From Candidatus Endomicrobium macrotermitis (GTDB taxonomy: Bacteria > Elusimicrobiota > Endomicrobiia > Endomicrobiales > Endomicrobiaceae), in the NCBI GenBank assembly GCA_031271405.1, contig JAISVT010000040.1, forward strand, positions 1 through 59,763: a stretch of DNA of 59,763 bases, written 5' to 3'. Position 1 is the stretch's first letter; the number at the start of each line of letters is the position of its first letter. The notes beneath the pieces are model-generated. The model was not told the origin of the DNA. It was given only the letters and a program-made list of their open reading frames with translations, and did not search any database. Shown here piece after piece: positions 1 to 59,763 of this stretch. A program made the translations under genes and the position numbers.

Positions 1-302
1 CGTCACCGGACGGGATTACGTTATAAACCAGCGCCGTTTTGATTTCATTTTAAACCGACGGCACAAGCCGCTTAAAACTAACCCGCTCATTGACGTTTTA
101 TCCCGATAGCGAGTATCTCAGGTAAAACGAAGCCGCGTTAAGCGGCTATGGGCATCATCCCAAAACCCATAAAGGGTTTGAAATGCTGCACAGGAACGAT
201 TTTCTCGTTGTTTATTGTTCGGTCGATTTTTACGGAGCCATCGACCAACTCCGGCCTGCTGTCTGTACCTCTGGCCACTCCCGTCGAACCCTGTTCACCC
301 CC
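1..302 (-). ncRNA. ssrA: tmRNA (transfer-messenger RNA), 3' end beyond window
   Basis: Ribosome-rescue RNA. Read on the - strand, the 5' end at 302 is GGGGGUGAACAGGGUUCGAC, the near-universal tmRNA start (half of the alanyl acceptor stem plus the D-like loop). It is followed by pseudoknot material and an in-frame tag reading NNEKIVPV...GMMPIAA then TAA, near 144-215. The tag ends in the small-hydrophobic AA expected for ClpXP recognition. It is about 23-25 residues, longer than the usual 8-15 residues, and contains three Met and three Phe. Downstream pseudoknots are present, but the T arm and 3' acceptor half fall outside the window. The exact resume codon is uncertain because no GCN codon precedes AAC in frame. 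Small reading frames on either strand here are spurious. Confidence 0.93.
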
Positions 303-330
303 GATTAAAGACAGAGTAAAGATTGGAAAG

Positions 331-412
331 CAAAAAGTGAAGATAAAGCAAGTTTTCGCAAAGCGAAAACGCAATATCTCAACTTTACACTCTTAACTCT
401 TAACTCTTTTAT
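331..412 (-). repeat. Heptamer-armed palindrome, copy A
   Basis: One arm (383-410) is tandem units of the type TAACTCT with period 7. The centre is a perfect hairpin GTTTTCGC-AAA-GCGAAAAC (352-370). The other arm (about 331-348) is a weaker AAGTGAAGATAAAG. The 26 nt at 352-377 are the exact reverse complement of 48791-48816. The arm overlaps the last codons and stop of tadA, and the element lies directly upstream of tmRNA. Confidence 0.8.
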
Positions 413-866
413 TTTCAAAGAACTTTTTTATTATTTCGGCGCATTCTTCTTTCAGCACGCCGCTTTTAAACTCTATTCTGTGGTTGAGTTTTTTATTGTT
501 TGCCACTTTAAACACGCTTTTGCACGCTCCGGCTTTTTTGTCGTAAGCGCCGAAAAAAATTTTTTCTATTCTGGCGTTTACCAAAGCACCCGCGCACATA
601 GCGCACGGTTCTATTGTAACATATACGCTGTGCCCGTTCAAACGGTAATTGCCGGCTTTTTTAGCCGCTTTCCTCAAAGCTACAATTTCAGCGTGTGCCG
701 TAGGGTCTTTATCTATTATACACCTGTTAAACCCTTTGGCGATTATTTTATTGCCTTTTACGATAACCGCGCCTACAGGCACTTCGCCTTTGCCGCGCGC
801 CTTTTCAGCCTCTTTCAGCGCTTCTTGCATAAAATACGCGTCGTTGCCGTTATTGTCAATTTTCAC
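393..866 (-). CDS. tadA: tRNA-specific adenosine deaminase TadA
   Basis: Deaminates the wobble adenosine of tRNA-Arg(ACG) to inosine in the cytoplasm. The 157 residues carry the cytidine/adenosine deaminase zinc motif: HAE at 58-60 (zinc ligand and proton-shuttle Glu) and PCAMC at 87-91 (two Cys ligands). Length is normal for TadA. The start is GTG at 866-864, overlapping the TGA of the upstream thioesterase (GTGA), which implies translational coupling. This start leaves about 12 residues before the MQEALKEA helix, matching other TadA proteins. Oddity: the last codons (KRVKS and stop) are written in the GAGTTAA heptamer repeat, so the C-terminus has been set by a repeat arm. Confidence 0.95.
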   Translation of the reverse strand: MKIDNNGNDAYFMQEALKEAEKARGKGEVPVGAVIVKGNKIIAKGFNRCIIDKDPTAHAEIVALRKAAKKAGNYRLNGHSVYVTIEPCAMCAGALVNARIEKIFFGAYDKKAGACKSVFKVANNKKLNHRIEFKSGVLKEECAEIIKKFFENKRVKS

Positions 867-884
867 TCTTCACTCTTCACTTTG
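862..884 (-). repeat. Heptamer repeat arm (GAGTGAA)n inside a gene junction
   Basis: On the - strand this reads AAGTGAAGAGTGAAGAGTGAA with period 7. It encodes the thioesterase C-terminus (KVKSEE and stop) and supplies the GTG start of tadA. It has the same unit as the arms at 22439-22536 and 48761-48889. Confidence 0.75.
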
Positions 885-1282
885 CCGTTTTCAAGGTGTT
901 TTTCCATAATCTCTCTTATATCTTTCGGAAAACGCACGGGTTTCAGCGATTTATTGACAAAAGGATGCTTTGTTTTGCCGGTTGCCAACAGTTTATCCCC
1001 GAGTTTTACTTTGTAAGAACAGGTTATGCTTGCGGCCGTAATTTCCGTAAGGCTTGTTTCTATTGTTATCAAATCGTCGTATTTGGCCGGGTAGTAGTAA
1101 TCGCATTCGGCGTGAATTACCGGGAAATAAAACCCTTTTTCTTCGATTATTTTGTATTCAAGCCCGGACTCCCTTAAAAACTCGGTTCTGCCCCTTTCAA
1201 AAAAAGTAAGATAATTTCCGTAATAAACCATCCCCATTTGATCTGTGTCGGCATAAGCTATTCTTATTTGCAGTACGTTCAT
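863..1282 (-). CDS. YbgC/FadM-like acyl-CoA thioesterase (hotdog fold)
   Basis: A 139-residue single hotdog-domain protein of the 4-hydroxybenzoyl-CoA thioesterase family. Members hydrolyse short- or medium-chain acyl-CoA; YbgC itself is linked to the Tol-Pal system. The N-terminal signature YADTDQMGMVYYGNYLTFFERGR (split: YADTDQMG 10-17, VYYGNYL 19-25, FFERGR 27-32) is the family's active-site segment. Here the usual His after VY is Tyr. It is the first gene of a two-gene unit with tadA and overlaps it by 4 nt. The last residues come from a heptamer repeat. The substrate cannot be told from sequence. Confidence 0.85.
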   Translation of the reverse strand: MNVLQIRIAYADTDQMGMVYYGNYLTFFERGRTEFLRESGLEYKIIEEKGFYFPVIHAECDYYYPAKYDDLITIETSLTEITAASITCSYKVKLGDKLLATGKTKHPFVNKSLKPVRFPKDIREIMEKHLENGKVKSEE

Positions 1283-1345
1283 AGTTTCTCCGTTATAAAT
1301 TTTTCAGATTATAACTTTTTTCGTTTTGTTTACTCAAGTATGAAC

Positions 1346-1385
1346 ATGGATTCCCGACAGCGACGCTCGGGAATGACGGACAAGA
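1346..1385. repeat. Dispersed palindrome (GTCAT/CCTG family), partial copy
   Basis: Hairpin ATTCCCGA (1350-1357) / TCGGGAAT (1367-1374) followed by GACGGACAAG. That tail recurs at 4890-4901. The element sits in the 263-bp divergent gap between the thioesterase and gcvH. Confidence 0.65.
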
Positions 1386-1476
1386 GGGCTGCTCTTTGCC
1401 GTTAGCCGCGGCGGGAGTTTTTGATTGCTTTTTGCGCTCGTGCAAAAAGTAACCCGGGTGCATGGGAAGCGCCTGC

Positions 1477-1506
1477 TTGGAATAAGCGGCAATTTTTTGC
1501 TAAAAT
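1477..1506 (+). promoter_or_regulatory. Probable sigma-70 promoter of the gcv operon
   Basis: TTGGAA (1477-1482), 18-bp spacer, TAAAAT (1501-1506), about 40 nt before gcvH. Both hexamers are one base away from consensus (TTGACA/TATAAT) or close to it. No glycine riboswitch motif was recognised upstream. Confidence 0.5.
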
Positions 1507-1545
1507 ACGGAAGCTGTTTTAATTTTAACGCAAAAAGAGGGACAT

Positions 1546-1926
1546 ATGAACATTCCTGAAGATTTAAAATTTACCAAAACTCACGAGTGGGTAAAAATTG
1601 AAGGAAATAAGGCAACCGTAGGCATAACCGACTTTGCCCAGCACGAAATTACCGATGTCGTTCACGTCGAGCTTCCGGAAATTTCCAAAGGCGTTATAAA
1701 AGCGCAGCCTGCTGCGGTTATCGAGTCCGTTAAATCGGCTTTTGACATTTATTCGCCGGTCACAGGCAAAATATCGGCTGTCAACGAGGAAGTTTTGGGA
1801 AGCCCCGAACTTATAAATCAGGATCCTTACGGCAAAGGCTTTTTGTTTACGGTAGAATTTACAGAGACCGAAAACAACGAACTTACGGCTTTGTTAAGCG
1901 CGGAAGATTATAAAAAATTAATCTAA
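1546..1926 (+). CDS. gcvH: Glycine cleavage system H protein
   Basis: Lipoyl carrier that moves the aminomethyl group from the P-protein to the T-protein and electrons to lipoamide dehydrogenase. The 126 residues match the usual GcvH length. The lipoylated lysine is K63 in ESVKSA. The THEWVK and GITDFAQ motifs of the family are near the N-terminus. RBS AAGAGGG lies 6-12 nt before the ATG. It is the first gene of gcvH-gcvPA-gcvPB, only 4 nt from gcvPA. gcvT and lpd are not in this window. Confidence 0.97.
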   Translation: MNIPEDLKFTKTHEWVKIEGNKATVGITDFAQHEITDVVHVELPEISKGVIKAQPAAVIESVKSAFDIYSPVTGKISAVNEEVLGSPELINQDPYGKGFLFTVEFTETENNELTALLSAEDYKKLI

Positions 1927-1930
1927 ATCT

Positions 1931-3262
1931 ATGGACTACACGCCTAAAAATAAACACGATAAACAAAAAATGTTTGACGTTTTGGGAATCAAAAGCGAAG
2001 AAGACCTTTTTGATTCCATTCCCGTTGAGTCAAGGGCAAAACCGTTAAACGTTTCCGGCGGCCATACAGAGCAGGAACTGCTTGAACATTTTAAAAACAT
2101 CGCCGCCAAAAATAAAACGCTCGTCTCTTTCAGGGGCGCGGGGATTTATGACCATTATATCCCGTCTTTGGTAGGTGAAATTACTTCCCGCAGCGAATTT
2201 TGGACGGCCTACACTCCCTATCAGGCCGAAGCCAGCCAGGGTACGCTTCAGGCCATATTCGAATATCAAAGCATGATTTGCGCGCTGACCGGAATGGATG
2301 TTTCAAACGCTTCGCTTTACGACGGAGCGACAGCCGCAGCGGAAGCCGCGCTTCTTGCTTTGCGGGTAAGCGGCAGGAAAAAAATTCTTGTTTCTTCCGG
2401 TTTAAATCCCGAATATATAAAAACTCTTAAAACTTACCTTCAAAATTTCGATGCAAAAATCGTTCTTCTTGATTTGTCTCCAAACGGGACTGTAGAAAAA
2501 GCGACCGTTGACGCTTCTTCGGACGGCGATACGGCCGCGGTAATAGTACAGTCTCCAAACTATTTCGGAATAGTCGAAGATATGCAGGGTTTATCCGAAA
2601 CGGCAAAAGAGAAAAACGCTTTGTTTACGGCTGTAGTCAATCCGGTATCTCTGGGCGTTTTTCAGGCTCCGGGCGAATACGGCGCGGATATTGCCGTAGG
2701 CGAAGGGCAGCCTTTGGGCATTCCTTTAAGCGCGGGCGGGGCAACGTTCGGTTTTATGGCAGTAAGAAAAGGGCTTGAATGGAAAATGCCGGGGCGCATT
2801 GTAGGTCAGACAACGGATAAAAACGGAAAAAGAGGCTTTGTTTTGACTTTGCAGTCCAGAGAACAGCATATAAGAAGGGAAAAGGCCACGTCAAACATAT
2901 GCACAAACGCGTCTTTAAACGCGCTTGCCGCATGCGTTTATATGTCGGGCTGGGGAAACGGCGGTTTTAAAAAACTTGCCGAAACGAATATTTCAAAAGC
3001 AAGTTACGCTTTCGGGAAAATAAAAAATATCGACGGCTTCAAAGCCAAGTTCGAACACTCCGTGTTTTTTAACGAATTTGTCATAGAAACTGCCAAAGAC
3101 ATAAAGAAAATAAACAAAGCTTTAATTAAAAACGCTTTCCTGGGGCCGCTTGATCTGTCGGGATCGGGAAAACAGTTTAAGAATTGCATGCTCTTTTGCG
3201 TGACGGAACAGAGAACGAAAGGCGAGATAGACAAACTCGTAGAGATACTTGCGAAAGTATAA
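1931..3262 (+). CDS. gcvPA: Glycine decarboxylase P-protein, subunit 1
   Basis: N-terminal half of the pyridoxal-phosphate glycine decarboxylase in the two-subunit form of the enzyme (as in Gram-positives, archaea and various deep phyla). It pairs with gcvPB downstream. The 443 residues are the normal size. The sequence has the family's FRGAGIYDHYIPS (split: FRGAGIYDH, YIPS) near residue 65 and the YTPYQAEASQGTLQ segment near 95. The PLP lysine is on the other subunit. Start ATG 4 nt after gcvH; no other start is needed. Confidence 0.96.
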   Translation: MDYTPKNKHDKQKMFDVLGIKSEEDLFDSIPVESRAKPLNVSGGHTEQELLEHFKNIAAKNKTLVSFRGAGIYDHYIPSLVGEITSRSEFWTAYTPYQAEASQGTLQAIFEYQSMICALTGMDVSNASLYDGATAAAEAALLALRVSGRKKILVSSGLNPEYIKTLKTYLQNFDAKIVLLDLSPNGTVEKATVDASSDGDTAAVIVQSPNYFGIVEDMQGLSETAKEKNALFTAVVNPVSLGVFQAPGEYGADIAVGEGQPLGIPLSAGGATFGFMAVRKGLEWKMPGRIVGQTTDKNGKRGFVLTLQSREQHIRREKATSNICTNASLNALAACVYMSGWGNGGFKKLAETNISKASYAFGKIKNIDGFKAKFEHSVFFNEFVIETAKDIKKINKALIKNAFLGPLDLSGSGKQFKNCMLFCVTEQRTKGEIDKLVEILAKV

Positions 3263-3276
3263 ATGCAAGTTTGTTT

Positions 3277-3312
3277 AGATCCTGCGGTTTCGCGCAGGGT
3301 GACAAATGACGT
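3277..3312. repeat. Dispersed palindrome (GTCAT/CCTGCG family), short copy
   Basis: GATCCTGCG-gttt-CGCAGGGTGACAAATGAC in the 68-bp gap between gcvPA and gcvPB. Related copies lie at 4785, 20180 and 55386. Confidence 0.65.
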
Positions 3313-3330
3313 AAATACATAGGTATAAAT

Positions 3331-4767
3331 ATGGAAAAACTTTTAAACGAATTATCATCGCAGTCGGGTTTTGCTTACGATATAAAATGCGACGTTGAAG
3401 CCGATTTCTCCATTCCCGAAAATCTTAAAAGGAAATCGGATTTGGGTTTGCCGGGCATTGCCGAAAATGACCTTTTAAGGCATTTTACAAACCTTTCGAG
3501 AAAAAATTACGCGCTGAGCACCGTTTTTTATCCGCTCGGCTCTTGCACCATGAAGTATAATCCTTTGATAAACGAAAGAATCGCAAAATACGACGCTTTC
3601 AATTCGATACATCCTTGCCAGCCGGCTGAAACCATGCAGGGCATTTTGGAAATAATGCACGGGCTTGAAAAGGATTTGTGCGAAATTTCCGGAATGGATA
3701 ATTTTTCTTTACAGCCCGCCGCCGGAGCGCACGGGGAATTTACGGGCCTTCTGATAATAGCCGCGCATTTTAGATCGATAAAACAAAAAAGAACGAAAAT
3801 AATAGTTCCGGATTCGGCTCACGGCACAAATCCGGCATCGGCCGCGTTTGCGGGTTTTGAAATAGTTCCTTTAAAGTCCGAGCCTGACGGCAGCATAGAC
3901 GTTTCAAAGCTTAAAGAAGTCCTTACAAACGAAGTTGCCGCGATAATGCTTACCGTCCCCAACACTTTGGGAGTTTTTGAAAGCAAAATGCGCGAAATTG
4001 CTAAAGCTGTCCACGAAAACGGCTCCCTTTTGTACTATGACGGCGCGAATTTGAACGCGCTTATGGGTTTTGCGCGCCCCGGAGATTTGGGTTTTGACGT
4101 TATGCACATAAATCTCCACAAAACTTTTTCAACGCCGCACGGCGGAGGCGGCCCGGGTTCCGGACCCGTCGGGGTCAAATCGTTTTTAGAGCGGTTTTTA
4201 CCGGTTCCGAGAGTAGAAAAGAAAAACAAAAAGTACGTTTTAAACTATAAAAAAACAAAAAGCATAGGTGCCGTAAAATCTTTTTTCGGCAATTTCCCGG
4301 TTATTTTAAGGGCTTATGCATATATCAAAGCTTTGGGCGGAAACGGTTTGAAAAACGCTTCGGCGCAGGCCGTGTTAAACGCCAATTATATGCTTGCGAA
4401 ATTTAAAGACAAGATAAACGTTCCCGCGGGGACAAGATGTATGCACGAATTTGTTTTGTCGCCGAAAGCCGCTCTGGGCGGCGGCGTCAGAACTTTAGAC
4501 GTTGCAAAAAGGCTTTTGGATTACGGCTATTACGCCCCGACGGTTTATTTTCCGCTTATTGTCGAAGAAGCGGTAATGATAGAGCCTACCGAGACTGAAT
4601 CCAAAGAAACTCTGGATAAATTTATAGAAACGTTAAATAAAATAATTTTGGAAGAATCCGTAAACGAACCTCAAAAGGTCAAAGACGCCCCGTCAAACAC
4701 TCCCGTTACAAGGCTAAACGAAGTGGAAGCCGCCAGAAATCCGATACTCAAGTGGAAAAACCGATAA
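3331..4767 (+). CDS. gcvPB: Glycine decarboxylase P-protein, subunit 2
   Basis: C-terminal, PLP-binding half of glycine decarboxylase. K264 in NLHKTFSTPHGGGGPG is the Schiff-base lysine, and the glycine-rich segment right after it is diagnostic. The 478 residues are normal for GcvPB. It decarboxylates glycine and loads the aminomethyl group onto GcvH. Separated from gcvPA by a short repeat palindrome, which could change expression within the operon. There is no clear terminator after the gene; a longer palindromic repeat follows. Confidence 0.97.
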   Translation: MEKLLNELSSQSGFAYDIKCDVEADFSIPENLKRKSDLGLPGIAENDLLRHFTNLSRKNYALSTVFYPLGSCTMKYNPLINERIAKYDAFNSIHPCQPAETMQGILEIMHGLEKDLCEISGMDNFSLQPAAGAHGEFTGLLIIAAHFRSIKQKRTKIIVPDSAHGTNPASAAFAGFEIVPLKSEPDGSIDVSKLKEVLTNEVAAIMLTVPNTLGVFESKMREIAKAVHENGSLLYYDGANLNALMGFARPGDLGFDVMHINLHKTFSTPHGGGGPGSGPVGVKSFLERFLPVPRVEKKNKKYVLNYKKTKSIGAVKSFFGNFPVILRAYAYIKALGGNGLKNASAQAVLNANYMLAKFKDKINVPAGTRCMHEFVLSPKAALGGGVRTLDVAKRLLDYGYYAPTVYFPLIVEEAVMIEPTETESKETLDKFIETLNKIILEESVNEPQKVKDAPSNTPVTRLNEVEAARNPILKWKNR

Positions 4768-4784
4768 TCTATAATTAGTATTTT

Positions 4785-4903
4785 CCTTGTCCGTCATCCT
4801 GGAATTTTGTTATCGGGAATCCGTTTTTGCTAAAGACAATGATTCCTTATGCCTTTTAACGGAAACTCGGCTCCCGCGTCAAGCGCGCAATGACGGACAA
4901 AGT
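4785..4903. repeat. Dispersed palindrome with terminal inverted repeats
   Basis: Ends CTTGTCCGTCAT (4787-4798) and ATGACGGACAAAG (4890-4902) are inverted copies of each other. The interior holds smaller inverted segments (TCGGGAATCC, GGCTCCCGCG). At about 115 nt it is the most complete member of the GTCAT family here. It fills most of the gap between gcvPB and the tRNA promoter. Confidence 0.7.
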
Positions 4904-4956
4904 CTTAATATTCTGTTTTGTTTACGGAGCCGCGCCAAACAAAACAGGAAAAATAT

Positions 4957-4986
4957 TTGACAACTGTTTCAAATTGTTTGTATAAT
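4957..4986 (+). promoter_or_regulatory. Consensus sigma-70 promoter of tRNA-fMet
   Basis: TTGACA (4957-4962), 18-bp spacer, TATAAT (4981-4986). Both boxes match consensus fully. The tRNA begins 18 nt after the -10 box, as expected for a stable-RNA gene. Confidence 0.9.
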
Positions 4987-5004
4987 CTTCAAATCTTAAT
5001 AGAT

Positions 5005-5078
<74 letters not shown>

Positions 5079-5087
5079 TTATCCTGT

Positions 5088-5120
5088 AACGACCTTAAAA
5101 GGTCGTTATTTTTTATTTAT
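5088..5120 (+). terminator. Rho-independent terminator of tRNA-fMet
   Basis: Stem AACGACC (5088-5094), loop TTAAAA, stem GGTCGTT (5101-5107), then ATTTTTTATTTATTT. Confidence 0.9.
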
Positions 5121-5141
5121 TTTTGTATAATCAGTAATTAA

Positions 5142-5600
5142 ATGATTGCCGACAAGTTAAGTAATTCCTCATTTTATTTAAAATATTTTCCTTTTCTTAA
5201 GGAAGCGTTTGATTTTGTCGAAGAAAACAAACGGAACCTTGTTTCTATGCAGGGTAAAATTCGCATCAACTCTTCAATGTACGCGGTAGTCGAGACTTCT
5301 GTCCCCAAACCTTTAAGCGCGCAAAAACTCGAAGCGCACAGAAAATACATAGATTTGCAGTACATTATTGAAGGACACGACGTAATCGGACTGAAAAATT
5401 TAAGCGGATGCAAAAAGATTTATGCCGGTTATAATGCCGGGAAGGATATAATATTTTACGATGATCGGGCGGATTTTCAAATAAAGCTTCCGGAAAAGCA
5501 TTTTGCTTTGTTTTTCCCTGATGACGCCCACTCTCCTTTATGCGGCGAATCTCCGGTAAAGAAATGCATAGTAAAGATAAAAACGGATTTATTAAAATGA
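5142..5600 (+). CDS. YhcH/YjgK/YiaL family protein (EbgC/NanQ-like)
   Basis: A 152-residue cupin-like protein of the family that includes E. coli EbgC, NanQ and YiaL. The family is linked to sugar metabolism; NanQ is an anomerase of sialic acid. Family motifs seen: EAHRKYIDLQYIIEG starting at 64 and FPDDAHSP at 125-132, which hold the metal-binding His and Glu residues. No sugar catabolic genes lie next to it, so the substrate is unknown. Its TGA stop overlaps the ATG of the next gene (ATGA), indicating coupling to the PorV-like gene, an odd partnership. Confidence 0.85.
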   Translation: MIADKLSNSSFYLKYFPFLKEAFDFVEENKRNLVSMQGKIRINSSMYAVVETSVPKPLSAQKLEAHRKYIDLQYIIEGHDVIGLKNLSGCKKIYAGYNAGKDIIFYDDRADFQIKLPEKHFALFFPDDAHSPLCGESPVKKCIVKIKTDLLK

Positions 5601-7081
5601 TAAATAAAAAAGTTATTGCGTTTGTGATTCTTTTTGCGCCGTCATTATGTTTTGCCGCGTTTTCGGATTCCGGGCTCGGCACTTCCGGGGCGGCATTTCT
5701 CAAATTGGGAGCTGGAGCCCGCGCCGCGGCCATGGGCGGAGCTTTTACTTCCGCGGAAAACTATTCTTCGGACGGTATGTATTGGAATCCCGCCGGACTT
5801 GCCTTCAGTTCTAAAAAAGATTTGACCTTGATGTATTCCTCGTATTTCGAAGATATTTCTTACGAATGGCTTTCTTTTTCAATGCCTACCGAATACGGAG
5901 TTTTCGGTGCGGCGTTTCAGTACCTTTCTTACGGCAGCATTCGCGGAACGGATATAAACGGCCTTGAAACTTCCGATTTTTCGCCTTACGATTTGGCGGT
6001 TTATTTGTCTTATGCCAGGGGGTATAAATTCGGCGATTCGTCAAAACTTGGATACGGGGCGAATTTAAAGTACGTTTACTCCAAAATCGACAATTCCGCT
6101 TCGGCTTTCGCAATCGACGCGGGAGCCGCATATACTCTGAAAGACGGCATAACTTCTTTCGGCGCGGTTTTGCAGAATATGGGAACGGCTCTCAAATATA
6201 ACGAAGAAAAAGAATCGCTGCCTTTAATGTTCAAACTCGGCGCGTCAAGAATTTTCAAAGAAGTTTTTCTGGCATCTTTCGATATAATTTTTCCGTCCGA
6301 TAACAGCGTTTTGGCGGCTCTGGGCGGGGAGTATAAAATCCGCGTAATCGAAGCCGCTGACGTATTTTTAAGGGCAGGGTATGACTTAAAATCAAAAGAC
6401 GTTCCGGGCTTTACCGGCTTTAACGCGGGTTTCGGCGTAAGGTATCTGGATTATGTTTTCGATTACGCTTTTTCCCCGTACGGAGATTTGGGAATCGTTC
6501 ACAGGGTCTCTCTGGGAATACAGTTCGGCGGCATGCATTCCGGCGGTTCTGCCGCGGTAAAACCGAAAAAAGAACGCAAGAAACCGAAAAACGAAGAAGA
6601 AAGAAGCGCGCCGGCAAGTTCCGGGCGTTCTTCGGAAACGTATAAACCTGCCGGACAGAAAGAATCCGAACCGGAAAACCGGGAGTTTGAAGCGGCCAAA
6701 AGCTATTATAATGTCGCGGTTTTGAATTTTGTGTCAAAATCGGTTCCCAAAAGCGAATGCGGCATATACGCGTCGATGCTCAGAAAAGCTTTGTCCGATA
6801 CGGACAATATGTTCCCGGTAGACAAAAGCGTTACCGACAGTGTTTACGGCGGAAACTCAACGCCGTCATCGGGTGAAATTTTTTCTATAGCGAAAGCGTC
6901 CGGCGCCGATAAAATCATAGCGTGTTCCGCGGCAAAAACAGACAAAGGGCTTCATTTCGCGGTCTCGGTTTACGATATCGAGTCGTCAAGCGTGCAAAAA
7001 TACGGCATTATAAGCGATGATTCTTTTGCCGACGTGCAGAGAAAATTAAGAGAGTTTGTAAATATTTTGAGCGGAGAATGA
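5597..7081 (+). CDS. PorV/PorQ-like outer-membrane barrel fused to a CsgG/TolB-like domain
   Basis: A 494-residue exported protein. Signal peptide 1-20 (LCFA|AF). Residues 30-310 form a beta-rich barrel of the PorV/UPF0164 type, with the N-terminal family segment LGAGARAAAMGGAF near 37-50 and WNPAGLA near 63-69. Residues 315-368 are a Lys/Glu/Ser/Pro-rich linker. Residues 369-494 (YYNVAVLNFVSKS..., with ...ASGADKIIACSA) look like the periplasmic CsgG/FlgO/TolB-N type alpha/beta domain that opens with AVLNF. The start is the ATG at 5597, which overlaps the previous stop and gives a proper signal peptide. Likely an outer-membrane structural or assembly protein; no precise function can be given. 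Second-domain assignment is moderate. Confidence 0.72.
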   Translation: MINKKVIAFVILFAPSLCFAAFSDSGLGTSGAAFLKLGAGARAAAMGGAFTSAENYSSDGMYWNPAGLAFSSKKDLTLMYSSYFEDISYEWLSFSMPTEYGVFGAAFQYLSYGSIRGTDINGLETSDFSPYDLAVYLSYARGYKFGDSSKLGYGANLKYVYSKIDNSASAFAIDAGAAYTLKDGITSFGAVLQNMGTALKYNEEKESLPLMFKLGASRIFKEVFLASFDIIFPSDNSVLAALGGEYKIRVIEAADVFLRAGYDLKSKDVPGFTGFNAGFGVRYLDYVFDYAFSPYGDLGIVHRVSLGIQFGGMHSGGSAAVKPKKERKKPKNEEERSAPASSGRSSETYKPAGQKESEPENREFEAAKSYYNVAVLNFVSKSVPKSECGIYASMLRKALSDTDNMFPVDKSVTDSVYGGNSTPSSGEIFSIAKASGADKIIACSAAKTDKGLHFAVSVYDIESSSVQKYGIISDDSFADVQRKLREFVNILSGE

Positions 7082-7082
7082 T

Positions 7083-7643
7083 ATGATTATAGGTTTTACC
7101 GGTTCGTATTGTTCGGGCAAAGACACGGTCGCGGATTATATAGTCAAAAATTACGGCTACGGACATTATTCGCTTTCCGACGTCATAAGAGACTCTATGA
7201 AAAGCGAAGGCATCGAGCCGACAAGGGAAAATCTTATAGTTTTCGGCACTAACCTGCGCGCCGAAAACGGTAACGGCGTTCTCGCGAAGAAAGTTTTAGG
7301 CCTGATGGGAAAAGAGCGGAATTACTGCATTACTTCAATAAGGCATCCGGATGAAGTTTCGGAACTTAAAAAAAGAAAAGATTTCATTTTGATAAATGTC
7401 GACGCTCCGCAAAGCGTGCGTTTTGAAAGGATGAAAAAAAGGAAAAGGCCGGGCGACCCCGAAACGCTTGAAAAATTTATAGAGCTTGAAAAAAAAGAGT
7501 CGCAGCCGTCGGGTTCCGGACAGCAATTGACAAAAACCGCCGGAATGGCGGATATGACTTTTATAAACGATTACGGCAGCCTTGACGAGCTGCAAGCCGG
7601 AATCGACAAACTTTTAAAGCAAATATCCGAAAAAAATGTCTGA
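7083..7643 (+). CDS. Small P-loop nucleotide kinase (dephospho-CoA-kinase-like / AAA_18)
   Basis: 186 residues with a Walker A loop at the very N-terminus, GSYCSGKDT (7-15), then LSDVIRDSMKSEG, a lid-like basic stretch RFERMKKRKRPGD (about 117-130) and a C-terminal helix. This layout matches the adenylate/dephospho-CoA kinase-like ATPases often annotated as archaeal-type dephospho-CoA kinases. The substrate is not certain. It starts one base after the PorV-like stop and overlaps the next gene by 8 nt, so it is translated in the same unit. Confidence 0.7.
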   Translation: MIIGFTGSYCSGKDTVADYIVKNYGYGHYSLSDVIRDSMKSEGIEPTRENLIVFGTNLRAENGNGVLAKKVLGLMGKERNYCITSIRHPDEVSELKKRKDFILINVDAPQSVRFERMKKRKRPGDPETLEKFIELEKKESQPSGSGQQLTKTAGMADMTFINDYGSLDELQAGIDKLLKQISEKNV

Positions 7644-8874
7644 AATATTTGACGTTATCGTTATAGGAGCAGGACCTTCCGGAATGATCGCCGCCATAGC
7701 TGCCGGCGAAAGAAACCTCAAAACTTTACTGCTTGAAAAAAAATCCCGTCCCGGAATTAAACTTTCCATTACCGGAAAAGGAAGATGCAATCTCACAAAC
7801 AGCGCCGATATCGGCGAATTCGTAAAGTGTTTCAGAAACGGAAAGTTTTTGTACGCGGCTTTTAACGCGTTTTCCAACGAAGACCTGATATCTTTTTTTG
7901 AAAACCTCGGAGTGCAGTGCAAACTTGAAAGGGGCGGACGTTATTTCCCCGAAAGCGGAAAAGCTTCGGATATCGCCGCCGCTTTGGCAAAACGCGCTAA
8001 AATTTTTTCAAAAATAATTACAGGGACGCAGGTAAAATCGGTGTCGAAGCGGAAAGACGGATTGTTTGAAGTTTTTGCGGGCGGCGGTTCGTTTGTTTCG
8101 AAAAACGTCATAGCGGCGTGCGGAGGACTTTCTTATCCGTCAACCGGTTCTACGGGCGACGGATATGAAATTGCCGAAAATTTCGGGCATACGGTAAAAG
8201 AGCTTTCGGCGGCTTTGGTGCCTTTGGTTCTGGACAGCCCTTATTTGAAGGAATTGAGCGGGCTTAAACTTAAAAATGTCGGAGTTTCCGTTTTAAACGG
8301 GAAAAAAACTTTAGCCGAAGAATTCGGGGAAGCGGAATTTACCGTATTCGGCGCGGACGGCCCGGTAATTCTCACTTTGAGTTCGCTTACTGGCGAAGAA
8401 ATAAAAAAATCGGAGCTGTTTTTATCCGTAAATTTTAAACCCGCGCTTTCTCCGGAACAGTTAAATCTGCGTTTGCTGAGAGAAATCGACAAATTCGGGC
8501 AGTATCCGGTCAAAGATATGCTTAAAGAACTCCTTCCGGTCCGGCTTATAAAGCCTTTTTTAAATTATTGCGGAATCAATATCGCAAAAAAATGTTCGCA
8601 GATAAACAAAGCCGACAGGGAAAAGATTTCCGCGTCTCTTTTTGATTTCAGGTTCAAAATCAAAGGCGTAAAGGACATAAAAGAGGCCATTGTGACTAGG
8701 GGCGGAGTATCCGCGGATGAAATAGAGCAGAAGACTATGCAGTCTAAACTTGTCAAAGGCCTTTATTTTTGCGGCGAAATGATAGACGTTGACGCTCCCA
8801 CCGGCGGTTTTAATTTGCAGGCGGCTTTTTCAACGGGTTATTTGGCCGGAAAATCCGTTAATGGCGGGGAATGA
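7636..8874 (+). CDS. BaiN/HI0933-family NAD(P)/FAD-dependent oxidoreductase
   Basis: 412-residue flavoprotein. The N-terminal dinucleotide-binding fold has GAGPSG at 11-16 and LLLEKK ending strand 2. The family-specific GKGRCNLTN sits at 48-56. GGLSYPSTGSTGDGY lies near 170. The C-terminal FAD-closing motif DAPTGGFNLQAAFSTG is near 385-400. These features define the YhiN/HI0933 (BaiN-type) group, some of whose members reduce steroid double bonds; most have no known substrate. Length is normal. Overlaps the kinase gene by 8 nt. Confidence 0.9.
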   Translation: MSEIFDVIVIGAGPSGMIAAIAAGERNLKTLLLEKKSRPGIKLSITGKGRCNLTNSADIGEFVKCFRNGKFLYAAFNAFSNEDLISFFENLGVQCKLERGGRYFPESGKASDIAAALAKRAKIFSKIITGTQVKSVSKRKDGLFEVFAGGGSFVSKNVIAACGGLSYPSTGSTGDGYEIAENFGHTVKELSAALVPLVLDSPYLKELSGLKLKNVGVSVLNGKKTLAEEFGEAEFTVFGADGPVILTLSSLTGEEIKKSELFLSVNFKPALSPEQLNLRLLREIDKFGQYPVKDMLKELLPVRLIKPFLNYCGINIAKKCSQINKADREKISASLFDFRFKIKGVKDIKEAIVTRGGVSADEIEQKTMQSKLVKGLYFCGEMIDVDAPTGGFNLQAAFSTGYLAGKSVNGGE

Positions 8875-8953
8875 GGAGTCAGGAGCGATTGCGCGTAAGT
8901 ATTTATAAACTTGCCGGTTCACTCCCGGCTTCTCATTTCTGATTCCTGACTGT
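8873..8953. repeat. Heptamer-armed palindrome, GAGTCAG type
   Basis: Left arm GAGGAGTCAGGAGCG (8873-8887) starts inside the stop codon of the flavoprotein. The right arm CTTCTCATTTCTGATTCCTGAC (8929-8950) is its imperfect reverse complement. Both arms show period-7 spacing. It fills the 93-bp gap and may form a terminator-like hairpin (TTTT follows). Confidence 0.6.
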
Positions 8954-8967
8954 TTTAAAAAAGGGGG

Positions 8968-9240
8968 ATGAAATTGAGTGTTTTTGAAGCGGTTATGATG
9001 GTTTGTTTCGGGTTTGCGTGGCCTTTTTCAATATATAAATCGTATAAATCCAAAAGCAATAAAGGCAAGAGCCTGTGGTTTTTGGTAATTGTGCTGACAG
9101 GTTATTCGTGCGGGATAATACATAAGGTTTTTTATAACTTCGATTATGTTATAATTTTATACGCGCTGAATTTTATGCTTGTGTTTGCCGACTCGTGCCT
9201 GTATTTCAGAAATTATCTTTTGGAGAGGGCAAAAATATGA
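8968..9240 (+). CDS. Small 3-TM PQ-loop / SemiSWEET-like membrane protein
   Basis: 90 residues with three hydrophobic segments (about 8-22, 35-52 and 61-80). FGFAWPFSIYKSYKSKSNKG (14-33) resembles the first helix and PQ-loop-like turn of SemiSWEET-type half transporters, with a conserved-looking WP and a basic KSYKSKS loop. RBS AAGGGGG lies a few nt before the ATG. The downstream regulator overlaps its stop (ATGA), so the two are co-translated. A transport role (sugar or other small solute) is inferred from the fold; no substrate can be named. Confidence 0.6.
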   Translation: MKLSVFEAVMMVCFGFAWPFSIYKSYKSKSNKGKSLWFLVIVLTGYSCGIIHKVFYNFDYVIILYALNFMLVFADSCLYFRNYLLERAKI

Positions 9241-9902
9241 AAGAAAAAATAAAGGCGATGGTAAAGTGCCGGATTTTTAGCGGGATACCGGAAGAAGATA
9301 TAGAATCCATGCTGCGCTACCTAAAGCCTAAAATCAAAAAATACAAAAAGGGTTCGCACATAATTAATATAGGAGACGTTATTACCGACGTGATAGTAAT
9401 TTTGGAAGGCGGCGTGCAGCTGGTTAAGGAAGACCTTTTGGGCGCGCGCTCTCTAATAGCTCATTACGGGGCGGGAGAATCCCTTTTTGAGACGTCGGCT
9501 TCCGTTAAAACAAAAGGTTATTTCGGCTGCTATGTTACATGCAATTCTCTTATAATGTCCATTCCCTTTGAAAATATTATGAGAGTTCCGCGGTCGTTAA
9601 AGCTGTTCAACGCGCAAATTGTCAAAAACCTTATTTCGATACTTGCCGAAAAGTCCTTAAGCATTTATATGCAGCTTGAACACGCAAGCAGGCATGATAT
9701 CAGAAAAAAGCTGCTTTCTTACCTGATATTTCAAAAGGAGAAAGCCGGTACGGACGAATTTGTCATCCCTTTGAGCAAAACCGATTTGGCCGATTTCCTT
9801 TTTATAAACAGAAGCGCGATGACCAGGGAACTTGCTTCTATGAAAAAAGACAATATTATAAGTTTTAAGGGCAGAAAATTTACGATTAAAAAAACGAATT
9901 GA
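9237..9902 (+). CDS. Crp/Fnr-family transcriptional regulator
   Basis: 221 residues. The N-terminal cyclic-nucleotide-binding-like jelly roll spans about 12-130 (FSGIPEEDIESML; GDVITDVIVILEGGVQLV; GAGESLFE). A long dimer helix follows at about 135-160, then a winged HTH at about 170-215 (LSKTDLADFLFINRSAMTRELASMKK). There is no Cys cluster of the Fnr type, so it is not an obvious Fe-S oxygen sensor. The ATG at 9237 overlaps the upstream stop; this start fits the family better than in-frame codons inside the upstream gene. Likely controls its partner membrane protein or a dispersed regulon. Confidence 0.88.
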   Translation: MKEKIKAMVKCRIFSGIPEEDIESMLRYLKPKIKKYKKGSHIINIGDVITDVIVILEGGVQLVKEDLLGARSLIAHYGAGESLFETSASVKTKGYFGCYVTCNSLIMSIPFENIMRVPRSLKLFNAQIVKNLISILAEKSLSIYMQLEHASRHDIRKKLLSYLIFQKEKAGTDEFVIPLSKTDLADFLFINRSAMTRELASMKKDNIISFKGRKFTIKKTN

Positions 9903-9965
9903 AAAGAGATCTCATAGCGGTAAAAACGTTTCAATTAATCTTAAAATTATATAAAATCTCTTGAA

Positions 9966-10658
9966 ATGACTAAAACAATAAGAAATGCCGCCGCCGTTTT
10001 TTTTGTCCCGGCAGTTGCGGCAGCCGCATATACCCTGATTAAAACTTTTTTGTCGTTTTCGGCGTCAAGCGGAAATAAACATATGCCTTTTTGGGCGGGA
10101 ATATTTTGTTACGCCGTGCTTCATGCGGCGTTTTATAAGCCTTTAAAAACATATATTTTCGGTCACGAACTCTCGCACGCCGTTGCGGGTCTTTTAAGCG
10201 GCGCGAGAATAAAAAAGTTTAAAGTCGGGAAACAATCCGGAAGCGTCGTTTTGACGAAAGACAATATATGGATAACGCTTGCTCCGTATATGTTTCCGAT
10301 ATACGTTTTTGTTTTGATAATAGCGTATTTAATGCTGGGCTGGGCAGCGGATATAAGGCTTTTTTACGGGTATTTTCTTTTTCTTGCCGGTTTTTTAATA
10401 GCTTTCCATGCAGCTTTAACGGTATAGATCTTAAGCATAGGCCAGCCCGATTTAAAAGTTTACGGAGTGTTCTTTTCTTATGTGGTAATTGCGGCCGTAA
10501 ACGTCGCGGTATTCGGGCTGCTTATGGCTATGGCTTTTCCGGACGCGGTGAATATTAAAGTTTTTTTTATGGAAATTTTCCGAAACTCCATAGGGATATA
10601 TGTTTTTCTATATGAAGGCGCGGCGCAGATTGTTACCGCTTTTCGGGAGACGGCATAA
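9966..10658 (+). pseudogene. M50-like membrane zinc metalloprotease, interrupted by in-frame TAG
   Basis: A polytopic membrane protein with HELSH at 67-71 (zinc-binding HExxH inside a TM helix), followed by the SGSV...LAPYMFP region typical of M50-type site-2-protease-like proteins. The frame stops at TAG 10425-10427 (codon 154) but continues open in the same frame as ILSIGQPDLKVYGVFFSYVV... to the stop at 10656-10658. The continuation supplies the last TM segments and a QPDLK motif that could hold the third metal ligand. One base change in a single codon therefore splits an otherwise intact gene of about 230 codons. Either it is a recent pseudogene, the first 153 codons make a truncated product, or there is a base-call error. 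TAG is an ordinary stop elsewhere in the window (dnaB, rplI, radA, fba), so recoding is unlikely. Confidence 0.72.
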
Positions 10659-10730
10659 TAGCTTATAACGGAAATATTGAAAATACTATGCCCGGCATAA
10701 AATTACACAAAAACAGGGGTTTACAAAGTT

Positions 10731-11324
10731 ATGTTTAGCGTTCCGGCGGACGAGCTGAAAAGAAAAGGGTTTCATTTGCTGTCGCTTATATACGTTATAG
10801 CGTATATGTACCTTTCAAAACCCGCGGTGATTTTGGGGCTGGGTATTGCCATAGCGCTTGTGATTACGCTTGAAGTTTTAAGGTTTAAAGTTCCGGTTTT
10901 TAATGATTTTTTTTGCCGGAATTTTAAAGGTTTTTACAGGCCGGAAGAGGCGAAAAAGGTAAGCGGCCTTATAGGCACTTTGTCCGGAGCTTTGATTACC
11001 GTCGTTTTGTTTCCGAACAGATATATGGTGCTTGCAAGTTTTTTATATCTGGTCTTCGGAGATTCTGCCGCGGCGCTTGCCGGCAAAAGCGTCGGGAAGC
11101 ATAAATCGTTTGCGGGAAAAAGCATCGAAGGAAGCGCGGCCTGTTTTATAGTCTGCTTTATTGCAGGTTTATTTATTTTTAACTGGAAATTCGCTTTGGC
11201 CGGCGCGTTAATCGCCGCGGCCGTAGAAGCCGTTCCGTGGAAAATAAACGACAATTTCTGGATGCAGATCGTAAACGCCGGGCTTTTGACGCTGCTCTCG
11301 GGAGTTATGATATGGACAAAATAA
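10731..11324 (+). CDS. Dolichol/polyprenol (phytol) kinase-like CTP transferase family
   Basis: 197-residue polytopic membrane protein of the SEC59/VTE5-like family, which phosphorylates prenols or lipids with CTP. ELKRKGFHLLSL sits at the N-terminus. The diagnostic segment GDSAAALAGKSVGKHKSFAGKSIEGS (split: GDSAAALAGKSVGKHK and AGKSIEGS) lies near 113-138. About six hydrophobic helices. It precedes an ABC transporter and a polysaccharide deacetylase, which suggests lipid-carrier or glycan work at the envelope. The 3' end overlaps the ABC ATPase start by 13 nt. Confidence 0.82.
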   Translation: MFSVPADELKRKGFHLLSLIYVIAYMYLSKPAVILGLGIAIALVITLEVLRFKVPVFNDFFCRNFKGFYRPEEAKKVSGLIGTLSGALITVVLFPNRYMVLASFLYLVFGDSAAALAGKSVGKHKSFAGKSIEGSAACFIVCFIAGLFIFNWKFALAGALIAAAVEAVPWKINDNFWMQIVNAGLLTLLSGVMIWTK

Positions 11325-12082
11325 TTTCCGTGGAAGTAAAAAATCTTGTCAAAAAGTACGGAAATTTCGAAGCCGTTAAAGACATAAGTTTTGACGTAAA
11401 AAAAGGCGAAATATTTTCTTTTCTGGGTCCTAACGGAGCCGGAAAAACCACTACGGTAAAAGTTTTAACCGGGCTTTTAAAGCCTTCGTCCGGCGAAGTT
11501 TCTGTTTTGGGAATGGATGTCCTGCGCGGCATAGATAAAATAAAAAGCAGAATAGGTTTTGTGCCCGACCAGCCTTACGTTTATCCGTATCTGACGGCTT
11601 TTGAGTATATGCGTATGATAGGCGACATATATAAAGTCCCTGTCGAAAAGCAGCAAAAAATGATTCCCGAACTGTTTGAAATGTTTGAACTTGACGGGCG
11701 TTCGGGCGAAATAATAGACTCTTTTTCCCACGGAATGAAACAAAAACTGGTGATTTCCGGAGTCCTTTTGCATGATCCCGAAATAATGTTTCTTGACGAA
11801 CCTCTTGTGGGGTTAGACCCGGCAAGCGCAAGGCTTGTAAAAGACATTTTCGTGAGACTGGCAAAGAGCGGTACGACCGTTTTTATGTGTACTCACGTAT
11901 TGGATATAGCGCAGAAGCTTTCAGACAGAATATGCATTGTGAACGGCGGCAGGATTTTGGCTTTGGATACGTTTGAAAACCTGAAAAAAAATTATGCTTC
12001 GGATTCCGATTTAGAGTCCGTATATCTGGGCATAGTGGGCGGAACCGGCGGAAAACAAATAAAAATGCTTGACGGTATTTAA
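11312..12082 (+). CDS. ABC transporter ATP-binding protein (ABC-2 type exporter)
   Basis: 256 residues. Walker A GPNGAGKTT (39-47), Q-loop near PDQPYVYPYLT, signature variant SFSHGMKQKL (about 137-146, SHGMK in place of SGGQ), Walker B IMFLDEPLVGLDP (about 156-168), H-loop CTHVL. This pattern fits exporters of the DRA/CcmA type. ATG 11312 is chosen because it overlaps the upstream stop by 13 nt and starts the domain correctly. Pairs with the permease that follows directly (TAATG). Confidence 0.93.
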   Translation: MDKIISVEVKNLVKKYGNFEAVKDISFDVKKGEIFSFLGPNGAGKTTTVKVLTGLLKPSSGEVSVLGMDVLRGIDKIKSRIGFVPDQPYVYPYLTAFEYMRMIGDIYKVPVEKQQKMIPELFEMFELDGRSGEIIDSFSHGMKQKLVISGVLLHDPEIMFLDEPLVGLDPASARLVKDIFVRLAKSGTTVFMCTHVLDIAQKLSDRICIVNGGRILALDTFENLKKNYASDSDLESVYLGIVGGTGGKQIKMLDGI

Positions 12083-13701
12083 TGTTATATCTTGTAAAAA
12101 TATCTCTTCTGTCTTTAAAGAATAAAATTTCTTCGCTTAAATTCTCCGAAGATTTAAAAGCCGCTTTTTTCATTTTTATAGGAATAAATCTCGTTTTAAT
12201 CGTTTATGCCGGTTCGTATTCTTTGCTGAAATACGTAAACTCCGCGGCGGTCGCGGGCCCTCTGATAGCAAACAAAATAACCGCTTTGATGTTTCTTACC
12301 GCTTTTTTGATGACAGCGCTTTCGGCCGTTATAGTTTCTTTTTCTTCGATTTATTTCGGGAAAGACTTAAAGCTTCTTTTGTATCTTCCCGTGAAAACCG
12401 CCGCGATATTTTCTTTTAAGGCTTTAAACGCTTCTTTTTACGCCTCGTGGATGGTTTTTGCCGTTTTAATGCCTTTTCTTTTCGCTTTCGGAACGGTCAA
12501 AAACGCGGGTGTATGGTTTTACGTCTTTGCGCCCGTTTTTGCAGTCCCGTTTTTGGCGTCTGCAAGTTTTGCCGGAACCGCTTTTTCCGTGATAATAATG
12601 AAATTCTTTCCGGCCGCGAAAATAAGAAACATAATGTTTGTCACGGGCGCGGTTTTTTTTACGGCGCTTCTGGCGGTTTTAAGGCTTACGTATTCGCAAA
12701 AACTTATAAGCACTGAAGGGTTTGCGCTTTTATCGCAGTATTTGAGCTATCTTGACGCTCCTACAGCGAAAGTTTTGCCGTCATGGTGGTATGCCGGCTC
12801 CATTTTCGGGCTCGCCTCCGGAAACTTAAGCAGCACTCTGGCTTATTTTTTTATGCTTTTAGCCGGCGCTGCCTCTATGTGGGCGGTTTTGAAGATATTT
12901 GCGAAAAAATATTTTATAGACGGTTTAAACGAAGGCCAGGCTTTTGCGGCGTCAAAGATAAAAAAAGAAAATTACTCGGTTTCCTCCCCGTTTTCGTCGC
13001 TTTTAAAAAAGGACTTGAAAGTTTTTTTCAGGGATTCCGGACAATGGTCGCAGATTTTGATCATAGCGTCGATAGTGCTTGTGTATCTTTTCAGCATGTA
13101 TAAGCTGTCTTTCGAAACGTTGAAAATGCACAACGTTATGTCTTTGGTCAACTGCGCGCTTGTGTGGTTTGTGGCTACAGCCGCCGCTTTAAGGCTTTCT
13201 TTTCCGCTTATAAGCCTGGAAGGCGAAAGTTTTTGGTTTTTGCTTACGGTTCCCGTAGGAAAGTTTAAAATTTTTACGGAAAAAATATTGTTCGGAACGC
13301 TTCCCGTATGCGCGGTTTCTGTTATTTTGATCGCCGTTACGAATTATATCATGTCCATATCCGCGCCGGTTTTTATTTTTACCGTTTCGGCTACCGTTTT
13401 TATATCCGCGCTTATAGGCTGCGCTTCCGTTTCTATAGGCTCGATACTGCCGAAATTCAATTATTCGAGCATTCCGCAGATAGAGTCGTCGCTCGGCGGC
13501 CTTGTTTTTATGCTTTTTTCTTTTTTTGTCATAATGGTAAACATATTTATAATAATGCAGCCCGTAAAATTGTTTTATTCGGGCCTTTATTCGCCTGAAG
13601 TTTTCGTAAAATATTTTATCTTAACGGTTTTGGTCAACTTATGTTTTTCTGCAATCGTTTTTTCGGCAGGATATAACTCTTTCGTAAGGATTGAAAAATG
13701 A
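12082..13701 (+). CDS. ABC-2 type transporter permease
   Basis: 539 residues, mostly hydrophobic: clusters of TM helices in the N half (about 25-250) and again in the C half (about 315-535), joined by a short hydrophilic loop (KIKKENYSVSSPFSSLLKKDLK). This duplicated layout is seen in large single-chain ABC-2 permeases. Its start overlaps the ATPase stop (TAATG), so the pair forms one exporter. The substrate is unknown; the polyprenol-kinase-like gene before and deacetylase after favour an envelope lipid or glycan. Confidence 0.8.
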   Translation: MLYLVKISLLSLKNKISSLKFSEDLKAAFFIFIGINLVLIVYAGSYSLLKYVNSAAVAGPLIANKITALMFLTAFLMTALSAVIVSFSSIYFGKDLKLLLYLPVKTAAIFSFKALNASFYASWMVFAVLMPFLFAFGTVKNAGVWFYVFAPVFAVPFLASASFAGTAFSVIIMKFFPAAKIRNIMFVTGAVFFTALLAVLRLTYSQKLISTEGFALLSQYLSYLDAPTAKVLPSWWYAGSIFGLASGNLSSTLAYFFMLLAGAASMWAVLKIFAKKYFIDGLNEGQAFAASKIKKENYSVSSPFSSLLKKDLKVFFRDSGQWSQILIIASIVLVYLFSMYKLSFETLKMHNVMSLVNCALVWFVATAAALRLSFPLISLEGESFWFLLTVPVGKFKIFTEKILFGTLPVCAVSVILIAVTNYIMSISAPVFIFTVSATVFISALIGCASVSIGSILPKFNYSSIPQIESSLGGLVFMLFSFFVIMVNIFIIMQPVKLFYSGLYSPEVFVKYFILTVLVNLCFSAIVFSAGYNSFVRIEK

Positions 13702-14378
13702 AACGCGCCGCCGCCCTTATTTTAATTTTTTTCTGTGCAGTTTGTTTTACATTTGCGGAAGATAAAATTTTCTACACGGACGGGCCGAGAACGTCAAAAA
13801 AAATAGCCCTTACTTTTGACGACGGTCCCGGAAAAGCCACTGAAAGGATACTTGAGGCGCTCAAAGAGAAAAACGTGAAAGCCACTTTTTTTATGGTAGG
13901 CATACAGGCGGAAAAAAATCCGAATCTGGCGAAAAAAATTTTTGATGCCGGGCACGAGATTCAAAGCCACACGTATTCGCATATGAATTTTTACAAATAC
14001 GCTCAGGAAGACAAGGCGGAAAAAATGAAGGAAGAACTTTTAAGAGCGGAAAAGGCCATAGAAGAAAACGCGGGAGTCAAGCCTTACCTTGTGAGGTTTC
14101 CTTACGGTTATTCCAGAGACGACGCCAAAAAAACGGCTTCGGAAAACGGATATAAAATGATTAACTGGTCTTTCGGGCTGGACTGGGTCAAAAAACTCGA
14201 CGGGGAAGACGTATATAAAAAATACGTTTCAAACATAAGAAGCGGCGCGGTTTTTCTCATACACGATTTGAATTATAACGAGGCGTTTCTTTCTTTTATA
14301 GGCGATTTTATAGACGAAATAAAGTCCCGCGGATACGAGCTTGTTACCGTAAGCGAGATGTTCGGGTTTAACAAATAA
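13698..14378 (+). CDS. Exported polysaccharide deacetylase (NodB domain)
   Basis: 226 residues. Signal peptide 1-20 (FTFA|ED). NodB motifs: TFDDGPG 39-45 (catalytic base and metal Asp), HTYSH 91-95 (metal His pair), RFPYG 133-137, LIHD 187-190. All catalytic positions are present. It would remove acetyl groups from a periplasmic or surface glycan (peptidoglycan or exopolysaccharide). Coupled to the permease gene by a 4-nt overlap. Confidence 0.93.
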   Translation: MKRAAALILIFFCAVCFTFAEDKIFYTDGPRTSKKIALTFDDGPGKATERILEALKEKNVKATFFMVGIQAEKNPNLAKKIFDAGHEIQSHTYSHMNFYKYAQEDKAEKMKEELLRAEKAIEENAGVKPYLVRFPYGYSRDDAKKTASENGYKMINWSFGLDWVKKLDGEDVYKKYVSNIRSGAVFLIHDLNYNEAFLSFIGDFIDEIKSRGYELVTVSEMFGFNK

Positions 14379-14390
14379 AAGGAGACCGGC

Positions 14391-14633
14391 ATGGCTGACA
14401 TTTTAATCGTGTCTTTGGCAAAAAGGAATGAAACGGCGGTTAAAACGCAGGAACTTCTTACGGATTTCGGATGCATTATAAAAACGCGGCTCGGCCTGCA
14501 TGAAAGCGGCGCGGCATGCGCCGACAGAGGAATTATAATACTCGAACTTGCCCCGGACGCCGAAAAAATTTACGAGCTTACGAAAAAACTCGAAACCGTA
14601 GAAGGCGTCAAAACGAAATTCGTTTCGATATAG
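14391..14633 (+). CDS. Small ACT-like protein (TM1266 / iron-only hydrogenase regulator-like)
   Basis: 80 residues with a beta-alpha-beta-beta-alpha-beta pattern: ADILIVSLAKR, helix VKTQELLTDFG, strand CIIKTRLGLHE, strand GIIILELAP, helix IYELTKKLETVEG, strand VKTKFVSI. This resembles the TM1266-like ACT/NikR-C-like family that sits near [FeFe]-hydrogenase genes in anaerobes. No hydrogenase gene is in the window, so the regulatory assignment is tentative. RBS AAGGAG precedes the ATG by 8 nt. It stands just before the ribosomal protein operon promoter. Confidence 0.5.
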   Translation: MADILIVSLAKRNETAVKTQELLTDFGCIIKTRLGLHESGAACADRGIIILELAPDAEKIYELTKKLETVEGVKTKFVSI

Positions 14634-14716
14634 CGTCCGTAAAATATACGGGCTTTGCCGCTTTTTGAAGCGGAACGCTTTTCTTATCCGCGCGCGTAAA
14701 GCAGCTGCGGCGGCGG

Positions 14717-14745
14717 TTGAAAAAACAAGAAAAGTTTTGTATATT
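14717..14745 (+). promoter_or_regulatory. Sigma-70 promoter of the rpsF-ssb-rpsR-rplI operon
   Basis: TTGAAA (14717-14722), 17-bp spacer, TATATT (14740-14745), about 100 nt before rpsF. Confidence 0.65.
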
Positions 14746-14771
14746 AGTCCAACGGTCAATCGGCCGTTACT

Positions 14772-14825
14772 TTGCTTTATGCCCGGCATAAGGCTAAACC
14801 TGCGGACGCAGTGTCCGCGAGGAAA
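14772..14825 (+). promoter_or_regulatory. Structured rpsF leader (possible S6:S18 autoregulatory element)
   Basis: Two hairpins in the 5' UTR: TTATGCC/GGCATAA (about 14776-14790) and GCGGAC-GCAGT-GTCCGC (about 14803-14819), just before the AAAGGAGGTG ribosome site. Many bacteria have an S6:S18-binding leader at this position. I did not match the consensus, so the role is inferred from position. Confidence 0.35.
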
Positions 14826-14846
14826 TCCAAAAAGGAGGTGTAAATA

Positions 14847-15227
14847 ATGAACTACGAAAGCACTTTTATCTGTTCCCCGGAACTTCCGGTCGAAAAAGTT
14901 GAAGAACTTACCGCAAAAGTCTCGAAAATCGTCGAATCTTCCAACGGCACGGTCAAAACCGTACAACAGCTCGGAAAGAAAAGATTTGCTTATCCCATCA
15001 ACAAATTCCGCGAAGGAAGCTATGTTTATATGGAGTTGAGCGGAGAAGGCGGCATGATCGGAACGATTGAAAACTTTTTGAAGCTGAACGACGGAGTCAT
15101 AAGATTCCTCACCGTTAAAGTCGAAAAGAAAAAAGTTGCGGCAAAGACCGCTGCGAAAGCGGCCGCGCCTGCGGCTCCGGAGGTAAAACAAGATGAACCA
15201 GCAGCAGAACAGTCTCCGCTTGCCTGA
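14847..15227 (+). CDS. rpsF: 30S ribosomal protein S6
   Basis: 126 residues. Typical S6 start MNYESTFICSPELPVEKVEEL and the core KRFAYPINKFREGSYVYMEL near 50-69, which forms the S18 interface. The C-terminus is extended by a Lys/Ala-rich tail with EVKQDEPAAEQSPLA. The tail overlaps ssb by 35 nt, so the ssb ribosome-binding site lies inside rpsF. Strong AAAGGAGG site before the ATG. Confidence 0.96.
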   Translation: MNYESTFICSPELPVEKVEELTAKVSKIVESSNGTVKTVQQLGKKRFAYPINKFREGSYVYMELSGEGGMIGTIENFLKLNDGVIRFLTVKVEKKKVAAKTAAKAAAPAAPEVKQDEPAAEQSPLA

Positions 15228-15669
15228 GCAAAATAACGTAATGATGATAGGAAGGCTTACCAGAGACCCCGAACTTAGGCGCACCGGTACGGGAAAAGCG
15301 GTCTGTTCTTTCGACATCGCAATAAGCAGAAGATTCAAAGACCAGGTCACCGGCGAATGGAAAGACGCCGACCCTACGTTTGTCCCTATTGTAGTTTGGG
15401 GAGACATGGCCGAAAGGTGCGGGGATCGTTTGAAAAAAGGCATTCCCGTTCACGTGGAAGGAAGGCTCCAGACCAATAAATGGGAAGGGGCGGACGGATC
15501 AAAAAGGAGCCGTCTCGAAGTTATAGCTTCAAGAGTGCAGTTTTTGTCGATCGTGAAAGCGGAATCCGCCGCGGCGATAGGCGCAAAGCCGGCTGAAGAT
15601 TCTTCGGCCGCGCCGGAAAGCCAGGCATCGTCAAACGACGGCGACGATTATGAAGACATACCGTTTTAA
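15193..15669 (+). CDS. ssb: Single-stranded DNA-binding protein
   Basis: 158 residues. OB fold 14-118 (NNVMMIGRLTRDPELRRTGTGKAVCSFDIAISR...; key parts GRLTRDPELR, VEGRLQTNKW). A flexible Ser/Ala/Glu linker follows, then the acidic tip DYEDIPF that recruits partner proteins, so the gene is complete. ATG 15193 has GGAGG at 15179-15183 within rpsF. Its place between rpsF and rpsR is the classic arrangement. Confidence 0.96.
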   Translation: MNQQQNSLRLPEQNNVMMIGRLTRDPELRRTGTGKAVCSFDIAISRRFKDQVTGEWKDADPTFVPIVVWGDMAERCGDRLKKGIPVHVEGRLQTNKWEGADGSKRSRLEVIASRVQFLSIVKAESAAAIGAKPAEDSSAAPESQASSNDGDDYEDIPF

Positions 15670-15683
15670 CGGTAATTAAAAGG

Positions 15684-15741
15684 TTCGTCATGCCGCAGCG
15701 GTTTTAAAGTACGGAACCTGAAATGAATTCGGCGTGACAAA
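15684..15741. repeat. Dispersed palindrome (GTCAT family), degenerate copy
   Basis: GTCATGCCGCAGCGG... and ...GAATTCGGCGTGACAAATC in the 96-bp gap between ssb and rpsR. The ends GTCATGCCG / CGGCGTGAC are inverted. Confidence 0.5.
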
Positions 15742-15765
15742 TCGGAAAAAATTAAGGATACAATC

Positions 15766-16071
15766 ATGGCATTTATAAAAAAACCTGCAGGCCAGCCCAG
15801 ACCTCACGGCGCGCAAGGCGCCGAAGGACAGGGGCGTCCCGGCGGAAAGTTCAGAAAGGGCGGTCCTATAAGAAGGAAAGTCTGCCGTTTCTGCGCAGAC
15901 AAGATTGAAATAGATTACAAGAATTTAAGTTTGCTTCGCGCTTTCGTAACCGAAAAAGGAAAAATCCTTTCGGGACGCATAACGGGAACATGCGCGAAAC
16001 ATCAGAGAGAACTCGATACGGCTGTAAAAAGAGCGAGAATGCTTGCTCTCCTGCCGTTTACGGTTAACTAA
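15766..16071 (+). CDS. rpsR: 30S ribosomal protein S18, zinc-binding type
   Basis: 101 residues. Core from about 35: [11 protein letters not shown]...[26 protein letters not shown]. The C40-x2-C43 ... C76-x2-H79 set forms a zinc site (the C+ form of S18). The N-terminal 34 residues are a Gly/Pro/Lys-rich extension, longer than most S18. Binds S6, encoded at the head of the same operon. Confidence 0.95.
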
Positions 16072-16082
16072 GAGAGGAAAAA

Positions 16083-16532
16083 ATGAAAGTCATATTAAGG
16101 TCTGACATTACCAATGTCGGGCGCCAAGGCGAAGTTAAAGACGTTTCGCCGGGTTTTGCAAGAAATTATCTTGTTCCGCAGAATCTTGCCATGGAAGCCA
16201 CGGCTCAAAATCTCAAGATTTGGGAAAGAGAAAGGGTAAAGCTTGAAAAACAGCGCGAAGAAATAATTAACGCCGCAAAAGAAATTGCCGGTAAGATTTC
16301 GGCCGAAGAGTTCGGAATTAAGGTCAAGATAGGCGAAAACGGAAAAATATTCGGTTCCGTAACGACTGCCGGCCTTTCGAAACTTTTCGAAGAAAAGGGT
16401 TTTAAAGTCAATAAACGCGACATTTTGCTTTCCGACAACATTAAAGAAACCGGAAATTACGAGATAAGCGTAAGGCTTCATCCCGAAGTTACGGCGAAAA
16501 TAAAACTTTCCGTCACCGGCGAGAAAGAATAG
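16083..16532 (+). CDS. rplI: 50S ribosomal protein L9
   Basis: 149 residues, usual length. N-terminal domain with VGRQGEVKDVSPGFARNYLVPQ (split: GRQGEVKDVS, GFARNYLVPQ) at about 12-33, a long connecting helix 45-75 rich in Glu/Lys, and a C-terminal domain with GENGKIFGSVT near 82-92. Follows rpsR by 11 nt with RBS AGAGAGG. Confidence 0.97.
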   Translation: MKVILRSDITNVGRQGEVKDVSPGFARNYLVPQNLAMEATAQNLKIWERERVKLEKQREEIINAAKEIAGKISAEEFGIKVKIGENGKIFGSVTTAGLSKLFEEKGFKVNKRDILLSDNIKETGNYEISVRLHPEVTAKIKLSVTGEKE

Positions 16533-16537
16533 AAATA

Positions 16538-16622
16538 CGAGGCATGGATGCATAGATGCCCGGATGCGCGGTAAAGACAAACGCTGCTGCCGTGCATCCG
16601 TGCATCCGGCTTCCAAGCATCT
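16538..16622. repeat. Octamer-armed palindrome (GGATGCAT type)
   Basis: Left arm 16540-16571 is built from octamers of the form GATGCATA/GATGCCCG/GATGCGCG. The right arm 16591-16620 repeats CGTGCATC with period 8, the reverse complement of the left unit. It fills the 99-bp gap between rplI and dnaB. A related element is at 45833-45945. Confidence 0.7.
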
Positions 16623-16631
16623 TAACTGTTT

Positions 16632-18008
16632 ATGGCTACTAACCAAACCATCATCGAAAAAGTACCTCCCCAGGCTATAGACGCCGAAATGGCGGCGTTG
16701 GGAGCCATGCTTATAGAAAAAGAGGCGGTCATAAGGCTTGCCGACGTAATAAACGCCGAAGACTTCTACAAAGAAATCCACAAACAAATTTATTTGACGG
16801 CCAGAGACCTTTTTCTCGAAAATCAGCCCGTGGATATAATTACGGTTTCCGACAGGCTTAAAAAAAACGGAATGTTTGCGGAAGCCGGCGGAGTTTCTTA
16901 TCTCACCTCTCTTATAGATTCCGTGCAGACAGCTGCAAACGTCGAACATTACGCGAACATTATACGCGACAAGGCGATACTCCGGCGTCTTATAAACGCG
17001 GGTTCGGAAATAGTGACCGAAGCTTTTAACGAAAAGTTTCCTCCCGACGAAATTTTAGATAAATCCCAGGCGGCTTTGTTTGACATTGCGAAAACAAAAA
17101 ACGACAGGGGTTTTTCCAAAGTTTCAGACCTTGTAAGGCCTACCCTCAAAATTCTTGAAAAACTTCATTCCGACAAAAGGGACATTCCGGGTCTGCGCAC
17201 GGGCTTTAGCGAGCTTGACGCAAAAACCGCGGGGCTTCAAAATTCCGAACTTATAATTCTTGCCGCCCGCCCTTCCATGGGAAAAACTTCTTTTGCGCTA
17301 AACATAGCTGAACACGTCGCGCTTGAAGAAAAAAAGCCGGTCGCGATATTTTCGCTTGAAATGTCCAAAGAATCTCTTGTCATGAGGCTTTTGTCTTCGG
17401 TAGCAAGAGTAAACGCGCAGGATTTAAGAAAAGGCAGATTCCAGCCTTCGGACTGGAGCAGGCTTACCGGCGCGGCGCATAAGATAGCGGAATCTCCGAT
17501 TTATATAGAAGACAGCTCGGATTTAAGCGTCATAGAGCTCCGTTCAAGGGCAAGAAGGCTTGCCACCGAACTCGAATCGAAAAAAACGCCGCTGTCATTG
17601 ATAGTAATAGATTACATACAAATTATGCGCGGTTCCGGAAGAAATGCCGAGTCGCGCCAGCTTGAAGTCGCGGAAATTTCAAGGTCTCTTAAAGGTTTGG
17701 CCAGAGACTTAAAAATCCCGGTAGTAGCGCTTTCGCAGCTTTCAAGAAAAACGGAAGACAGAGGGCAAAACAAGGAGCCGCAGCTTTCCGATTTGAGAGA
17801 TTCGGGAGCGATAGAGCAGGATGCCGACGTTGTGGCGTTTGTTCACAGGGAAGGATATTATAAGCCCGAAGATCCGGACTTAAAAACTTCGGCGACAGTA
17901 ATTATAGGAAAACAGAGAAACGGGCCTACGGGTAGAATCCAGCTTGTTTTTGAAAGCGAATTTACGAAATTTTCAAATCCGAGCGGAAGAACGGACTACG
18001 ATAGTTAG
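16632..18008 (+). CDS. dnaB: Replicative DNA helicase DnaB
   Basis: 458 residues, normal length. The N-terminal collar domain spans about 10-115 (PPQAIDAEMAALGAML, the DnaB family opening). The RecA-like domain from about 185 has Walker A ARPSMGKTS near 212-220, Walker B LSLIVIDYIQIM near 325, and the conserved LSQLSRKTEDR and DLRDSGAIEQDAD motifs. It unwinds the fork 5' to 3' as a hexamer. The rplI-dnaB order is widely conserved. No intein is present. Confidence 0.97.
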   Translation: MATNQTIIEKVPPQAIDAEMAALGAMLIEKEAVIRLADVINAEDFYKEIHKQIYLTARDLFLENQPVDIITVSDRLKKNGMFAEAGGVSYLTSLIDSVQTAANVEHYANIIRDKAILRRLINAGSEIVTEAFNEKFPPDEILDKSQAALFDIAKTKNDRGFSKVSDLVRPTLKILEKLHSDKRDIPGLRTGFSELDAKTAGLQNSELIILAARPSMGKTSFALNIAEHVALEEKKPVAIFSLEMSKESLVMRLLSSVARVNAQDLRKGRFQPSDWSRLTGAAHKIAESPIYIEDSSDLSVIELRSRARRLATELESKKTPLSLIVIDYIQIMRGSGRNAESRQLEVAEISRSLKGLARDLKIPVVALSQLSRKTEDRGQNKEPQLSDLRDSGAIEQDADVVAFVHREGYYKPEDPDLKTSATVIIGKQRNGPTGRIQLVFESEFTKFSNPSGRTDYDS

Positions 18009-18040
18009 TTTGAAGTGTTAAGAGTGAAGTTACTGTCTTT
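18009..18040. repeat. Single heptamer arm (GAAGTGTTAAGAGTGAAG)
   Basis: TTTGAAGTGTTAAGAGTGAAG directly after the dnaB stop has the period-7 unit GAGTGAA. No opposite arm is seen, so it is a partial or decayed copy. Confidence 0.5.
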
Positions 18041-18054
18041 TAAAAGAGGGAACA

Positions 18055-19323
18055 ATGAAAACTCAACCGCCGCCTGCCGGCGCAAAAACCGCAAGAGTCA
18101 ATAACTCAAAAGTCAAAAAACCAACCGGCAAGAAAACGATCGCCGAAAAAGAAAAAATCAGGATCCACGAAAAACCTGTCATTATTGCCGTAAAAAACAG
18201 ACCGCAGGTTTTTTTTCGCCAGAATTGGGTCGAAGTGGACAAAAGCGATTTTCATTTTAACCTGAAAAAAATAAAAGATTATCTGGCAAAAGACACAAAA
18301 ATTATGCCCGTGATAAAAGCCAACGCTTACGGACACGGCGGAATAGCTTTGGCCAAAGAAGCGCAGTATGCCGGCGTCGCTTATATAGGCGTTTCATCGC
18401 TTGAGGAAGGAATTTCGTTCCGCGAAGCCGGAATAAAAAGCAATATTTTGATTTTGGGAAATATTTTCCCTTTGGACAATCTTCAGGTCGCGGCAGTCCA
18501 TTCTTTAACTCCGACGATTTCCACTATGGCGGGAGTCTCGGCTCTGGAAGATTTGGCGGTCCGTTTAAACAAGAAACTTTCTTTCCATTTGGAAATAGAT
18601 ACCGGTATGGGCAGAATCGGCGCTTTGCCCGATGCCGCTTATTCTTTGCTTCAAAAAATCGCGCAGACCCCGGAAATAAATATGACCGGAATGTACACGC
18701 ATTTTGCCGTTGCCGACACCGACCCCGTATTTACGCAGTCGCAGCTTGACGCGTTTTCAAAAGTCGTACGGTTCGCGCGGCAGGCTTTGGGTTTGAAATT
18801 TATCGCCCACGCCGCAAATTCGGCAGCGCTTTTCAGAAACAAAAGAACGCATCTCGATATGGTGCGTCCCGGAATAAGCCTTTACGGATTAAGCCCTTTT
18901 AAGTCCGCCGAAAGGTTTATAAAGTTAAAACCCGTTTTGACGTGGAAAACCAAAATAACTTATTTAAAGCGCGTTCCTTCCGGTTTTTGCGTAAGTTACG
19001 GAAGAACTTACGTTACAAGCAGAGAATCCGTCATAGCCACTATCCCGGTAGGATACGCCGACGGTTACAGCAGGCTTTTGTCGAATAAAGGCGACGTTTT
19101 GGTGCGCGGCAAAAGATGCCCCATAGCCGGAAGAGTGACTATGGATATGACGATGATAGACGTTACCGGAGTAAAGGGAGTGGCGGTCGGAGACGAAGTC
19201 GTTCTTATAGGCGCGCAGGGAAAAGAACAGATAAAAGCCGACGAACTCGCAAAGATCCAGGAAACGATAAATTATGAAATCACATGCGCCATATCCCCGA
19301 GAGTGCCGAGAATAGTAGTTTAA
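18055..19323 (+). CDS. alr: Alanine racemase with N-terminal basic extension
   Basis: Makes D-alanine for peptidoglycan. 422 residues versus about 370-390 usual. The core starts near 55 (RQNWVEVDKSDFHFNL). PLP lysine K88 is in PVIKANAYGHG. The second catalytic base is Y315 in CVSYGRTY; the spacing of 227 matches the Lys39/Tyr265 pair of the well-studied enzyme. GYADGYSR and GRVTMDMTM are also present. The first ~54 residues are Lys/Pro-rich and probably disordered. The ATG at 18055 has AAGAGGG before it, and no in-frame ATG occurs between it and the core, so the extension appears real. Confidence 0.95.
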   Translation: MKTQPPPAGAKTARVNNSKVKKPTGKKTIAEKEKIRIHEKPVIIAVKNRPQVFFRQNWVEVDKSDFHFNLKKIKDYLAKDTKIMPVIKANAYGHGGIALAKEAQYAGVAYIGVSSLEEGISFREAGIKSNILILGNIFPLDNLQVAAVHSLTPTISTMAGVSALEDLAVRLNKKLSFHLEIDTGMGRIGALPDAAYSLLQKIAQTPEINMTGMYTHFAVADTDPVFTQSQLDAFSKVVRFARQALGLKFIAHAANSAALFRNKRTHLDMVRPGISLYGLSPFKSAERFIKLKPVLTWKTKITYLKRVPSGFCVSYGRTYVTSRESVIATIPVGYADGYSRLLSNKGDVLVRGKRCPIAGRVTMDMTMIDVTGVKGVAVGDEVVLIGAQGKEQIKADELAKIQETINYEITCAISPRVPRIVV

Positions 19324-19328
19324 AAAAT

Positions 19329-20162
19329 ATGGTTAACGAAAATATTGCAACAATCGTAAGAGCAAGACGGCTTGTAAGAAAGACCGCGAAATTTTCTTCG
19401 GAGTCCGTCTATTCTTTTTTTGGAAGTATCGGGCTTGCCGCGCAAAGAACCGGCGAAACTCTTTTATGGATATTAAAAGGCAAAATATCTTTAAAAGATA
19501 CCGTATCGCAAATGGTGGAGATGGGTTGGCGGTCGTTTCCGATAATATTTCTTACGTCTTTTTTCACGGGTATGGTTCTGGCTCTTCAGATGGGGTCTTC
19601 CACGGCAAACCTTTTTAACGAGCCGGTTTACGTCGGGATGATAGTCGGTTTTTCTCTTGTGCTTGAGCTTGGCCCTGTCCTTACGGCGGTTGTCGTTGCC
19701 GGAAGAATAGGCGCGGCGATTACCGCGGAAATCGGCACGATGAAAGTTACCGAGCAGCTTGACGCTTTATACACTTTAGGCACAAACCCGATAAAATATT
19801 TGGCGGTTCCCAGATTTGTCGCATGTATTTTAATGCTTCCTCTTCTCACCGCCATGGCCAATATAATAGGCATATACGGCGGCCTTATAGTTACCGTAAC
19901 CACTTGGGACGTGCCGTCCGGAGTTTATTGGAACGACATTTTGAGCTTTATGACGGCAGGTACGTTTTTTCACGGTTTCATAAAATCTTTTTTCTTTGCT
20001 TTTATAATAGTAAGCGTGGCGTGCCACAAAGGTTTTTCAACGGAAGGCGGAGCCGAGGGAGTGGGAAAAGCAACCACGAGTTCGGTCATGATATCTTTGG
20101 TTATGATTTTGGTTTCGGATTACTTTTTATCCGCGGTGCTTGTGGCACTTGGAGTTAAATGA
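19329..20162 (+). CDS. mlaE: MlaE-family lipid ABC transporter permease
   Basis: 277 residues with five or six TM helices. MlaE family segments: FFTGMVLALQMG near 80, LELGPVLTAVVVAGRIGAAITAEIGTMKVTEQLDAL (parts ELGPVLTA, GRIGAAITAEIG, EQIDAL-like) near 115-145, and NPIKYLAVPR. It forms the membrane part of the phospholipid transporter with mlaF and mlaD downstream. The ATG at 19329 is preferred over the in-frame codon inside alr (19284), although both are possible. Gap of 154 bp to mlaF contains a repeat. Confidence 0.92.
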   Translation: MVNENIATIVRARRLVRKTAKFSSESVYSFFGSIGLAAQRTGETLLWILKGKISLKDTVSQMVEMGWRSFPIIFLTSFFTGMVLALQMGSSTANLFNEPVYVGMIVGFSLVLELGPVLTAVVVAGRIGAAITAEIGTMKVTEQLDALYTLGTNPIKYLAVPRFVACILMLPLLTAMANIIGIYGGLIVTVTTWDVPSGVYWNDILSFMTAGTFFHGFIKSFFFAFIIVSVACHKGFSTEGGAEGVGKATTSSVMISLVMILVSDYFLSAVLVALGVK

Positions 20163-20179
20163 CAAAAGCGGGCTGTAAA

Positions 20180-20240
20180 TCCTTTCTTTTGTCATCCCGC
20201 GCGGTAGCCGCAGGATCCGTTAATTTATAGATTCTGCGGA
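20180..20240. repeat. Dispersed palindrome (GTCAT/CCGCAGGATCC family)
   Basis: TTGTCATCCCGCGCGG-tag-CCGCAGGATCC followed by GATTCTGCGG, in the gap between mlaE and mlaF. Similar to 55386-55415. Confidence 0.65.
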
Positions 20241-20316
20241 AAACAGAGTTTCCGCGGAAATACAAATTCGGTTTGTTAAACTGTTCTTAAAAATTATAAA
20301 ATATACGGGAAATTGA

Positions 20317-21090
20317 ATGATAAAAGTGCAGGATTTGTCTAAACAGTTCGGTTCGAAGCGCGTGCTTCGCAACGTCAACCTTGAAGTAAACGACGGCGAA
20401 ACGGTCGTTATAATAGGCGCTTCCGGGACCGGCAAAAGCATAATGCTCAAAAACATAGTCGGCCTTATAAAACCGACTTCCGGCGCTATTTACGTTGACG
20501 GCGTTGACATAACGAAATGTTCCTCAAACGATCTTCACGAATCCCAAAAGAAAATGGGGTACGTTTTTCAGGAAGCGGCTCTTTTCGATTCGCTGACAAT
20601 AGAAGAAAACGTGGCGTTTGGGCTCAGGACTCTTACAAATCTCGGGGAAGACGAAATCATAAACCGCGTTGCCCATTGCCTTGAGATGGTGGGGCTTGAG
20701 AACGTGGAAGATCTTAAGCCTTCCGAACTTTCCGGCGGGATGAAAAAAAGGGCGGGTATCGCAAGAGCCATAGCGTATCAGCCAAAATACATATTGTACG
20801 ACGAACCGACAACCGGGCTTGATCCCATAATGACCGACGTTATAAGCGATTTGATAATAAGCCTGCGCAAGCATTTAAAGATTACGTCCATAGCCGTTAC
20901 GCATGATATGAAGTCGGCGTATAAAATTGCCGACAGAATAATGATGCTTTACAAAGGCGAAGTTATTTTTAACGGCACGCCCGAAGAAACGAGAAAGACG
21001 GATAATGCCGTCGTCAGGCAGTTTGTCGAAGGTTCAAGCCGCGGCCCTATAGAAACGGACAGAACTTTCAAGGAAATGGAAAAAATATGA
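20317..21090 (+). CDS. mlaF: MlaF-family ABC transporter ATP-binding protein
   Basis: 257 residues. Walker A GASGTGKS (34-41), Q-loop MGYVFQEAALFDSLT (about 77-91), signature LSGGMKKRAGIARA (about 138-151), Walker B YILYDEPTTGLDP (about 158-170). The signature SGGMKKR is the MlaF/TTG2A form. Energises lipid movement between membranes. Overlaps mlaD by 4 nt. Confidence 0.94.
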   Translation: MIKVQDLSKQFGSKRVLRNVNLEVNDGETVVIIGASGTGKSIMLKNIVGLIKPTSGAIYVDGVDITKCSSNDLHESQKKMGYVFQEAALFDSLTIEENVAFGLRTLTNLGEDEIINRVAHCLEMVGLENVEDLKPSELSGGMKKRAGIARAIAYQPKYILYDEPTTGLDPIMTDVISDLIISLRKHLKITSIAVTHDMKSAYKIADRIMMLYKGEVIFNGTPEETRKTDNAVVRQFVEGSSRGPIETDRTFKEMEKI

Positions 21091-22433
21091 AAAACCAGTT
21101 GAAACTCGGTATTTTTGTGGTTGCAGGGTTTATCGCGATTGCCGTTTCTATAATTGCCGTAGGAAGTTTGTCCCTTAAAAAAACTTACGGCGTTTACGTA
21201 TTGTTTCCTAACGCTTCCGGGCTTTTGCATAAAGCAAAGGTAAAAATAGCCGGCGTTGACATAGGTCTGGTAAGCGGCGTAAATCTTCAGGACGGCAAAG
21301 CAAAACTGCACCTGAGAATAAACGAAGACGTAACTTTATACAAAAACGCGACCGCGTCAATAGTTTCCATGGGAATTATCGGCACGAAATATATAGAGGT
21401 GATTTCGGGAGACTCCGGTTTTGAAAAGATTAAAGACGGAGATACGATAACCTCTACGGCAGGCACGTCTATGGAAGACACTTTAAACGCTTTGGCCGAT
21501 AAAATAAGCAAAGCTTTTGAAGGTACCGGCAAAGACGGCGATATGTTTGCAAACCTTGCCGAGGCCATTTACGATTTAAAGCTCGTTATGAAAAATATAT
21601 CGGAGCAGAACGGGAAAATCGCTTCGGCCATAGGCAATATAGACAAGTTTTCGGGAGATATTGCCCAGATAACGGACAGAAATAAGGATTATATCAATGA
21701 CTCTGTCGCAAGCCTCAGAGATATGTCCGTGAAACTCGATATGATAGTTTCGAAAATTTATGAAGGCAACGGCGTGTTATCGGCTTTAATAAACGACCCG
21801 CAGATCGGCGGCGATTTAAAAGAAACCATGGCAAACGCGAAAGAAACCATGGTCAGCGCTAAAGAAACCGTTAAAAGCCTTCAGGATACGGTCGGCAGGG
21901 CGGACAAACTTCAGTTTATGTGGGATTATACGGGCAGATACAATATAAAAGACGCAAAGTTCAGAAACGATTTGGGCATAACCATAATGCCGAGCGAACA
22001 TAAATTTTATCGCGTAGGCCTGTCGAATGTCGCAAACAGCGCGGACATTAAAGAGCAGTCCGAGAGAGACACGATAAACAGGCTTGACGCTTTGATAGGC
22101 TTCAGATCTAAAAACGCCGAAGTTTACGCCGGCGTAATGCGCAGCAAAGCGGGAGTCGGAGCGGGATATTCTTTCTTTGAGCCTATATATGCGCCTTACA
22201 GGACTTTGCAGGCTTTCGTAAACGTTTACGATATGGGAAGAAAGGAAAGGGGAGGCCCGGAAATAGACGCCGGCGCGCGCGTGGGCATAACAAAGTGGCT
22301 TTACGCGGGAGTTATGGTTGAAGACGCTTTGTATAAAACCGCGGTTACTCCTTTTATAAAACTTGAAATAAACGACAGGGATTTGGCGTCGCTTCTGGGG
22401 ATTATAAGCATTGCGGCGGTAGCCTCAAGATAA
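21087..22433 (+). CDS. mlaD: MlaD-like MCE protein with long C-terminal barrel-like region
   Basis: 448 residues. N-terminal anchor helix (about 5-28) and one MCE domain (about 32-112: GVYVLFPNASGLLHKAKVKIAGVDIGLV; MGIIGTKYIEV). A coiled, hydrophilic stretch follows (about 120-275, with repeated KETMVSAKE-like segments), then a region (about 290-440) rich in alternating polar and aromatic residues (FYRVGLSNVANS, NAEVYAGVMRSKAGVGAGYSFF split, LYAGVMVED) that looks like amphipathic beta strands. E. coli MlaD is only 183 residues. The tail may reach or sit in the outer membrane. Coupled to mlaF (ATGA). Confidence 0.88.
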   Translation: MKNQLKLGIFVVAGFIAIAVSIIAVGSLSLKKTYGVYVLFPNASGLLHKAKVKIAGVDIGLVSGVNLQDGKAKLHLRINEDVTLYKNATASIVSMGIIGTKYIEVISGDSGFEKIKDGDTITSTAGTSMEDTLNALADKISKAFEGTGKDGDMFANLAEAIYDLKLVMKNISEQNGKIASAIGNIDKFSGDIAQITDRNKDYINDSVASLRDMSVKLDMIVSKIYEGNGVLSALINDPQIGGDLKETMANAKETMVSAKETVKSLQDTVGRADKLQFMWDYTGRYNIKDAKFRNDLGITIMPSEHKFYRVGLSNVANSADIKEQSERDTINRLDALIGFRSKNAEVYAGVMRSKAGVGAGYSFFEPIYAPYRTLQAFVNVYDMGRKERGGPEIDAGARVGITKWLYAGVMVEDALYKTAVTPFIKLEINDRDLASLLGIISIAAVASR

Positions 22434-22538
22434 ATACAGAAGAGTGAAGATTGAAGAACGTGAAGAGTGAAGTTAATGTGTTTTCGCAAAACGAAAACGA
22501 AGTCTTCACTCTCCGCTCTTAACTCTTCACTCTTTTTG
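22434..22538. repeat. Heptamer-armed palindrome, copy B
   Basis: Left arm 22439-22474 (GAAGAGTGAAGATTGAAGAA...), centre hairpin GTTTTCG-CAAAA-CGAAAAC (22480-22498), right arm 22502-22536 (CTTCACTCTCCGCTCTTAAC..., period 7). It ends in CTTTTTG, so in RNA it would look like a large terminator for the mla operon. Confidence 0.8.
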
Positions 22539-22581
22539 TAAAGCGGTTTTTATATATAAAACTACATTTGAAGATAAAACA

Positions 22582-23955
22582 ATGAAATCGAAATTGAAGT
22601 CCAAATTTATGTGCCAGCAGTGCGGATACGAGTCTGCGCAGTGGCTGGGAAAATGTCCGGGCTGCGCGTCGTGGAACAGTTTTACGGAAGAGAAATTTTC
22701 CGCTTCCCCGAAAAACGCTCCCGCATCAAGGCAGCTTACCGGCTTTTCTTCGGAAGTCCTGAAACTCAAAGACGTTTCCGTAAAAGAGTTTACCCGTTAT
22801 AAAACCGGCATAAAAGAGTTTGACAATATGATAGGCGGGGGAGTCGTTCCCGGGTCGCTTATATTGCTTGGCGGAGCTCCGGGAATAGGCAAATCAACGC
22901 TTATGCTTCACGTTTCGGACGCATTAAGCCCTGCCGGGACGGTTTTGTACGTGTCCGGTGAAGAGTCTCTTTCGCAGGTAAAATCAAGAGCGGAACGCCT
23001 TAAGGTAAAAAAAGAAAATATTTTTCTCGCTTCCGAAACAAACCTTCAAAACATAATAGACGCGGTAAATAAAACCGAACCGAAATTTCTGGTTATAGAT
23101 TCCATACAGACCACTTATCATCCGGAACTTGCCGGCGCTCCCGGGACCGTGGGGCAGGTAAGGGAAACCGCGGCGGAACTTTTGCGCATAGCAAAGTCCA
23201 AAAACATAACCGTTTTTCTTTTGGGGCACGTAACGAAAGAGGGCGACCTTGCCGGACCGCGCGTTTTAGAGCATATAGTGGATACGGTTTTATACTTTGA
23301 AAACGAAAAACAGCACGTTTACAGAATTTTAAGGGCGTACAAAAACCGCTTCGGCCCTACAAGCGAAATCGGAATTTTTGAAATGAATTCTTCGGGGCTT
23401 TCCGAAGTTTCAAACCCGTCGCTTATTTTTTTGGGCGAAAGGGCGGAAACTTCTCCGGGAAATACCGTTACGGTTGCCATGGAAGGGACAAGGCCTTTGC
23501 TTTTGGAAGTTCAGGCTCTTGCGGCAAGGACTAACTTCCAGATACCGCGGAGAATGGTTTCCGGGTACGACTCAAACCGCGTGACTATTTTAATAGCTGT
23601 TTTAGAAAACAGGCTTGACCTTCCGCTTGCGATGCAGGACGTTTTTGTGAATATAGCAGGCGGCGTAAAAATAAAGGAAACTTCCGCGGATCTTGCCGCG
23701 GCATGCGCCATAGTTTCGTCAAACTCCGGGTTTGTTTGCCCCAAAGATTTGATAGTTTTCGGCGAAGTCGGGCTTGCCGGCGAAGTGCGTTCCGTGGTTT
23801 TTGCGGCAGAAAGGCTTGCCGAAGCAGAAAAGCTCGGATTTAAAAAAGCTATAATCCCGAAAGGCAGCCTTAAAAATTTGAACTATAAAGGCAAAATGGA
23901 AATATACGGCGCGGAAACAGTTGAAAAAGCCGTGAAATATTTAAGAAACGGTTAG
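22582..23955 (+). CDS. radA: DNA repair protein RadA (Sms)
   Basis: 457 residues, normal length. N-terminal zinc finger C11-x2-C14 ... C25-x2-C28. RecA-like ATPase with Walker A GAPGIGKST (about 98-106). RadA-specific KNRFG at 254-258. C-terminal Lon-like (inactive) domain with AACAIVSSNSG and FGEVGLAGEVR. Promotes branch migration in recombination. ATG preceded by only a weak RBS. Confidence 0.96.
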   Translation: MKSKLKSKFMCQQCGYESAQWLGKCPGCASWNSFTEEKFSASPKNAPASRQLTGFSSEVLKLKDVSVKEFTRYKTGIKEFDNMIGGGVVPGSLILLGGAPGIGKSTLMLHVSDALSPAGTVLYVSGEESLSQVKSRAERLKVKKENIFLASETNLQNIIDAVNKTEPKFLVIDSIQTTYHPELAGAPGTVGQVRETAAELLRIAKSKNITVFLLGHVTKEGDLAGPRVLEHIVDTVLYFENEKQHVYRILRAYKNRFGPTSEIGIFEMNSSGLSEVSNPSLIFLGERAETSPGNTVTVAMEGTRPLLLEVQALAARTNFQIPRRMVSGYDSNRVTILIAVLENRLDLPLAMQDVFVNIAGGVKIKETSADLAAACAIVSSNSGFVCPKDLIVFGEVGLAGEVRSVVFAAERLAEAEKLGFKKAIIPKGSLKNLNYKGKMEIYGAETVEKAVKYLRNG

Positions 23956-24017
23956 GAGTAAGGAATCCTTATATATGAATTTCGGACTCCCGGCTGTAGT
24001 AAAAGAGGAGAAACCAA

Positions 24018-24569
24018 ATGACAGATCAATTGCAGGAAATAGGACGGCGCTTGTCGGCTTTGCGCGGCATTGCAGAGATGACGCCTGAAGAATTTTGCGA
24101 AAAAACCGGAGTTACCGCCCGGGAACTTGCAGCGTATGAAAAAGGCGAATCGGATTTCTCGTTTTCTTTTCTTTACAATGCCGCCAGGGTTTTGGGCGTG
24201 GACGTTATCGATCTTATGAGCGGAGACAGCCCGCATTTGTCAAACTGGTCTATTGTCCGCAAGGGCGAAGGTTATGCCATAGACCGCAGAAAAGCATATA
24301 AGTACAATCATCTTGCGTTTACGTTCCGAAATAAAAAAGCCGAACCGTTTATGGTAAGCGTTGAGCCTAAAGAAGAAAAGCCGGTTCTTCATTCGCATGA
24401 CGGTCAGGAATTCAACTGGCTTGTTTCCGGACGGATGAAATTTTACATAGCGGATTCCGAATACGTTTTGGAACCCGGCGACAGCGTATATTTCAATTCT
24501 TCCATACCTCACGCAATGCAGGCTTTGGATAATGCGCCGGCGCAGTTTTTGGCAGTAGTGATGGGATAA
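24018..24569 (+). CDS. XRE-type HTH regulator with C-terminal cupin domain
   Basis: 183 residues. N-terminal helix-turn-helix about 5-62 (IGRRLSALRGIAEMTPEEFCEKTGV; ELAAYEKGES). C-terminal cupin about 105-183 with HSHDGQEFNWLVSGRMKF (HxH...E metal-like set; H at 124 and 126) and ...PGDSVYFNSSIPHAMQA. Such regulators sense small ligands and usually control their neighbour. Here that is the acyl-CoA synthetase 69 bp downstream, a pairing seen in many gut anaerobes. Good RBS GAGGAG. Confidence 0.88.
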   Translation: MTDQLQEIGRRLSALRGIAEMTPEEFCEKTGVTARELAAYEKGESDFSFSFLYNAARVLGVDVIDLMSGDSPHLSNWSIVRKGEGYAIDRRKAYKYNHLAFTFRNKKAEPFMVSVEPKEEKPVLHSHDGQEFNWLVSGRMKFYIADSEYVLEPGDSVYFNSSIPHAMQALDNAPAQFLAVVMG

Positions 24570-24625
24570 ATATATCGGCTCTTAAATAAAAACGGATGCC
24601 GATTGCCGCCGGTATGACAAAAAAT
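24570..24625. repeat. Degenerate GTCAT-family palindrome remnant
   Basis: CGGATGCCGATTGCCGCCGGTATGACAAA between the regulator and the synthetase. The end TATGACAAA resembles the ends at 3303 and 15732. Weak. Confidence 0.35.
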
Positions 24626-24638
24626 AAAGGAAAAGAAT

Positions 24639-26324
24639 ATGCCATTATACGAAAAATATACAAACCGCAACCGCGACGATTTTGTAACTCTTGAAGATCT
24701 GCAGAAAAACTATAAATTAAGCATACCGGACAACTTTAATTTTGCTTTTGACTGTCTGGACGAGCTTGCCGCTCAAACGCCGGACGCTTTAGCTTTGTTA
24801 TGGGTGTCCAATAACGGCGAAGAAAAGCGTTTTACTTATGAAGATATACGCCGCCTTTCGGTAAAGGCCGCCAATTTTTTTATCGCGCAAGGCATAGAAA
24901 AGGGCGATATGGTAATGCTTACCATGTCGAGAGACTGGCGTTACTGGCCGGTTCTTATGGGGCTTTGCCGCATGGGAGCGGTCGCCGTGCCGGCTACATA
25001 CCTGCTTACGAAAAAAGACATAGATTACAGAATGAATGCCGCTTCCGTAAAAATGCTTTTGACGACTCCGCGTTTCGGAGTTACCGCGGCAATGGAAGAA
25101 GCGTTATCCGATTGTCCGACTGTCAAAAAGCTTGCGGTATTCGGCGGAAAAGTCCCTAACGGCAAATGGATAGATTTTGACGCGGAACTTGAAGCCGCGC
25201 CGGAAACGCCGGTCGCAAGAAATAACGTAAAAAGCGATATGATGCTTATGGCTTTTTCGTCAGGCACGACAGGCTATCCCAAAATGGTCTGGCACGATTA
25301 TACTTATCCGCTCGGGCACATAATGACGGGCTGCTTTTGGCACCGCTGCGAGCCGGGAGGACTGCATTTGACTATTTCCGACACCGGCTGGCTCAAAAGC
25401 CTTTGGGGAAAAATGTACAGCCAATGGCTTGCCGGAAGCGCCGTTTTCGCGTACGATTTCGATAAGTTCTCCGCTCCGGATATACTTGAAAAAATTGAAA
25501 AGTATAAAATTACGACTTTCTGCGCGCCGCCGACAATGTACCGCTATTTGATAAAAGAAGATCTGAAAAAATATGATTTTTCCGCGCTTAAACATTGTAC
25601 TACCGCGGGGGAAGCTCTTAACCCTGAAGTTTATAAAGTCTGGCTTGAAGGGACAAAACTTAAAATTTTCGAAGGTTTCGGGCAGAGCGAAAGCACTATC
25701 AGCTGCTGGACGGGATATCCGTGGATGCAGCCCAGGCTTGGCTCGATGGGTCTTCCCGCGCCGAGCTACCGTATGATAATCGCCGATGATGACGGCAAAG
25801 AAGTTAGCCCCGGAGTAACAGGTGAAATCTGCATACGCACAGATGAAGCCGGCGGCGGCAAACCGTACGGAATGTTTTCGGGTTATTACCGCGATGAAGA
25901 AATGACAAAAAGCGTTTGGCATGACGGTTTGTATCATACCGGCGATACGGCATATAAAGACGAAATGGGGTTTTTATGGTATGTGGGGCGCACGGACGAC
26001 GTTATCAAATCGTCAGGCTACCGCATAGGGCCTTTTGAAGTTGAAAGCGTTCTTATGGAACATCCGGCAGTTACGGAATGCGCCGTAACCGGCGTGCCCG
26101 ATCCGGAACGCGGTTTTGCGGTAAAAGCCACGATAGTGCTTTCAAAAGGCTATAGCGGTTCCCCGGAACTGACCAAAGAATTGCAGGATCATGTCAAAAA
26201 GATTACCGCGCCGTATAAATATCCGCGCATTATCGAATATGTCGATTCGCTGCCGAAGACGATTTCGGGTAAAATACGCCGCGTTGAAATACGCGACAGG
26301 GATATGGGCGGCAATAAGCAATAG
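24639..26324 (+). CDS. AMP-forming acyl-CoA synthetase (acetyl/medium-chain type)
   Basis: 561 residues of the ANL superfamily. P-loop-like AMP motif MAFSSGTTGYPKM (about 203-215). FEGFGQSES (A5 motif) near 346. YHTGDTAYKDEMGF (A7) near 430. Hinge GRTDDVIKSSGYRIGP (A8) near 450. Catalytic K545 in PKTISGKIRR. The overall pattern is closer to ACSM/medium-chain acyl-CoA synthetases than to classical Acs (shorter, about 560 versus 650). It activates a carboxylic acid with CoA; the acid is not determined. Likely controlled by the cupin regulator upstream. Confidence 0.9.
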   Translation: MPLYEKYTNRNRDDFVTLEDLQKNYKLSIPDNFNFAFDCLDELAAQTPDALALLWVSNNGEEKRFTYEDIRRLSVKAANFFIAQGIEKGDMVMLTMSRDWRYWPVLMGLCRMGAVAVPATYLLTKKDIDYRMNAASVKMLLTTPRFGVTAAMEEALSDCPTVKKLAVFGGKVPNGKWIDFDAELEAAPETPVARNNVKSDMMLMAFSSGTTGYPKMVWHDYTYPLGHIMTGCFWHRCEPGGLHLTISDTGWLKSLWGKMYSQWLAGSAVFAYDFDKFSAPDILEKIEKYKITTFCAPPTMYRYLIKEDLKKYDFSALKHCTTAGEALNPEVYKVWLEGTKLKIFEGFGQSESTISCWTGYPWMQPRLGSMGLPAPSYRMIIADDDGKEVSPGVTGEICIRTDEAGGGKPYGMFSGYYRDEEMTKSVWHDGLYHTGDTAYKDEMGFLWYVGRTDDVIKSSGYRIGPFEVESVLMEHPAVTECAVTGVPDPERGFAVKATIVLSKGYSGSPELTKELQDHVKKITAPYKYPRIIEYVDSLPKTISGKIRRVEIRDRDMGGNKQ

Positions 26325-26415
26325 CCGGCCGGTTTTTGCCAATAAGGCCGGAAATAAAATATAATATGCGGGTGTTTACGATACGGACATTCAAAATTAA
26401 CAGGCAGGGGCAAAG

Positions 26416-27573
26416 ATGATTAGGTTTACTACGGCCGGAGAATCGCACGGAAGAGCTTTGATAGTCATACTCGAAGGGATTCCCGCGGGACTTACGGTCA
26501 ATTCGGAAGATATAGACGTTGAGCTTGCAAGGCGGCAGAAAGGTTTCGGCAGGGGTCTGAGAATGAGAATAGAGACCGATACCGTCCGTATTTTGTCTGG
26601 CATGCGCCATGCGAGAACTTTGGGTTCTCCCATAGCTTTATGCGTTAAAAATAAGGACTGGGAAAACTGGAGAGGCGTTATGTCTCCGATATCGGTAGAT
26701 TTGGACGGAAAGATTTTAACGAAACCCAGGCCGGGACACGCGGATTTGGCAGGCCTTATGAAGTACGGCGTCGCAGATTTCAGGGATATTCTTGAAAGAG
26801 CTTCCGCAAGAGAAACAGCGGCAAGAGTCGCGGCAGGCGCGGTTTGCAAGGAACTTTTAAAAGAATTCAATATAAATATTTTTTCTTACACCGTGCAGAT
26901 AGGAAACGTTGCGGCAAATACCGGCAATGTCCCGAAAGACAAACTCTGGCATAATACGGAAATGTCCTACGTGCGCTGTCCGGACGCAGCCGCGAGTAAA
27001 AAAATGATACGGCTTATAAAAAATGCAGCTTCTAAAGGCGATACTCTGGGCGGAAAGTTTACCGTTGCCGTCCAAAATCTTCCGGCCGGTCTCGGAAGCC
27101 ATACACAATGGGATTTGAAACTCGACGGAAGGCTTGCGCGGAGTTTGATGTCGGTTCAGGCGATTAAAGCCGTTGAAATAGGCGAGGGCGCGAAATTCGC
27201 TTCTTTGCCGGGTTCGTCCGCGCACGATGAAATTTTTTATAAACGGGATAAAGGTTTTCACAGGAATACTAACAGGGCAGGCGGAATAGAAGGCGGAATG
27301 ACAAACGGTGAATCCGTGGAAATAACGTGTACGATGAAAGCCATCCCGTCGCTTTCAAAACCGCTCCGTTCGGTAGATCTGGCGTCAAAAAAACCCGTGA
27401 AGGCGGAAGCCGTGAGAAGCGACGTTTGCGCGGTTCCCGCGGCGGGAGTGGTAGCCGAAGCGGCCGTAGCCGTAGAAATTGCCGGAGCTTTGAAAGAAAA
27501 GTTCGGCGGCGACTGCATCGAAGACATGAAAAAAAGTTTTGAGTCGTATGTCAAAAGAGTGAAAAACATATGA
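26416..27573 (+). CDS. aroC: Chorismate synthase
   Basis: Last step of the shikimate pathway: makes chorismate from EPSP using reduced flavin. 385 residues. Family motifs GESHGRALIVILEGIPAG (GESHGRAL 8-15, EGIPAG), RRQKGFGRGLRM and the central RASARETAARVAAGA. Also GGIEGGMTNGESV near 290. Overlaps aroK by 4 nt, so the two are co-translated. Confidence 0.97.
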   Translation: MIRFTTAGESHGRALIVILEGIPAGLTVNSEDIDVELARRQKGFGRGLRMRIETDTVRILSGMRHARTLGSPIALCVKNKDWENWRGVMSPISVDLDGKILTKPRPGHADLAGLMKYGVADFRDILERASARETAARVAAGAVCKELLKEFNINIFSYTVQIGNVAANTGNVPKDKLWHNTEMSYVRCPDAAASKKMIRLIKNAASKGDTLGGKFTVAVQNLPAGLGSHTQWDLKLDGRLARSLMSVQAIKAVEIGEGAKFASLPGSSAHDEIFYKRDKGFHRNTNRAGGIEGGMTNGESVEITCTMKAIPSLSKPLRSVDLASKKPVKAEAVRSDVCAVPAAGVVAEAAVAVEIAGALKEKFGGDCIEDMKKSFESYVKRVKNI

Positions 27574-28094
27574 ACATCGCATTAACGGGTTTTATGGGAA
27601 GCGGAAAATCCGCCGTAGGGAAAATTCTTGCCGAAAAACTCGGTATGGAGTTTACCGATACGGATAAGCTGATTGAAGACAGCGCGGAACTTTCAATAGC
27701 CGAAATTTTTGACAAACACGGCGAGGCGGTTTTCAGGCGGATGGAGGCGGAAGCGGTTGAAGCCGTTTGCGAAAAAGACAATACGGTAATTTCGTGCGGC
27801 GGCGGCGCGGTTTTAAACCCTAAAAACATCGGGAATTTGAGAAAAAAAGGCATAATAATAAATCTTAAAGTTTCGGCGCAAAACGCTTATGAAAGAATAA
27901 AAGGCGATTCGTCAAGGCCTTTGCTTAAAGGTAAAAACTTTCCGGATGCGATGGAAAAACTTATGAAAGAGCGCGAAGGTTTTTATGCGGATTGCGATTA
28001 CTGCGTTGATACGAACGGCAAGGCTCCCGCGGAAATTGCCGGAGAAATCGTTAAAACCGTTGAACGCAAAAATATAAAACAGATTGAAAAATGA
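27570..28094 (+). CDS. aroK: Shikimate kinase
   Basis: 174 residues. Walker A GFMGSGKS (7-14), shikimate-binding DTDK at about 31-34, FRRMEAEAV near 52-60 and CGGGAVL near 76-82. Phosphorylates shikimate. Coupled to aroC, giving a two-step aromatic operon with the intermediate EPSP synthase encoded elsewhere. Confidence 0.96.
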   Translation: MNIALTGFMGSGKSAVGKILAEKLGMEFTDTDKLIEDSAELSIAEIFDKHGEAVFRRMEAEAVEAVCEKDNTVISCGGGAVLNPKNIGNLRKKGIIINLKVSAQNAYERIKGDSSRPLLKGKNFPDAMEKLMKEREGFYADCDYCVDTNGKAPAEIAGEIVKTVERKNIKQIEK

Positions 28095-28181
28095 ATGACT
28101 TATTGTAAATATAATTGACTTGAAAAGACAAAAATTATAAAATAATGCAGTTTATGTTATTTTGCCGGCAGGAGAAAATAA

Positions 28182-28895
28182 TTGATAAAAAAGATAACGG
28201 TCTCATTTATGTCTCTGGTGTTGTTTGCTTCGGTTTCCTACTCTTCGCCTAACAGGCTTTACGTTATGGATACTCCCACCACAAATATATTGAATTACGG
28301 TTCTTACGATGCTAATTTCAGGATTTTCAGCGGCGGCGGTCTCCAAACGAGGCTGAATTTCGGCGTTTTGAAAATGCTGAATGTCGGCGTTTCCTGGGAA
28401 CTTGACAATTTTATCGGAAACGACCAACTGAAAATGGCCGTTCCGGCTTTATCCGTAAAATTGAGATTGTACGACGGCAATATGACATGGCCCGGAATCG
28501 CGTTGGGTTATGACGGGCAGGGATATTTTTACAATTCGGATTATGACGGCGACTACCTTCAAAGGGGCAAGGGAATTTATTTGGTCGTGGGCAGGGAAAT
28601 GTTTTTTGAAGGGTTGATGATTGACGCCGGACTCAATATGAACGATTTTTCGAAAACCCGCATTTACGGTTTTGTGAACGCCGTAATACCTTTGTATCAG
28701 GACAGCCTTTTTTTTATGGCCGAATACGACAATATAAATTATTTCCCGGAAGCAAGGATCAATGCCGGAATACGCTATGCTTTGACGGACAGCATAGATC
28801 TGGATTTTATGATGAGAGACTGCTGGGGAAAAGACGCGGCGGATAAAATTCCCAATGAAAGAGTTTTTAAAATAAATTATTCGGGAAAATTTTAA
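28182..28895 (+). CDS. Exported beta-barrel-like protein of unknown role (YjbH-like)
   Basis: 237 residues. The TTG start at 28182 is chosen because GCAGGAG precedes it by about 8 nt and it gives a proper signal peptide (MIKKITVSFMSLVLFASVSYS|SP); the next ATG would cut the basic N-region. After the signal: MDTPTTNILNYGSYDANFRIFSGGG, then alternating strands (GVSWELDNFIG, ALSVKLRLYDG, GYFYNSDYDG, INAGIRYALTDSIDLDFMMRD) typical of a small outer-membrane barrel. The pattern recalls YjbH-type proteins. No partner gene is evident. Confidence 0.6.
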   Translation: MIKKITVSFMSLVLFASVSYSSPNRLYVMDTPTTNILNYGSYDANFRIFSGGGLQTRLNFGVLKMLNVGVSWELDNFIGNDQLKMAVPALSVKLRLYDGNMTWPGIALGYDGQGYFYNSDYDGDYLQRGKGIYLVVGREMFFEGLMIDAGLNMNDFSKTRIYGFVNAVIPLYQDSLFFMAEYDNINYFPEARINAGIRYALTDSIDLDFMMRDCWGKDAADKIPNERVFKINYSGKF

Positions 28896-28982
28896 AAAGG
28901 CAAATAATAAAGTACAAATAACAAAGCGTAAACGGGACTGAAAGTAGTTAATCGATTGTTATTTGTTCTTTGCAAATTGAGG
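28896..28982. repeat. Heptamer-armed palindrome, CAAATAA type
   Basis: Left arm 28899-28925 (GGCAAATAATAAAGTACAAA..., units CAAATAA, TAAAGTA, CAAATAA, CAAAG). Right arm 28956-28979 (TGTTATTTGTTCTTTGCAAA, period 7, reverse complement of the left). The right arm runs up to the GAGG ribosome site of accA. Confidence 0.65.
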
Positions 28983-28987
28983 TTATA

Positions 28988-30004
28988 ATGGAAACATCTT
29001 TTGATTTTGAGCAGCCTATAGCAGATATAGACAAAAAAATCGAAAACCTGAAGCTGTCGTCCGAAAAGGAAAACGTTGATTTGTCGGAACAAATCGGGGA
29101 ACTCGAAAAGAAGAAAGACGAATTGAGGCAGCAGATATACGGTTCGCTTACTCCTTGGCAGAGAATACAGATAGCAAGGCATCCGTCAAGGCCTTATTCC
29201 GCGGATTACATAAAAATGATTTTTGAAGATTTTACCGAGCTTCACGGCGACAGGACTTTCGGCGACGATCAGGCCCTCCTTTGCGGCATAGCTTCGATAG
29301 ACGGCAAGCCCGTTGCCGTCATAGGGCACCAGAAAGGAAGGACGCTGCAGGAAAATATGGACAGAAATTTCGGAATGGCGCATCCCGAAGGATACAGAAA
29401 AGCGATGAGGGTTATGAAGCTTGCCGAAAAGTTTGACAGGCCGATAATAACTTTTATAGATACGTCCGGCGCTTATCCCGGAATAGCCGCGGAAGAAAGA
29501 GGACAGGCCGAAGCGATAGCTCGAAATTTAAGGGATATGTCGGATTTGAAAGTTCCGGTTTTGAGCGTTGTGATAGGCGAAGGCGGTTCGGGCGGGGCTT
29601 TGGGAATAGGCGTTTCCAACAAAGTGCTGATGCTTGAAAATTCTTATTATTCGGTTATTTCGCCCGAGGGCTGCGCGGCCATTCTTTTCAGGGACGGTTC
29701 CAAAGCGAAAGAAGCGGCGCAGGCAATGAAAATTACCGCAAAAGATTTGCTGGGTTTGAAAGTTATCGACGAGATTATAAAAGAGCCTTTGGGCGGAGCG
29801 CATTTCGATCCGGAAAAAACCGCTTCAAACATAAAAACCGCTTTGACAAAATATATTTCTGATTATGAAAGTAAAAATAAAAAAGACATAGTGGAAGACA
29901 GATACTCGAAATTCAGAAATATGGGCGTATTCGGAGAACCGGCGCAAATAAAAAAGAAAGCTGCGGCTAAAAAAACTGCGACAAAGAAAACTGCAAAAAA
30001 ATAA
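28988..30004 (+). CDS. accA: Acetyl-CoA carboxylase carboxyltransferase subunit alpha
   Basis: 338 residues. Transfers CO2 from carboxybiotin to acetyl-CoA with AccD (not in the window). Opening [19 protein letters not shown], then [20 protein letters not shown] near 57-76, the GHQKGR loop, and [13 protein letters not shown] near 200-212 (oxyanion-forming glycines). The ATG at 28988 has GAGG 5 nt upstream. The C-terminal 17 residues are a Lys/Ala/Thr tail ([14 protein letters not shown]-like), an unusual basic extension. Confidence 0.96.
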
Positions 30005-30029
30005 AGTCTGTATTCAAAAGGAGAAAAGA

Positions 30030-31022
30030 ATGGCTTTAGTACCTGCGAAACAAATTTTGGAAGAAGCGAAGGCAAAAGGATACGGCGTAGGCGCGTACAA
30101 CGTAAACAATATGGAGCAGATCCAGGCTATTATGGAAGCCGCGAAAGAAACGCAGTCTCCCGTAATAATTCAGGCGTCGAGAGGAGCTTTGAAATATTCC
30201 AATTTTACGTATTTGGGATACTTGATGAAAGCCGCCGTAATTGAAAATCCGGATATTCCGGTAGCCATGCATTTGGATCACGGCAATTCTTTGGAATCCG
30301 CGGTAAATGCCATAGACCTGGGATTTTCGTCCGTTATGATAGACGGTTCTCTTCTGGAAGACGGTAAAACGGCTTCGACATACGATTATAACGTCAAGGT
30401 TACGAAATCTGTCGTCGAGTACGCCCATGCGAGAGGCGTTTCGGTCGAAGCCGAAATCGGAACTCTCGGCGGAATCGAAGACGGCGTAGGTTCCGGACAA
30501 ATCCATTTGACCGATCCGCAGGAAGCGAAAAAATTCGTCGAAGAAACCGGCGTCGATTCTTTGGCGATAGCCATTGGGACTTCGCACGGCGCTTATAAGT
30601 TTAAAGAAACGCCCAAGCTCGCTTTTGAAGTTTTAAAGGAAATCAGAGGGCTTATAAATATCCCGATTGTTCTCCACGGAGCGTCTTCGGTTCCGAAAGA
30701 ATTGATAGACGAAGTAAATAAATACGGCGGAAAAATGCCCGGAGCGCAGGGCGTTCCGATAGAGCAGCTTCAGGAATCCATAAAACTCGGCGTACAGAAA
30801 ATCAACGTAGATACCGACGGCAGGCTTGCAATAACCGCCGCCATCAGAAAAGTTTTCTTCGAAACGCCCGAAAAATTCGATCCGAGAGATTATTTGGCTC
30901 CGGCGAGAACCGCTTTGAAAAATCTTATCGTCGAGAAAATGAAAAATTTCGGCACGATAGGGCACGCTAAAGATTATGCGCCTAAAAGTTTGGAAGATAT
31001 GAAAAAAGAGTACGCGAAATAG
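30030..31022 (+). CDS. fba: Class II fructose-bisphosphate aldolase
   Basis: 330 residues. Zinc aldolase of glycolysis/gluconeogenesis. Catalytic D83 and zinc ligand H84 in HLDHGNS, Glu in VEAEIGTLGG (about 139-148), H186 in GTSHGAYK, H216 in LHGASS, and NVDTDGRLA near 261. All ligands are present. Close in style to the FbaA/Fba of anaerobes (about 310-330 residues). Follows accA by 25 nt with AAGGAG. Confidence 0.96.
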   Translation: MALVPAKQILEEAKAKGYGVGAYNVNNMEQIQAIMEAAKETQSPVIIQASRGALKYSNFTYLGYLMKAAVIENPDIPVAMHLDHGNSLESAVNAIDLGFSSVMIDGSLLEDGKTASTYDYNVKVTKSVVEYAHARGVSVEAEIGTLGGIEDGVGSGQIHLTDPQEAKKFVEETGVDSLAIAIGTSHGAYKFKETPKLAFEVLKEIRGLINIPIVLHGASSVPKELIDEVNKYGGKMPGAQGVPIEQLQESIKLGVQKINVDTDGRLAITAAIRKVFFETPEKFDPRDYLAPARTALKNLIVEKMKNFGTIGHAKDYAPKSLEDMKKEYAK

Positions 31023-31031
31023 AAAATCGAG

Positions 31032-31060
31032 TTGACAACGAAATATATCTCTGTTATAAT
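31032..31060 (+). promoter_or_regulatory. Consensus sigma-70 promoter
   Basis: TTGACA (31032-31037), 17-bp spacer, TATAAT (31055-31060): perfect boxes and perfect spacing. Drives the small membrane protein that follows; a strong promoter for an otherwise modest gene. Confidence 0.9.
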
Positions 31061-31112
31061 CACAGCAGAGTATAAAAAGAAAAAAAGAAGTTAAAAAAAC
31101 AGGAGGTCTCAA

Positions 31113-31400
31113 ATGTCAAAGTACGATGTCAAAAAGATTGATGTTTTCCCTGTCATTAAAATTTTCTCGGTGGTGTTTGCGATTGTGGGAGCGCTTATCG
31201 GTATTTTTACGTTTTTTATTTTTCCCACCGATTTGGCGGCAGGGTTAGGATTCGGTGCAAGATTGCTTTCTTGGTTCATTTTTGTGCTTCTTTACACATT
31301 CATTATGTCGGTCGGCGCGCTCGTAGTTGCGTTCCTTTATAATTTCGTCGCCGCGAAACTCGGATCGGGAATCGTAATTTCTCTCGAAGCAAAAGAATAA
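31113..31400 (+). CDS. Small two-TM membrane protein (DUF3566-like)
   Basis: 95 residues. A short cytoplasmic head (MSKYDVKKIDVFPVIK), TM1 about 17-40, a loop, TM2 about 50-75, then YNFVAAKLGSGIVISLE. The end pattern YN-x2-A-x3-G-G/S-I-x-hydrophobic resembles DUF3566-type proteins. Excellent RBS (AGGAGGT, 7 nt before ATG), a perfect promoter and a strong terminator: a highly expressed single-gene unit. No known function. Confidence 0.65.
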   Translation: MSKYDVKKIDVFPVIKIFSVVFAIVGALIGIFTFFIFPTDLAAGLGFGARLLSWFIFVLLYTFIMSVGALVVAFLYNFVAAKLGSGIVISLEAKE

Positions 31401-31414
31401 TTTTCGTTTGATAT

Positions 31415-31454
31415 AATCTGCCGGGTATTTCAATATCCGGCAGATTAAAATTTT
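31415..31454 (+). terminator. Rho-independent terminator
   Basis: Stem AATCTGCCGGGTAT (31415-31428), short loop, ATATCCGGCAGATT (31433-31446, one G-U pair), then AAAATTTT. Confidence 0.85.
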
Positions 31455-31490
31455 CCCGTCTGAAACTATAACTCTACTACAAGGTTTAAT

Positions 31491-32921
31491 ATGAACTTAA
31501 AGCTTAAGTTCACACTTTCTGTATCCGCCCTTCTTTTGTTTGTCGTCTTTTTCGTTTCCTATACCATTTTTTCAACCCAAAAAAATTATCTTACGGAACA
31601 ATTTCAGGAAGCGCGTGAAACTTCGTTTAAGGTGTTTTTCAAAATATGCGAAAACGCCATAAAAGCGAATGAAGAAGAACAAATAACGAATGTTATCAAT
31701 TCCATAGTAACGATCTACAAGCCTTCCGTGGTTTACGCGTCTTACGTATCCGGTTACAGGCAGGTGTTTGCCGCAAGAGACGACAGCAATATGGCTTCGG
31801 CTTTTGCCGAAAGGGTAAAAGCCTCTTACTCTGCCAAAACGGAAGAATACGAGTCTCTTGTCGGAGAACGTATTTACGAGTACTCTTCTCCGATACTTTA
31901 CGGCGATAAGTATATGGGGACGATTATTGTAGGTTTTTCAAAAGATCATATGAATTCGAACATAAACGCCGGGATTTCCGCAATTTCCAAAAAAATTGAA
32001 ATCGCCGCGCTTTTTGCTTTTGTTTTAGGCATACTCGGCGCGATCTTTACCGCAAACCGTATGATAATGCCGATTAAGCTTCTTGCAAACGCCGCAAAGC
32101 AGATAGGCGAAGGAAATATGGACGTAAAAGTCGATATAAAACGCGGTGACGAAATAGGCGTTCTGGCGCAGGCGTTTGACGAGATGGCCGTTAAAGTAAA
32201 AGAGACCGACAGCCTTAAGGACAGTTTCGTATCAAGCGTTTCCCACGAGCTTCGTTCTCCTCTTGCCGCAATAGACGGCTATTGCAATCTTCTTATAGAA
32301 GGAATAAACAAAAACTATCCTCCCGAGCGCCAGCTCGGAGGGCTTAAAATCATAAAAGAGGCTTCGCTGCGCCTCATGAATTTTATCAACAACATTTTGG
32401 ATCTTGCAAAGATGAAAGCCGGCAGATATGAAATGAAAGCCGGGGAAGTTTCTTTGGAAAACGTGATAGGAGAAATAGCGGGGCTCTTTGAGTCTCTGGT
32501 CGTTTCGCAGAAAAAGATTTTAAAGCTGAACATCGTCCCGGATCTTCCTTATGTTTATGCCGATTCCGAAAAAATAAAACAAGTCATAACCAATATTCTC
32601 GGAAACGCGTTGAAATTTACAAAAGAATCGGATATGATAACGATAAGCTGCCTTATGTCTCCGTCTTACGGCAAAGACTTCGTAGAGGTGCAGATTGCCG
32701 ATACGGGCATGGGCTTGTCGAAGAGCGACGCCGAAAAGATATTTGAAAAATTTTATCAGGTTAAGGGCAACGAGTATAACAGACCCAAGGGAACGGGTTT
32801 GGGGCTTTCCATAGTTTATGAGATAATAAGGCTTCACCACGGCCGCATATGGGCGGAAAGCGAACTCGGAAAAGGCACTGTTTTTAAATTTGTTCTGCCG
32901 GTATCCAAAACAACGGTATAA
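31491..32921 (+). CDS. Sensor histidine kinase with HAMP domain
   Basis: 476 residues. TM1 about 7-27, a periplasmic sensor region about 28-168 (no recognised domain), TM2 about 170-190, HAMP about 191-243 (MIMPIKLLANAAKQIGEGNMDVKVD split). The phospho-acceptor is H252 in VSHELRSPLAAIDGYC. ATP-binding HATPase has ILGNALKFTK (N box), DTGMGLSK (G1) and KGTGLGLSIVYEI (G2). The kinase is complete. First gene of a run with its response regulator, a sigma factor and a PorV-TPR gene. Confidence 0.94.
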   Translation: MNLKLKFTLSVSALLLFVVFFVSYTIFSTQKNYLTEQFQEARETSFKVFFKICENAIKANEEEQITNVINSIVTIYKPSVVYASYVSGYRQVFAARDDSNMASAFAERVKASYSAKTEEYESLVGERIYEYSSPILYGDKYMGTIIVGFSKDHMNSNINAGISAISKKIEIAALFAFVLGILGAIFTANRMIMPIKLLANAAKQIGEGNMDVKVDIKRGDEIGVLAQAFDEMAVKVKETDSLKDSFVSSVSHELRSPLAAIDGYCNLLIEGINKNYPPERQLGGLKIIKEASLRLMNFINNILDLAKMKAGRYEMKAGEVSLENVIGEIAGLFESLVVSQKKILKLNIVPDLPYVYADSEKIKQVITNILGNALKFTKESDMITISCLMSPSYGKDFVEVQIADTGMGLSKSDAEKIFEKFYQVKGNEYNRPKGTGLGLSIVYEIIRLHHGRIWAESELGKGTVFKFVLPVSKTTV

Positions 32922-33004
32922 AATGTGTCTGCGGCATGAGCTGTTTTTGCCGTCCGTTGAAATTTGCGGGGCCAATAAATAAATTTCCCGGAAGAGAGGG
33001 GCCA

Positions 33005-33709
33005 ATGATAGATAATAAAATAGTTATTGTTGACGATGACGACAATATAAGAAGTCTTGTCAAGGACGTGCTGGAAAATGAAGATTATAAAGTCATATCC
33101 TGCAACAATACCGACGACGGATATAAAAGAATTTTAAAATCTCTTCCCGATCTTGTGATTTTGGACGTGAAAATGCCGGAAATAGGCGGCATAGAGCTTT
33201 GCAGGCTTTTGCGGGAAACTCCGGAAACGAAAAATCTTCCCATCATCATGCTTACCGTAGAATCGACGGAGACCGATAAAGTCATAGGTTTCGGCGTCGG
33301 CGCCGACGATTACGTAACCAAGCCTTTCAGCAATAAAGAACTCGTGGCTAGAATCGCCGCCCTTTTAAGGCGTTCAAAGCGCAAAGAAGAGTCAAATATT
33401 CTGGAATGCGACGGGCTTGTCATGAATCTCGATTCCAGAAGCGTAACTCTCAATAAAAAAGAAATATTTTTGCGCCCGAAAGAGTTCGATTTGCTGCATA
33501 CGTTCCTATTAAAGCCGAATTTCGTGCTTAACCGCGATTATATACTCGAAAACGTGTTCGAATACAACGTGGCTGTTACCACAAGGACCATAGACACGCA
33601 TATAAAAAATTTAAGACAGTCTCTGGGAGCCTGGGGCAAGAAAATAGAGACGGTTTTCGGCAGGGGTTTTAAATTCGTGCCGTCGGAAAAAAACGAAAAA
33701 AAGAAGTAA
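33005..33709 (+). CDS. OmpR-family response regulator
   Basis: 234 residues. Receiver 4-118: acidic pair D10/D11, phospho-acceptor D54 in VILDVKMP, K106 in VTKPFS. Winged-helix DNA-binding domain about 130-228 (LRPKEFDLLHTFLLKPN; TRTIDTHIKNLRQSLG). The ATG at 33005 has GAAGAGAGGGG just before it and starts right at the receiver fold. Almost certainly paired with the kinase upstream. It is 4 nt from the sigma factor gene. Confidence 0.94.
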   Translation: MIDNKIVIVDDDDNIRSLVKDVLENEDYKVISCNNTDDGYKRILKSLPDLVILDVKMPEIGGIELCRLLRETPETKNLPIIMLTVESTETDKVIGFGVGADDYVTKPFSNKELVARIAALLRRSKRKEESNILECDGLVMNLDSRSVTLNKKEIFLRPKEFDLLHTFLLKPNFVLNRDYILENVFEYNVAVTTRTIDTHIKNLRQSLGAWGKKIETVFGRGFKFVPSEKNEKKK

Positions 33710-33713
33710 CTTT

Positions 33714-34445
33714 ATGCGTTTCGGAAAAGAAGAAATAAAAAAATACAAGCCTTTGGTGTATGCGATAGTAAGAAAATATAAAGCCGTTTTTCCGCAGATC
33801 GACGAAGAGGAGCTTGCGGCCGAGGGCGAGAGGGGATTGTTTGAAGCTTCCCTGAGGTATAAAAATAACAGTCCGGCGGCTTTTTCGACTTACGCGTGGT
33901 ACAGAATAGTTAAAAACATCCAGGAATATATTTCCAAAAATATCGCGCTGATAGAAATGCCGCAAAACGTAAGAAAGACATTCTCTTCGATAAAAAAAAT
34001 AATCGACAACGAGGCAAAGTCCGGCAGAGCCGCGGATATTTCAAAAATCGCGAAGATTTTGAAATTAAAACCGTCGGAAATTTCAGACATAATCGCTTAC
34101 GAAAACGCGGTTTCCGGTACGGTTTCGCTCGATAAAGAAGTAGAAATCGGCGGAAGCAGAAAAGCCGTTTCGGAATTCATAGAAGACAAGTCTCAGGGAA
34201 ATATTTTCGATTCGATGGTTCAAAACGAAGATATGTCGCGGCTGGAGGATATGCTTTCCAATCTTCCCGCAAAAGAAAGGGCTGTTTTGTCGTACAGGCT
34301 CGGGCTTAGCGGCGGTAAAGGCGAAAAAAGGCTTTCTTTAAAAGCGATTTCCGAAAAACTAGCCATATCCGCGTCAAAAGTCAAAGATTTGGAAAAGGCG
34401 GCTTTGACAAAACTTAAAGGAATGATGAAAAACGGCGATGATTAA
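33714..34445 (+). CDS. Sigma-70 family RNA polymerase sigma factor (group 3-like)
   Basis: 243 residues. Region 2 about 8-80 (YKPLVYAIVRKY; DEEELAAEGERGLFEASLRY; FSTYAWYRIVKNIQEYI), region 3-like middle about 82-150, region 4 about 185-240 (LPAKERAVLSYRLGL; LSLKAISEKLAISASKVKDLEKAALTKL split). Shaped like FliA/RpoH-type alternative factors. It lies between the two-component pair and the PorV-TPR gene and overlaps the latter by 8 nt. A local autoregulated envelope regulon is a reasonable inference. Confidence 0.9.
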   Translation: MRFGKEEIKKYKPLVYAIVRKYKAVFPQIDEEELAAEGERGLFEASLRYKNNSPAAFSTYAWYRIVKNIQEYISKNIALIEMPQNVRKTFSSIKKIIDNEAKSGRAADISKIAKILKLKPSEISDIIAYENAVSGTVSLDKEVEIGGSRKAVSEFIEDKSQGNIFDSMVQNEDMSRLEDMLSNLPAKERAVLSYRLGLSGGKGEKRLSLKAISEKLAISASKVKDLEKAALTKLKGMMKNGDD

Positions 34446-36624
34446 AAGAAAAAGCGGAGTTTATTCAAAAGTTTACAATAACGTTATTATAAAATCTTTA
34501 GCCGTAATTCTGTCTCTTGCGGTTTTTTTAACGCCCGTTTTTGCAGACGCGGGCATAACCGGCGGCCAGATTTTATCTTATAACCCCAATGCGGCCACCG
34601 GAGCAATGGGGGATGCCGGCATAGCGCTGCAGTCCGACAAAGCGGCGGCGGCTATTTTGAATCCGGCCTCAACGATAGCGACATACAGGGTTGTCGCATC
34701 TGCCAGCAATTCGTCGATGTTCGGAGACCTCCAGTATAATTATCTCGGCGCGCAATTTCCGACGGCCATAGGAAATTTCGGCCTTTCTCTTATGTACGCG
34801 GGTTACGGAAATATCGATTATCTCGATTATGCGGGAAATCCCATAGACATGAACGGCACAAACGATTTGGCGTTTGTGCTTAACTATTCTTTGGATATAA
34901 AAGAAACCATTCCTTTGGATTTGTTTTACGGCGGTTTCGGTATAAACTTAAAAGTGTTAAGATCCGCATTGGGCGACTATACGGCCGAATCTTTCGCGGT
35001 TGACGCGGGCGGAATTTTTACGCCTCCGGCGCTTGAAAATTTTTCTTTTGCCGTAGTTTACAGGAATTTTGGTTCGAGCATGAAATTCGTCAGAGAATCT
35101 TACTCTATGCCGCAGGTTTTGGCTTTGGGCATGGCGTACCGCGAAAAAGATTTTTACGATTTGACCGTGGCTCTCGATTATAATTCGCAGACTTTTTCGG
35201 GGAATTATTTTTCGGTCGGAGCTTCAATAACCCCGTTTTATTTTCTGACGTTCAGGGGCGGCGTAAAACTTGCCGACGAATCTCTGAATTCGGACGTGCG
35301 CATGGGCGTCGGCTTTGAATTTCAAAACGTCATGATAGATTACTCATATACGCCCTCGGACATTCTTAACGGAACGCATAATTTTAATTTCAGCTACGCT
35401 TTGGGGAAATTCACAAACCAGAAAAGCGCTTACGATTATTATATGCAGAATCATTTCAGGGAAGCGGTCGAATCTTATTACAGCAAAGATTTTATAGCCG
35501 CGCGCCAGAAGTTCGACGAAATCCTTTCCGTTTATCCGGAACACAGGCCGTCTCAGAAATACCTGCAGAAAATTGTCGACGAACTTGCCGAAATAGACGT
35601 GTACAATGCAAGAAGAGTCAGAGATTATATGCAAAAAGCGGAAAAAGCGATCGACAAAAGCGACGCGGTAAACGCTGCGAATTATTACAGAAAAGTTCTC
35701 GAGCTCGATCCTGAAAACGCCATTGCCAAAAACGGCGTTGAGAGAGTGGATGAACTTACCGCGCAGTCTTCCGTTTTAAGAGAAAGAGAAAAAAATAAGG
35801 ACAGAATAGAATATCTTTGGAACCGTTACACGAGATTTTACAGGAGCGGAGAGCTTGTGCGCGCAAAAGAAGCTCTCGGGTTTATTTTGGATATAGATTC
35901 CGAAAATCAGCCGGCCAAAGACGGAATTATTCATATAGACGCGCAGCTTTCGAAAATAGCTTCGGATAAAGTCGCCGAAATGTACAGTCAGGGAATGGAC
36001 TTGTTCAATAACGGCAAATTTCAGGAATCGATAAGGTATTTCGAAGCGGTCGTCATCGCAGCCCCGCACAGAAGGGACGCTCAGGATTTAATCGCCAGCG
36101 CCGAGAAAAACATTCAGGACATAACCGAATACGAAAGAAACAGAAAAGTTTTGGAGATGCAGGAAAAAGTGCGCTCCGAACTTAACCGTAATTTTGAAGA
36201 AGGTTTGAAATATTATGAGAGAAACAGGCTTGCGGAAGCCGTGAGATCTTTTAAAAAGAGCAAAGAAATCGCGGATAAATACGAGTTTAAAGATTATTCC
36301 AAAAACGCCCAGAATTACATATCGAAAATAAGTTATGACCTTTCGGAAAGCCATTACAGACGCGGATTCGAGTATTTCAGAAAAAATAATTTTGAAGCCG
36401 CGGCAAAAGAATACAGAACGGCTTTAAATTATAATCCGTCAAACACTTCCGCCGCTTTTGAATATTCGAGAGTGTCGGATAATCTGTCGCAGAGATTCTA
36501 TGAAGAAGGCATGTCGTATTACAGCAGGGGCGATTTGGACAAGGCGAGGGAATTTTTAAAACGCGCGCTTTATTACAAGCCGGATAAAATTGAAGTCAAA
36601 AGAGCGCTGGAAAAGATGCAATAA
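34438..36624 (+). CDS. PorV/PorQ-like barrel fused to TPR repeats
   Basis: 728 residues. An unusually long signal region 1-36 (basic start, hydrophobic 20-34, VFA|DAG). A PorV/UPF0164-like beta barrel about 37-330, with the family opening NPNAATGAMGDAGIA and ILNPAS. Then about ten TPR-like helical repeats 340-728 (for example YYRKVLELDPENAIAKNG, FNNGKFQESIRYFEAVV, YRTALNYNPSN, LKRALYYKPDK). The barrel would anchor a large periplasmic TPR platform. Resembles components of surface-export machineries (PorV partners of type IX secretion), but the fusion to TPR is not standard. Confidence 0.75.
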   Translation: MIKRKSGVYSKVYNNVIIKSLAVILSLAVFLTPVFADAGITGGQILSYNPNAATGAMGDAGIALQSDKAAAAILNPASTIATYRVVASASNSSMFGDLQYNYLGAQFPTAIGNFGLSLMYAGYGNIDYLDYAGNPIDMNGTNDLAFVLNYSLDIKETIPLDLFYGGFGINLKVLRSALGDYTAESFAVDAGGIFTPPALENFSFAVVYRNFGSSMKFVRESYSMPQVLALGMAYREKDFYDLTVALDYNSQTFSGNYFSVGASITPFYFLTFRGGVKLADESLNSDVRMGVGFEFQNVMIDYSYTPSDILNGTHNFNFSYALGKFTNQKSAYDYYMQNHFREAVESYYSKDFIAARQKFDEILSVYPEHRPSQKYLQKIVDELAEIDVYNARRVRDYMQKAEKAIDKSDAVNAANYYRKVLELDPENAIAKNGVERVDELTAQSSVLREREKNKDRIEYLWNRYTRFYRSGELVRAKEALGFILDIDSENQPAKDGIIHIDAQLSKIASDKVAEMYSQGMDLFNNGKFQESIRYFEAVVIAAPHRRDAQDLIASAEKNIQDITEYERNRKVLEMQEKVRSELNRNFEEGLKYYERNRLAEAVRSFKKSKEIADKYEFKDYSKNAQNYISKISYDLSESHYRRGFEYFRKNNFEAAAKEYRTALNYNPSNTSAAFEYSRVSDNLSQRFYEEGMSYYSRGDLDKAREFLKRALYYKPDKIEVKRALEKMQ

Positions 36625-36712
36625 CGGCAATCGGAAAAGCATAAAGCGCAATTTACAAATTTTTAACCGCATCAGCCGCTGCCGTTTGCAAACTGTTAAC
36701 CGGGAGTTATAT

Positions 36713-37078
36713 ATGGCCAGAAAGTTTTTATTGTCTGCTGTTTGTTATTTTTTATTTGCCGTTCAGTCTTTTGCCGCCATAACGGCTTATCCGAATCCGT
36801 GGATTCCGGACAGCAACAGAAAAGACGCCGGAGGCGCGAATAAAGTTCACGGCACATATGAGGCCGGCATTACTTTCAGCGGTCTTCCCGTAAGCGGCGG
36901 TACGATATTTATATATAACTCTACCGGAGAAGTCATCCGTAAAATACGATGGGCTTCGGGCGATAAAGCGTCATGGGACGGCAGGAACGAAAGACACGAG
37001 TATGCGGCAAGCGGCGTGTACATATGGGTAATAAAGGAAGGCGGTACGCATACAGGCAGGATAGTAATAATAAGATAA
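36713..37078 (+). CDS. Exported FlgD-like Ig-fold protein
   Basis: 121 residues. Signal peptide 1-21 (QSFA|AI). The mature part opens with ITAYPNPWIPD and has GTIFIYNSTGEVIRKI, WDGRNERHEYAASGVYIWVIK and a final GRIVIIR strand. These are the hallmarks of the FlgD-like C-terminal Ig fold (the motifs YPNP, G-x-V-[IV]-R, W-DG, ASGVY). Such domains usually cap large secreted proteins; here the domain stands alone. The ATG at 36713 has GGGAG upstream and starts the signal peptide. Next to the PorV-TPR gene, so it may be a partner or cargo. Confidence 0.8.
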   Translation: MARKFLLSAVCYFLFAVQSFAAITAYPNPWIPDSNRKDAGGANKVHGTYEAGITFSGLPVSGGTIFIYNSTGEVIRKIRWASGDKASWDGRNERHEYAASGVYIWVIKEGGTHTGRIVIIR

Positions 37079-37102
37079 ATTTTTATATTGTGCTGTTATA
37101 AA

Positions 37103-37130
37103 AATCCGGCCTTATCCGGCCGGATTTTTT
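37103..37130 (+). terminator. Rho-independent terminator
   Basis: AATCCGGCC (37103-37111), loop TTATCC, GGCCGGATT (37118-37126), then TTTTATTTT. Ends the kinase-sigma-PorV-FlgD unit. Confidence 0.88.
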
Positions 37131-37168
37131 ATTTTGCCGGTAAAGTTAAATCGAAATTTAAAATATAG

Positions 37169-37174
37169 TATAAT
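37169..37174 (+). promoter_or_regulatory. Candidate -10 box of the ankyrin gene
   Basis: TATAAT 41 nt before the ATG, in an AT-rich stretch. No good -35 was found. A small GCCGGC-type hairpin (37183-37198) follows in the leader. Confidence 0.4.
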
Positions 37175-37214
37175 GATAAAAAACCGGCTATGCCGGCCGC
37201 AAAAGGGGTGCAAA

Positions 37215-40200
37215 ATGAAGCGTTTATCCGTTTTGTTATGTTTGTTGTTTTTTGCCGTAAGCGGCGTTTGTTTAGCGGATGAGCTTGCGGACAGCATTAA
37301 TGCCGGAAACGTAAAAAGAGCGGTAGAAATCATTGAAACGAACGCGGAAAGCGCCGATTTGAAAGATTCTTTGGGAAATACTCCTTTAATAAACGCTTCG
37401 GCAAGAGGACAGATTCAGGTAGTTCAGGCTCTTTTAAACTCCGGAAAAGCCGATATTGACGCAAAAAATAATGCCGGCGTCACGGCTTTTATGGTTGCGG
37501 TTGAAAAGGGAAACAGGGACATTGCCGCGCTTCTGGCAGGAAGCGGCGCGGATATTAACGCCAGGGAAAATAACGGTTACAGCGCTTTGTTTTTTGCGGT
37601 ATATTCCGGCAACAATAACGCGGTAAGGTTTCTGCTTGAAAAAAACGCCGAAATAAACGTCAGAAATTACGACGGGGAAACGCCTTTAATACTGGCCTCG
37701 GACAGAGGTTTTACGGATATAGCAAAAATGCTTACGGCCGCCGGAGCCGATACGGAAGAGAGGCAGAATTCGGGACTGACTCCGCTTATGGTCGCGGCTA
37801 AAAACGGAAACACGGTAATGGCTAAAAATTTGATCGATGATGAAGCCGCGGTCGACGCCAAAGACAATTCGTGGAATACTCCGCTGATTCTTGCCGTCAA
37901 AAATAAAAAGAACGGCACTGCAAAACTTCTGATAGAAGCCGGAGCGAAAGTAAACGTAAAAGACGACAAGGGCAAAACACCTTTGATGTTTGCAGCCCAA
38001 ACGGGTAACTCGGAAATAGCGGATCTGCTTATAAAAAAAGGCGCTGATATAAACGCAAGAGATTCTTCAAACGCGTCGGCATTGTTTTTTGCGATAGAAA
38101 ATAAACATAATGCCGTCGCGGATAAACTGCTGAATTCAAAAGCGGACGTAAATGTAGCGGACAGCCGGTCTTTTACCCCGTTTCTTCTTGCGCTGAAATA
38201 CGGTTATGAAGACGAAGCCGTAAATATGCTGAAAAACGTTCCCGACGTTAATGCCAAAACCGAAAAATCCGAAACCGCTTTGATGCTTGCCGCCCGGTAT
38301 TGTTCTTCGGACGAGATCGTTTCGGCTTTGATAAAAAAAGGAGCCGTTGTCGAAGCAAAAGACGAAGACGGAGTCACTCCCCTTATGATTGCGGCTTCGG
38401 AAGGAAAAAATTCTTATATAAAAATTCTTTTGGAAAAAGGCGCGAAACTCGAATCTAAAAGTAACGACGGAAGCACTCCTCTTTTGTATGCCCTTTTAAA
38501 CAGGCGTCAGGAAGCGTCTTCTCTTCTCATTGCGGAAGGCGCCGACGTAAACGCCAAAACGAATAAAAACGAAACGCCTCTTATGTACGCTTCTCTCGGC
38601 GGCTACTCAAATTTAGTGTCCCGGCTTTTGGAAAAAGGCGCTCAGGCGGATTATAAAGACAATCAGGGGCAGACTCCTTTGTTTTACGCGGTCAAAGGAA
38701 ATAAAATCAACGTTATAAAAGAACTTTTAAATGCCGGTGCCGAAGCAAATATTAAAGACATTAAAGGAAAAACTGCCTTAAAATACGCGCAGGAAAATAA
38801 ATTTAAAGATGCCGCAAAAATCATAAGCAAAGACGCATCCGGAGCTACCCGCGCGGTTCTTTCGTCGATAAATAAAGGCGACGGGATAAGCGAAAGTAAA
38901 ACTCCCGCGCTCTATTACGCGTATAAAAACGATCCGGAAGCCCTGCTTAAATTTGCGGGTTCCGTTCCGGCGAAAAAATTCAAAACCGAAGAGAAAACTT
39001 CTTCGGGCGTAACGCCTTTGATAATCGCCGCAGCCAAAGGCGGCTATAAGACGGCGGATGAACTGATAAAGCGCGGCGCAAACGTAAACGCGAGGGCGAA
39101 AGACGGTTCTACTCCGGTCATATGGGCTTCGTATAACGGTTTTTCGGACATAATAAGTCTGCTTTCCGGTTCTGGAGCGGATATCGAACTTTCAAATAAA
39201 AAAGAGATGACGCCCCTTCTTTTCGCGGTTTACAGAGACAAAACCAAAGCTGCCGAAACTCTGATAAAAGAAAAAGCCGACGTAAATAAAAAAGATTTTG
39301 ACGGAGTAACTCCTTTGATGCTTGCCGCCAAAAACGGAAACGAAACTATACTGCGCAGCCTTATGGCTCAAAAAGCCGATGTAAATGCCCAAAATTCCGA
39401 CGGCTGGACTGCCGTTTTGTACGCTTTGGACGCGGGAAAAGACGATGCGGTAAGAATATTGGTTTCAGGCGGCGCAAACGTGAATTTGCAGGATAAAGAC
39501 GGATATTCTCCGTTTTTTCTGGCCTCATATTTCGATAAAAAAGCCGTGTGCGAATTTCTTATCGAAAACGGAGCCGATATAAACGCCGGTAATGCAGGAG
39601 GCTGGACTCCTCTTATTGCCGCGTCTTTTGCGGGAGACGGCAAAAAAGTAAAAGAACTTTTAAAAAGGGGCGCGCACACAAACTTTACCGCAAGCGACGG
39701 CTGGACGGCTCTTATGTATGCGTCAAGGTACGGCGCGGATTCCGTTGAAATTCCGGATATGCTTACGGGCGCAGGCGCGGACGTAAACTTAAAAAACAAA
39801 TACGGCTGGAGCGCTTTGACTCTCGCGGCTTTTGCGCAAAACGCCAAAATATGCGCCTTGCTTATTTCCGAAAAGGCGGATGTCAACGCAGTGACTCCCG
39901 ACGGGCATACTCCTTTAAATCTTGCCGCCGAGACCGGAAATGCCGAAATCGTAAAACTTATAATTGACAATAACGCGAATATAAACGCCGATACCAATTA
40001 CTGGGGCACCGCCCTTTGCACTGCGGTTGCAAACGGCAGATACGGAGCTGCAAAAGTTCTTTTGGAAAACGGAGCGGATAAAGAAATAACGGGCAAAAGC
40101 GGAAAAACGGCATTGATGATAGCCGCAATGAAGGGAGACCTTGAAACCGCAAAATTATTAATTGTTCACGGAGCCGAAGCGAATGCCGTAAATAAAAAAG

Positions 40201-40592
40201 GCCTTACGGCGCTGGATTACGCTTTTGGAAACGAAGAAATGACAGCTTTGCTGAAACATTACGGAGCGGATAAAATATCCGGAGCGGATTACGGCAAAAT
40301 TCTTTCTGAAAGAATTGCCGCGGAACTTATTTATACCCAAAACTCGGATACGGCCGTTATTCTTCCGAATTATCCGGCGCCTGAAAAATGGATCGTACAG
40401 TGGTCGGATAAAAAGATAAGATACTGCAACGACTACGGCGTAAAAATACCGGTTTCCACCAGATGGAAAGCGGAATTTTCAAGCAAGCTTGAAGCGGAAA
40501 AATGGCTGGAAAAAATTTACAACGGCGACAAAATCAATAAAACGGTTTACACGGGCGCAAACGATATGGGCAGCGCGGTGCAGATCGATTAA
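37215..40592 (+). CDS. Exported giant ankyrin-repeat protein
   Basis: 1125 residues. Signal peptide 1-21 (GVCLA|DEL) gives a secreted or periplasmic protein. From about 30 to 1040 there are roughly 28 ankyrin repeats, recognisable by the G-x-TPL-x-x-A core (for example GNTPLINAS, GVTPLMIAA, GWTALMYAS, GHTPLNLAA). They are in two blocks separated by a non-canonical segment near 540-595 (SGATRAVLSSINKGD...). The C-terminal ~90 residues lack repeats (KWIVQWSDKKIRYCNDYGV; EAEKWLEKIYNG). No catalytic domain is seen. The ATG at 37215 has AAAAGGGG upstream. Likely protein-protein binding outside the cytoplasm; a host-interaction role is possible but not shown. Confidence 0.88.
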   Translation: MKRLSVLLCLLFFAVSGVCLADELADSINAGNVKRAVEIIETNAESADLKDSLGNTPLINASARGQIQVVQALLNSGKADIDAKNNAGVTAFMVAVEKGNRDIAALLAGSGADINARENNGYSALFFAVYSGNNNAVRFLLEKNAEINVRNYDGETPLILASDRGFTDIAKMLTAAGADTEERQNSGLTPLMVAAKNGNTVMAKNLIDDEAAVDAKDNSWNTPLILAVKNKKNGTAKLLIEAGAKVNVKDDKGKTPLMFAAQTGNSEIADLLIKKGADINARDSSNASALFFAIENKHNAVADKLLNSKADVNVADSRSFTPFLLALKYGYEDEAVNMLKNVPDVNAKTEKSETALMLAARYCSSDEIVSALIKKGAVVEAKDEDGVTPLMIAASEGKNSYIKILLEKGAKLESKSNDGSTPLLYALLNRRQEASSLLIAEGADVNAKTNKNETPLMYASLGGYSNLVSRLLEKGAQADYKDNQGQTPLFYAVKGNKINVIKELLNAGAEANIKDIKGKTALKYAQENKFKDAAKIISKDASGATRAVLSSINKGDGISESKTPALYYAYKNDPEALLKFAGSVPAKKFKTEEKTSSGVTPLIIAAAKGGYKTADELIKRGANVNARAKDGSTPVIWASYNGFSDIISLLSGSGADIELSNKKEMTPLLFAVYRDKTKAAETLIKEKADVNKKDFDGVTPLMLAAKNGNETILRSLMAQKADVNAQNSDGWTAVLYALDAGKDDAVRILVSGGANVNLQDKDGYSPFFLASYFDKKAVCEFLIENGADINAGNAGGWTPLIAASFAGDGKKVKELLKRGAHTNFTASDGWTALMYASRYGADSVEIPDMLTGAGADVNLKNKYGWSALTLAAFAQNAKICALLISEKADVNAVTPDGHTPLNLAAETGNAEIVKLIIDNNANINADTNYWGTALCTAVANGRYGAAKVLLENGADKEITGKSGKTALMIAAMKGDLETAKLLIVHGAEANAVNKKGLTALDYAFGNEEMTALLKHYGADKISGADYGKILSERIAAELIYTQNSDTAVILPNYPAPEKWIVQWSDKKIRYCNDYGVKIPVSTRWKAEFSSKLEAEKWLEKIYNGDKINKTVYTGANDMGSAVQID

Positions 40593-40668
40593 AATTACGA
40601 ATTACGGATTACGAATCAACGGCAAAAGCCTTTGATTGGCAGTCCGTAATTTTGAATTCGTAATTGCA
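40593..40668. repeat. Heptamer-armed palindrome, AATTACG type
   Basis: Left arm 40593-40617: AATTACGAATTACGGATTAC.. (three 7-mers). Right arm 40643-40667: TCCGTAATTTTGAATTCGTA..., its reverse complement. It lies between the ankyrin gene stop and the radical SAM start. Confidence 0.78.
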
Positions 40669-40677
40669 GTTAATAAT

Positions 40678-43146
40678 ATGACGATAAAATCTCAAATTGA
40701 CGAAATACTGAATCTGGTTCAAAAACCCGCCAGATATATCAACAGCGAACTTAATTCCCATCCCGCCGATATGTCGGCGGATTTTTCCGTTTGCCTTTGT
40801 TTTCCCGATGTTTATGAAGTCGGCGCTTCCAACTTGGGGCTGGAAATACTTTATCACTTGATCAATGAAAAAAAATATGCGCGCTGCGAGAGGGCTTTTG
40901 CCCCTGACGCCGATATGGAAAAACTTTTGCGCGAAAGAAATATCCCGATGTTTTCCCTGGAATCGAACAGCGGTTTGAAAAGTTTTGACATTGTCGGATT
41001 TACCGTTCAAAGCGAACTTGTCGCGGCAAATATCGTAAATATGCTTGATTTGAGCGGCATCCGCGTCTTTTCCAAAGAAAGGGATGAAGCCTCTCCGCTG
41101 GTGCTCGGAGGGGGGCCGGCTTTGACAAACCCCGAACCGTTTGCCGATTTTTTCGACTTATTCGTTTTAGGCGAAGGCGAACAGGCCTTGCCCGGCATAA
41201 TAAAAACGTGTAAAGAAAACAAAAATTTATCCAGATCCGAAAAACTCAAAAAACTCTCCGAAATAGAAGGCGTTTACGTGCCGTCTCTATACGATGTGAG
41301 TTATAATGCGGACGGGACCGTAAAATCGGTCGTTCCCGCCTTTGAAGGCGTTAAGCCGGCAGTAAATAAACCGGTTTTGGATTTGAAAGACGCGTATTTT
41401 CCGGAGAAAAAAATCGTGCCTTTTGTCGAAACCGTTCATAACAGGCTGAATGTCGAAGTGGCAAGAGGATGCCCCGGGCAGTGCAGGTTTTGCCAGGCGT
41501 CAAAATATTACCGCCCGTGGCGCGAGCGCCCGCTTGAAAAACTTCTTGACCTTGTAAAAAAAGGCATAAGCGCGACCGGATATGAAGAAGTCGCTTTTTC
41601 GTCTCTTTCCTCGAGCGATTACAAACAGCTCGACAAGCTTTTGATCGAGACGAACAGTTTATATTCGTCGTCAAATTTGAATATTTCCCTCCCGTCGCTT
41701 CGCTGCAACGAACATTCTTTAAAAGTCGCGCGTTACATAAACCGGAGCAAACGCCCTACATTGACTTTTGCGCCGGAAGCCGGCAGCGACAGGCTCAGAA
41801 ACGTAATCGGAAAATACCTGTCCGAAAAACAAATCGTCCGGACTCTTCTCAGCGCAAACGCAATGGGCTGGACTGTCATAAAACTTTATTTTATGATAGG
41901 TCTTCCCACGGAAACGCAAGAGGATATAGCTTCTATAAATACTCTTGTAAGGCTTGTCAGGAAAGAGGCCAAAGGCCTCAGCTTCAATATAACGGTTTCT
42001 CCGTTTGTGCCTAAAGCCCAGACGGCATTTCAGTGGGAGTCTATGGCCGAAAGCGGAAAAATAAAAGAGAAAATCGATTACCTGAACAAAATTCTTCCTG
42101 CCGCGGTTAAAGCGCACAATTACCGCGCAAGCGTTTTGGAAGCGTTTATAGCCAGGGGAGACAGGCGCGTTTCTCCGGCAATTTATAAAGCGTGGCAAAA
42201 AGGCGCGCGGTTTGACCAGTGGGCGGACAAATTCGGCAACGACATATGGGACGCGGCTATTGCCGAAAGCGGTTTAAGTTTGGATTTTTACGTTTACAGA
42301 AAAAGAGAAAAGGACGAAGTGCTGCCGTGGGAGCATCTGAATTTCGGGGTTTCAAAAGACGATTTATACTCGGATTATATTAAAGGCTTGAGCGAAAAAG
42401 CGTCGGACTTTAATGAAATTTTTGACAAATCGCAAAGCCTGCTTCCCGAAGATTACGTTGAACCCAAAAACGAAGTTTTGCCTCCGGTAATGCGCTTAAG
42501 GCTGCGGTTTTCGAGAAAAGGCCGTTTGCGTTTTGTGTCGCATTTGGAGCAGATAGAAGTTTTCCGCAGAGCCGCGAGGCGTTCCGGGCTTCCTGTCGCT
42601 TATACCGCGGGCTTCAGCCCCCAGGTAAAGTCTTCTTACGGTCCGCCGGTTTCGGTGGGTCAGGAAAGCATGTCGGAATATATGGAACTCTATTTCACGC
42701 AAAAAGTTGATATTGAGAACGTGAAAGATAAGATTTCCGCGGTTTTGCCGGAAGGGTTTAAACTAATAAGCGCAAAAAGAGTCCCTTTGAAATTTCCGGC
42801 TATAGACATACTTTCGAACGTTGCGGAGTACAATATAGAAGATTCCGGTATTTCGCAAAGCGATATAGACGCTTTTTTGTCCGCGGAAACCATAACCGTT
42901 GAGAAAATAAAAAAAGGAAAAGTTACCTATATTGACGCAAAGCCCGTCATAAAAAGTTTTACAAGCGAAAACGGGGTTGTAAAGCTGTTTTTACGTTTCG
43001 GAAGCGGTAAAACCGTAAAACCTGAAATGATATTGAAAAAACTATTGGAAAATCAAGAAAATTATGGCAGAATATATCGGATAGAAAGAGCGAACCTCTA
43101 TATCGAAACCAAAACCGGAGAAATGTATGAACCGCAGTCTGCTTAA
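40678..43146 (+). CDS. B12-binding-type radical SAM protein fused to DUF2344 domain
   Basis: 822 residues. N-terminal B12-binding-like region about 30-200 (FSVCLCFPDVYEVGASNLGL; GGGPALTNPEPFADFFDLFVLGEGE split). The radical SAM core has C265-x3-C269-x2-C272 (GCPGQCRFC) binding the 4Fe-4S cluster. From about 604 comes the radical-SAM-linked DUF2344 domain (RLRFSRKGRLRFVSHLEQ; YTAGFSPQ), the TIGR03936 type. The two are often separate adjacent genes; here they are one chain. The usual neighbour, ribonuclease G, is two genes on. Function unknown; a tRNA/rRNA-related role is guessed from this conserved neighbourhood. ATG 40678 starts after the repeat arm. Confidence 0.88.
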   Translation: MTIKSQIDEILNLVQKPARYINSELNSHPADMSADFSVCLCFPDVYEVGASNLGLEILYHLINEKKYARCERAFAPDADMEKLLRERNIPMFSLESNSGLKSFDIVGFTVQSELVAANIVNMLDLSGIRVFSKERDEASPLVLGGGPALTNPEPFADFFDLFVLGEGEQALPGIIKTCKENKNLSRSEKLKKLSEIEGVYVPSLYDVSYNADGTVKSVVPAFEGVKPAVNKPVLDLKDAYFPEKKIVPFVETVHNRLNVEVARGCPGQCRFCQASKYYRPWRERPLEKLLDLVKKGISATGYEEVAFSSLSSSDYKQLDKLLIETNSLYSSSNLNISLPSLRCNEHSLKVARYINRSKRPTLTFAPEAGSDRLRNVIGKYLSEKQIVRTLLSANAMGWTVIKLYFMIGLPTETQEDIASINTLVRLVRKEAKGLSFNITVSPFVPKAQTAFQWESMAESGKIKEKIDYLNKILPAAVKAHNYRASVLEAFIARGDRRVSPAIYKAWQKGARFDQWADKFGNDIWDAAIAESGLSLDFYVYRKREKDEVLPWEHLNFGVSKDDLYSDYIKGLSEKASDFNEIFDKSQSLLPEDYVEPKNEVLPPVMRLRLRFSRKGRLRFVSHLEQIEVFRRAARRSGLPVAYTAGFSPQVKSSYGPPVSVGQESMSEYMELYFTQKVDIENVKDKISAVLPEGFKLISAKRVPLKFPAIDILSNVAEYNIEDSGISQSDIDAFLSAETITVEKIKKGKVTYIDAKPVIKSFTSENGVVKLFLRFGSGKTVKPEMILKKLLENQENYGRIYRIERANLYIETKTGEMYEPQSA

Positions 43147-44389
43147 AGTTACGCTCGCTTTCGCGTTTTTCGTAATTTTTTGCGCCGGATTATCAGCCGC
43201 ATCTAAAAAGACTGACAGCAAGTCGAATTTATTTGTCGTCGGTGATTCTATAATTTTAGGCGGCAGCGGCTCAAACGTATATTCCGAATACCTGCAGCAG
43301 TATCTCGACAAAATTTACGGGGCGGACAAAATAGCCGTTTATAACTATTCTTTCTACGATTTGAACACAAGCCAGATTTTCAAGCTGGTGGAAAATCTGT
43401 TAAGAAAGCAGAAAAATACCGAATTTGTCGTTATTACGGCAGGGGAGGCGAATTTCTACAATTTGGGAGGTTTTTCGGACTATCTCAAAGATGCAGGCAG
43501 GTATTATCCCCAAAACGAGAGCATACAAGAGTCCGAAATCGACTCGGCTCTGAAACTTAATACGGCCGTTGCGGGCATATACAATTCTCCGCGCGCGATT
43601 GCCCAAAAGGCTTTTGTCAAATACGCGTTTTCCGCGGCGTATATGACTCTTGCGGGTTCGGGTCCCAGAAAAATCGGAGGATATGTCCCTAAAGTAATAC
43701 CTTCGTTTTTATTGCTTGCCGACGATTATGAAAAAATTCCCGTAAGCCCTTATTTCGTAAGAAAATACAGAGCCGCATGGGACATGATAAACGGCGGAAA
43801 ATATAAAGAAGCCGAAGAACTGCTTTCTCTTATGCTTCTTGAAAATCCGTACGATTCCAACGTTTTTTACGCTCTGGGTTCGCTTTATCTTTTGTACGGA
43901 GGAATGGAAAACGAAGCTTTGAAAATGTTTGAAGACGGAATTTTGGTAAATCCGTTTGACAGGAACAATAAATGCTATAAAGGCCTTTCCATAATGTATA
44001 TGTCTTATGACGGCGAAGCGGTATCCGAAATTCTTTATTTCGTAAGGGTTATAAAAACGTATCTGGGCGAAGCGATACCCGAGATAAATGCCGTAAGCGC
44101 GATAGATTCTGCGGTCTACGATGAAAAAATCGCGGCCGTAAGCGGCTGGATAATTTCGGATATAAGAAAAATAAATTCTTTATGCTTGTCCAAAGGCGTT
44201 CATCTTATAGTGGCGGGCTATCCGTTTAACGCCAAGTCAAACGAGCTTTTAAAAAGCGCGTTTTATTGGAGCAATATAGATTTTGTCGATAATTCGGCAA
44301 TAAAGCCGGACGGGCAGCTTAGGCAGGCGTATTCGGATATGGCTCAAAACGTGGCCGGCGCGATAAACAGAACGGGAAGCAAAAGGTAA
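43127..44389 (+). CDS. Exported SGNH-like protein with TPR segment
   Basis: 420 residues. Signal peptide about 1-24 (GLSA|AS). Block I VVGDSIILGG (37-46) has the SGNH nucleophile S41. TAGEAN near 104-109 would be block III (N replaces the usual GxND context). The middle, about 210-290, has TPR-like helices (AWDMINGGKYKEAEELLSLM; NVFYALGSLYLLYGG). In the C-terminal part I see no Asp-x-x-His pair (DFVDNSAIKPDGQL lacks a His), so the catalytic set looks incomplete. Overlaps the radical SAM gene by 20 nt. May bind glycans or lipids rather than hydrolyse them. Confidence 0.6.
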   Translation: MNRSLLKVTLAFAFFVIFCAGLSAASKKTDSKSNLFVVGDSIILGGSGSNVYSEYLQQYLDKIYGADKIAVYNYSFYDLNTSQIFKLVENLLRKQKNTEFVVITAGEANFYNLGGFSDYLKDAGRYYPQNESIQESEIDSALKLNTAVAGIYNSPRAIAQKAFVKYAFSAAYMTLAGSGPRKIGGYVPKVIPSFLLLADDYEKIPVSPYFVRKYRAAWDMINGGKYKEAEELLSLMLLENPYDSNVFYALGSLYLLYGGMENEALKMFEDGILVNPFDRNNKCYKGLSIMYMSYDGEAVSEILYFVRVIKTYLGEAIPEINAVSAIDSAVYDEKIAAVSGWIISDIRKINSLCLSKGVHLIVAGYPFNAKSNELLKSAFYWSNIDFVDNSAIKPDGQLRQAYSDMAQNVAGAINRTGSKR

Positions 44390-44397
44390 AATAAAAA

Positions 44398-45825
44398 GTG
44401 AAAAAAGAAATAGTTGTAAACAGAACTTTGGAAGAAACGAAAGTAGCGGTGCTTGAAGACGGGCGGCTTTTCGATTTGTTCATAGAAAGGCGCGAGTCGG
44501 AAAAAATATTGAACAATATTTACAAAGGCAAGGTGCAAAATATTGTTCCCGCGCTGAATTCGGCTTTTGTCGATATCGGTTTCGGCAAAAGCGCTTATCT
44601 CGGCATGGACGACATAGTCGCTCCCAAAAACGAGAAAAACATAGAAAATGCCGTTAAACCCGGCCAGGACATTATGGTGCAGGTTTATAAAGAGCCCATA
44701 AGCACTAAAGGCCCCAAAGTGACCATGGAAATATCCCTTCCGGGAAGGCTTTTGGTTTATATGCCGTTCAGCAAGAATATCGGGATTTCAAAAAATATCG
44801 AAGACAAACAGGAATATGACAGGCTCAAAAGCATAGTTTCAAACCTTAAAAAAGATATTCCCGGCGGCATAATAGTGCGCACCGAGGCCGAAGAAGCCGA
44901 CGAAGACGAAATAAAAAAAGAAATAAAATACCTGACGAGAATCTGGTCTTCGATAGTTTCGAGATTCGAAGACGCAAAGCCCATGAGCCTTATACACAAA
45001 GATTTGGGCGTGGTGTTTCAAACGGTAAGGGATTATTTTTCGGAAGACGTTATGCTTATGCATATAGACTCCCCGAAAGAGCTTAAAGACGTTACGGAAT
45101 TCGTTAAAACGGTTTCTCCGGAATTTTTGGACAGAATAGTTTTGTACGAAGGCAAAAAGGGAATTTTTAAAGCATATGCCATAGACGAAGAAATAAAAAG
45201 GCTCAGGTCCAATAAAGCAAGGCTTAAATCCGGCGGATACCTCATAATACAGGAAGCGGAATCACTTTGCGCAATAGACGTAAACAGCGGTAAGTTTACC
45301 GCGAAAACTTCGCAGGAAGACACGGCTTTTCTTACCAATATGGAAGCTGCCGGGGAAATAGCAAGGCAGCTGCGTTTAAGAAATATCGGCGGGATAATAG
45401 TAATAGATTTTATCGATATGAAAAAGGCTTCGAACAGGCAGAAAGTTTTGGAAAAACTGCGCGAGGCGGTAAGGGGCGATAAAGCCAAAATAAAAATCTG
45501 GCCTATAACAAGGCTCGGTCTTATAGAGATGACCAGGGAAAGAAAGCGTGAGTCTCTTTTTTCTTTGATGGGAGATACCTGCCCGACCTGCCACGGTTTG
45601 GGGCTTGTCCTTTCGAAAGAATCTATTTTTATAAACGTCTGCGACGATATTGAGGAAATGAACATTGATATGCATCACGGTAAAGCGAGAATAAAGCTTA
45701 ATCCGGACGTTTATGAATATTTCAGCGAACGCAAATCGCGTTTGAAAGAGCTTTTTAAGATGGATTTTGACGTACAGCAGGACATAAACATAGACAGGGA
45801 AGATTATCAGATAATATTTGAATGA
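44398..45825 (+). CDS. rng: Ribonuclease G/E family protein
   Basis: 475 residues, RNase G size. S1-like RNA-binding region about 30-120 (NIYKGKVQNIVPALNSAFVDIG split). Catalytic site with DVNSGKF near 300 and IDFIDM near 345. The zinc-link motif CPTCHG (C395, C398) joins the dimer. Processes 16S rRNA and decays mRNA. The GTG start at 44398 is 8 nt after the previous stop; no ATG fits the conserved N-terminus better. Confidence 0.94.
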   Translation: MKKEIVVNRTLEETKVAVLEDGRLFDLFIERRESEKILNNIYKGKVQNIVPALNSAFVDIGFGKSAYLGMDDIVAPKNEKNIENAVKPGQDIMVQVYKEPISTKGPKVTMEISLPGRLLVYMPFSKNIGISKNIEDKQEYDRLKSIVSNLKKDIPGGIIVRTEAEEADEDEIKKEIKYLTRIWSSIVSRFEDAKPMSLIHKDLGVVFQTVRDYFSEDVMLMHIDSPKELKDVTEFVKTVSPEFLDRIVLYEGKKGIFKAYAIDEEIKRLRSNKARLKSGGYLIIQEAESLCAIDVNSGKFTAKTSQEDTAFLTNMEAAGEIARQLRLRNIGGIIVIDFIDMKKASNRQKVLEKLREAVRGDKAKIKIWPITRLGLIEMTRERKRESLFSLMGDTCPTCHGLGLVLSKESIFINVCDDIEEMNIDMHHGKARIKLNPDVYEYFSERKSRLKELFKMDFDVQQDINIDREDYQIIFE

Positions 45826-45832
45826 CGATTAT

Positions 45833-45945
45833 GATGCATACAGGCATAAACGCATGGATGCATGCATGGCAAAGGCAAAAAATGCGGGAAACGGGAAGCC
45901 GCTGCAATGAAATTTGCGTTCGTATCCGCGCATCTTTAAGACGCA
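45833..45945. repeat. Octamer-type intergenic repeat, second copy
   Basis: Left part 45833-45870 (ATGCATACAGGCATAAACGC.., units of GCATGGAT spaced about 8). The right part 45920-45945 (GTTCGTATCCGCGCATC) is a weaker inverse. Related to 16538-16622. Confidence 0.5.
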
Positions 45946-45952
45946 AAAGTGA

Positions 45953-45981
45953 TTGACAAATCAGGGCTTTTCGTATATACT
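45953..45981 (+). promoter_or_regulatory. Sigma-70 promoter of the tolC-hlyD-RND cluster
   Basis: TTGACA (45953-45958), 17-bp spacer, TATACT (45976-45981), 47 nt before the tolC start. Confidence 0.8.
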
Positions 45982-46028
45982 CAACAATGCGAATGCAGTA
46001 TGAAATTCGTTGAAAACCGGAGAAGAAT

Positions 46029-47474
46029 TTGTATATAAAAAGAACATTTATTAAAATTTTCGGCGCTTTTTTGTCGGGTGTTTTTTTGATTTCGGCGCTT
46101 TCTTCTTTTTCGTATGCGTCTTATGACGACCCGTTTTTGCAGCAATGCATAAAAATAGCCGAATCGCGCGATCAAAAGCTTGTAGTCGCTTATGAGCAGA
46201 TACAGCTTGCCGAAATAAGGTCTACAAGGGCAGCAAGGGCTTTCTTTCCTCAGATAATGCTTCAGCATACGAATTCAAAGGGTACGACAGCTATGTCCGC
46301 AGTCGGGCTTAGCGGTTTCGTTAAAGACGAATATAATGCCGAAGAGTACGGCGTCAGGGCTATGCAGACCATATTCGAAGGTTACAGGACGCAGGGTACA
46401 TATAAATACGAAACCATGATGGTCGACGCCGCAAGGTTTAATTATACTAAAACCCGCGAAGAGCTTCTTACGAAAGTAAAACTTGCCTATTACGAATATC
46501 TTACTCTTAATCAGGAATATAAAGCTTTGGGAAAAGCCTACGACATAGTCGACAATCTTTTTATAAAGATAAGAAACGAATATAAAGCGAAAGCCATTTC
46601 CGAACTCGATATGGTAGAGGCCGAAAATTTTAAGGACAAAGTGTCGGATATGCTTTCCGCGGCAAGAATCAATCTCGGTTTTTCCGTAAAAAAACTTATC
46701 GAAACCGTGGGGATTCACAGCCTTGACGATATTAACGCGAAAGTTTCCGACGAACTTTCCGACGACGTTACCGAAATAACTTTTACCCTTCAGGATCTGC
46801 TCAGTTTTATTTTGACGAATAACCTTGACGTCCAGACCGCGAAAGTCCAGGCGCAGATGGCCGAGATGAAAATAAAGATAAACCGTTCGAAAATAATACC
46901 TAAATTTTATTTGGAAGGTTTTTACGGAAAAAGCGGCGAAGCTTTTACTACCGAACCTTTGGAACTTACCACCGCGTGGAGCGCGTCTTTGAGAATGTCT
47001 TGGGGATTGTGGGGAAATTCGCTTGAAGCGTCGTACAATAACGAGCATACCGACCCTTCGACAATAGTCGACGCCAGCAAAAGGGTGGATACCACTTCCT
47101 ATGACGTAAAACTTGCCCTTTTGGACGATATGGGATATTTTGTGGACACAAAAGAAAGCAAAGTGAGCTATAACCAGACGTCAAGCGACTATGTGGAGGT
47201 TTTGAAAGTCAGGAGGCTTGAAACCGAAAAAGCGTATAACGATTATTTGAATTCTTTAAACAGCGCCAGAACGTCGCGGAAAGAGATAATTTTAAGGGAA
47301 AGAAAGCTCGCTTTGATGAAAAGAAGGAACGATTTGTACGAAGTTCCGACCGTAAGCCTTATGGAAGAATCATGGAAGTACGCGGAAGCGATTTCTTCTT
47401 ACGCCAGGTCTAATTACCAGAATCACGCGTCGGTAACCGAAATGGAAAGATTGACTTTGATGCCTTTAAGATAA
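46029..47474 (+). CDS. TolC-family outer-membrane efflux protein
   Basis: 481 residues. Signal peptide about 1-31 (SFSYAS|YDD). Two OEP-type halves with long amphipathic helices (LQQCIKIAESRDQKLVVAYEQIQLAEIRSTRAARAF split; EYKALGKAYDIVDNLF; NLDVQTAKVQAQMAEMKIKINRSKIIPKFYLEG split). The TTG at 46029 is chosen for the signal peptide and the GGAGAAG site before it. It is the outer-membrane duct of the pump encoded by the next three genes. Confidence 0.88.
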   Translation: MYIKRTFIKIFGAFLSGVFLISALSSFSYASYDDPFLQQCIKIAESRDQKLVVAYEQIQLAEIRSTRAARAFFPQIMLQHTNSKGTTAMSAVGLSGFVKDEYNAEEYGVRAMQTIFEGYRTQGTYKYETMMVDAARFNYTKTREELLTKVKLAYYEYLTLNQEYKALGKAYDIVDNLFIKIRNEYKAKAISELDMVEAENFKDKVSDMLSAARINLGFSVKKLIETVGIHSLDDINAKVSDELSDDVTEITFTLQDLLSFILTNNLDVQTAKVQAQMAEMKIKINRSKIIPKFYLEGFYGKSGEAFTTEPLELTTAWSASLRMSWGLWGNSLEASYNNEHTDPSTIVDASKRVDTTSYDVKLALLDDMGYFVDTKESKVSYNQTSSDYVEVLKVRRLETEKAYNDYLNSLNSARTSRKEIILRERKLALMKRRNDLYEVPTVSLMEESWKYAEAISSYARSNYQNHASVTEMERLTLMPLR

Positions 47475-47523
47475 GGTTTAAGCGTTATTAATAAGAAATT
47501 TATATAAAAACGGAGGGAGTATT

Positions 47524-48753
47524 TTGGAAAAGATTAAGTATTTTTTTTACAGTATCAAAGACAGCATATCTCATTCGATTGAAAACTACAGGGCGCGTTC
47601 GCCCCGGGCGTTCAAAAGGATCGTGTATATAGCAGCCGTATGTATGTTTTTGATTTTCGTTTCCATAGTCGTATATTTGGTGTTTTTCAATAAGAAAGAG
47701 GCGGAAGAATCGTCCGAAAGCTATGCGCAGGTAAAGGCCATGAGGGTTAAAAAAGAGGATTATACCGATAAGTACACCGTCATGGGCACGATAAAAGGCG
47801 CCATAGAAAACGATATGCGTTTTGAAATAGAAGGCTATCTGGCCATGTACAATTTTAGAGAAGGGGCAAAGATAAAAGAGGGGCAGAATATCTGTTCTCT
47901 CGACCCTAAAGACGCCATGACAAAAGCCGATTACGCGCAAAGCAAGTACAAGAGCGAAAGCTCGGCGTTTTTATCGGCGAAAGAAAGATATAAAGTTTAT
48001 GAAGAAATGTACAATATGAAAGCTCTTGCGGAAAGCAAGCTTCATGAAGCAAGATTTGAAATTCAGGCTGCGGAATCGCGCGTTAAAGCCGCCAAATCCG
48101 AACTTGAGCTTGCGCAGTCGAATTTAAAAAAGACAAATCTTGCCGCCCCGTCAAACGGCATTCTCGCGGAAATAATAATAAAGCCGGGCGAATACGTTAC
48201 GCCTCAGGACGTAGTGTGCAAATTTATAAGCGATCGCGGAACGAACTTTGAAGTCGATATTCCCGAAAAAGACATACAGAAAATTGCCGTAGGCCAAAAA
48301 GTCAAGATACTCAGCGATTCGTACCCCGATAAAGAATTTGACGGCTCGATTATAGAAATCGCTCCGGTGGTAAACGTAAGAACCAGAACTTCAACGGTAA
48401 AAGTCAATGTCGATAATTCCGAGGGGCAGCTTCGTTCCGGAATGTTTGCCAGAGGAACGATACATTTGAAAGAGCTCAAGGGCGTAGTTTTAGTTCCTAC
48501 CGACAGCATAGTTTCGCTTAATAATGCTGCATTTTTGGTGCCGGTCATAATTCCCGATTTGAAGCCGGGCGAAGGCGTAGTACAGATGAGGCCTTGCACT
48601 CTCGGCGATAAAGTCGGGGAAAAGACGGTAGTCATAGACGGGCTTAATATGGGAGAACTTGTTGTGATTGAAACGAACGGTCAGCTTTCGGACGGCGTGA
48701 AGGTGAAATATACCGAAGAAGCCGAATCGGAAGCCATACCGGTAGATTACTAA
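47524..48753 (+). CDS. HlyD/MFP-family periplasmic adaptor
   Basis: 409 residues. N-terminal anchor helix 33-54, then a lipoyl-like half (YLAMYNFREGAKIKEGQNICSL near 101-122), a helical hairpin about 135-205, a second lipoyl half (LAAPSNGILAEIIIKPGEYV) and a beta-barrel (VDIPEKDIQKIAVGQKVKI; GMFARGTI). The anchor is a TM helix, not a lipoprotein Cys. TTG start with a strong GGAGGGAG site 5 nt before. Links TolC to the RND proteins. Confidence 0.92.
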   Translation: MEKIKYFFYSIKDSISHSIENYRARSPRAFKRIVYIAAVCMFLIFVSIVVYLVFFNKKEAEESSESYAQVKAMRVKKEDYTDKYTVMGTIKGAIENDMRFEIEGYLAMYNFREGAKIKEGQNICSLDPKDAMTKADYAQSKYKSESSAFLSAKERYKVYEEMYNMKALAESKLHEARFEIQAAESRVKAAKSELELAQSNLKKTNLAAPSNGILAEIIIKPGEYVTPQDVVCKFISDRGTNFEVDIPEKDIQKIAVGQKVKILSDSYPDKEFDGSIIEIAPVVNVRTRTSTVKVNVDNSEGQLRSGMFARGTIHLKELKGVVLVPTDSIVSLNNAAFLVPVIIPDLKPGEGVVQMRPCTLGDKVGEKTVVIDGLNMGELVVIETNGQLSDGVKVKYTEEAESEAIPVDY

Positions 48754-48756
48754 AAA

Positions 48757-48893
48757 ATACAAAGTGAGGAGTTAAGAGTGCAGAGTGCAAATATTGCGTT
48801 TTCGCTTTGCGAAAACTAAAATAGGTTTCGGCAAGTCAGGAATACGGTAATTTCATTTTTCACTCTTCAATCTTCACTCTTCACTCTGCTTCT
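48757..48893. repeat. Heptamer-armed palindrome, copy C
   Basis: Left arm 48761-48790 (AAGTGAGGAGTTAAGAGTGC..., period 7), centre hairpin GTTTTCGC-TTT-GCGAAAAC (48798-48816), right arm 48856-48889 (TTTTTCACTCTTCAATCTTC..., period 7). The central 26 nt are identical (reversed) to copy A. It fills the gap between hlyD and the first RND gene and leaves no clear ribosome site for the latter. Confidence 0.82.
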
Positions 48894-48899
48894 AAAAAA

Positions 48900-51800
48900 A
48901 TGATTGATTTAGGAATAAAAAAGCCTGTTACAACCCTTATGATAGTCATTGCGTTGATGATGTTCTCGTCAATAATGACCGTCAGGATTCCCGTCGAATT
49001 AAATCCCAGCATTCAAAGCGGAATGGTAAGTGTAATAACGAGGCTTCGCGGAGGCGTCGCTTCAAGCGAAGTCGAAAAATACGTTACCCGTCCGCTTGAA
49101 GAAGTTTTTTCCGAACTTAGCGGCCTGAAGGAAATGATTTCTTCTTCAAAAGAATCCGAATCGAACGTAATGATGACTTTTCATTACGGAGTGAATACCG
49201 ATTTTATAGTCATAGACGTCCGTGAAAAGCTCGCGCTTGTAAAGCATTTGCTTCCCAAAGAAACCGAGAAACCGATTATTGCCAAATTCGAGCAGTCCGA
49301 TGCTCCGATTATAATTATAGCGTTGAGTTCCGAAAAGTTTTCTCCGGAACAGCTCAGGGAAATAGCGGAAGAGCAGATCAAAGAAAAAATAATGAGGGTT
49401 TCGGGGGTCGCCAATATTGAAATCGGCGGCGGAAGGGAGAGAAAACTTCTCATAAACATAGACAACTCAAAACTTGTCGCATACCAGCTTCCCATCCTTG
49501 AAGTGGTTCAAAAAATAAACCTTTCCAATATCTCTATTTCGGCCGGAAGCATTGACGAAGTAAATAAAAATTACGTAATCAGGGCTACCGGTGAATACGA
49601 TAACATACAAGAAATAGAAAATACCGGGATAGCCATAACTCCCTCGGGGTCGGTCATAACGATCAAAGACATAGGCACGGTAAGGGATTCGTTTTACGAA
49701 CCGACATCGTTTGCAAGGCTGGACCTTAAGCCTGTTGTTTCGCTGTACATACAAAAAGAGTCCGCGGCAAACACCATAAGCACGGCAAACGAAGCGTTAA
49801 GAGTGATAGACCGGTTAAGAACGGAGATAGATCAGAACATTGTAATAACCGTAGTTAAAAACGACGCGGAGTACATAAGCAAAGCAATTTATTCTTTGTG
49901 CGAGGCGCTGGTTGTAGGAGCCGTACTTCTTGCCGGAATTTTATTTATTTTTATGCGTAACATAAGAAATATCGTGATAGTAGGCACTACTCTTCCTTTA
50001 AGCATATTTATTTCCATACTTCTTATGTATTTTACCAAACAGACCTTTAACGTTATGACGCTAAGCGGGCTTGCCATGGGCATAGCAAACGTAATGGATA
50101 ACGCCATTGTCGTTATAGAAAACATATCGTTTCACCATCACAGAAAAACATATAAGACAAAAATGGAGCTTGTGATAAAAGGCACGGCCGAATTGTGGCA
50201 GCCTATTTTTGCTTCGACCGTTACGACAATAGTGGTATTTTTGCCTCTGGTGTTTCTTGATCCGGAAATCAGGCAGCTTTATCTGCCTTTCGGGCTTACG
50301 ATTACTTTCGCGCTTATAGCCTCTCTTATAAGTACCATGATTTTTGTACCTCCGCAGATTTACTTCTGGCAGAACAATTTCGAACTTGAATTTCAGAGCT
50401 GGTATATGTGGATAAGGCGCTTGTACGGAAAAATTTTAAAATTCGTTTTCAGGCGGCAGACTTTCGTATGGCTGTTCGTATTTGCGCTTTTTTTTACTTC
50501 GGTAAAAATTCTTCAAAGCAGGGATTCGGAGTTTATGGACGCAGGCGACGCGAACACTTTCAGGATAGGCGTGCAGTTCCCGCCGGCCACGCGCATAGAA
50601 GTTTCGAATGAAATAGTCAAAAAAATGGAAGCAAAACTTTTGACTTACAGGGACGACGTCGAAAGAGTTTCGTCCAAAGTGGAAAAACTGCATACGTTTG
50701 TCGAAGTCAAGGTTTTTAAAAACGCCGAGTATTTTAAAGAAGAATTCAGGAAAACTTTCGGCGACTATTCGCCCGCTTTCGTTTACTATCAGGATTCCAG
50801 TTCCGCCGGGAACAAAGAAATATTTACGGATTTTTACGGCCAGGATTACGACGAGCTGAAAAAGCTCGCTTTTTCGTCTTCAGGAAGGCTTCAGCAGGTG
50901 CAGGGTCTGACCGACGTGAAAATAAGAATGAGGGAAGACGAACCCGAAATAAATCTTTTTGTCGACACGCAAAGGCTTTCTAATTTCGGGCTTACGGCTT
51001 ATTATTTCGGAAACACTCTTCACTGCCAGATAAGAGGCCTTATAGCCACGCAGTACAGAACGGAAGGCAAGCAGATAGAAACTATCGCAAGGCTTACGCC
51101 GGGCACAGTAAAAAATGTCGGCGACGTATTGTTTCTTCCTCTGGTAAACGCAAAGAAACAGACTGTCCGCGTCGGGCAGGTAGCGGAAGCCAAAGAGATA
51201 AAGGCCACGCAGGAAATATGGCATAAAAATAAAAAGCGTTTTATACAGATAAGCGCCAACAGGGCAAAAATCGGACTGACCACTGCCGCAACGGGAATAA
51301 ATACGGCTTTGAAAGGCGTGAAATTCGACAGGGATTATTCTTTTAAAATATCCGGCGATTACGAAAAAACCGTGGAAAGCGAAGGGCAGTTTATGCTTGC
51401 CGTCGCGCTTACGGTAATCTTAATCTTCTTTGTTTTGGCGTCGATATTCGAGTCTTACAAACAGCCGTTTTTGATTATGTTCGCTCTGCCTTTAAGCATT
51501 ATAGGCGTGGCTTTTTCGCTTTGGATATTTAAAAAATCCATAAGTTTGGGAGTATGGATAGGGATAATGATTTTGTTCGGCTCTATAGTTTACGGTTCGA
51601 TCATTATAGTCGATAAAATAAACCAGAGAAGGCACGGCAGGACGAATATGCTCAGAGTCATATTCGAATCCTGCAAAGAGAGATTAAGGCCGGAACTCAT
51701 AACGTTCCTTATGAAAACCATCGGGCTTTTGCCTATGGTTTTAAGCCGCGACGAAGCCGCCGCAATGTGGCAGTCTTTGTCTTTAACGGTTCTTTGCGGG

Positions 51801-52010
51801 ACGATAACGGGGACGATGCTTACGCTTTTGATTATTCCCACGGCGTACTATCTTATGGAAGATCCGAAAAACAGTTTTAAAGGGGTTTTGAAAAATCTTT
51901 CGTTTATCAAAAATATTTTCGGCAGTTCGAAAAAGAAACTTAAAAAACTCGTGATAAAAAAACCGGAACAGGCAAAAGACGCGCCCAGAGTCCCGAGAAT
52001 AAAGTTTTAA
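48900..52010 (+). CDS. RND efflux pump inner-membrane protein (first of two)
   Basis: 1036 residues, full RND length. TM1 PVTTLMIVIALMMFSSI, a large periplasmic loop, TM4 with LAMGIANVMDNAIVVIENI (one Asp of the usual DD pair is Asn), a second half with a new TM start RQTFVWLFVFALFF, and TM10 LFGSIVYGSIIIVDK, where the usual charged/polar Lys/Asn is Tyr-Gly. The proton-relay set is therefore atypical. The substrate is unknown. Works with the TolC and HlyD genes upstream; the second RND gene follows after 103 bp. Confidence 0.9.
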   Translation: MIDLGIKKPVTTLMIVIALMMFSSIMTVRIPVELNPSIQSGMVSVITRLRGGVASSEVEKYVTRPLEEVFSELSGLKEMISSSKESESNVMMTFHYGVNTDFIVIDVREKLALVKHLLPKETEKPIIAKFEQSDAPIIIIALSSEKFSPEQLREIAEEQIKEKIMRVSGVANIEIGGGRERKLLINIDNSKLVAYQLPILEVVQKINLSNISISAGSIDEVNKNYVIRATGEYDNIQEIENTGIAITPSGSVITIKDIGTVRDSFYEPTSFARLDLKPVVSLYIQKESAANTISTANEALRVIDRLRTEIDQNIVITVVKNDAEYISKAIYSLCEALVVGAVLLAGILFIFMRNIRNIVIVGTTLPLSIFISILLMYFTKQTFNVMTLSGLAMGIANVMDNAIVVIENISFHHHRKTYKTKMELVIKGTAELWQPIFASTVTTIVVFLPLVFLDPEIRQLYLPFGLTITFALIASLISTMIFVPPQIYFWQNNFELEFQSWYMWIRRLYGKILKFVFRRQTFVWLFVFALFFTSVKILQSRDSEFMDAGDANTFRIGVQFPPATRIEVSNEIVKKMEAKLLTYRDDVERVSSKVEKLHTFVEVKVFKNAEYFKEEFRKTFGDYSPAFVYYQDSSSAGNKEIFTDFYGQDYDELKKLAFSSSGRLQQVQGLTDVKIRMREDEPEINLFVDTQRLSNFGLTAYYFGNTLHCQIRGLIATQYRTEGKQIETIARLTPGTVKNVGDVLFLPLVNAKKQTVRVGQVAEAKEIKATQEIWHKNKKRFIQISANRAKIGLTTAATGINTALKGVKFDRDYSFKISGDYEKTVESEGQFMLAVALTVILIFFVLASIFESYKQPFLIMFALPLSIIGVAFSLWIFKKSISLGVWIGIMILFGSIVYGSIIIVDKINQRRHGRTNMLRVIFESCKERLRPELITFLMKTIGLLPMVLSRDEAAAMWQSLSLTVLCGTITGTMLTLLIIPTAYYLMEDPKNSFKGVLKNLSFIKNIFGSSKKKLKKLVIKKPEQAKDAPRVPRIKF

Positions 52011-52021
52011 ACAATTTGCCA

Positions 52022-52093
52022 TCCGGAGCTTGTTTCAGCTCCGTAGTTAAAAAGATGAAAAACAGACCCTGAAATAAATTCAGGGCGACAAAC
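52022..52093. repeat. Intergenic double palindrome (GTCAT-like tail)
   Basis: CGGAGCTTGTTTCAGCTCCG (52025-52044) and CCCTGAAATAAATTCAGGGC followed by GACAAACT, between the two RND genes. Confidence 0.6.
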
Positions 52094-52113
52094 TAATTTA
52101 AGAGAGACGAAAA

Positions 52114-55100
52114 ATGGCTATACTCAGGCTTTCCGTTGACAGACCGGTAACAACAGTAATGATATTTTTGTCCGTAGGGCTTTTGGGGCTTATTTCTTAT
52201 ACGAGAATTCCCCAGGAACTTTTTCCGGCAATGGAATACCCCCAGATAACCATCGTTACCAAATACGAAGGCGCGGGGCCGGAAGAAGCGGAAAAACTTA
52301 TAAGCAAAATGGTTGAAGAAACCGCCGGCACCGTCAAAAACATAAAAAGAGTTTCGTCCAATTCCAAAGAGGGCGTATCCATAGTGACGTGCGAATTCAG
52401 ATGGGGAACAAATATGGATTTTGCCGCTATGGACGTGCGCGAAAAAATAGATTTGATAAAAGAGGCGTTGCCGAGGGATTCTTACGAGCCCGTCGTGCTC
52501 AAATACAATCCGACCCAGGTTGAAGCCATGATGTTGTCGGTAAGCTACGCAAACGGCGACGCTTCCCCGATGGCTATGGCCGACCTCAGGCAAACGGCTA
52601 AAAAGAGCATAAAAGACGAACTCGAAAGGCTTGAAGGCGTGGCTAAAGTGGAATTAAGGGGCGGCGAGGAAAAAGAGATCCTTGTAGAAATAGACAAAGG
52701 AAGGCTTCTTGCCAATCAGGTTTCAATAACCGAAATCATAACGTCCCTTCAAAACTCAAACATAACCTATCCCGCCGGGACAATTAAAGAAGACAAACAC
52801 GAATACCTTGTAAAAACCGTCGGCGAGTTTCAGGGTATAAGCGACGTGGCCGATCTTTCGTTTTCCAAAGTTGACTATAACATAGATCAGGCGATGAGCA
52901 CGAAAAGAGTCAGAAACAGAGGGCAGGAAACCGGCGATAAAATAGTGTTTTTAAGGGATATAGCCGACGTCAAAGAATCTTTGAAAGACAGAAAAGGTTA
53001 TTCCCGTTATCAGGGAAACGAAAACATTTCCGTCGGCATATACCAGCAGTCCGGTTCGAACTTAATAAACCTTTCCAAAGAAGTCAAGAAAAAATTAGTC
53101 GAAATAAGGGAAAGCAATAAAATTTCCGAAGATATAACCGTTCAGATCACTTCCGACCAGTCGGACTTCATTAAAGAATCCTTGGCGAATTTGTATTCAA
53201 GCGGCATACAGGGAATACTTTTGTCTTTCATACTGCTTTATTTCTTTATGAGAAGTTTTATGGCTTCGATCATAATAAACATAGCGATACCCGTAGCGCT
53301 GTGCACCACTTTAAGTTTGATGTATTTTCAGGGGATTTCCATAAACACAATGTCTTTGGGCGGACTTACAGTCGGCATAGGTATGGTTGTCGACAATTCC
53401 AATATGGTGCTTGAAAATATTTTAATGCAGTATCACAGGCTTAAGGGTACCGGAGCCGATAAAAAAGATTCCATACACGCGGCGACAAGCAGTTTGCTCG
53501 CCCCGGTGCTGAGTGCCACTTTTACGTCGGTGGCAATATTCATTCCTTTTGTTTTCGTAGCCGGAATGATAGGCCAGCTTTTCAAACAGCTTGCGCTGAC
53601 CATAACGTTTTCTCTGATATCGTCGATATTTGCCGCGATGTTTCTTGTGCCCAGGCTTGCTCTTACGGCGGACTTAAGCAAACAGTCGGTTACCGCGGGT
53701 TTAGATGCCATAAACAAATATTTTACTCCTTTATTTAAAAGAGTTTTGGACTGGAGCATGGCAAAAGTCGCATTGGTGCTTTTGATTTATGTCGCTGCCG
53801 GAGCGCTTTCTTTTGTATTGATATCCAAAGAGTTTATGCCTAAAGTCGACGAAAGAAGATTTGTGTTGAATATGACTATGCCTCCCGATACTCCTATCGA
53901 AATAACCAATGCCACTTCGAAGCGCATAGAAAAACTTATTTCGGGCTATCCCGAAGTGAGAGACATTTCGGTAAGCGTGGGTTCCACGGGAGATGACACG
54001 GGCGTCGCGTCGATAGAGTCTTTGGGCACGTATCAGGCCAGAATAATCGGAAGATTGAACAGGGAAGGAATGTCCACGGACGAGCTTGTCGCTGATATCT
54101 CGAACGAAATAAGAAAATGGAATATCAAAGGAATCGACACGGAGTTCATCACCCAGCAGGGGCTGTTCGGTTCGGGCGTAGGCGCGTCGTCCGGCCTTAT
54201 GATAGAAATAAGAGGTACGGAACTCGGCATACTTAAAAAATCGGCCGACGAAATAAGAAAAATTATGGAAGATATGCCGCAGTTTTACGGCATAAAGCTC
54301 GACCCTCCGGACGAAGTTCCCGAGCTCAGGCTTGTTATCGACAGGGAACGCGCTTCTCTTTTCGGTTTGTCCACCCAGGATATTTCGGCTATGACTTTGG
54401 CGGCGATAAAAGGTTTTGTGGCTACAAAACTTAAACTTAAAGACGACGAAATGGACATAAGGGTAAGAATGCGCCCCGAAGACCGCGACAGGCTTGACAA
54501 AATTTTAGAGATGACGGCGTATTCTCCGTGGGGTATGACCATACAGATCAAGCAGATTTCGCAGGCGAATTTTGTAAAAACTTTGCCGGCCATCAAAAGA
54601 GTCGAAGGCGAAAGAACGTATCTTTTGTCGTCAAACGTAAGAGGTAATTTTACGAAAGCGGTAACTTCTATCGAAGAAATATTGAAAGAGAGATACGACA
54701 ATAACGACGTTCACTGCGTTATTTCCGGCGAAATGCTTGCCATGAAAGAAGCGCTGTCGCAGATTTCTTTTGCGCTGGGGCTGGGCGTAATAATAATATT
54801 TATGATTTTGGCTTCCGAGTTCGAATCTCTCTACCAGCCTGTCATAGTTATGACCGCCGTTCCTCTCGGGGTTGTAGGCGCTTTGGTTTCTCTTTTTGTA
54901 ACGGGGCAGACTATCAATTCGATATCGATGCTCGGGTTTATAATGCTTGTGGGAAACGTTATCAATATATCCATTTTGCTTGTGGACAGGTTCAACCTTA
55001 TGATTGACGGCGAAAAAGAGAAAAATAAAGGATTTTTGCCGGATATTTTGACTTTAAAGAAAAAAGTCGTGGAAGTTACCGTGAAACACATACGTCCGAT

Positions 55101-55347
55101 AACTATGACCACGCTCACGACCGTTACCGGCATGCTTCCGCTTGCCATCGGGTTCGGAGGAAAAACGTCAACTAACCAGCCTATGGCCATAGCCGTTGTC
55201 GGAGGTTTATCGTTTGCGCTTGTGCTGGCTTTGATTTTTGTTCCTTACGTATATCTGGCTACAAAAGGTATGAGAAACCGCGAAGAATACGAACTTTTTA
55301 ATCCGATGTTTGCGTCAAGAAATGAATTCGACGAGCCGAATTTTTAA
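52114..55347 (+). CDS. RND efflux pump inner-membrane protein (second of two)
   Basis: 1077 residues. TM1 PVTTVMIFLSVGLLGLISY, IPQELFPAMEYPQITI (family opening), TM4 LTVGIGMVVDNSNMVLENI, TM10 LVGNVINISILLVDRFN, and a C-terminal TM block ending TMTTLTTVTGMLPLAIGFGG. It differs clearly from the first RND, so it is not a recent duplicate. Two unlike RND chains behind one HlyD/TolC pair suggest a heteromeric pump as in MdtBC. RBS AAGAGAGAC. Confidence 0.93.
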   Translation: MAILRLSVDRPVTTVMIFLSVGLLGLISYTRIPQELFPAMEYPQITIVTKYEGAGPEEAEKLISKMVEETAGTVKNIKRVSSNSKEGVSIVTCEFRWGTNMDFAAMDVREKIDLIKEALPRDSYEPVVLKYNPTQVEAMMLSVSYANGDASPMAMADLRQTAKKSIKDELERLEGVAKVELRGGEEKEILVEIDKGRLLANQVSITEIITSLQNSNITYPAGTIKEDKHEYLVKTVGEFQGISDVADLSFSKVDYNIDQAMSTKRVRNRGQETGDKIVFLRDIADVKESLKDRKGYSRYQGNENISVGIYQQSGSNLINLSKEVKKKLVEIRESNKISEDITVQITSDQSDFIKESLANLYSSGIQGILLSFILLYFFMRSFMASIIINIAIPVALCTTLSLMYFQGISINTMSLGGLTVGIGMVVDNSNMVLENILMQYHRLKGTGADKKDSIHAATSSLLAPVLSATFTSVAIFIPFVFVAGMIGQLFKQLALTITFSLISSIFAAMFLVPRLALTADLSKQSVTAGLDAINKYFTPLFKRVLDWSMAKVALVLLIYVAAGALSFVLISKEFMPKVDERRFVLNMTMPPDTPIEITNATSKRIEKLISGYPEVRDISVSVGSTGDDTGVASIESLGTYQARIIGRLNREGMSTDELVADISNEIRKWNIKGIDTEFITQQGLFGSGVGASSGLMIEIRGTELGILKKSADEIRKIMEDMPQFYGIKLDPPDEVPELRLVIDRERASLFGLSTQDISAMTLAAIKGFVATKLKLKDDEMDIRVRMRPEDRDRLDKILEMTAYSPWGMTIQIKQISQANFVKTLPAIKRVEGERTYLLSSNVRGNFTKAVTSIEEILKERYDNNDVHCVISGEMLAMKEALSQISFALGLGVIIIFMILASEFESLYQPVIVMTAVPLGVVGALVSLFVTGQTINSISMLGFIMLVGNVINISILLVDRFNLMIDGEKEKNKGFLPDILTLKKKVVEVTVKHIRPITMTTLTTVTGMLPLAIGFGGKTSTNQPMAIAVVGGLSFALVLALIFVPYVYLATKGMRNREEYELFNPMFASRNEFDEPNF

Positions 55348-55375
55348 TATTAAAAAACTAAATTATCCGATTATG

Positions 55376-55500
55376 CGCATTAGTAAAGTCCGTCATCCTG
55401 CGTGAAATCGCAGGATCCATTATAAATAAAGGCTTTTCTATAGACCCTGCAAGAGACTTCGTTTCCGCAGGAAGACAAGTGTTTGTCACGGGATAATTCT
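55376..55500. repeat. Dispersed palindrome (GTCATCCTGCG/CGCAGGATCC), well preserved
   Basis: GTCCGTCATCCTGCG-tgaaat-CGCAGGATCC (55389-55420), then a second block ACCCTGCAAGAGAC...CGCAGG...TTTGTCACGG. Fills the 189-bp gap before the TerC gene. Confidence 0.75.
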
Positions 55501-55536
55501 GTTGGAAAATAAGACTATTTTTAAAGGAAAATAAAT

Positions 55537-56439
55537 ATGATTATGTGGATTGCTTTTTGGATTATCGTAGTTGTCTCGCTTTTTATCGATTTGGTTATTC
55601 TCAACAAACGTCACGGCGACATTACCATAAAAACGGCCGTTAAAATGGTTGCTTTCTGGATAGCGCTCGCTTTGTCTTTCGGCGTTGCCGTGTATTTTGC
55701 TTTCGGAAGCGAAAAGGCGCTGGAATACGTAACGGGCTATATTGTGGAATATTCTCTTTCCGTGGACAATATGTTTGTGTTTTTAATCATATTTTCCTAT
55801 TTTGCCATACCTAAAAACCATCAGCCTAAAATTTTAATTTACGGGATTTTGGGAGCCGTGATTTTAAGATTTTTATTCGTTTTTATAGGCGTTCAACTGA
55901 TAAATTCTTTTGCGTGGATTATATACGTGTTCGGAGCAATTTTAATCTATACGGCAATTAAAATGATCCTTGACAAAGGAGACGAGGTCTCCCCGGAAAA
56001 AAACATAGCTTATAAAATTTTGAAAAAAATGTTTCCGTTTAAACAGGATGATACTTCCGGGAACTTTTTTACGAAAGAGAACGGAGTCCTCTACGCGACG
56101 CCTATGCTTGCCGCTGTTGGGGTTATCGAAATGAGCGACATTATTTTTGCGGTGGATTCGATTCCTGCTGTCCTTTCCATATCCAAAGACACGTTTATAG
56201 TCTATACGTCAAACATATTTGCGATTATAGGTTTAAGGTCGCTGTATTTTTTACTGTCCGGGCTTGCCGAAAAATTCAAGTATTTAAAATACGGCGTCGC
56301 CGTAATTTTGTTTTTTGTAGGATTAAAAATGCTCGTTTCCCACTATTTTCACATCCCCACGGCAGTTTCGCTTGCCGTAATAATCGTCATTCTTTCGGCA
56401 TCAATACTTATTTCGGTACTGAAAAATAAGAAAAATTAA
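55537..56439 (+). CDS. TerC/Alx-family membrane protein
   Basis: 300 residues, about eight TM helices. Family motifs VEYSLSVDNMFVF (about 70-82) and IFAVDSIPAVLSI (about 206-218), each with the conserved Asp that lines the ion path. Related proteins export manganese or take part in metalation of exported proteins and tellurite resistance. No yybP-ykoY riboswitch was recognised upstream. RBS AAAGGAAA, 7 nt before the ATG. Confidence 0.92.
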   Translation: MIMWIAFWIIVVVSLFIDLVILNKRHGDITIKTAVKMVAFWIALALSFGVAVYFAFGSEKALEYVTGYIVEYSLSVDNMFVFLIIFSYFAIPKNHQPKILIYGILGAVILRFLFVFIGVQLINSFAWIIYVFGAILIYTAIKMILDKGDEVSPEKNIAYKILKKMFPFKQDDTSGNFFTKENGVLYATPMLAAVGVIEMSDIIFAVDSIPAVLSISKDTFIVYTSNIFAIIGLRSLYFLLSGLAEKFKYLKYGVAVILFFVGLKMLVSHYFHIPTAVSLAVIIVILSASILISVLKNKKN

Positions 56440-56564
56440 AAATTCTTGCGGGGGTGCGGGTTTTAAGTTATAAATGTCGTACGCCATACAGTTCAGGCTG
56501 TTTAGTGTTTTGAGGTTTCACAATAATTTTGCAAGTAGCACAAACGGTTTTTTAACAGGGAATG

Positions 56565-56570
56565 TATAAT
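56565..56570 (+). promoter_or_regulatory. Candidate -10 box upstream of the unknown exported protein
   Basis: TATAAT 68 nt before the chosen start. No convincing -35. The leader also has an unused AAAGGAGG at 56591-56598 with no start codon behind it. Confidence 0.35.
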
Positions 56571-56637
56571 ATCCACAGGAGTCAAATAAAAAAAGGAGGT
56601 ATAGTCAGCAGTACAAAAAATAAAAATGGAGGGTGTC

Positions 56638-59379
56638 ATGAAAAAAAGAATTTGGTCGTATGTCTTGGCAGCAGTTTTAGCAATTTCTTTAGCAGGAGCA
56701 ACATTTGCCGCTCCTGTGCAGACAGAAAACGAGGCCGGCGGTCCGGCTGCGGTCAGCAAAGCGGGGACAATTACTAATTCCATGGAGGTTGGCAGTTCAA
56801 TCGGCTCGGAAGACATCAATAAGGCTATGGGCAGAATATCTCAGGTTTTCAATTATATCGCCGGAATACTGGTAAATGTTATAGACGGAGATAGGAATGT
56901 AACCATTTTCGATGCGGGCGAGGTAAGAGCGACTATGGGTTACAATTCAAACGGAACGTTTACTTTGACTAGTTTGAACTTTTTCGGAAGAGATCAGCAT
57001 GCAATTGATAAAGCGGGCGGATTTGAAAAATTTCTTTCGGCTTTCGGTGTTCCGGCTCAGCAGTTACAGGCAGTTTTGGGTAACTTTAACGAGCAAGGAC
57101 AAATGGTAACAAAGCCTACGGAAGAAACAGATGCCCCTAAATATGGTGTAGTTGGATGGATGAATAAAGCGGCGGAAACTTTGAAAAAAGGCGTAAATCA
57201 TTCTATATCGATAGATTTGACAGCTGCCGGCGGGGCAAGTTTAACGGTAAAAGAAAATGGGAATGCTCTGTTTTCGTATTCGGGAACGCCTAACATACCC
57301 GGCAATGTTGCTACTCCTGGACATGATGGCCTTTTTGTGACTGCTGAATATAAATATGATAATCACGGTTTCTTAAAAGAGGTTGTCCAAACAGTTTTTG
57401 AAGTTGACGTATTGCAGAGTTTGACGGAAGACCAGAAGAAGACTATGACTGAACTCGGGATATCAGAAAACGAATATGAGAAAATGGTAAAAGCTAAAGA
57501 AAACTGGCTCGCTGCAAATCCGTCAAAGAAAGCTGAAGATTATGATAAGACAGCTGCCGGTCAGGAACTTCAAAAAATAACCAGTCTTTCTCAAGGTAAA
57601 GGTGATACAGTATATAAACAAGGTACAAGAACTACATATTACAAAGAAGGGAAAGCGCGTTATGTAACCGACGGGAATGGTACTAAACTTTCAGAAACCA
57701 CATATTCGAAGCTGGGAAACATAAATTCTTCTAAAGACTTGGAAACCAATAATGTAACGTATTTTGTCGGCGGTCAAGCTGCATATGTTGTAAATCATAC
57801 TGGAAGCAGAATTCAGGAATATGTGCGTCATTCGAACGGCACAATGGATGGTGTAAAAACATATAGTGATAGCGGTGTTGCGCAAATAACCGCGTATTCT
57901 TACGGAAAAGCTTTGGCAACTGCAGATGTAACAAGCGACGGAAAGCCGAATTCAACTTTTGATTCTTTAAGGACGGCATGGAAAGATATAGTTACGAATA
58001 ATTCGGTTAGTTCTATAGAGGGGCTTATAGAGGCTAATTCCATAACAAATATCCAGTATTATGCGGAGCATATGAGTAATACTGCTTTTATGACTGTTAT
58101 GGGAATGAATGCTGATGACGTAGTTGCTCAAGAAAAGACAAAAATACGTCTGGAAAATGAACTGAATGCGATAATAGGCGGAGAACAAAAATCGTTGTCT
58201 GCAGAAGAAGAAAGTTTGCTTAGGAAGCAAACGGCAATGGCATGGACTGCAATGCTCAATAATAACGGATTTTCAGCAGTAGGTTCTGCGCGTTTTACTT
58301 TAAATGAAAGTACGCATGAGGTCGGTGGAGAGGGCGGAGATGTGTGGTCATGGAGTCACTCTCAAAGTTCCGGAAGCGGTACTGAACAAGAATTCAGAGA
58401 CTCTTATACAAACAGTCGTAGGATAAGCGTTGCAACTGATGAAGATTTTAATTCTTCCGGCGTGAGAAGAACAGCTACGGTAACTAGTGCCGCGTCTGCC
58501 AGAGTTTATAGTAAAACTCTCGGTGTTAACACTACTGTTATGAGTATGGGACAAAGCTTATTCACTTTAAATTGTGTTAGAGATCTTGGTTCCACGGTAA
58601 CGGATACTACACCGCCGGCGAGAGAAGTTGATTATACGTATGATCCAGTGATTGAAGGAGAATTAAAAGGATTTGTCGGTGAAAATGGAGAACCATTGCT
58701 AAATGAACAAGGTGAACCTATGACGGAAGCTGAAATTGCCGACTATATTGAGAATGGCGGAATAGTTTATGCTTCAGTCAATGCTGAGTGGGCTAATGTA
58801 ATGGACGGCGGAGCCGGGGAAGTTATGGGCGAAGAAATGCTCGTTCAGATTACAGATGTTGCAGCATATAAGCAATTGGCCGGTAGCGTAAATAAAACGG
58901 TTATGCTTATGGGTGATGTAACTACTGATGTTGACGGTAAGAAAACAATGGTAATGAACACTACCTACGGCGGCGGAGTTTTAACTGATACCGGTGCTAT
59001 TAGTGAGATGAAAGATCTTATCATAAGAATCGGAAAAGGAGAAGCCACTGAAGAAGAGATTTCCAATCCCAATAACAAATGGATAAAGGATAACATTGAC
59101 AGCAATGTGGAATTTTTCAAAGAGCAAGGAATAGAAAATGCATCTTTGGCGGAGAAATGGAACAAATTGGTAGAGGCCGGTAAGAAGGATGGTGTTGATT
59201 ATAGTAATGATACGGAAGTTGCCATAAGAGCGGTTTTTGATGAGATATATAATAAAATAATTGAATCAGTGCCGCTTCGCGAGATGAACAACATAGAAGA
59301 GAATAAGCAATCTCCTCTAAATAGAACACTTTTCATGCTTGGCGTGGCGATAGAAGGGGCAGTTCAGGCTATATTTTAG
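56638..59379 (+). CDS. Large exported protein of unknown family
   Basis: 913 residues; I do not recognise the family. Signal peptide 1-24 (AGATFA|APV). The ATG at 56638 is preferred over 56626 because GGAGGG lies just before it and a clean MKKR signal start results. Seen in the chain: 60-130 beta-rich with GYNSNGTFTLTSLNFFG; 170-240 beta strands (SISIDLTAAGGASLTV); 240-300 charged helices; 310-430 a run of short Tyr-rich strands (YYKEGKARYVTDGNGT, VTYFVGGQAAYVVNH, RIQEYVRHSNGTMDG, AQITAYSYGKALA) that look like YD/RHS-style or similar repeats; 590-640 Ser-rich; 660-700 acidic (GELKGFVGENGEPLLNEQGE); a helical end. One Cys only (near 655). Bases look more AT-rich with different codon choice in the second half. 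Flanked by a terminator and an IS3 element. Confidence 0.6.
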   Translation: MKKRIWSYVLAAVLAISLAGATFAAPVQTENEAGGPAAVSKAGTITNSMEVGSSIGSEDINKAMGRISQVFNYIAGILVNVIDGDRNVTIFDAGEVRATMGYNSNGTFTLTSLNFFGRDQHAIDKAGGFEKFLSAFGVPAQQLQAVLGNFNEQGQMVTKPTEETDAPKYGVVGWMNKAAETLKKGVNHSISIDLTAAGGASLTVKENGNALFSYSGTPNIPGNVATPGHDGLFVTAEYKYDNHGFLKEVVQTVFEVDVLQSLTEDQKKTMTELGISENEYEKMVKAKENWLAANPSKKAEDYDKTAAGQELQKITSLSQGKGDTVYKQGTRTTYYKEGKARYVTDGNGTKLSETTYSKLGNINSSKDLETNNVTYFVGGQAAYVVNHTGSRIQEYVRHSNGTMDGVKTYSDSGVAQITAYSYGKALATADVTSDGKPNSTFDSLRTAWKDIVTNNSVSSIEGLIEANSITNIQYYAEHMSNTAFMTVMGMNADDVVAQEKTKIRLENELNAIIGGEQKSLSAEEESLLRKQTAMAWTAMLNNNGFSAVGSARFTLNESTHEVGGEGGDVWSWSHSQSSGSGTEQEFRDSYTNSRRISVATDEDFNSSGVRRTATVTSAASARVYSKTLGVNTTVMSMGQSLFTLNCVRDLGSTVTDTTPPAREVDYTYDPVIEGELKGFVGENGEPLLNEQGEPMTEAEIADYIENGGIVYASVNAEWANVMDGGAGEVMGEEMLVQITDVAAYKQLAGSVNKTVMLMGDVTTDVDGKKTMVMNTTYGGGVLTDTGAISEMKDLIIRIGKGEATEEEISNPNNKWIKDNIDSNVEFFKEQGIENASLAEKWNKLVEAGKKDGVDYSNDTEVAIRAVFDEIYNKIIESVPLREMNNIEENKQSPLNRTLFMLGVAIEGAVQAIF

Positions 59380-59426
59380 AAAAGCAAAAGATGTCCTTAA
59401 GTTTGTTTTGAAGTAAAAGTAAAAAG

Positions 59427-59464
59427 GCAGGTCGGGTGTGTCACAAAACCCGATCTGCTTTTTT
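59427..59464 (+). terminator. Rho-independent terminator
   Basis: GCAGGTCGGGT (59427-59437, last 11 nt paired) / ACCCGATCTGC (59448-59458), then TTTTTT. One G-U pair. Ends the unknown exported protein gene. Confidence 0.9.
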
Positions 59465-59538
59465 ACATATAAATGAGGTCAGGAAGTCTATATGATACTT
59501 TTAACAAAATAAATAAAAGCAATAAGTATAACCTTAAT

Positions 59539-59763
59539 TGACGTATCCCCAAAAACTATGCCAGTCGCAAGTTGAGATTTTTGTCTTTTTGAAGGTCTCT
59601 TTTTTGTTGTTTTATGAATTCTCTCGACGACAAATTGCCAATCGCACTATGCGGTCTTTGCGTATTATAGTCGGTTGACCATGACTCAAGTTTTTCACGC
59701 AAATCTTGCATATTTGAAAAAATATTGCTGTTTAGAAATTCGTCCCGAAGTTTGCCGTTAAAG
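59539..59763 (-). mobile_element. IS3-family insertion sequence (IS407-like), end fragment, runs off window
   Basis: The element's outer end is TGACGTATCCCC at 59539-59550, the TG-starting, TGAC...CCCC type end of IS407-group elements. The transposase stop is 6 nt further inside. The other end and target duplication are beyond the window. Confidence 0.75.
59556..59763 (-). CDS. IS3-family transposase (OrfB), C-terminal part
   Basis: About 68 residues visible, 5' part beyond the window. Read on - strand: FNGKLRDEFLNSN..., then W-STDYNTQRPHSAIGNLS and REFIKQQ, ending TAG at 59558-59556. The FNG-LRDE-LN and W--DYN--RPHSA-G--S--EF pattern is the end of the rve integrase core of the IS407 group. 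The catalytic Glu (of the E-SFNG motif) is just off the edge. No frameshift in the visible part. Confidence 0.88.
   Translation of the reverse strand, partial: FNGKLRDEFLNSNIFSNMQDLREKLESWSTDYNTQRPHSAIGNLSSREFIKQQKRDLQKDKNLNLRLA

Follow-up and report, generated by a model that had tools for sequence, protein, structure and literature searches.

What is the large exported protein encoded at the end of this contig of Candidatus Endomicrobium macrotermitis, and does the transposase remnant beside it mark a recent arrival? The window, i.e. the whole 59,763-nt stretch of DNA analysed here, is contig C50 of a 1.89-Mb genome (G000). A preliminary description, made from the letters of the window, saw in one open frame an exported protein of no nameable family, possibly acquired or strain-variable. 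We use the name FAM for this protein and for the family to which we found it to belong. Its fast change and the location of its relatives beside a gene for a giant protein lead us to view FAM as probably a variable surface partner of that giant.

The gene and its control signals

The frame on the plus strand (Table 1) is open for 913 codons and encodes an exported protein, as first described; the N-terminal signal peptide, read from the sequence, is conserved among the homologues. The ribosome-binding site GGAGGG sits in a ATGGAGGGTGTCATG block that is identical in four genomes in the upstream alignment, and an alternative in-frame ATG at 56626 falls within the same block. The leader and the strong terminator attributed to the gene were both confirmed, the former as a conserved promoter and the latter as a hairpin with a 19-bp stem (shuffle z of −7.2 for the 101 nt folded, 59375–59475), and the adjoining element is the C-terminal part of an IS3-type transposase, located at the contig end.

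Eleven upstream regions, taken from several genera, were aligned; in the promoter, the columns TT-ACAA, TTT-CA and TA-AAT are invariant. The tandem repeats of the TTTCACAA type, with their 11-bp period, and the TATAAT box are kept across genera in which the protein differs strongly; the promoter is much better conserved than the protein that it serves. The 11-bp period is reminiscent of the boxes of OmpR/PhoB-type regulators. A search with the repeat pattern matched the FAM promoter at 56517–56537 as well as four other places in the same genome, and similar promoters were seen at contig ends (G000:C32:55038, C24:159 and C40:159). On C32 and C24, the repeats stand 5' of ORFs for putatively exported proteins; these open with a signal-like MERTKGL or MERTEGL (MERTKGL...KKALVLFVLCSMLVNGFAYG) and are cut by the contig ends. 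No Rfam element was found in the leader by an Rfam search.

Table 1. Positions of the FAM gene, its parts and its surroundings in the window.
Feature	Position	Strand	Remarks
Ancestral upstream block	30030..37078	+	Aldolase, histidine kinase, response regulator, sigma factor, PorV-TPR, FlgD-Ig/T9SS-CTD-like
19-kb block between PorV pair and FAM in Endomicrobium	37134..56439	+	Includes RND pumps, TerC
Conserved promoter	56516..56570	+	Tandem 11-bp direct repeats TTTCACAATAA TTTTGCAAGTA ..., then −10 TATAAT (56565–56570)
Ribosome-binding site GGAGGG	56628..56633	+	4 nt 5' of ATG 56638
FAM gene	56638..59379	+	913-aa exported protein
Sec signal peptide	56638..56709	+	Residues 1–24, MKKRIWSYVLAAVLAISLAGATFA followed by APV; cleavage between ATFA and APV, placed by eye
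Conserved N-domain	56818..57417	+	Residues 61–260, VFNYxAGxLxSVxDxDRNVTxxDxGxxRA...; beta-rich, YD-like pattern
YD-like beta-strand ladder (predicted)	57604..57957	+	Residues 323–440; AlphaFold2, Foldseek, profile match to c4
Ser/Thr-rich variable linker	58093..58632	+	Residues 486–665, without confident structure
C-terminal OB-fold domain (predicted)	58633..58977	+	Residues 666–780; type common to G030 (other genus)
Helical acidic tail	58978..59376	+	Residues 781–913; longer than in most homologues
Intrinsic terminator	59419..59466	+	19-bp stem, 10-nt loop, U-run
IS3-type transposase, C-terminal part, at contig end	59556..59762	−	Outside the FAM system; family read from the sequence

An uncatalogued family in one class of Elusimicrobiota

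No curated model covers FAM: the best matches had E-values of 0.077 (Pfam) and 0.0097 (NCBIfam), all far below the cut-off, and for FAM alone these two collections contained no YD or RHS match up to E 1, NCBIfam no RHS-core profile match, and PDB sequence profiles only chance immunoglobulin-like matches. Profile searches also gave no Por_Secre_tail or CHU_C match, i.e. no C-terminal sorting domain of T9SS type A or B. An assignment to defence systems or phages was rejected in view of the lack of PADLOC and PHROGs matches.

Of 100 related genomes searched with the single sequence, 19 contained relatives; a profile built from 18 members matched 46 of the 341 genomes of the phylum. Full-length matches are confined to the class of the window; outside it, the YD-like stretch alone is matched. 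The matched records include Endomicrobiaceae, Ca. Endomicrobium embiratermitis (G003, a member of the window's genus) and Ca. Praeruminimicrobium, but two of the four genomes of the genus, G001 and G002, gave no match in the profile search. The protein is thus without a curated family, as stated at the outset, but it is not an orphan: among the genomes searched, FAM constitutes an undescribed family of exported proteins of approximately 600–1350 residues in a single class, the Endomicrobia, where it occurs in members from termite guts and their relatives. In one genome (G042, L036:12764–17393), a gene that reads as ferritin-like is flanked by two FAM copies in opposite orientation.

Genus group g8 comprises what we take to be flagellate endosymbionts; the naming of the group follows PMC11257099. 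In two reduced genomes of this group (G048:C27 and G339:C15), the FAM frame is in pieces or interrupted by stop codons, and in G048 the frames of two partner genes described below, c4 and c2, are broken as well.

An ancestral gene neighbourhood

Several genera share a gene order in which an aldolase, a histidine kinase, one or more response regulators, a sigma factor, a PorV-TPR protein and a FlgD-Ig/T9SS-tail-like protein are followed by FAM, c2, c4, a small membrane protein and c5. The stretch FAM-c2-c4-small-c5 was found in G013, G021, G029, G044, G030, G037 and others. In other genera, FAM stands directly 3' of the block that runs from the aldolase to the FlgD-Ig gene; in the window, these are separated by some 19 kb (Table 1), and the c2-c4-small-c5 set lies on another contig (G000:C41), a split that is also found in G003. 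Within the upstream block, the PorV-family protein at 34438–36624 is fused to TPRs and scores above the NCBIfam PorV_fam cut-off, and the FlgD-Ig/T9SS-tail-like protein 3' of it (36590–37078) has a weak T9SS-tail match; the pair may hint at a type IX-like system in Endomicrobia. A second PorV/TPR-like protein, at 5540–7081, shares 26–28% identity with the first.

The gene that follows FAM in relatives, c2, encodes a conserved membrane-anchored protein; a kinship between c2 and the C-terminal domain of FAM was considered, but it is not detectable. The c4 product resembles FAM in being an exported, conserved neighbour with a beta ladder in common (hhalign probability 97.9, E 4.5e-13 for the FAM ladder against c4) and differs from it in lacking the OB domain in most genomes and in evolving slowly (81% identity between congeners). 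In the window's genome, c4 marginally matches YD_repeat_2x (TIGR01643; 16.5 bits versus a cut-off of 15.8 bits) in NCBIfam, and PDB sequence profiles gave no match. In G062 (L119:5621–8377), the two modules are naturally fused: a c4-type YD protein has a C-terminal domain like that of FAM.

The fifth member, c5, is a giant exported protein that, like FAM, has a conserved front and a variable body. Between the window's genome and G003, its first 600 residues are 74–84% identical and the body 25–39%, and the GC3 of the gene drops from 0.42 in the first 600 residues to about 0.30 thereafter, with a significant change point (p 5e-4) at residue 557 in G000, 571 in G003 and 641 in G030. The body has weak DEAD/SecA-like matches, and PDB sequence profiles likewise gave weak SecA matches. 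Frames of c5 were located in G000:C41 (L109:1–7764), G003:C10 (L110:8751–17831) and L031:14047–19998; relatives of its N-terminal domain, with motifs QDLHSH, LEGAYG and GGFHT, occur in many giant frames of the order, up to 11,814 codons long, and class-wide (e.g. in G044, G064 and G061). The order of the motifs may resemble that of the ChaN/TraB/Tiki superfamily.

Is FAM still tied to this set, or does it now act alone? If it were a surface protein or an adhesin working by itself on the surfaces of host or gut, it would owe its variation to contact with host or phage, and its link to the giant set would be historical. It has its own promoter and terminator, is unlinked from the c2-c4-c5 genes in the window's genus and several other genera, contains a Ser-rich variable linker and is retained in members of g8. 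However, c4 is present in 29 of the 30 genomes of the class with FAM versus 12 of the 49 without (Fisher p 6e-11, from counts taken by hand from the profile searches and without phylogenetic correction); some genomes with c4 or c2 have no detectable FAM. The YD ladder common to FAM and c4 also argues against independence, and no anchor such as a lipobox, LPXTG motif, T9SS tail or autotransporter barrel was recognised in FAM. We regard the adhesin as possible, if on the doubtful side, and continue to favour a partner of the giant.

A foreign cassette, recently brought in beside the IS element, appears quite unlikely. The GC3 of the FAM gene is 0.340 compared with 0.475 ± 0.034 for the genes of the window (z −3.95, or −5.0 once FAM itself is left out of the reference), the IS3 remnant lies about 180 bp 3' of the stop codon and the family is missing from the two congeners named above. 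The odd composition noted earlier is real, but it belongs to this copy: as a trait of the whole family it was rejected, strong deviation being seen only here and in G063, and an apparent break in GC3 within the gene, at residue 116, is not significant (p 0.21). In G003, FAM has the same position, orientation and upstream flank, with ordinary genes downstream, and both the ancestral neighbourhood and the promoter are conserved in other genera. Because 18 consecutive genes are syntenic between the window and Ca. E. embiratermitis, recent acquisition of the locus, also in the form of a genomic island, was rejected.

Domain architecture and fold

The full-length AlphaFold2 model of FAM, based on an alignment of five sequences, has a pLDDT of 53 and a pTM of 0.38 and is reliable only locally. 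The most confident beta ladder, of about ten strands, is at about residues 324–430 (block pLDDT mostly 60–80). Beta-rich stretches had been noted at the outset, with an RHS/YD fold match named among those that would point to a role; in Foldseek all 11 matches at E ≤ 1e-3 are of the RHS/Tc/teneurin class (RhsA, Salmonella Rhs, Tre23-Rhs, TcB-TcC, Tse5 and teneurins). Since the full-length model is weak, we count this similarity as local (E 3e-7 to 2e-4, with a whole-length TM-score of about 0.1 and pLDDT of 60–80 in the region). The Ser-rich and acidic segments were also correctly picked out: Ser makes up 12.8% of residues 486–665 and Glu 12.1% of residues 666–913.

The C-terminal domain was modelled from a homologue, L106, with good confidence (pLDDT 84.5, pTM 0.80). 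Foldseek matched this domain mostly to OB folds, and it has their defining layout, a barrel of five strands in which a helix separates strand 3 from strand 4. The OB fold of the window copy rests on homology to L106 and on the matching strand order in its AlphaFold2 model. Like Stn1/Ten1, the anticodon-binding OB domains of AspRS and LysRS, SSB and the exotoxin OB domains, the FAM domain has the order b1-b2-b3-a-b4-b5 and is matched by Foldseek; unlike them, it is part of an exported protein, and there is no sequence kinship. On these locally reliable models, FAM would consist of a beta ladder of the YD/Rhs kind and a C-terminal OB fold, joined by a Ser-rich linker.

The predicted ladder of short Tyr/Gly-rich strands is what FAM would have in common with RhsA, TcB-TcC, Tse5 and the teneurins, and one could suppose that FAM is an Rhs/Tc-like polymorphic toxin with the YD part as the cocoon and the C-terminal part as the payload, the more so as the same C-domain type occurs in different genera. 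We consider this very unlikely. FAM has few repeats, probably too few strands for a closed cocoon, and on its own no curated YD or RHS match; it is restricted to one class and ends in a predicted OB fold, with no catalytic toxin domain found at its C-terminus in Pfam, NCBIfam or PADLOC. No immunity gene lies 3' of it either: the terminator and the IS occupy the contig to its end, and the place after FAM is taken by c2 in relatives.

Rapid divergence and possible exchange of the C-domain

Between the window and G003, FAM is only 28% (BLAST) or 36% identical (global alignment, 744 positions), compared with 55–96% for the syntenic neighbours. Congeneric copies of c2 share 77–78% identity (77% in the pair with G003), and FAM falls below both c2 and c4 in every congeneric pair for which all three were measured, the gap usually being at least 20 points.

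This divergence is uneven along the protein. The N-domain (44%, or 44–47% for residues 61–260) and the signal peptide (62%) are nearest to those of G003, but for the C-terminal domain the identity is 55% to G030, from another genus, versus 30% to G003. Accordingly, the C-domain data reject a grouping of the window copy with G003 (p 0.003), which the N-domain data do not (p 0.37), and the best C-domain tree joins the window copy with G030 (support 90/96). As the groupings tested were chosen after the identities were known, these trees are suggestive of, and do not prove, an exchange of the C-domain between genera; a partial replacement of the allele is possible.

With its conserved synteny and, at the same time, low identity, absence from two of four congeners and apparent exchange of the C-domain, FAM is an old locus that carries a variable allele. 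Of the two properties suggested in the preliminary description, 'strain-variable' therefore fits the allele and 'acquired', at least in recent times, does not fit the locus; the description would have been abandoned for a gene with ordinary codon use and synteny in all relatives, and what we found is atypical codon use together with synteny in G003 and absence from two other genomes of the genus. The fast change can also reflect relaxed constraint, but that FAM is simply dispensable and drifting, its divergence being functionally meaningless, is the least probable of the explanations considered: it is missing in some congeners and broken in G048 and G339, but some 27 genomes have long intact frames, motifs such as DP-x3-G and DGxGFQ are kept in the family, and its promoter has been preserved better than the protein.

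Possible role

We propose that FAM works outside the cytoplasm as a structural partner to the giant c5, in which the YD ladder of FAM serves as a scaffold and the OB domain as a variable recognition surface, and give this reading a probability of about one half. In the ancestral arrangement, the FAM gene led a set that continued with c2, c4, the small membrane protein and c5. Its product would be exported via Sec and act, non-catalytically, beyond the cytoplasmic membrane, in the envelope or on the surface. The ladder of FAM, perhaps with the YD protein c4, would build an extended or cage-like beta scaffold, and the variable OB domain would provide the recognition surface. Jointly, these parts may hold, fold or present c5, which itself has an equally variable body behind a conserved export domain, and at the cell surface antagonism or the matching of partners may drive the rapid change of FAM.

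A more far-reaching version is rather unlikely, in our judgement, but worth stating: the locus might be an undescribed polymorphic giant-protein export/contact system of Endomicrobia, in which an exchangeable c5 body with a SecA-like motor, behind a conserved front of ∼600 residues, is matched by an exchangeable FAM, the two being swapped as a matched pair with no change in c2, c4 or the promoter. Polymorphic toxins and giant contact-dependent effectors resemble c5 in their conserved N-terminal export part and variable, differently composed body. They differ from the FAM-c5 locus, where no immunity gene and no nuclease or ADP-ribosyl domain was identified, and from c5 in its weak DEAD/SecA-like matches in the giant body.

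Implications

Elusimicrobiota have been reported among the phyla richest in huge proteins, which were not assignable to functional classes (PMC11573180), and the words giant, YD repeat, secretion and SecA are absent from a comparison of 67 Endomicrobia MAGs (PMC11257099). The FAM family, with its partners c2 and c4 and a shared promoter type, provides a first conserved gene context for one lineage of giant proteins, and FAM, c2, c4 and c5 form a testable partner set. Because promoter and locus are conserved while the protein is hypervariable, FAM is a candidate for a part in antagonism at the surface or in contact with the host during the transition to flagellate symbiosis, in which the FAM family decays.
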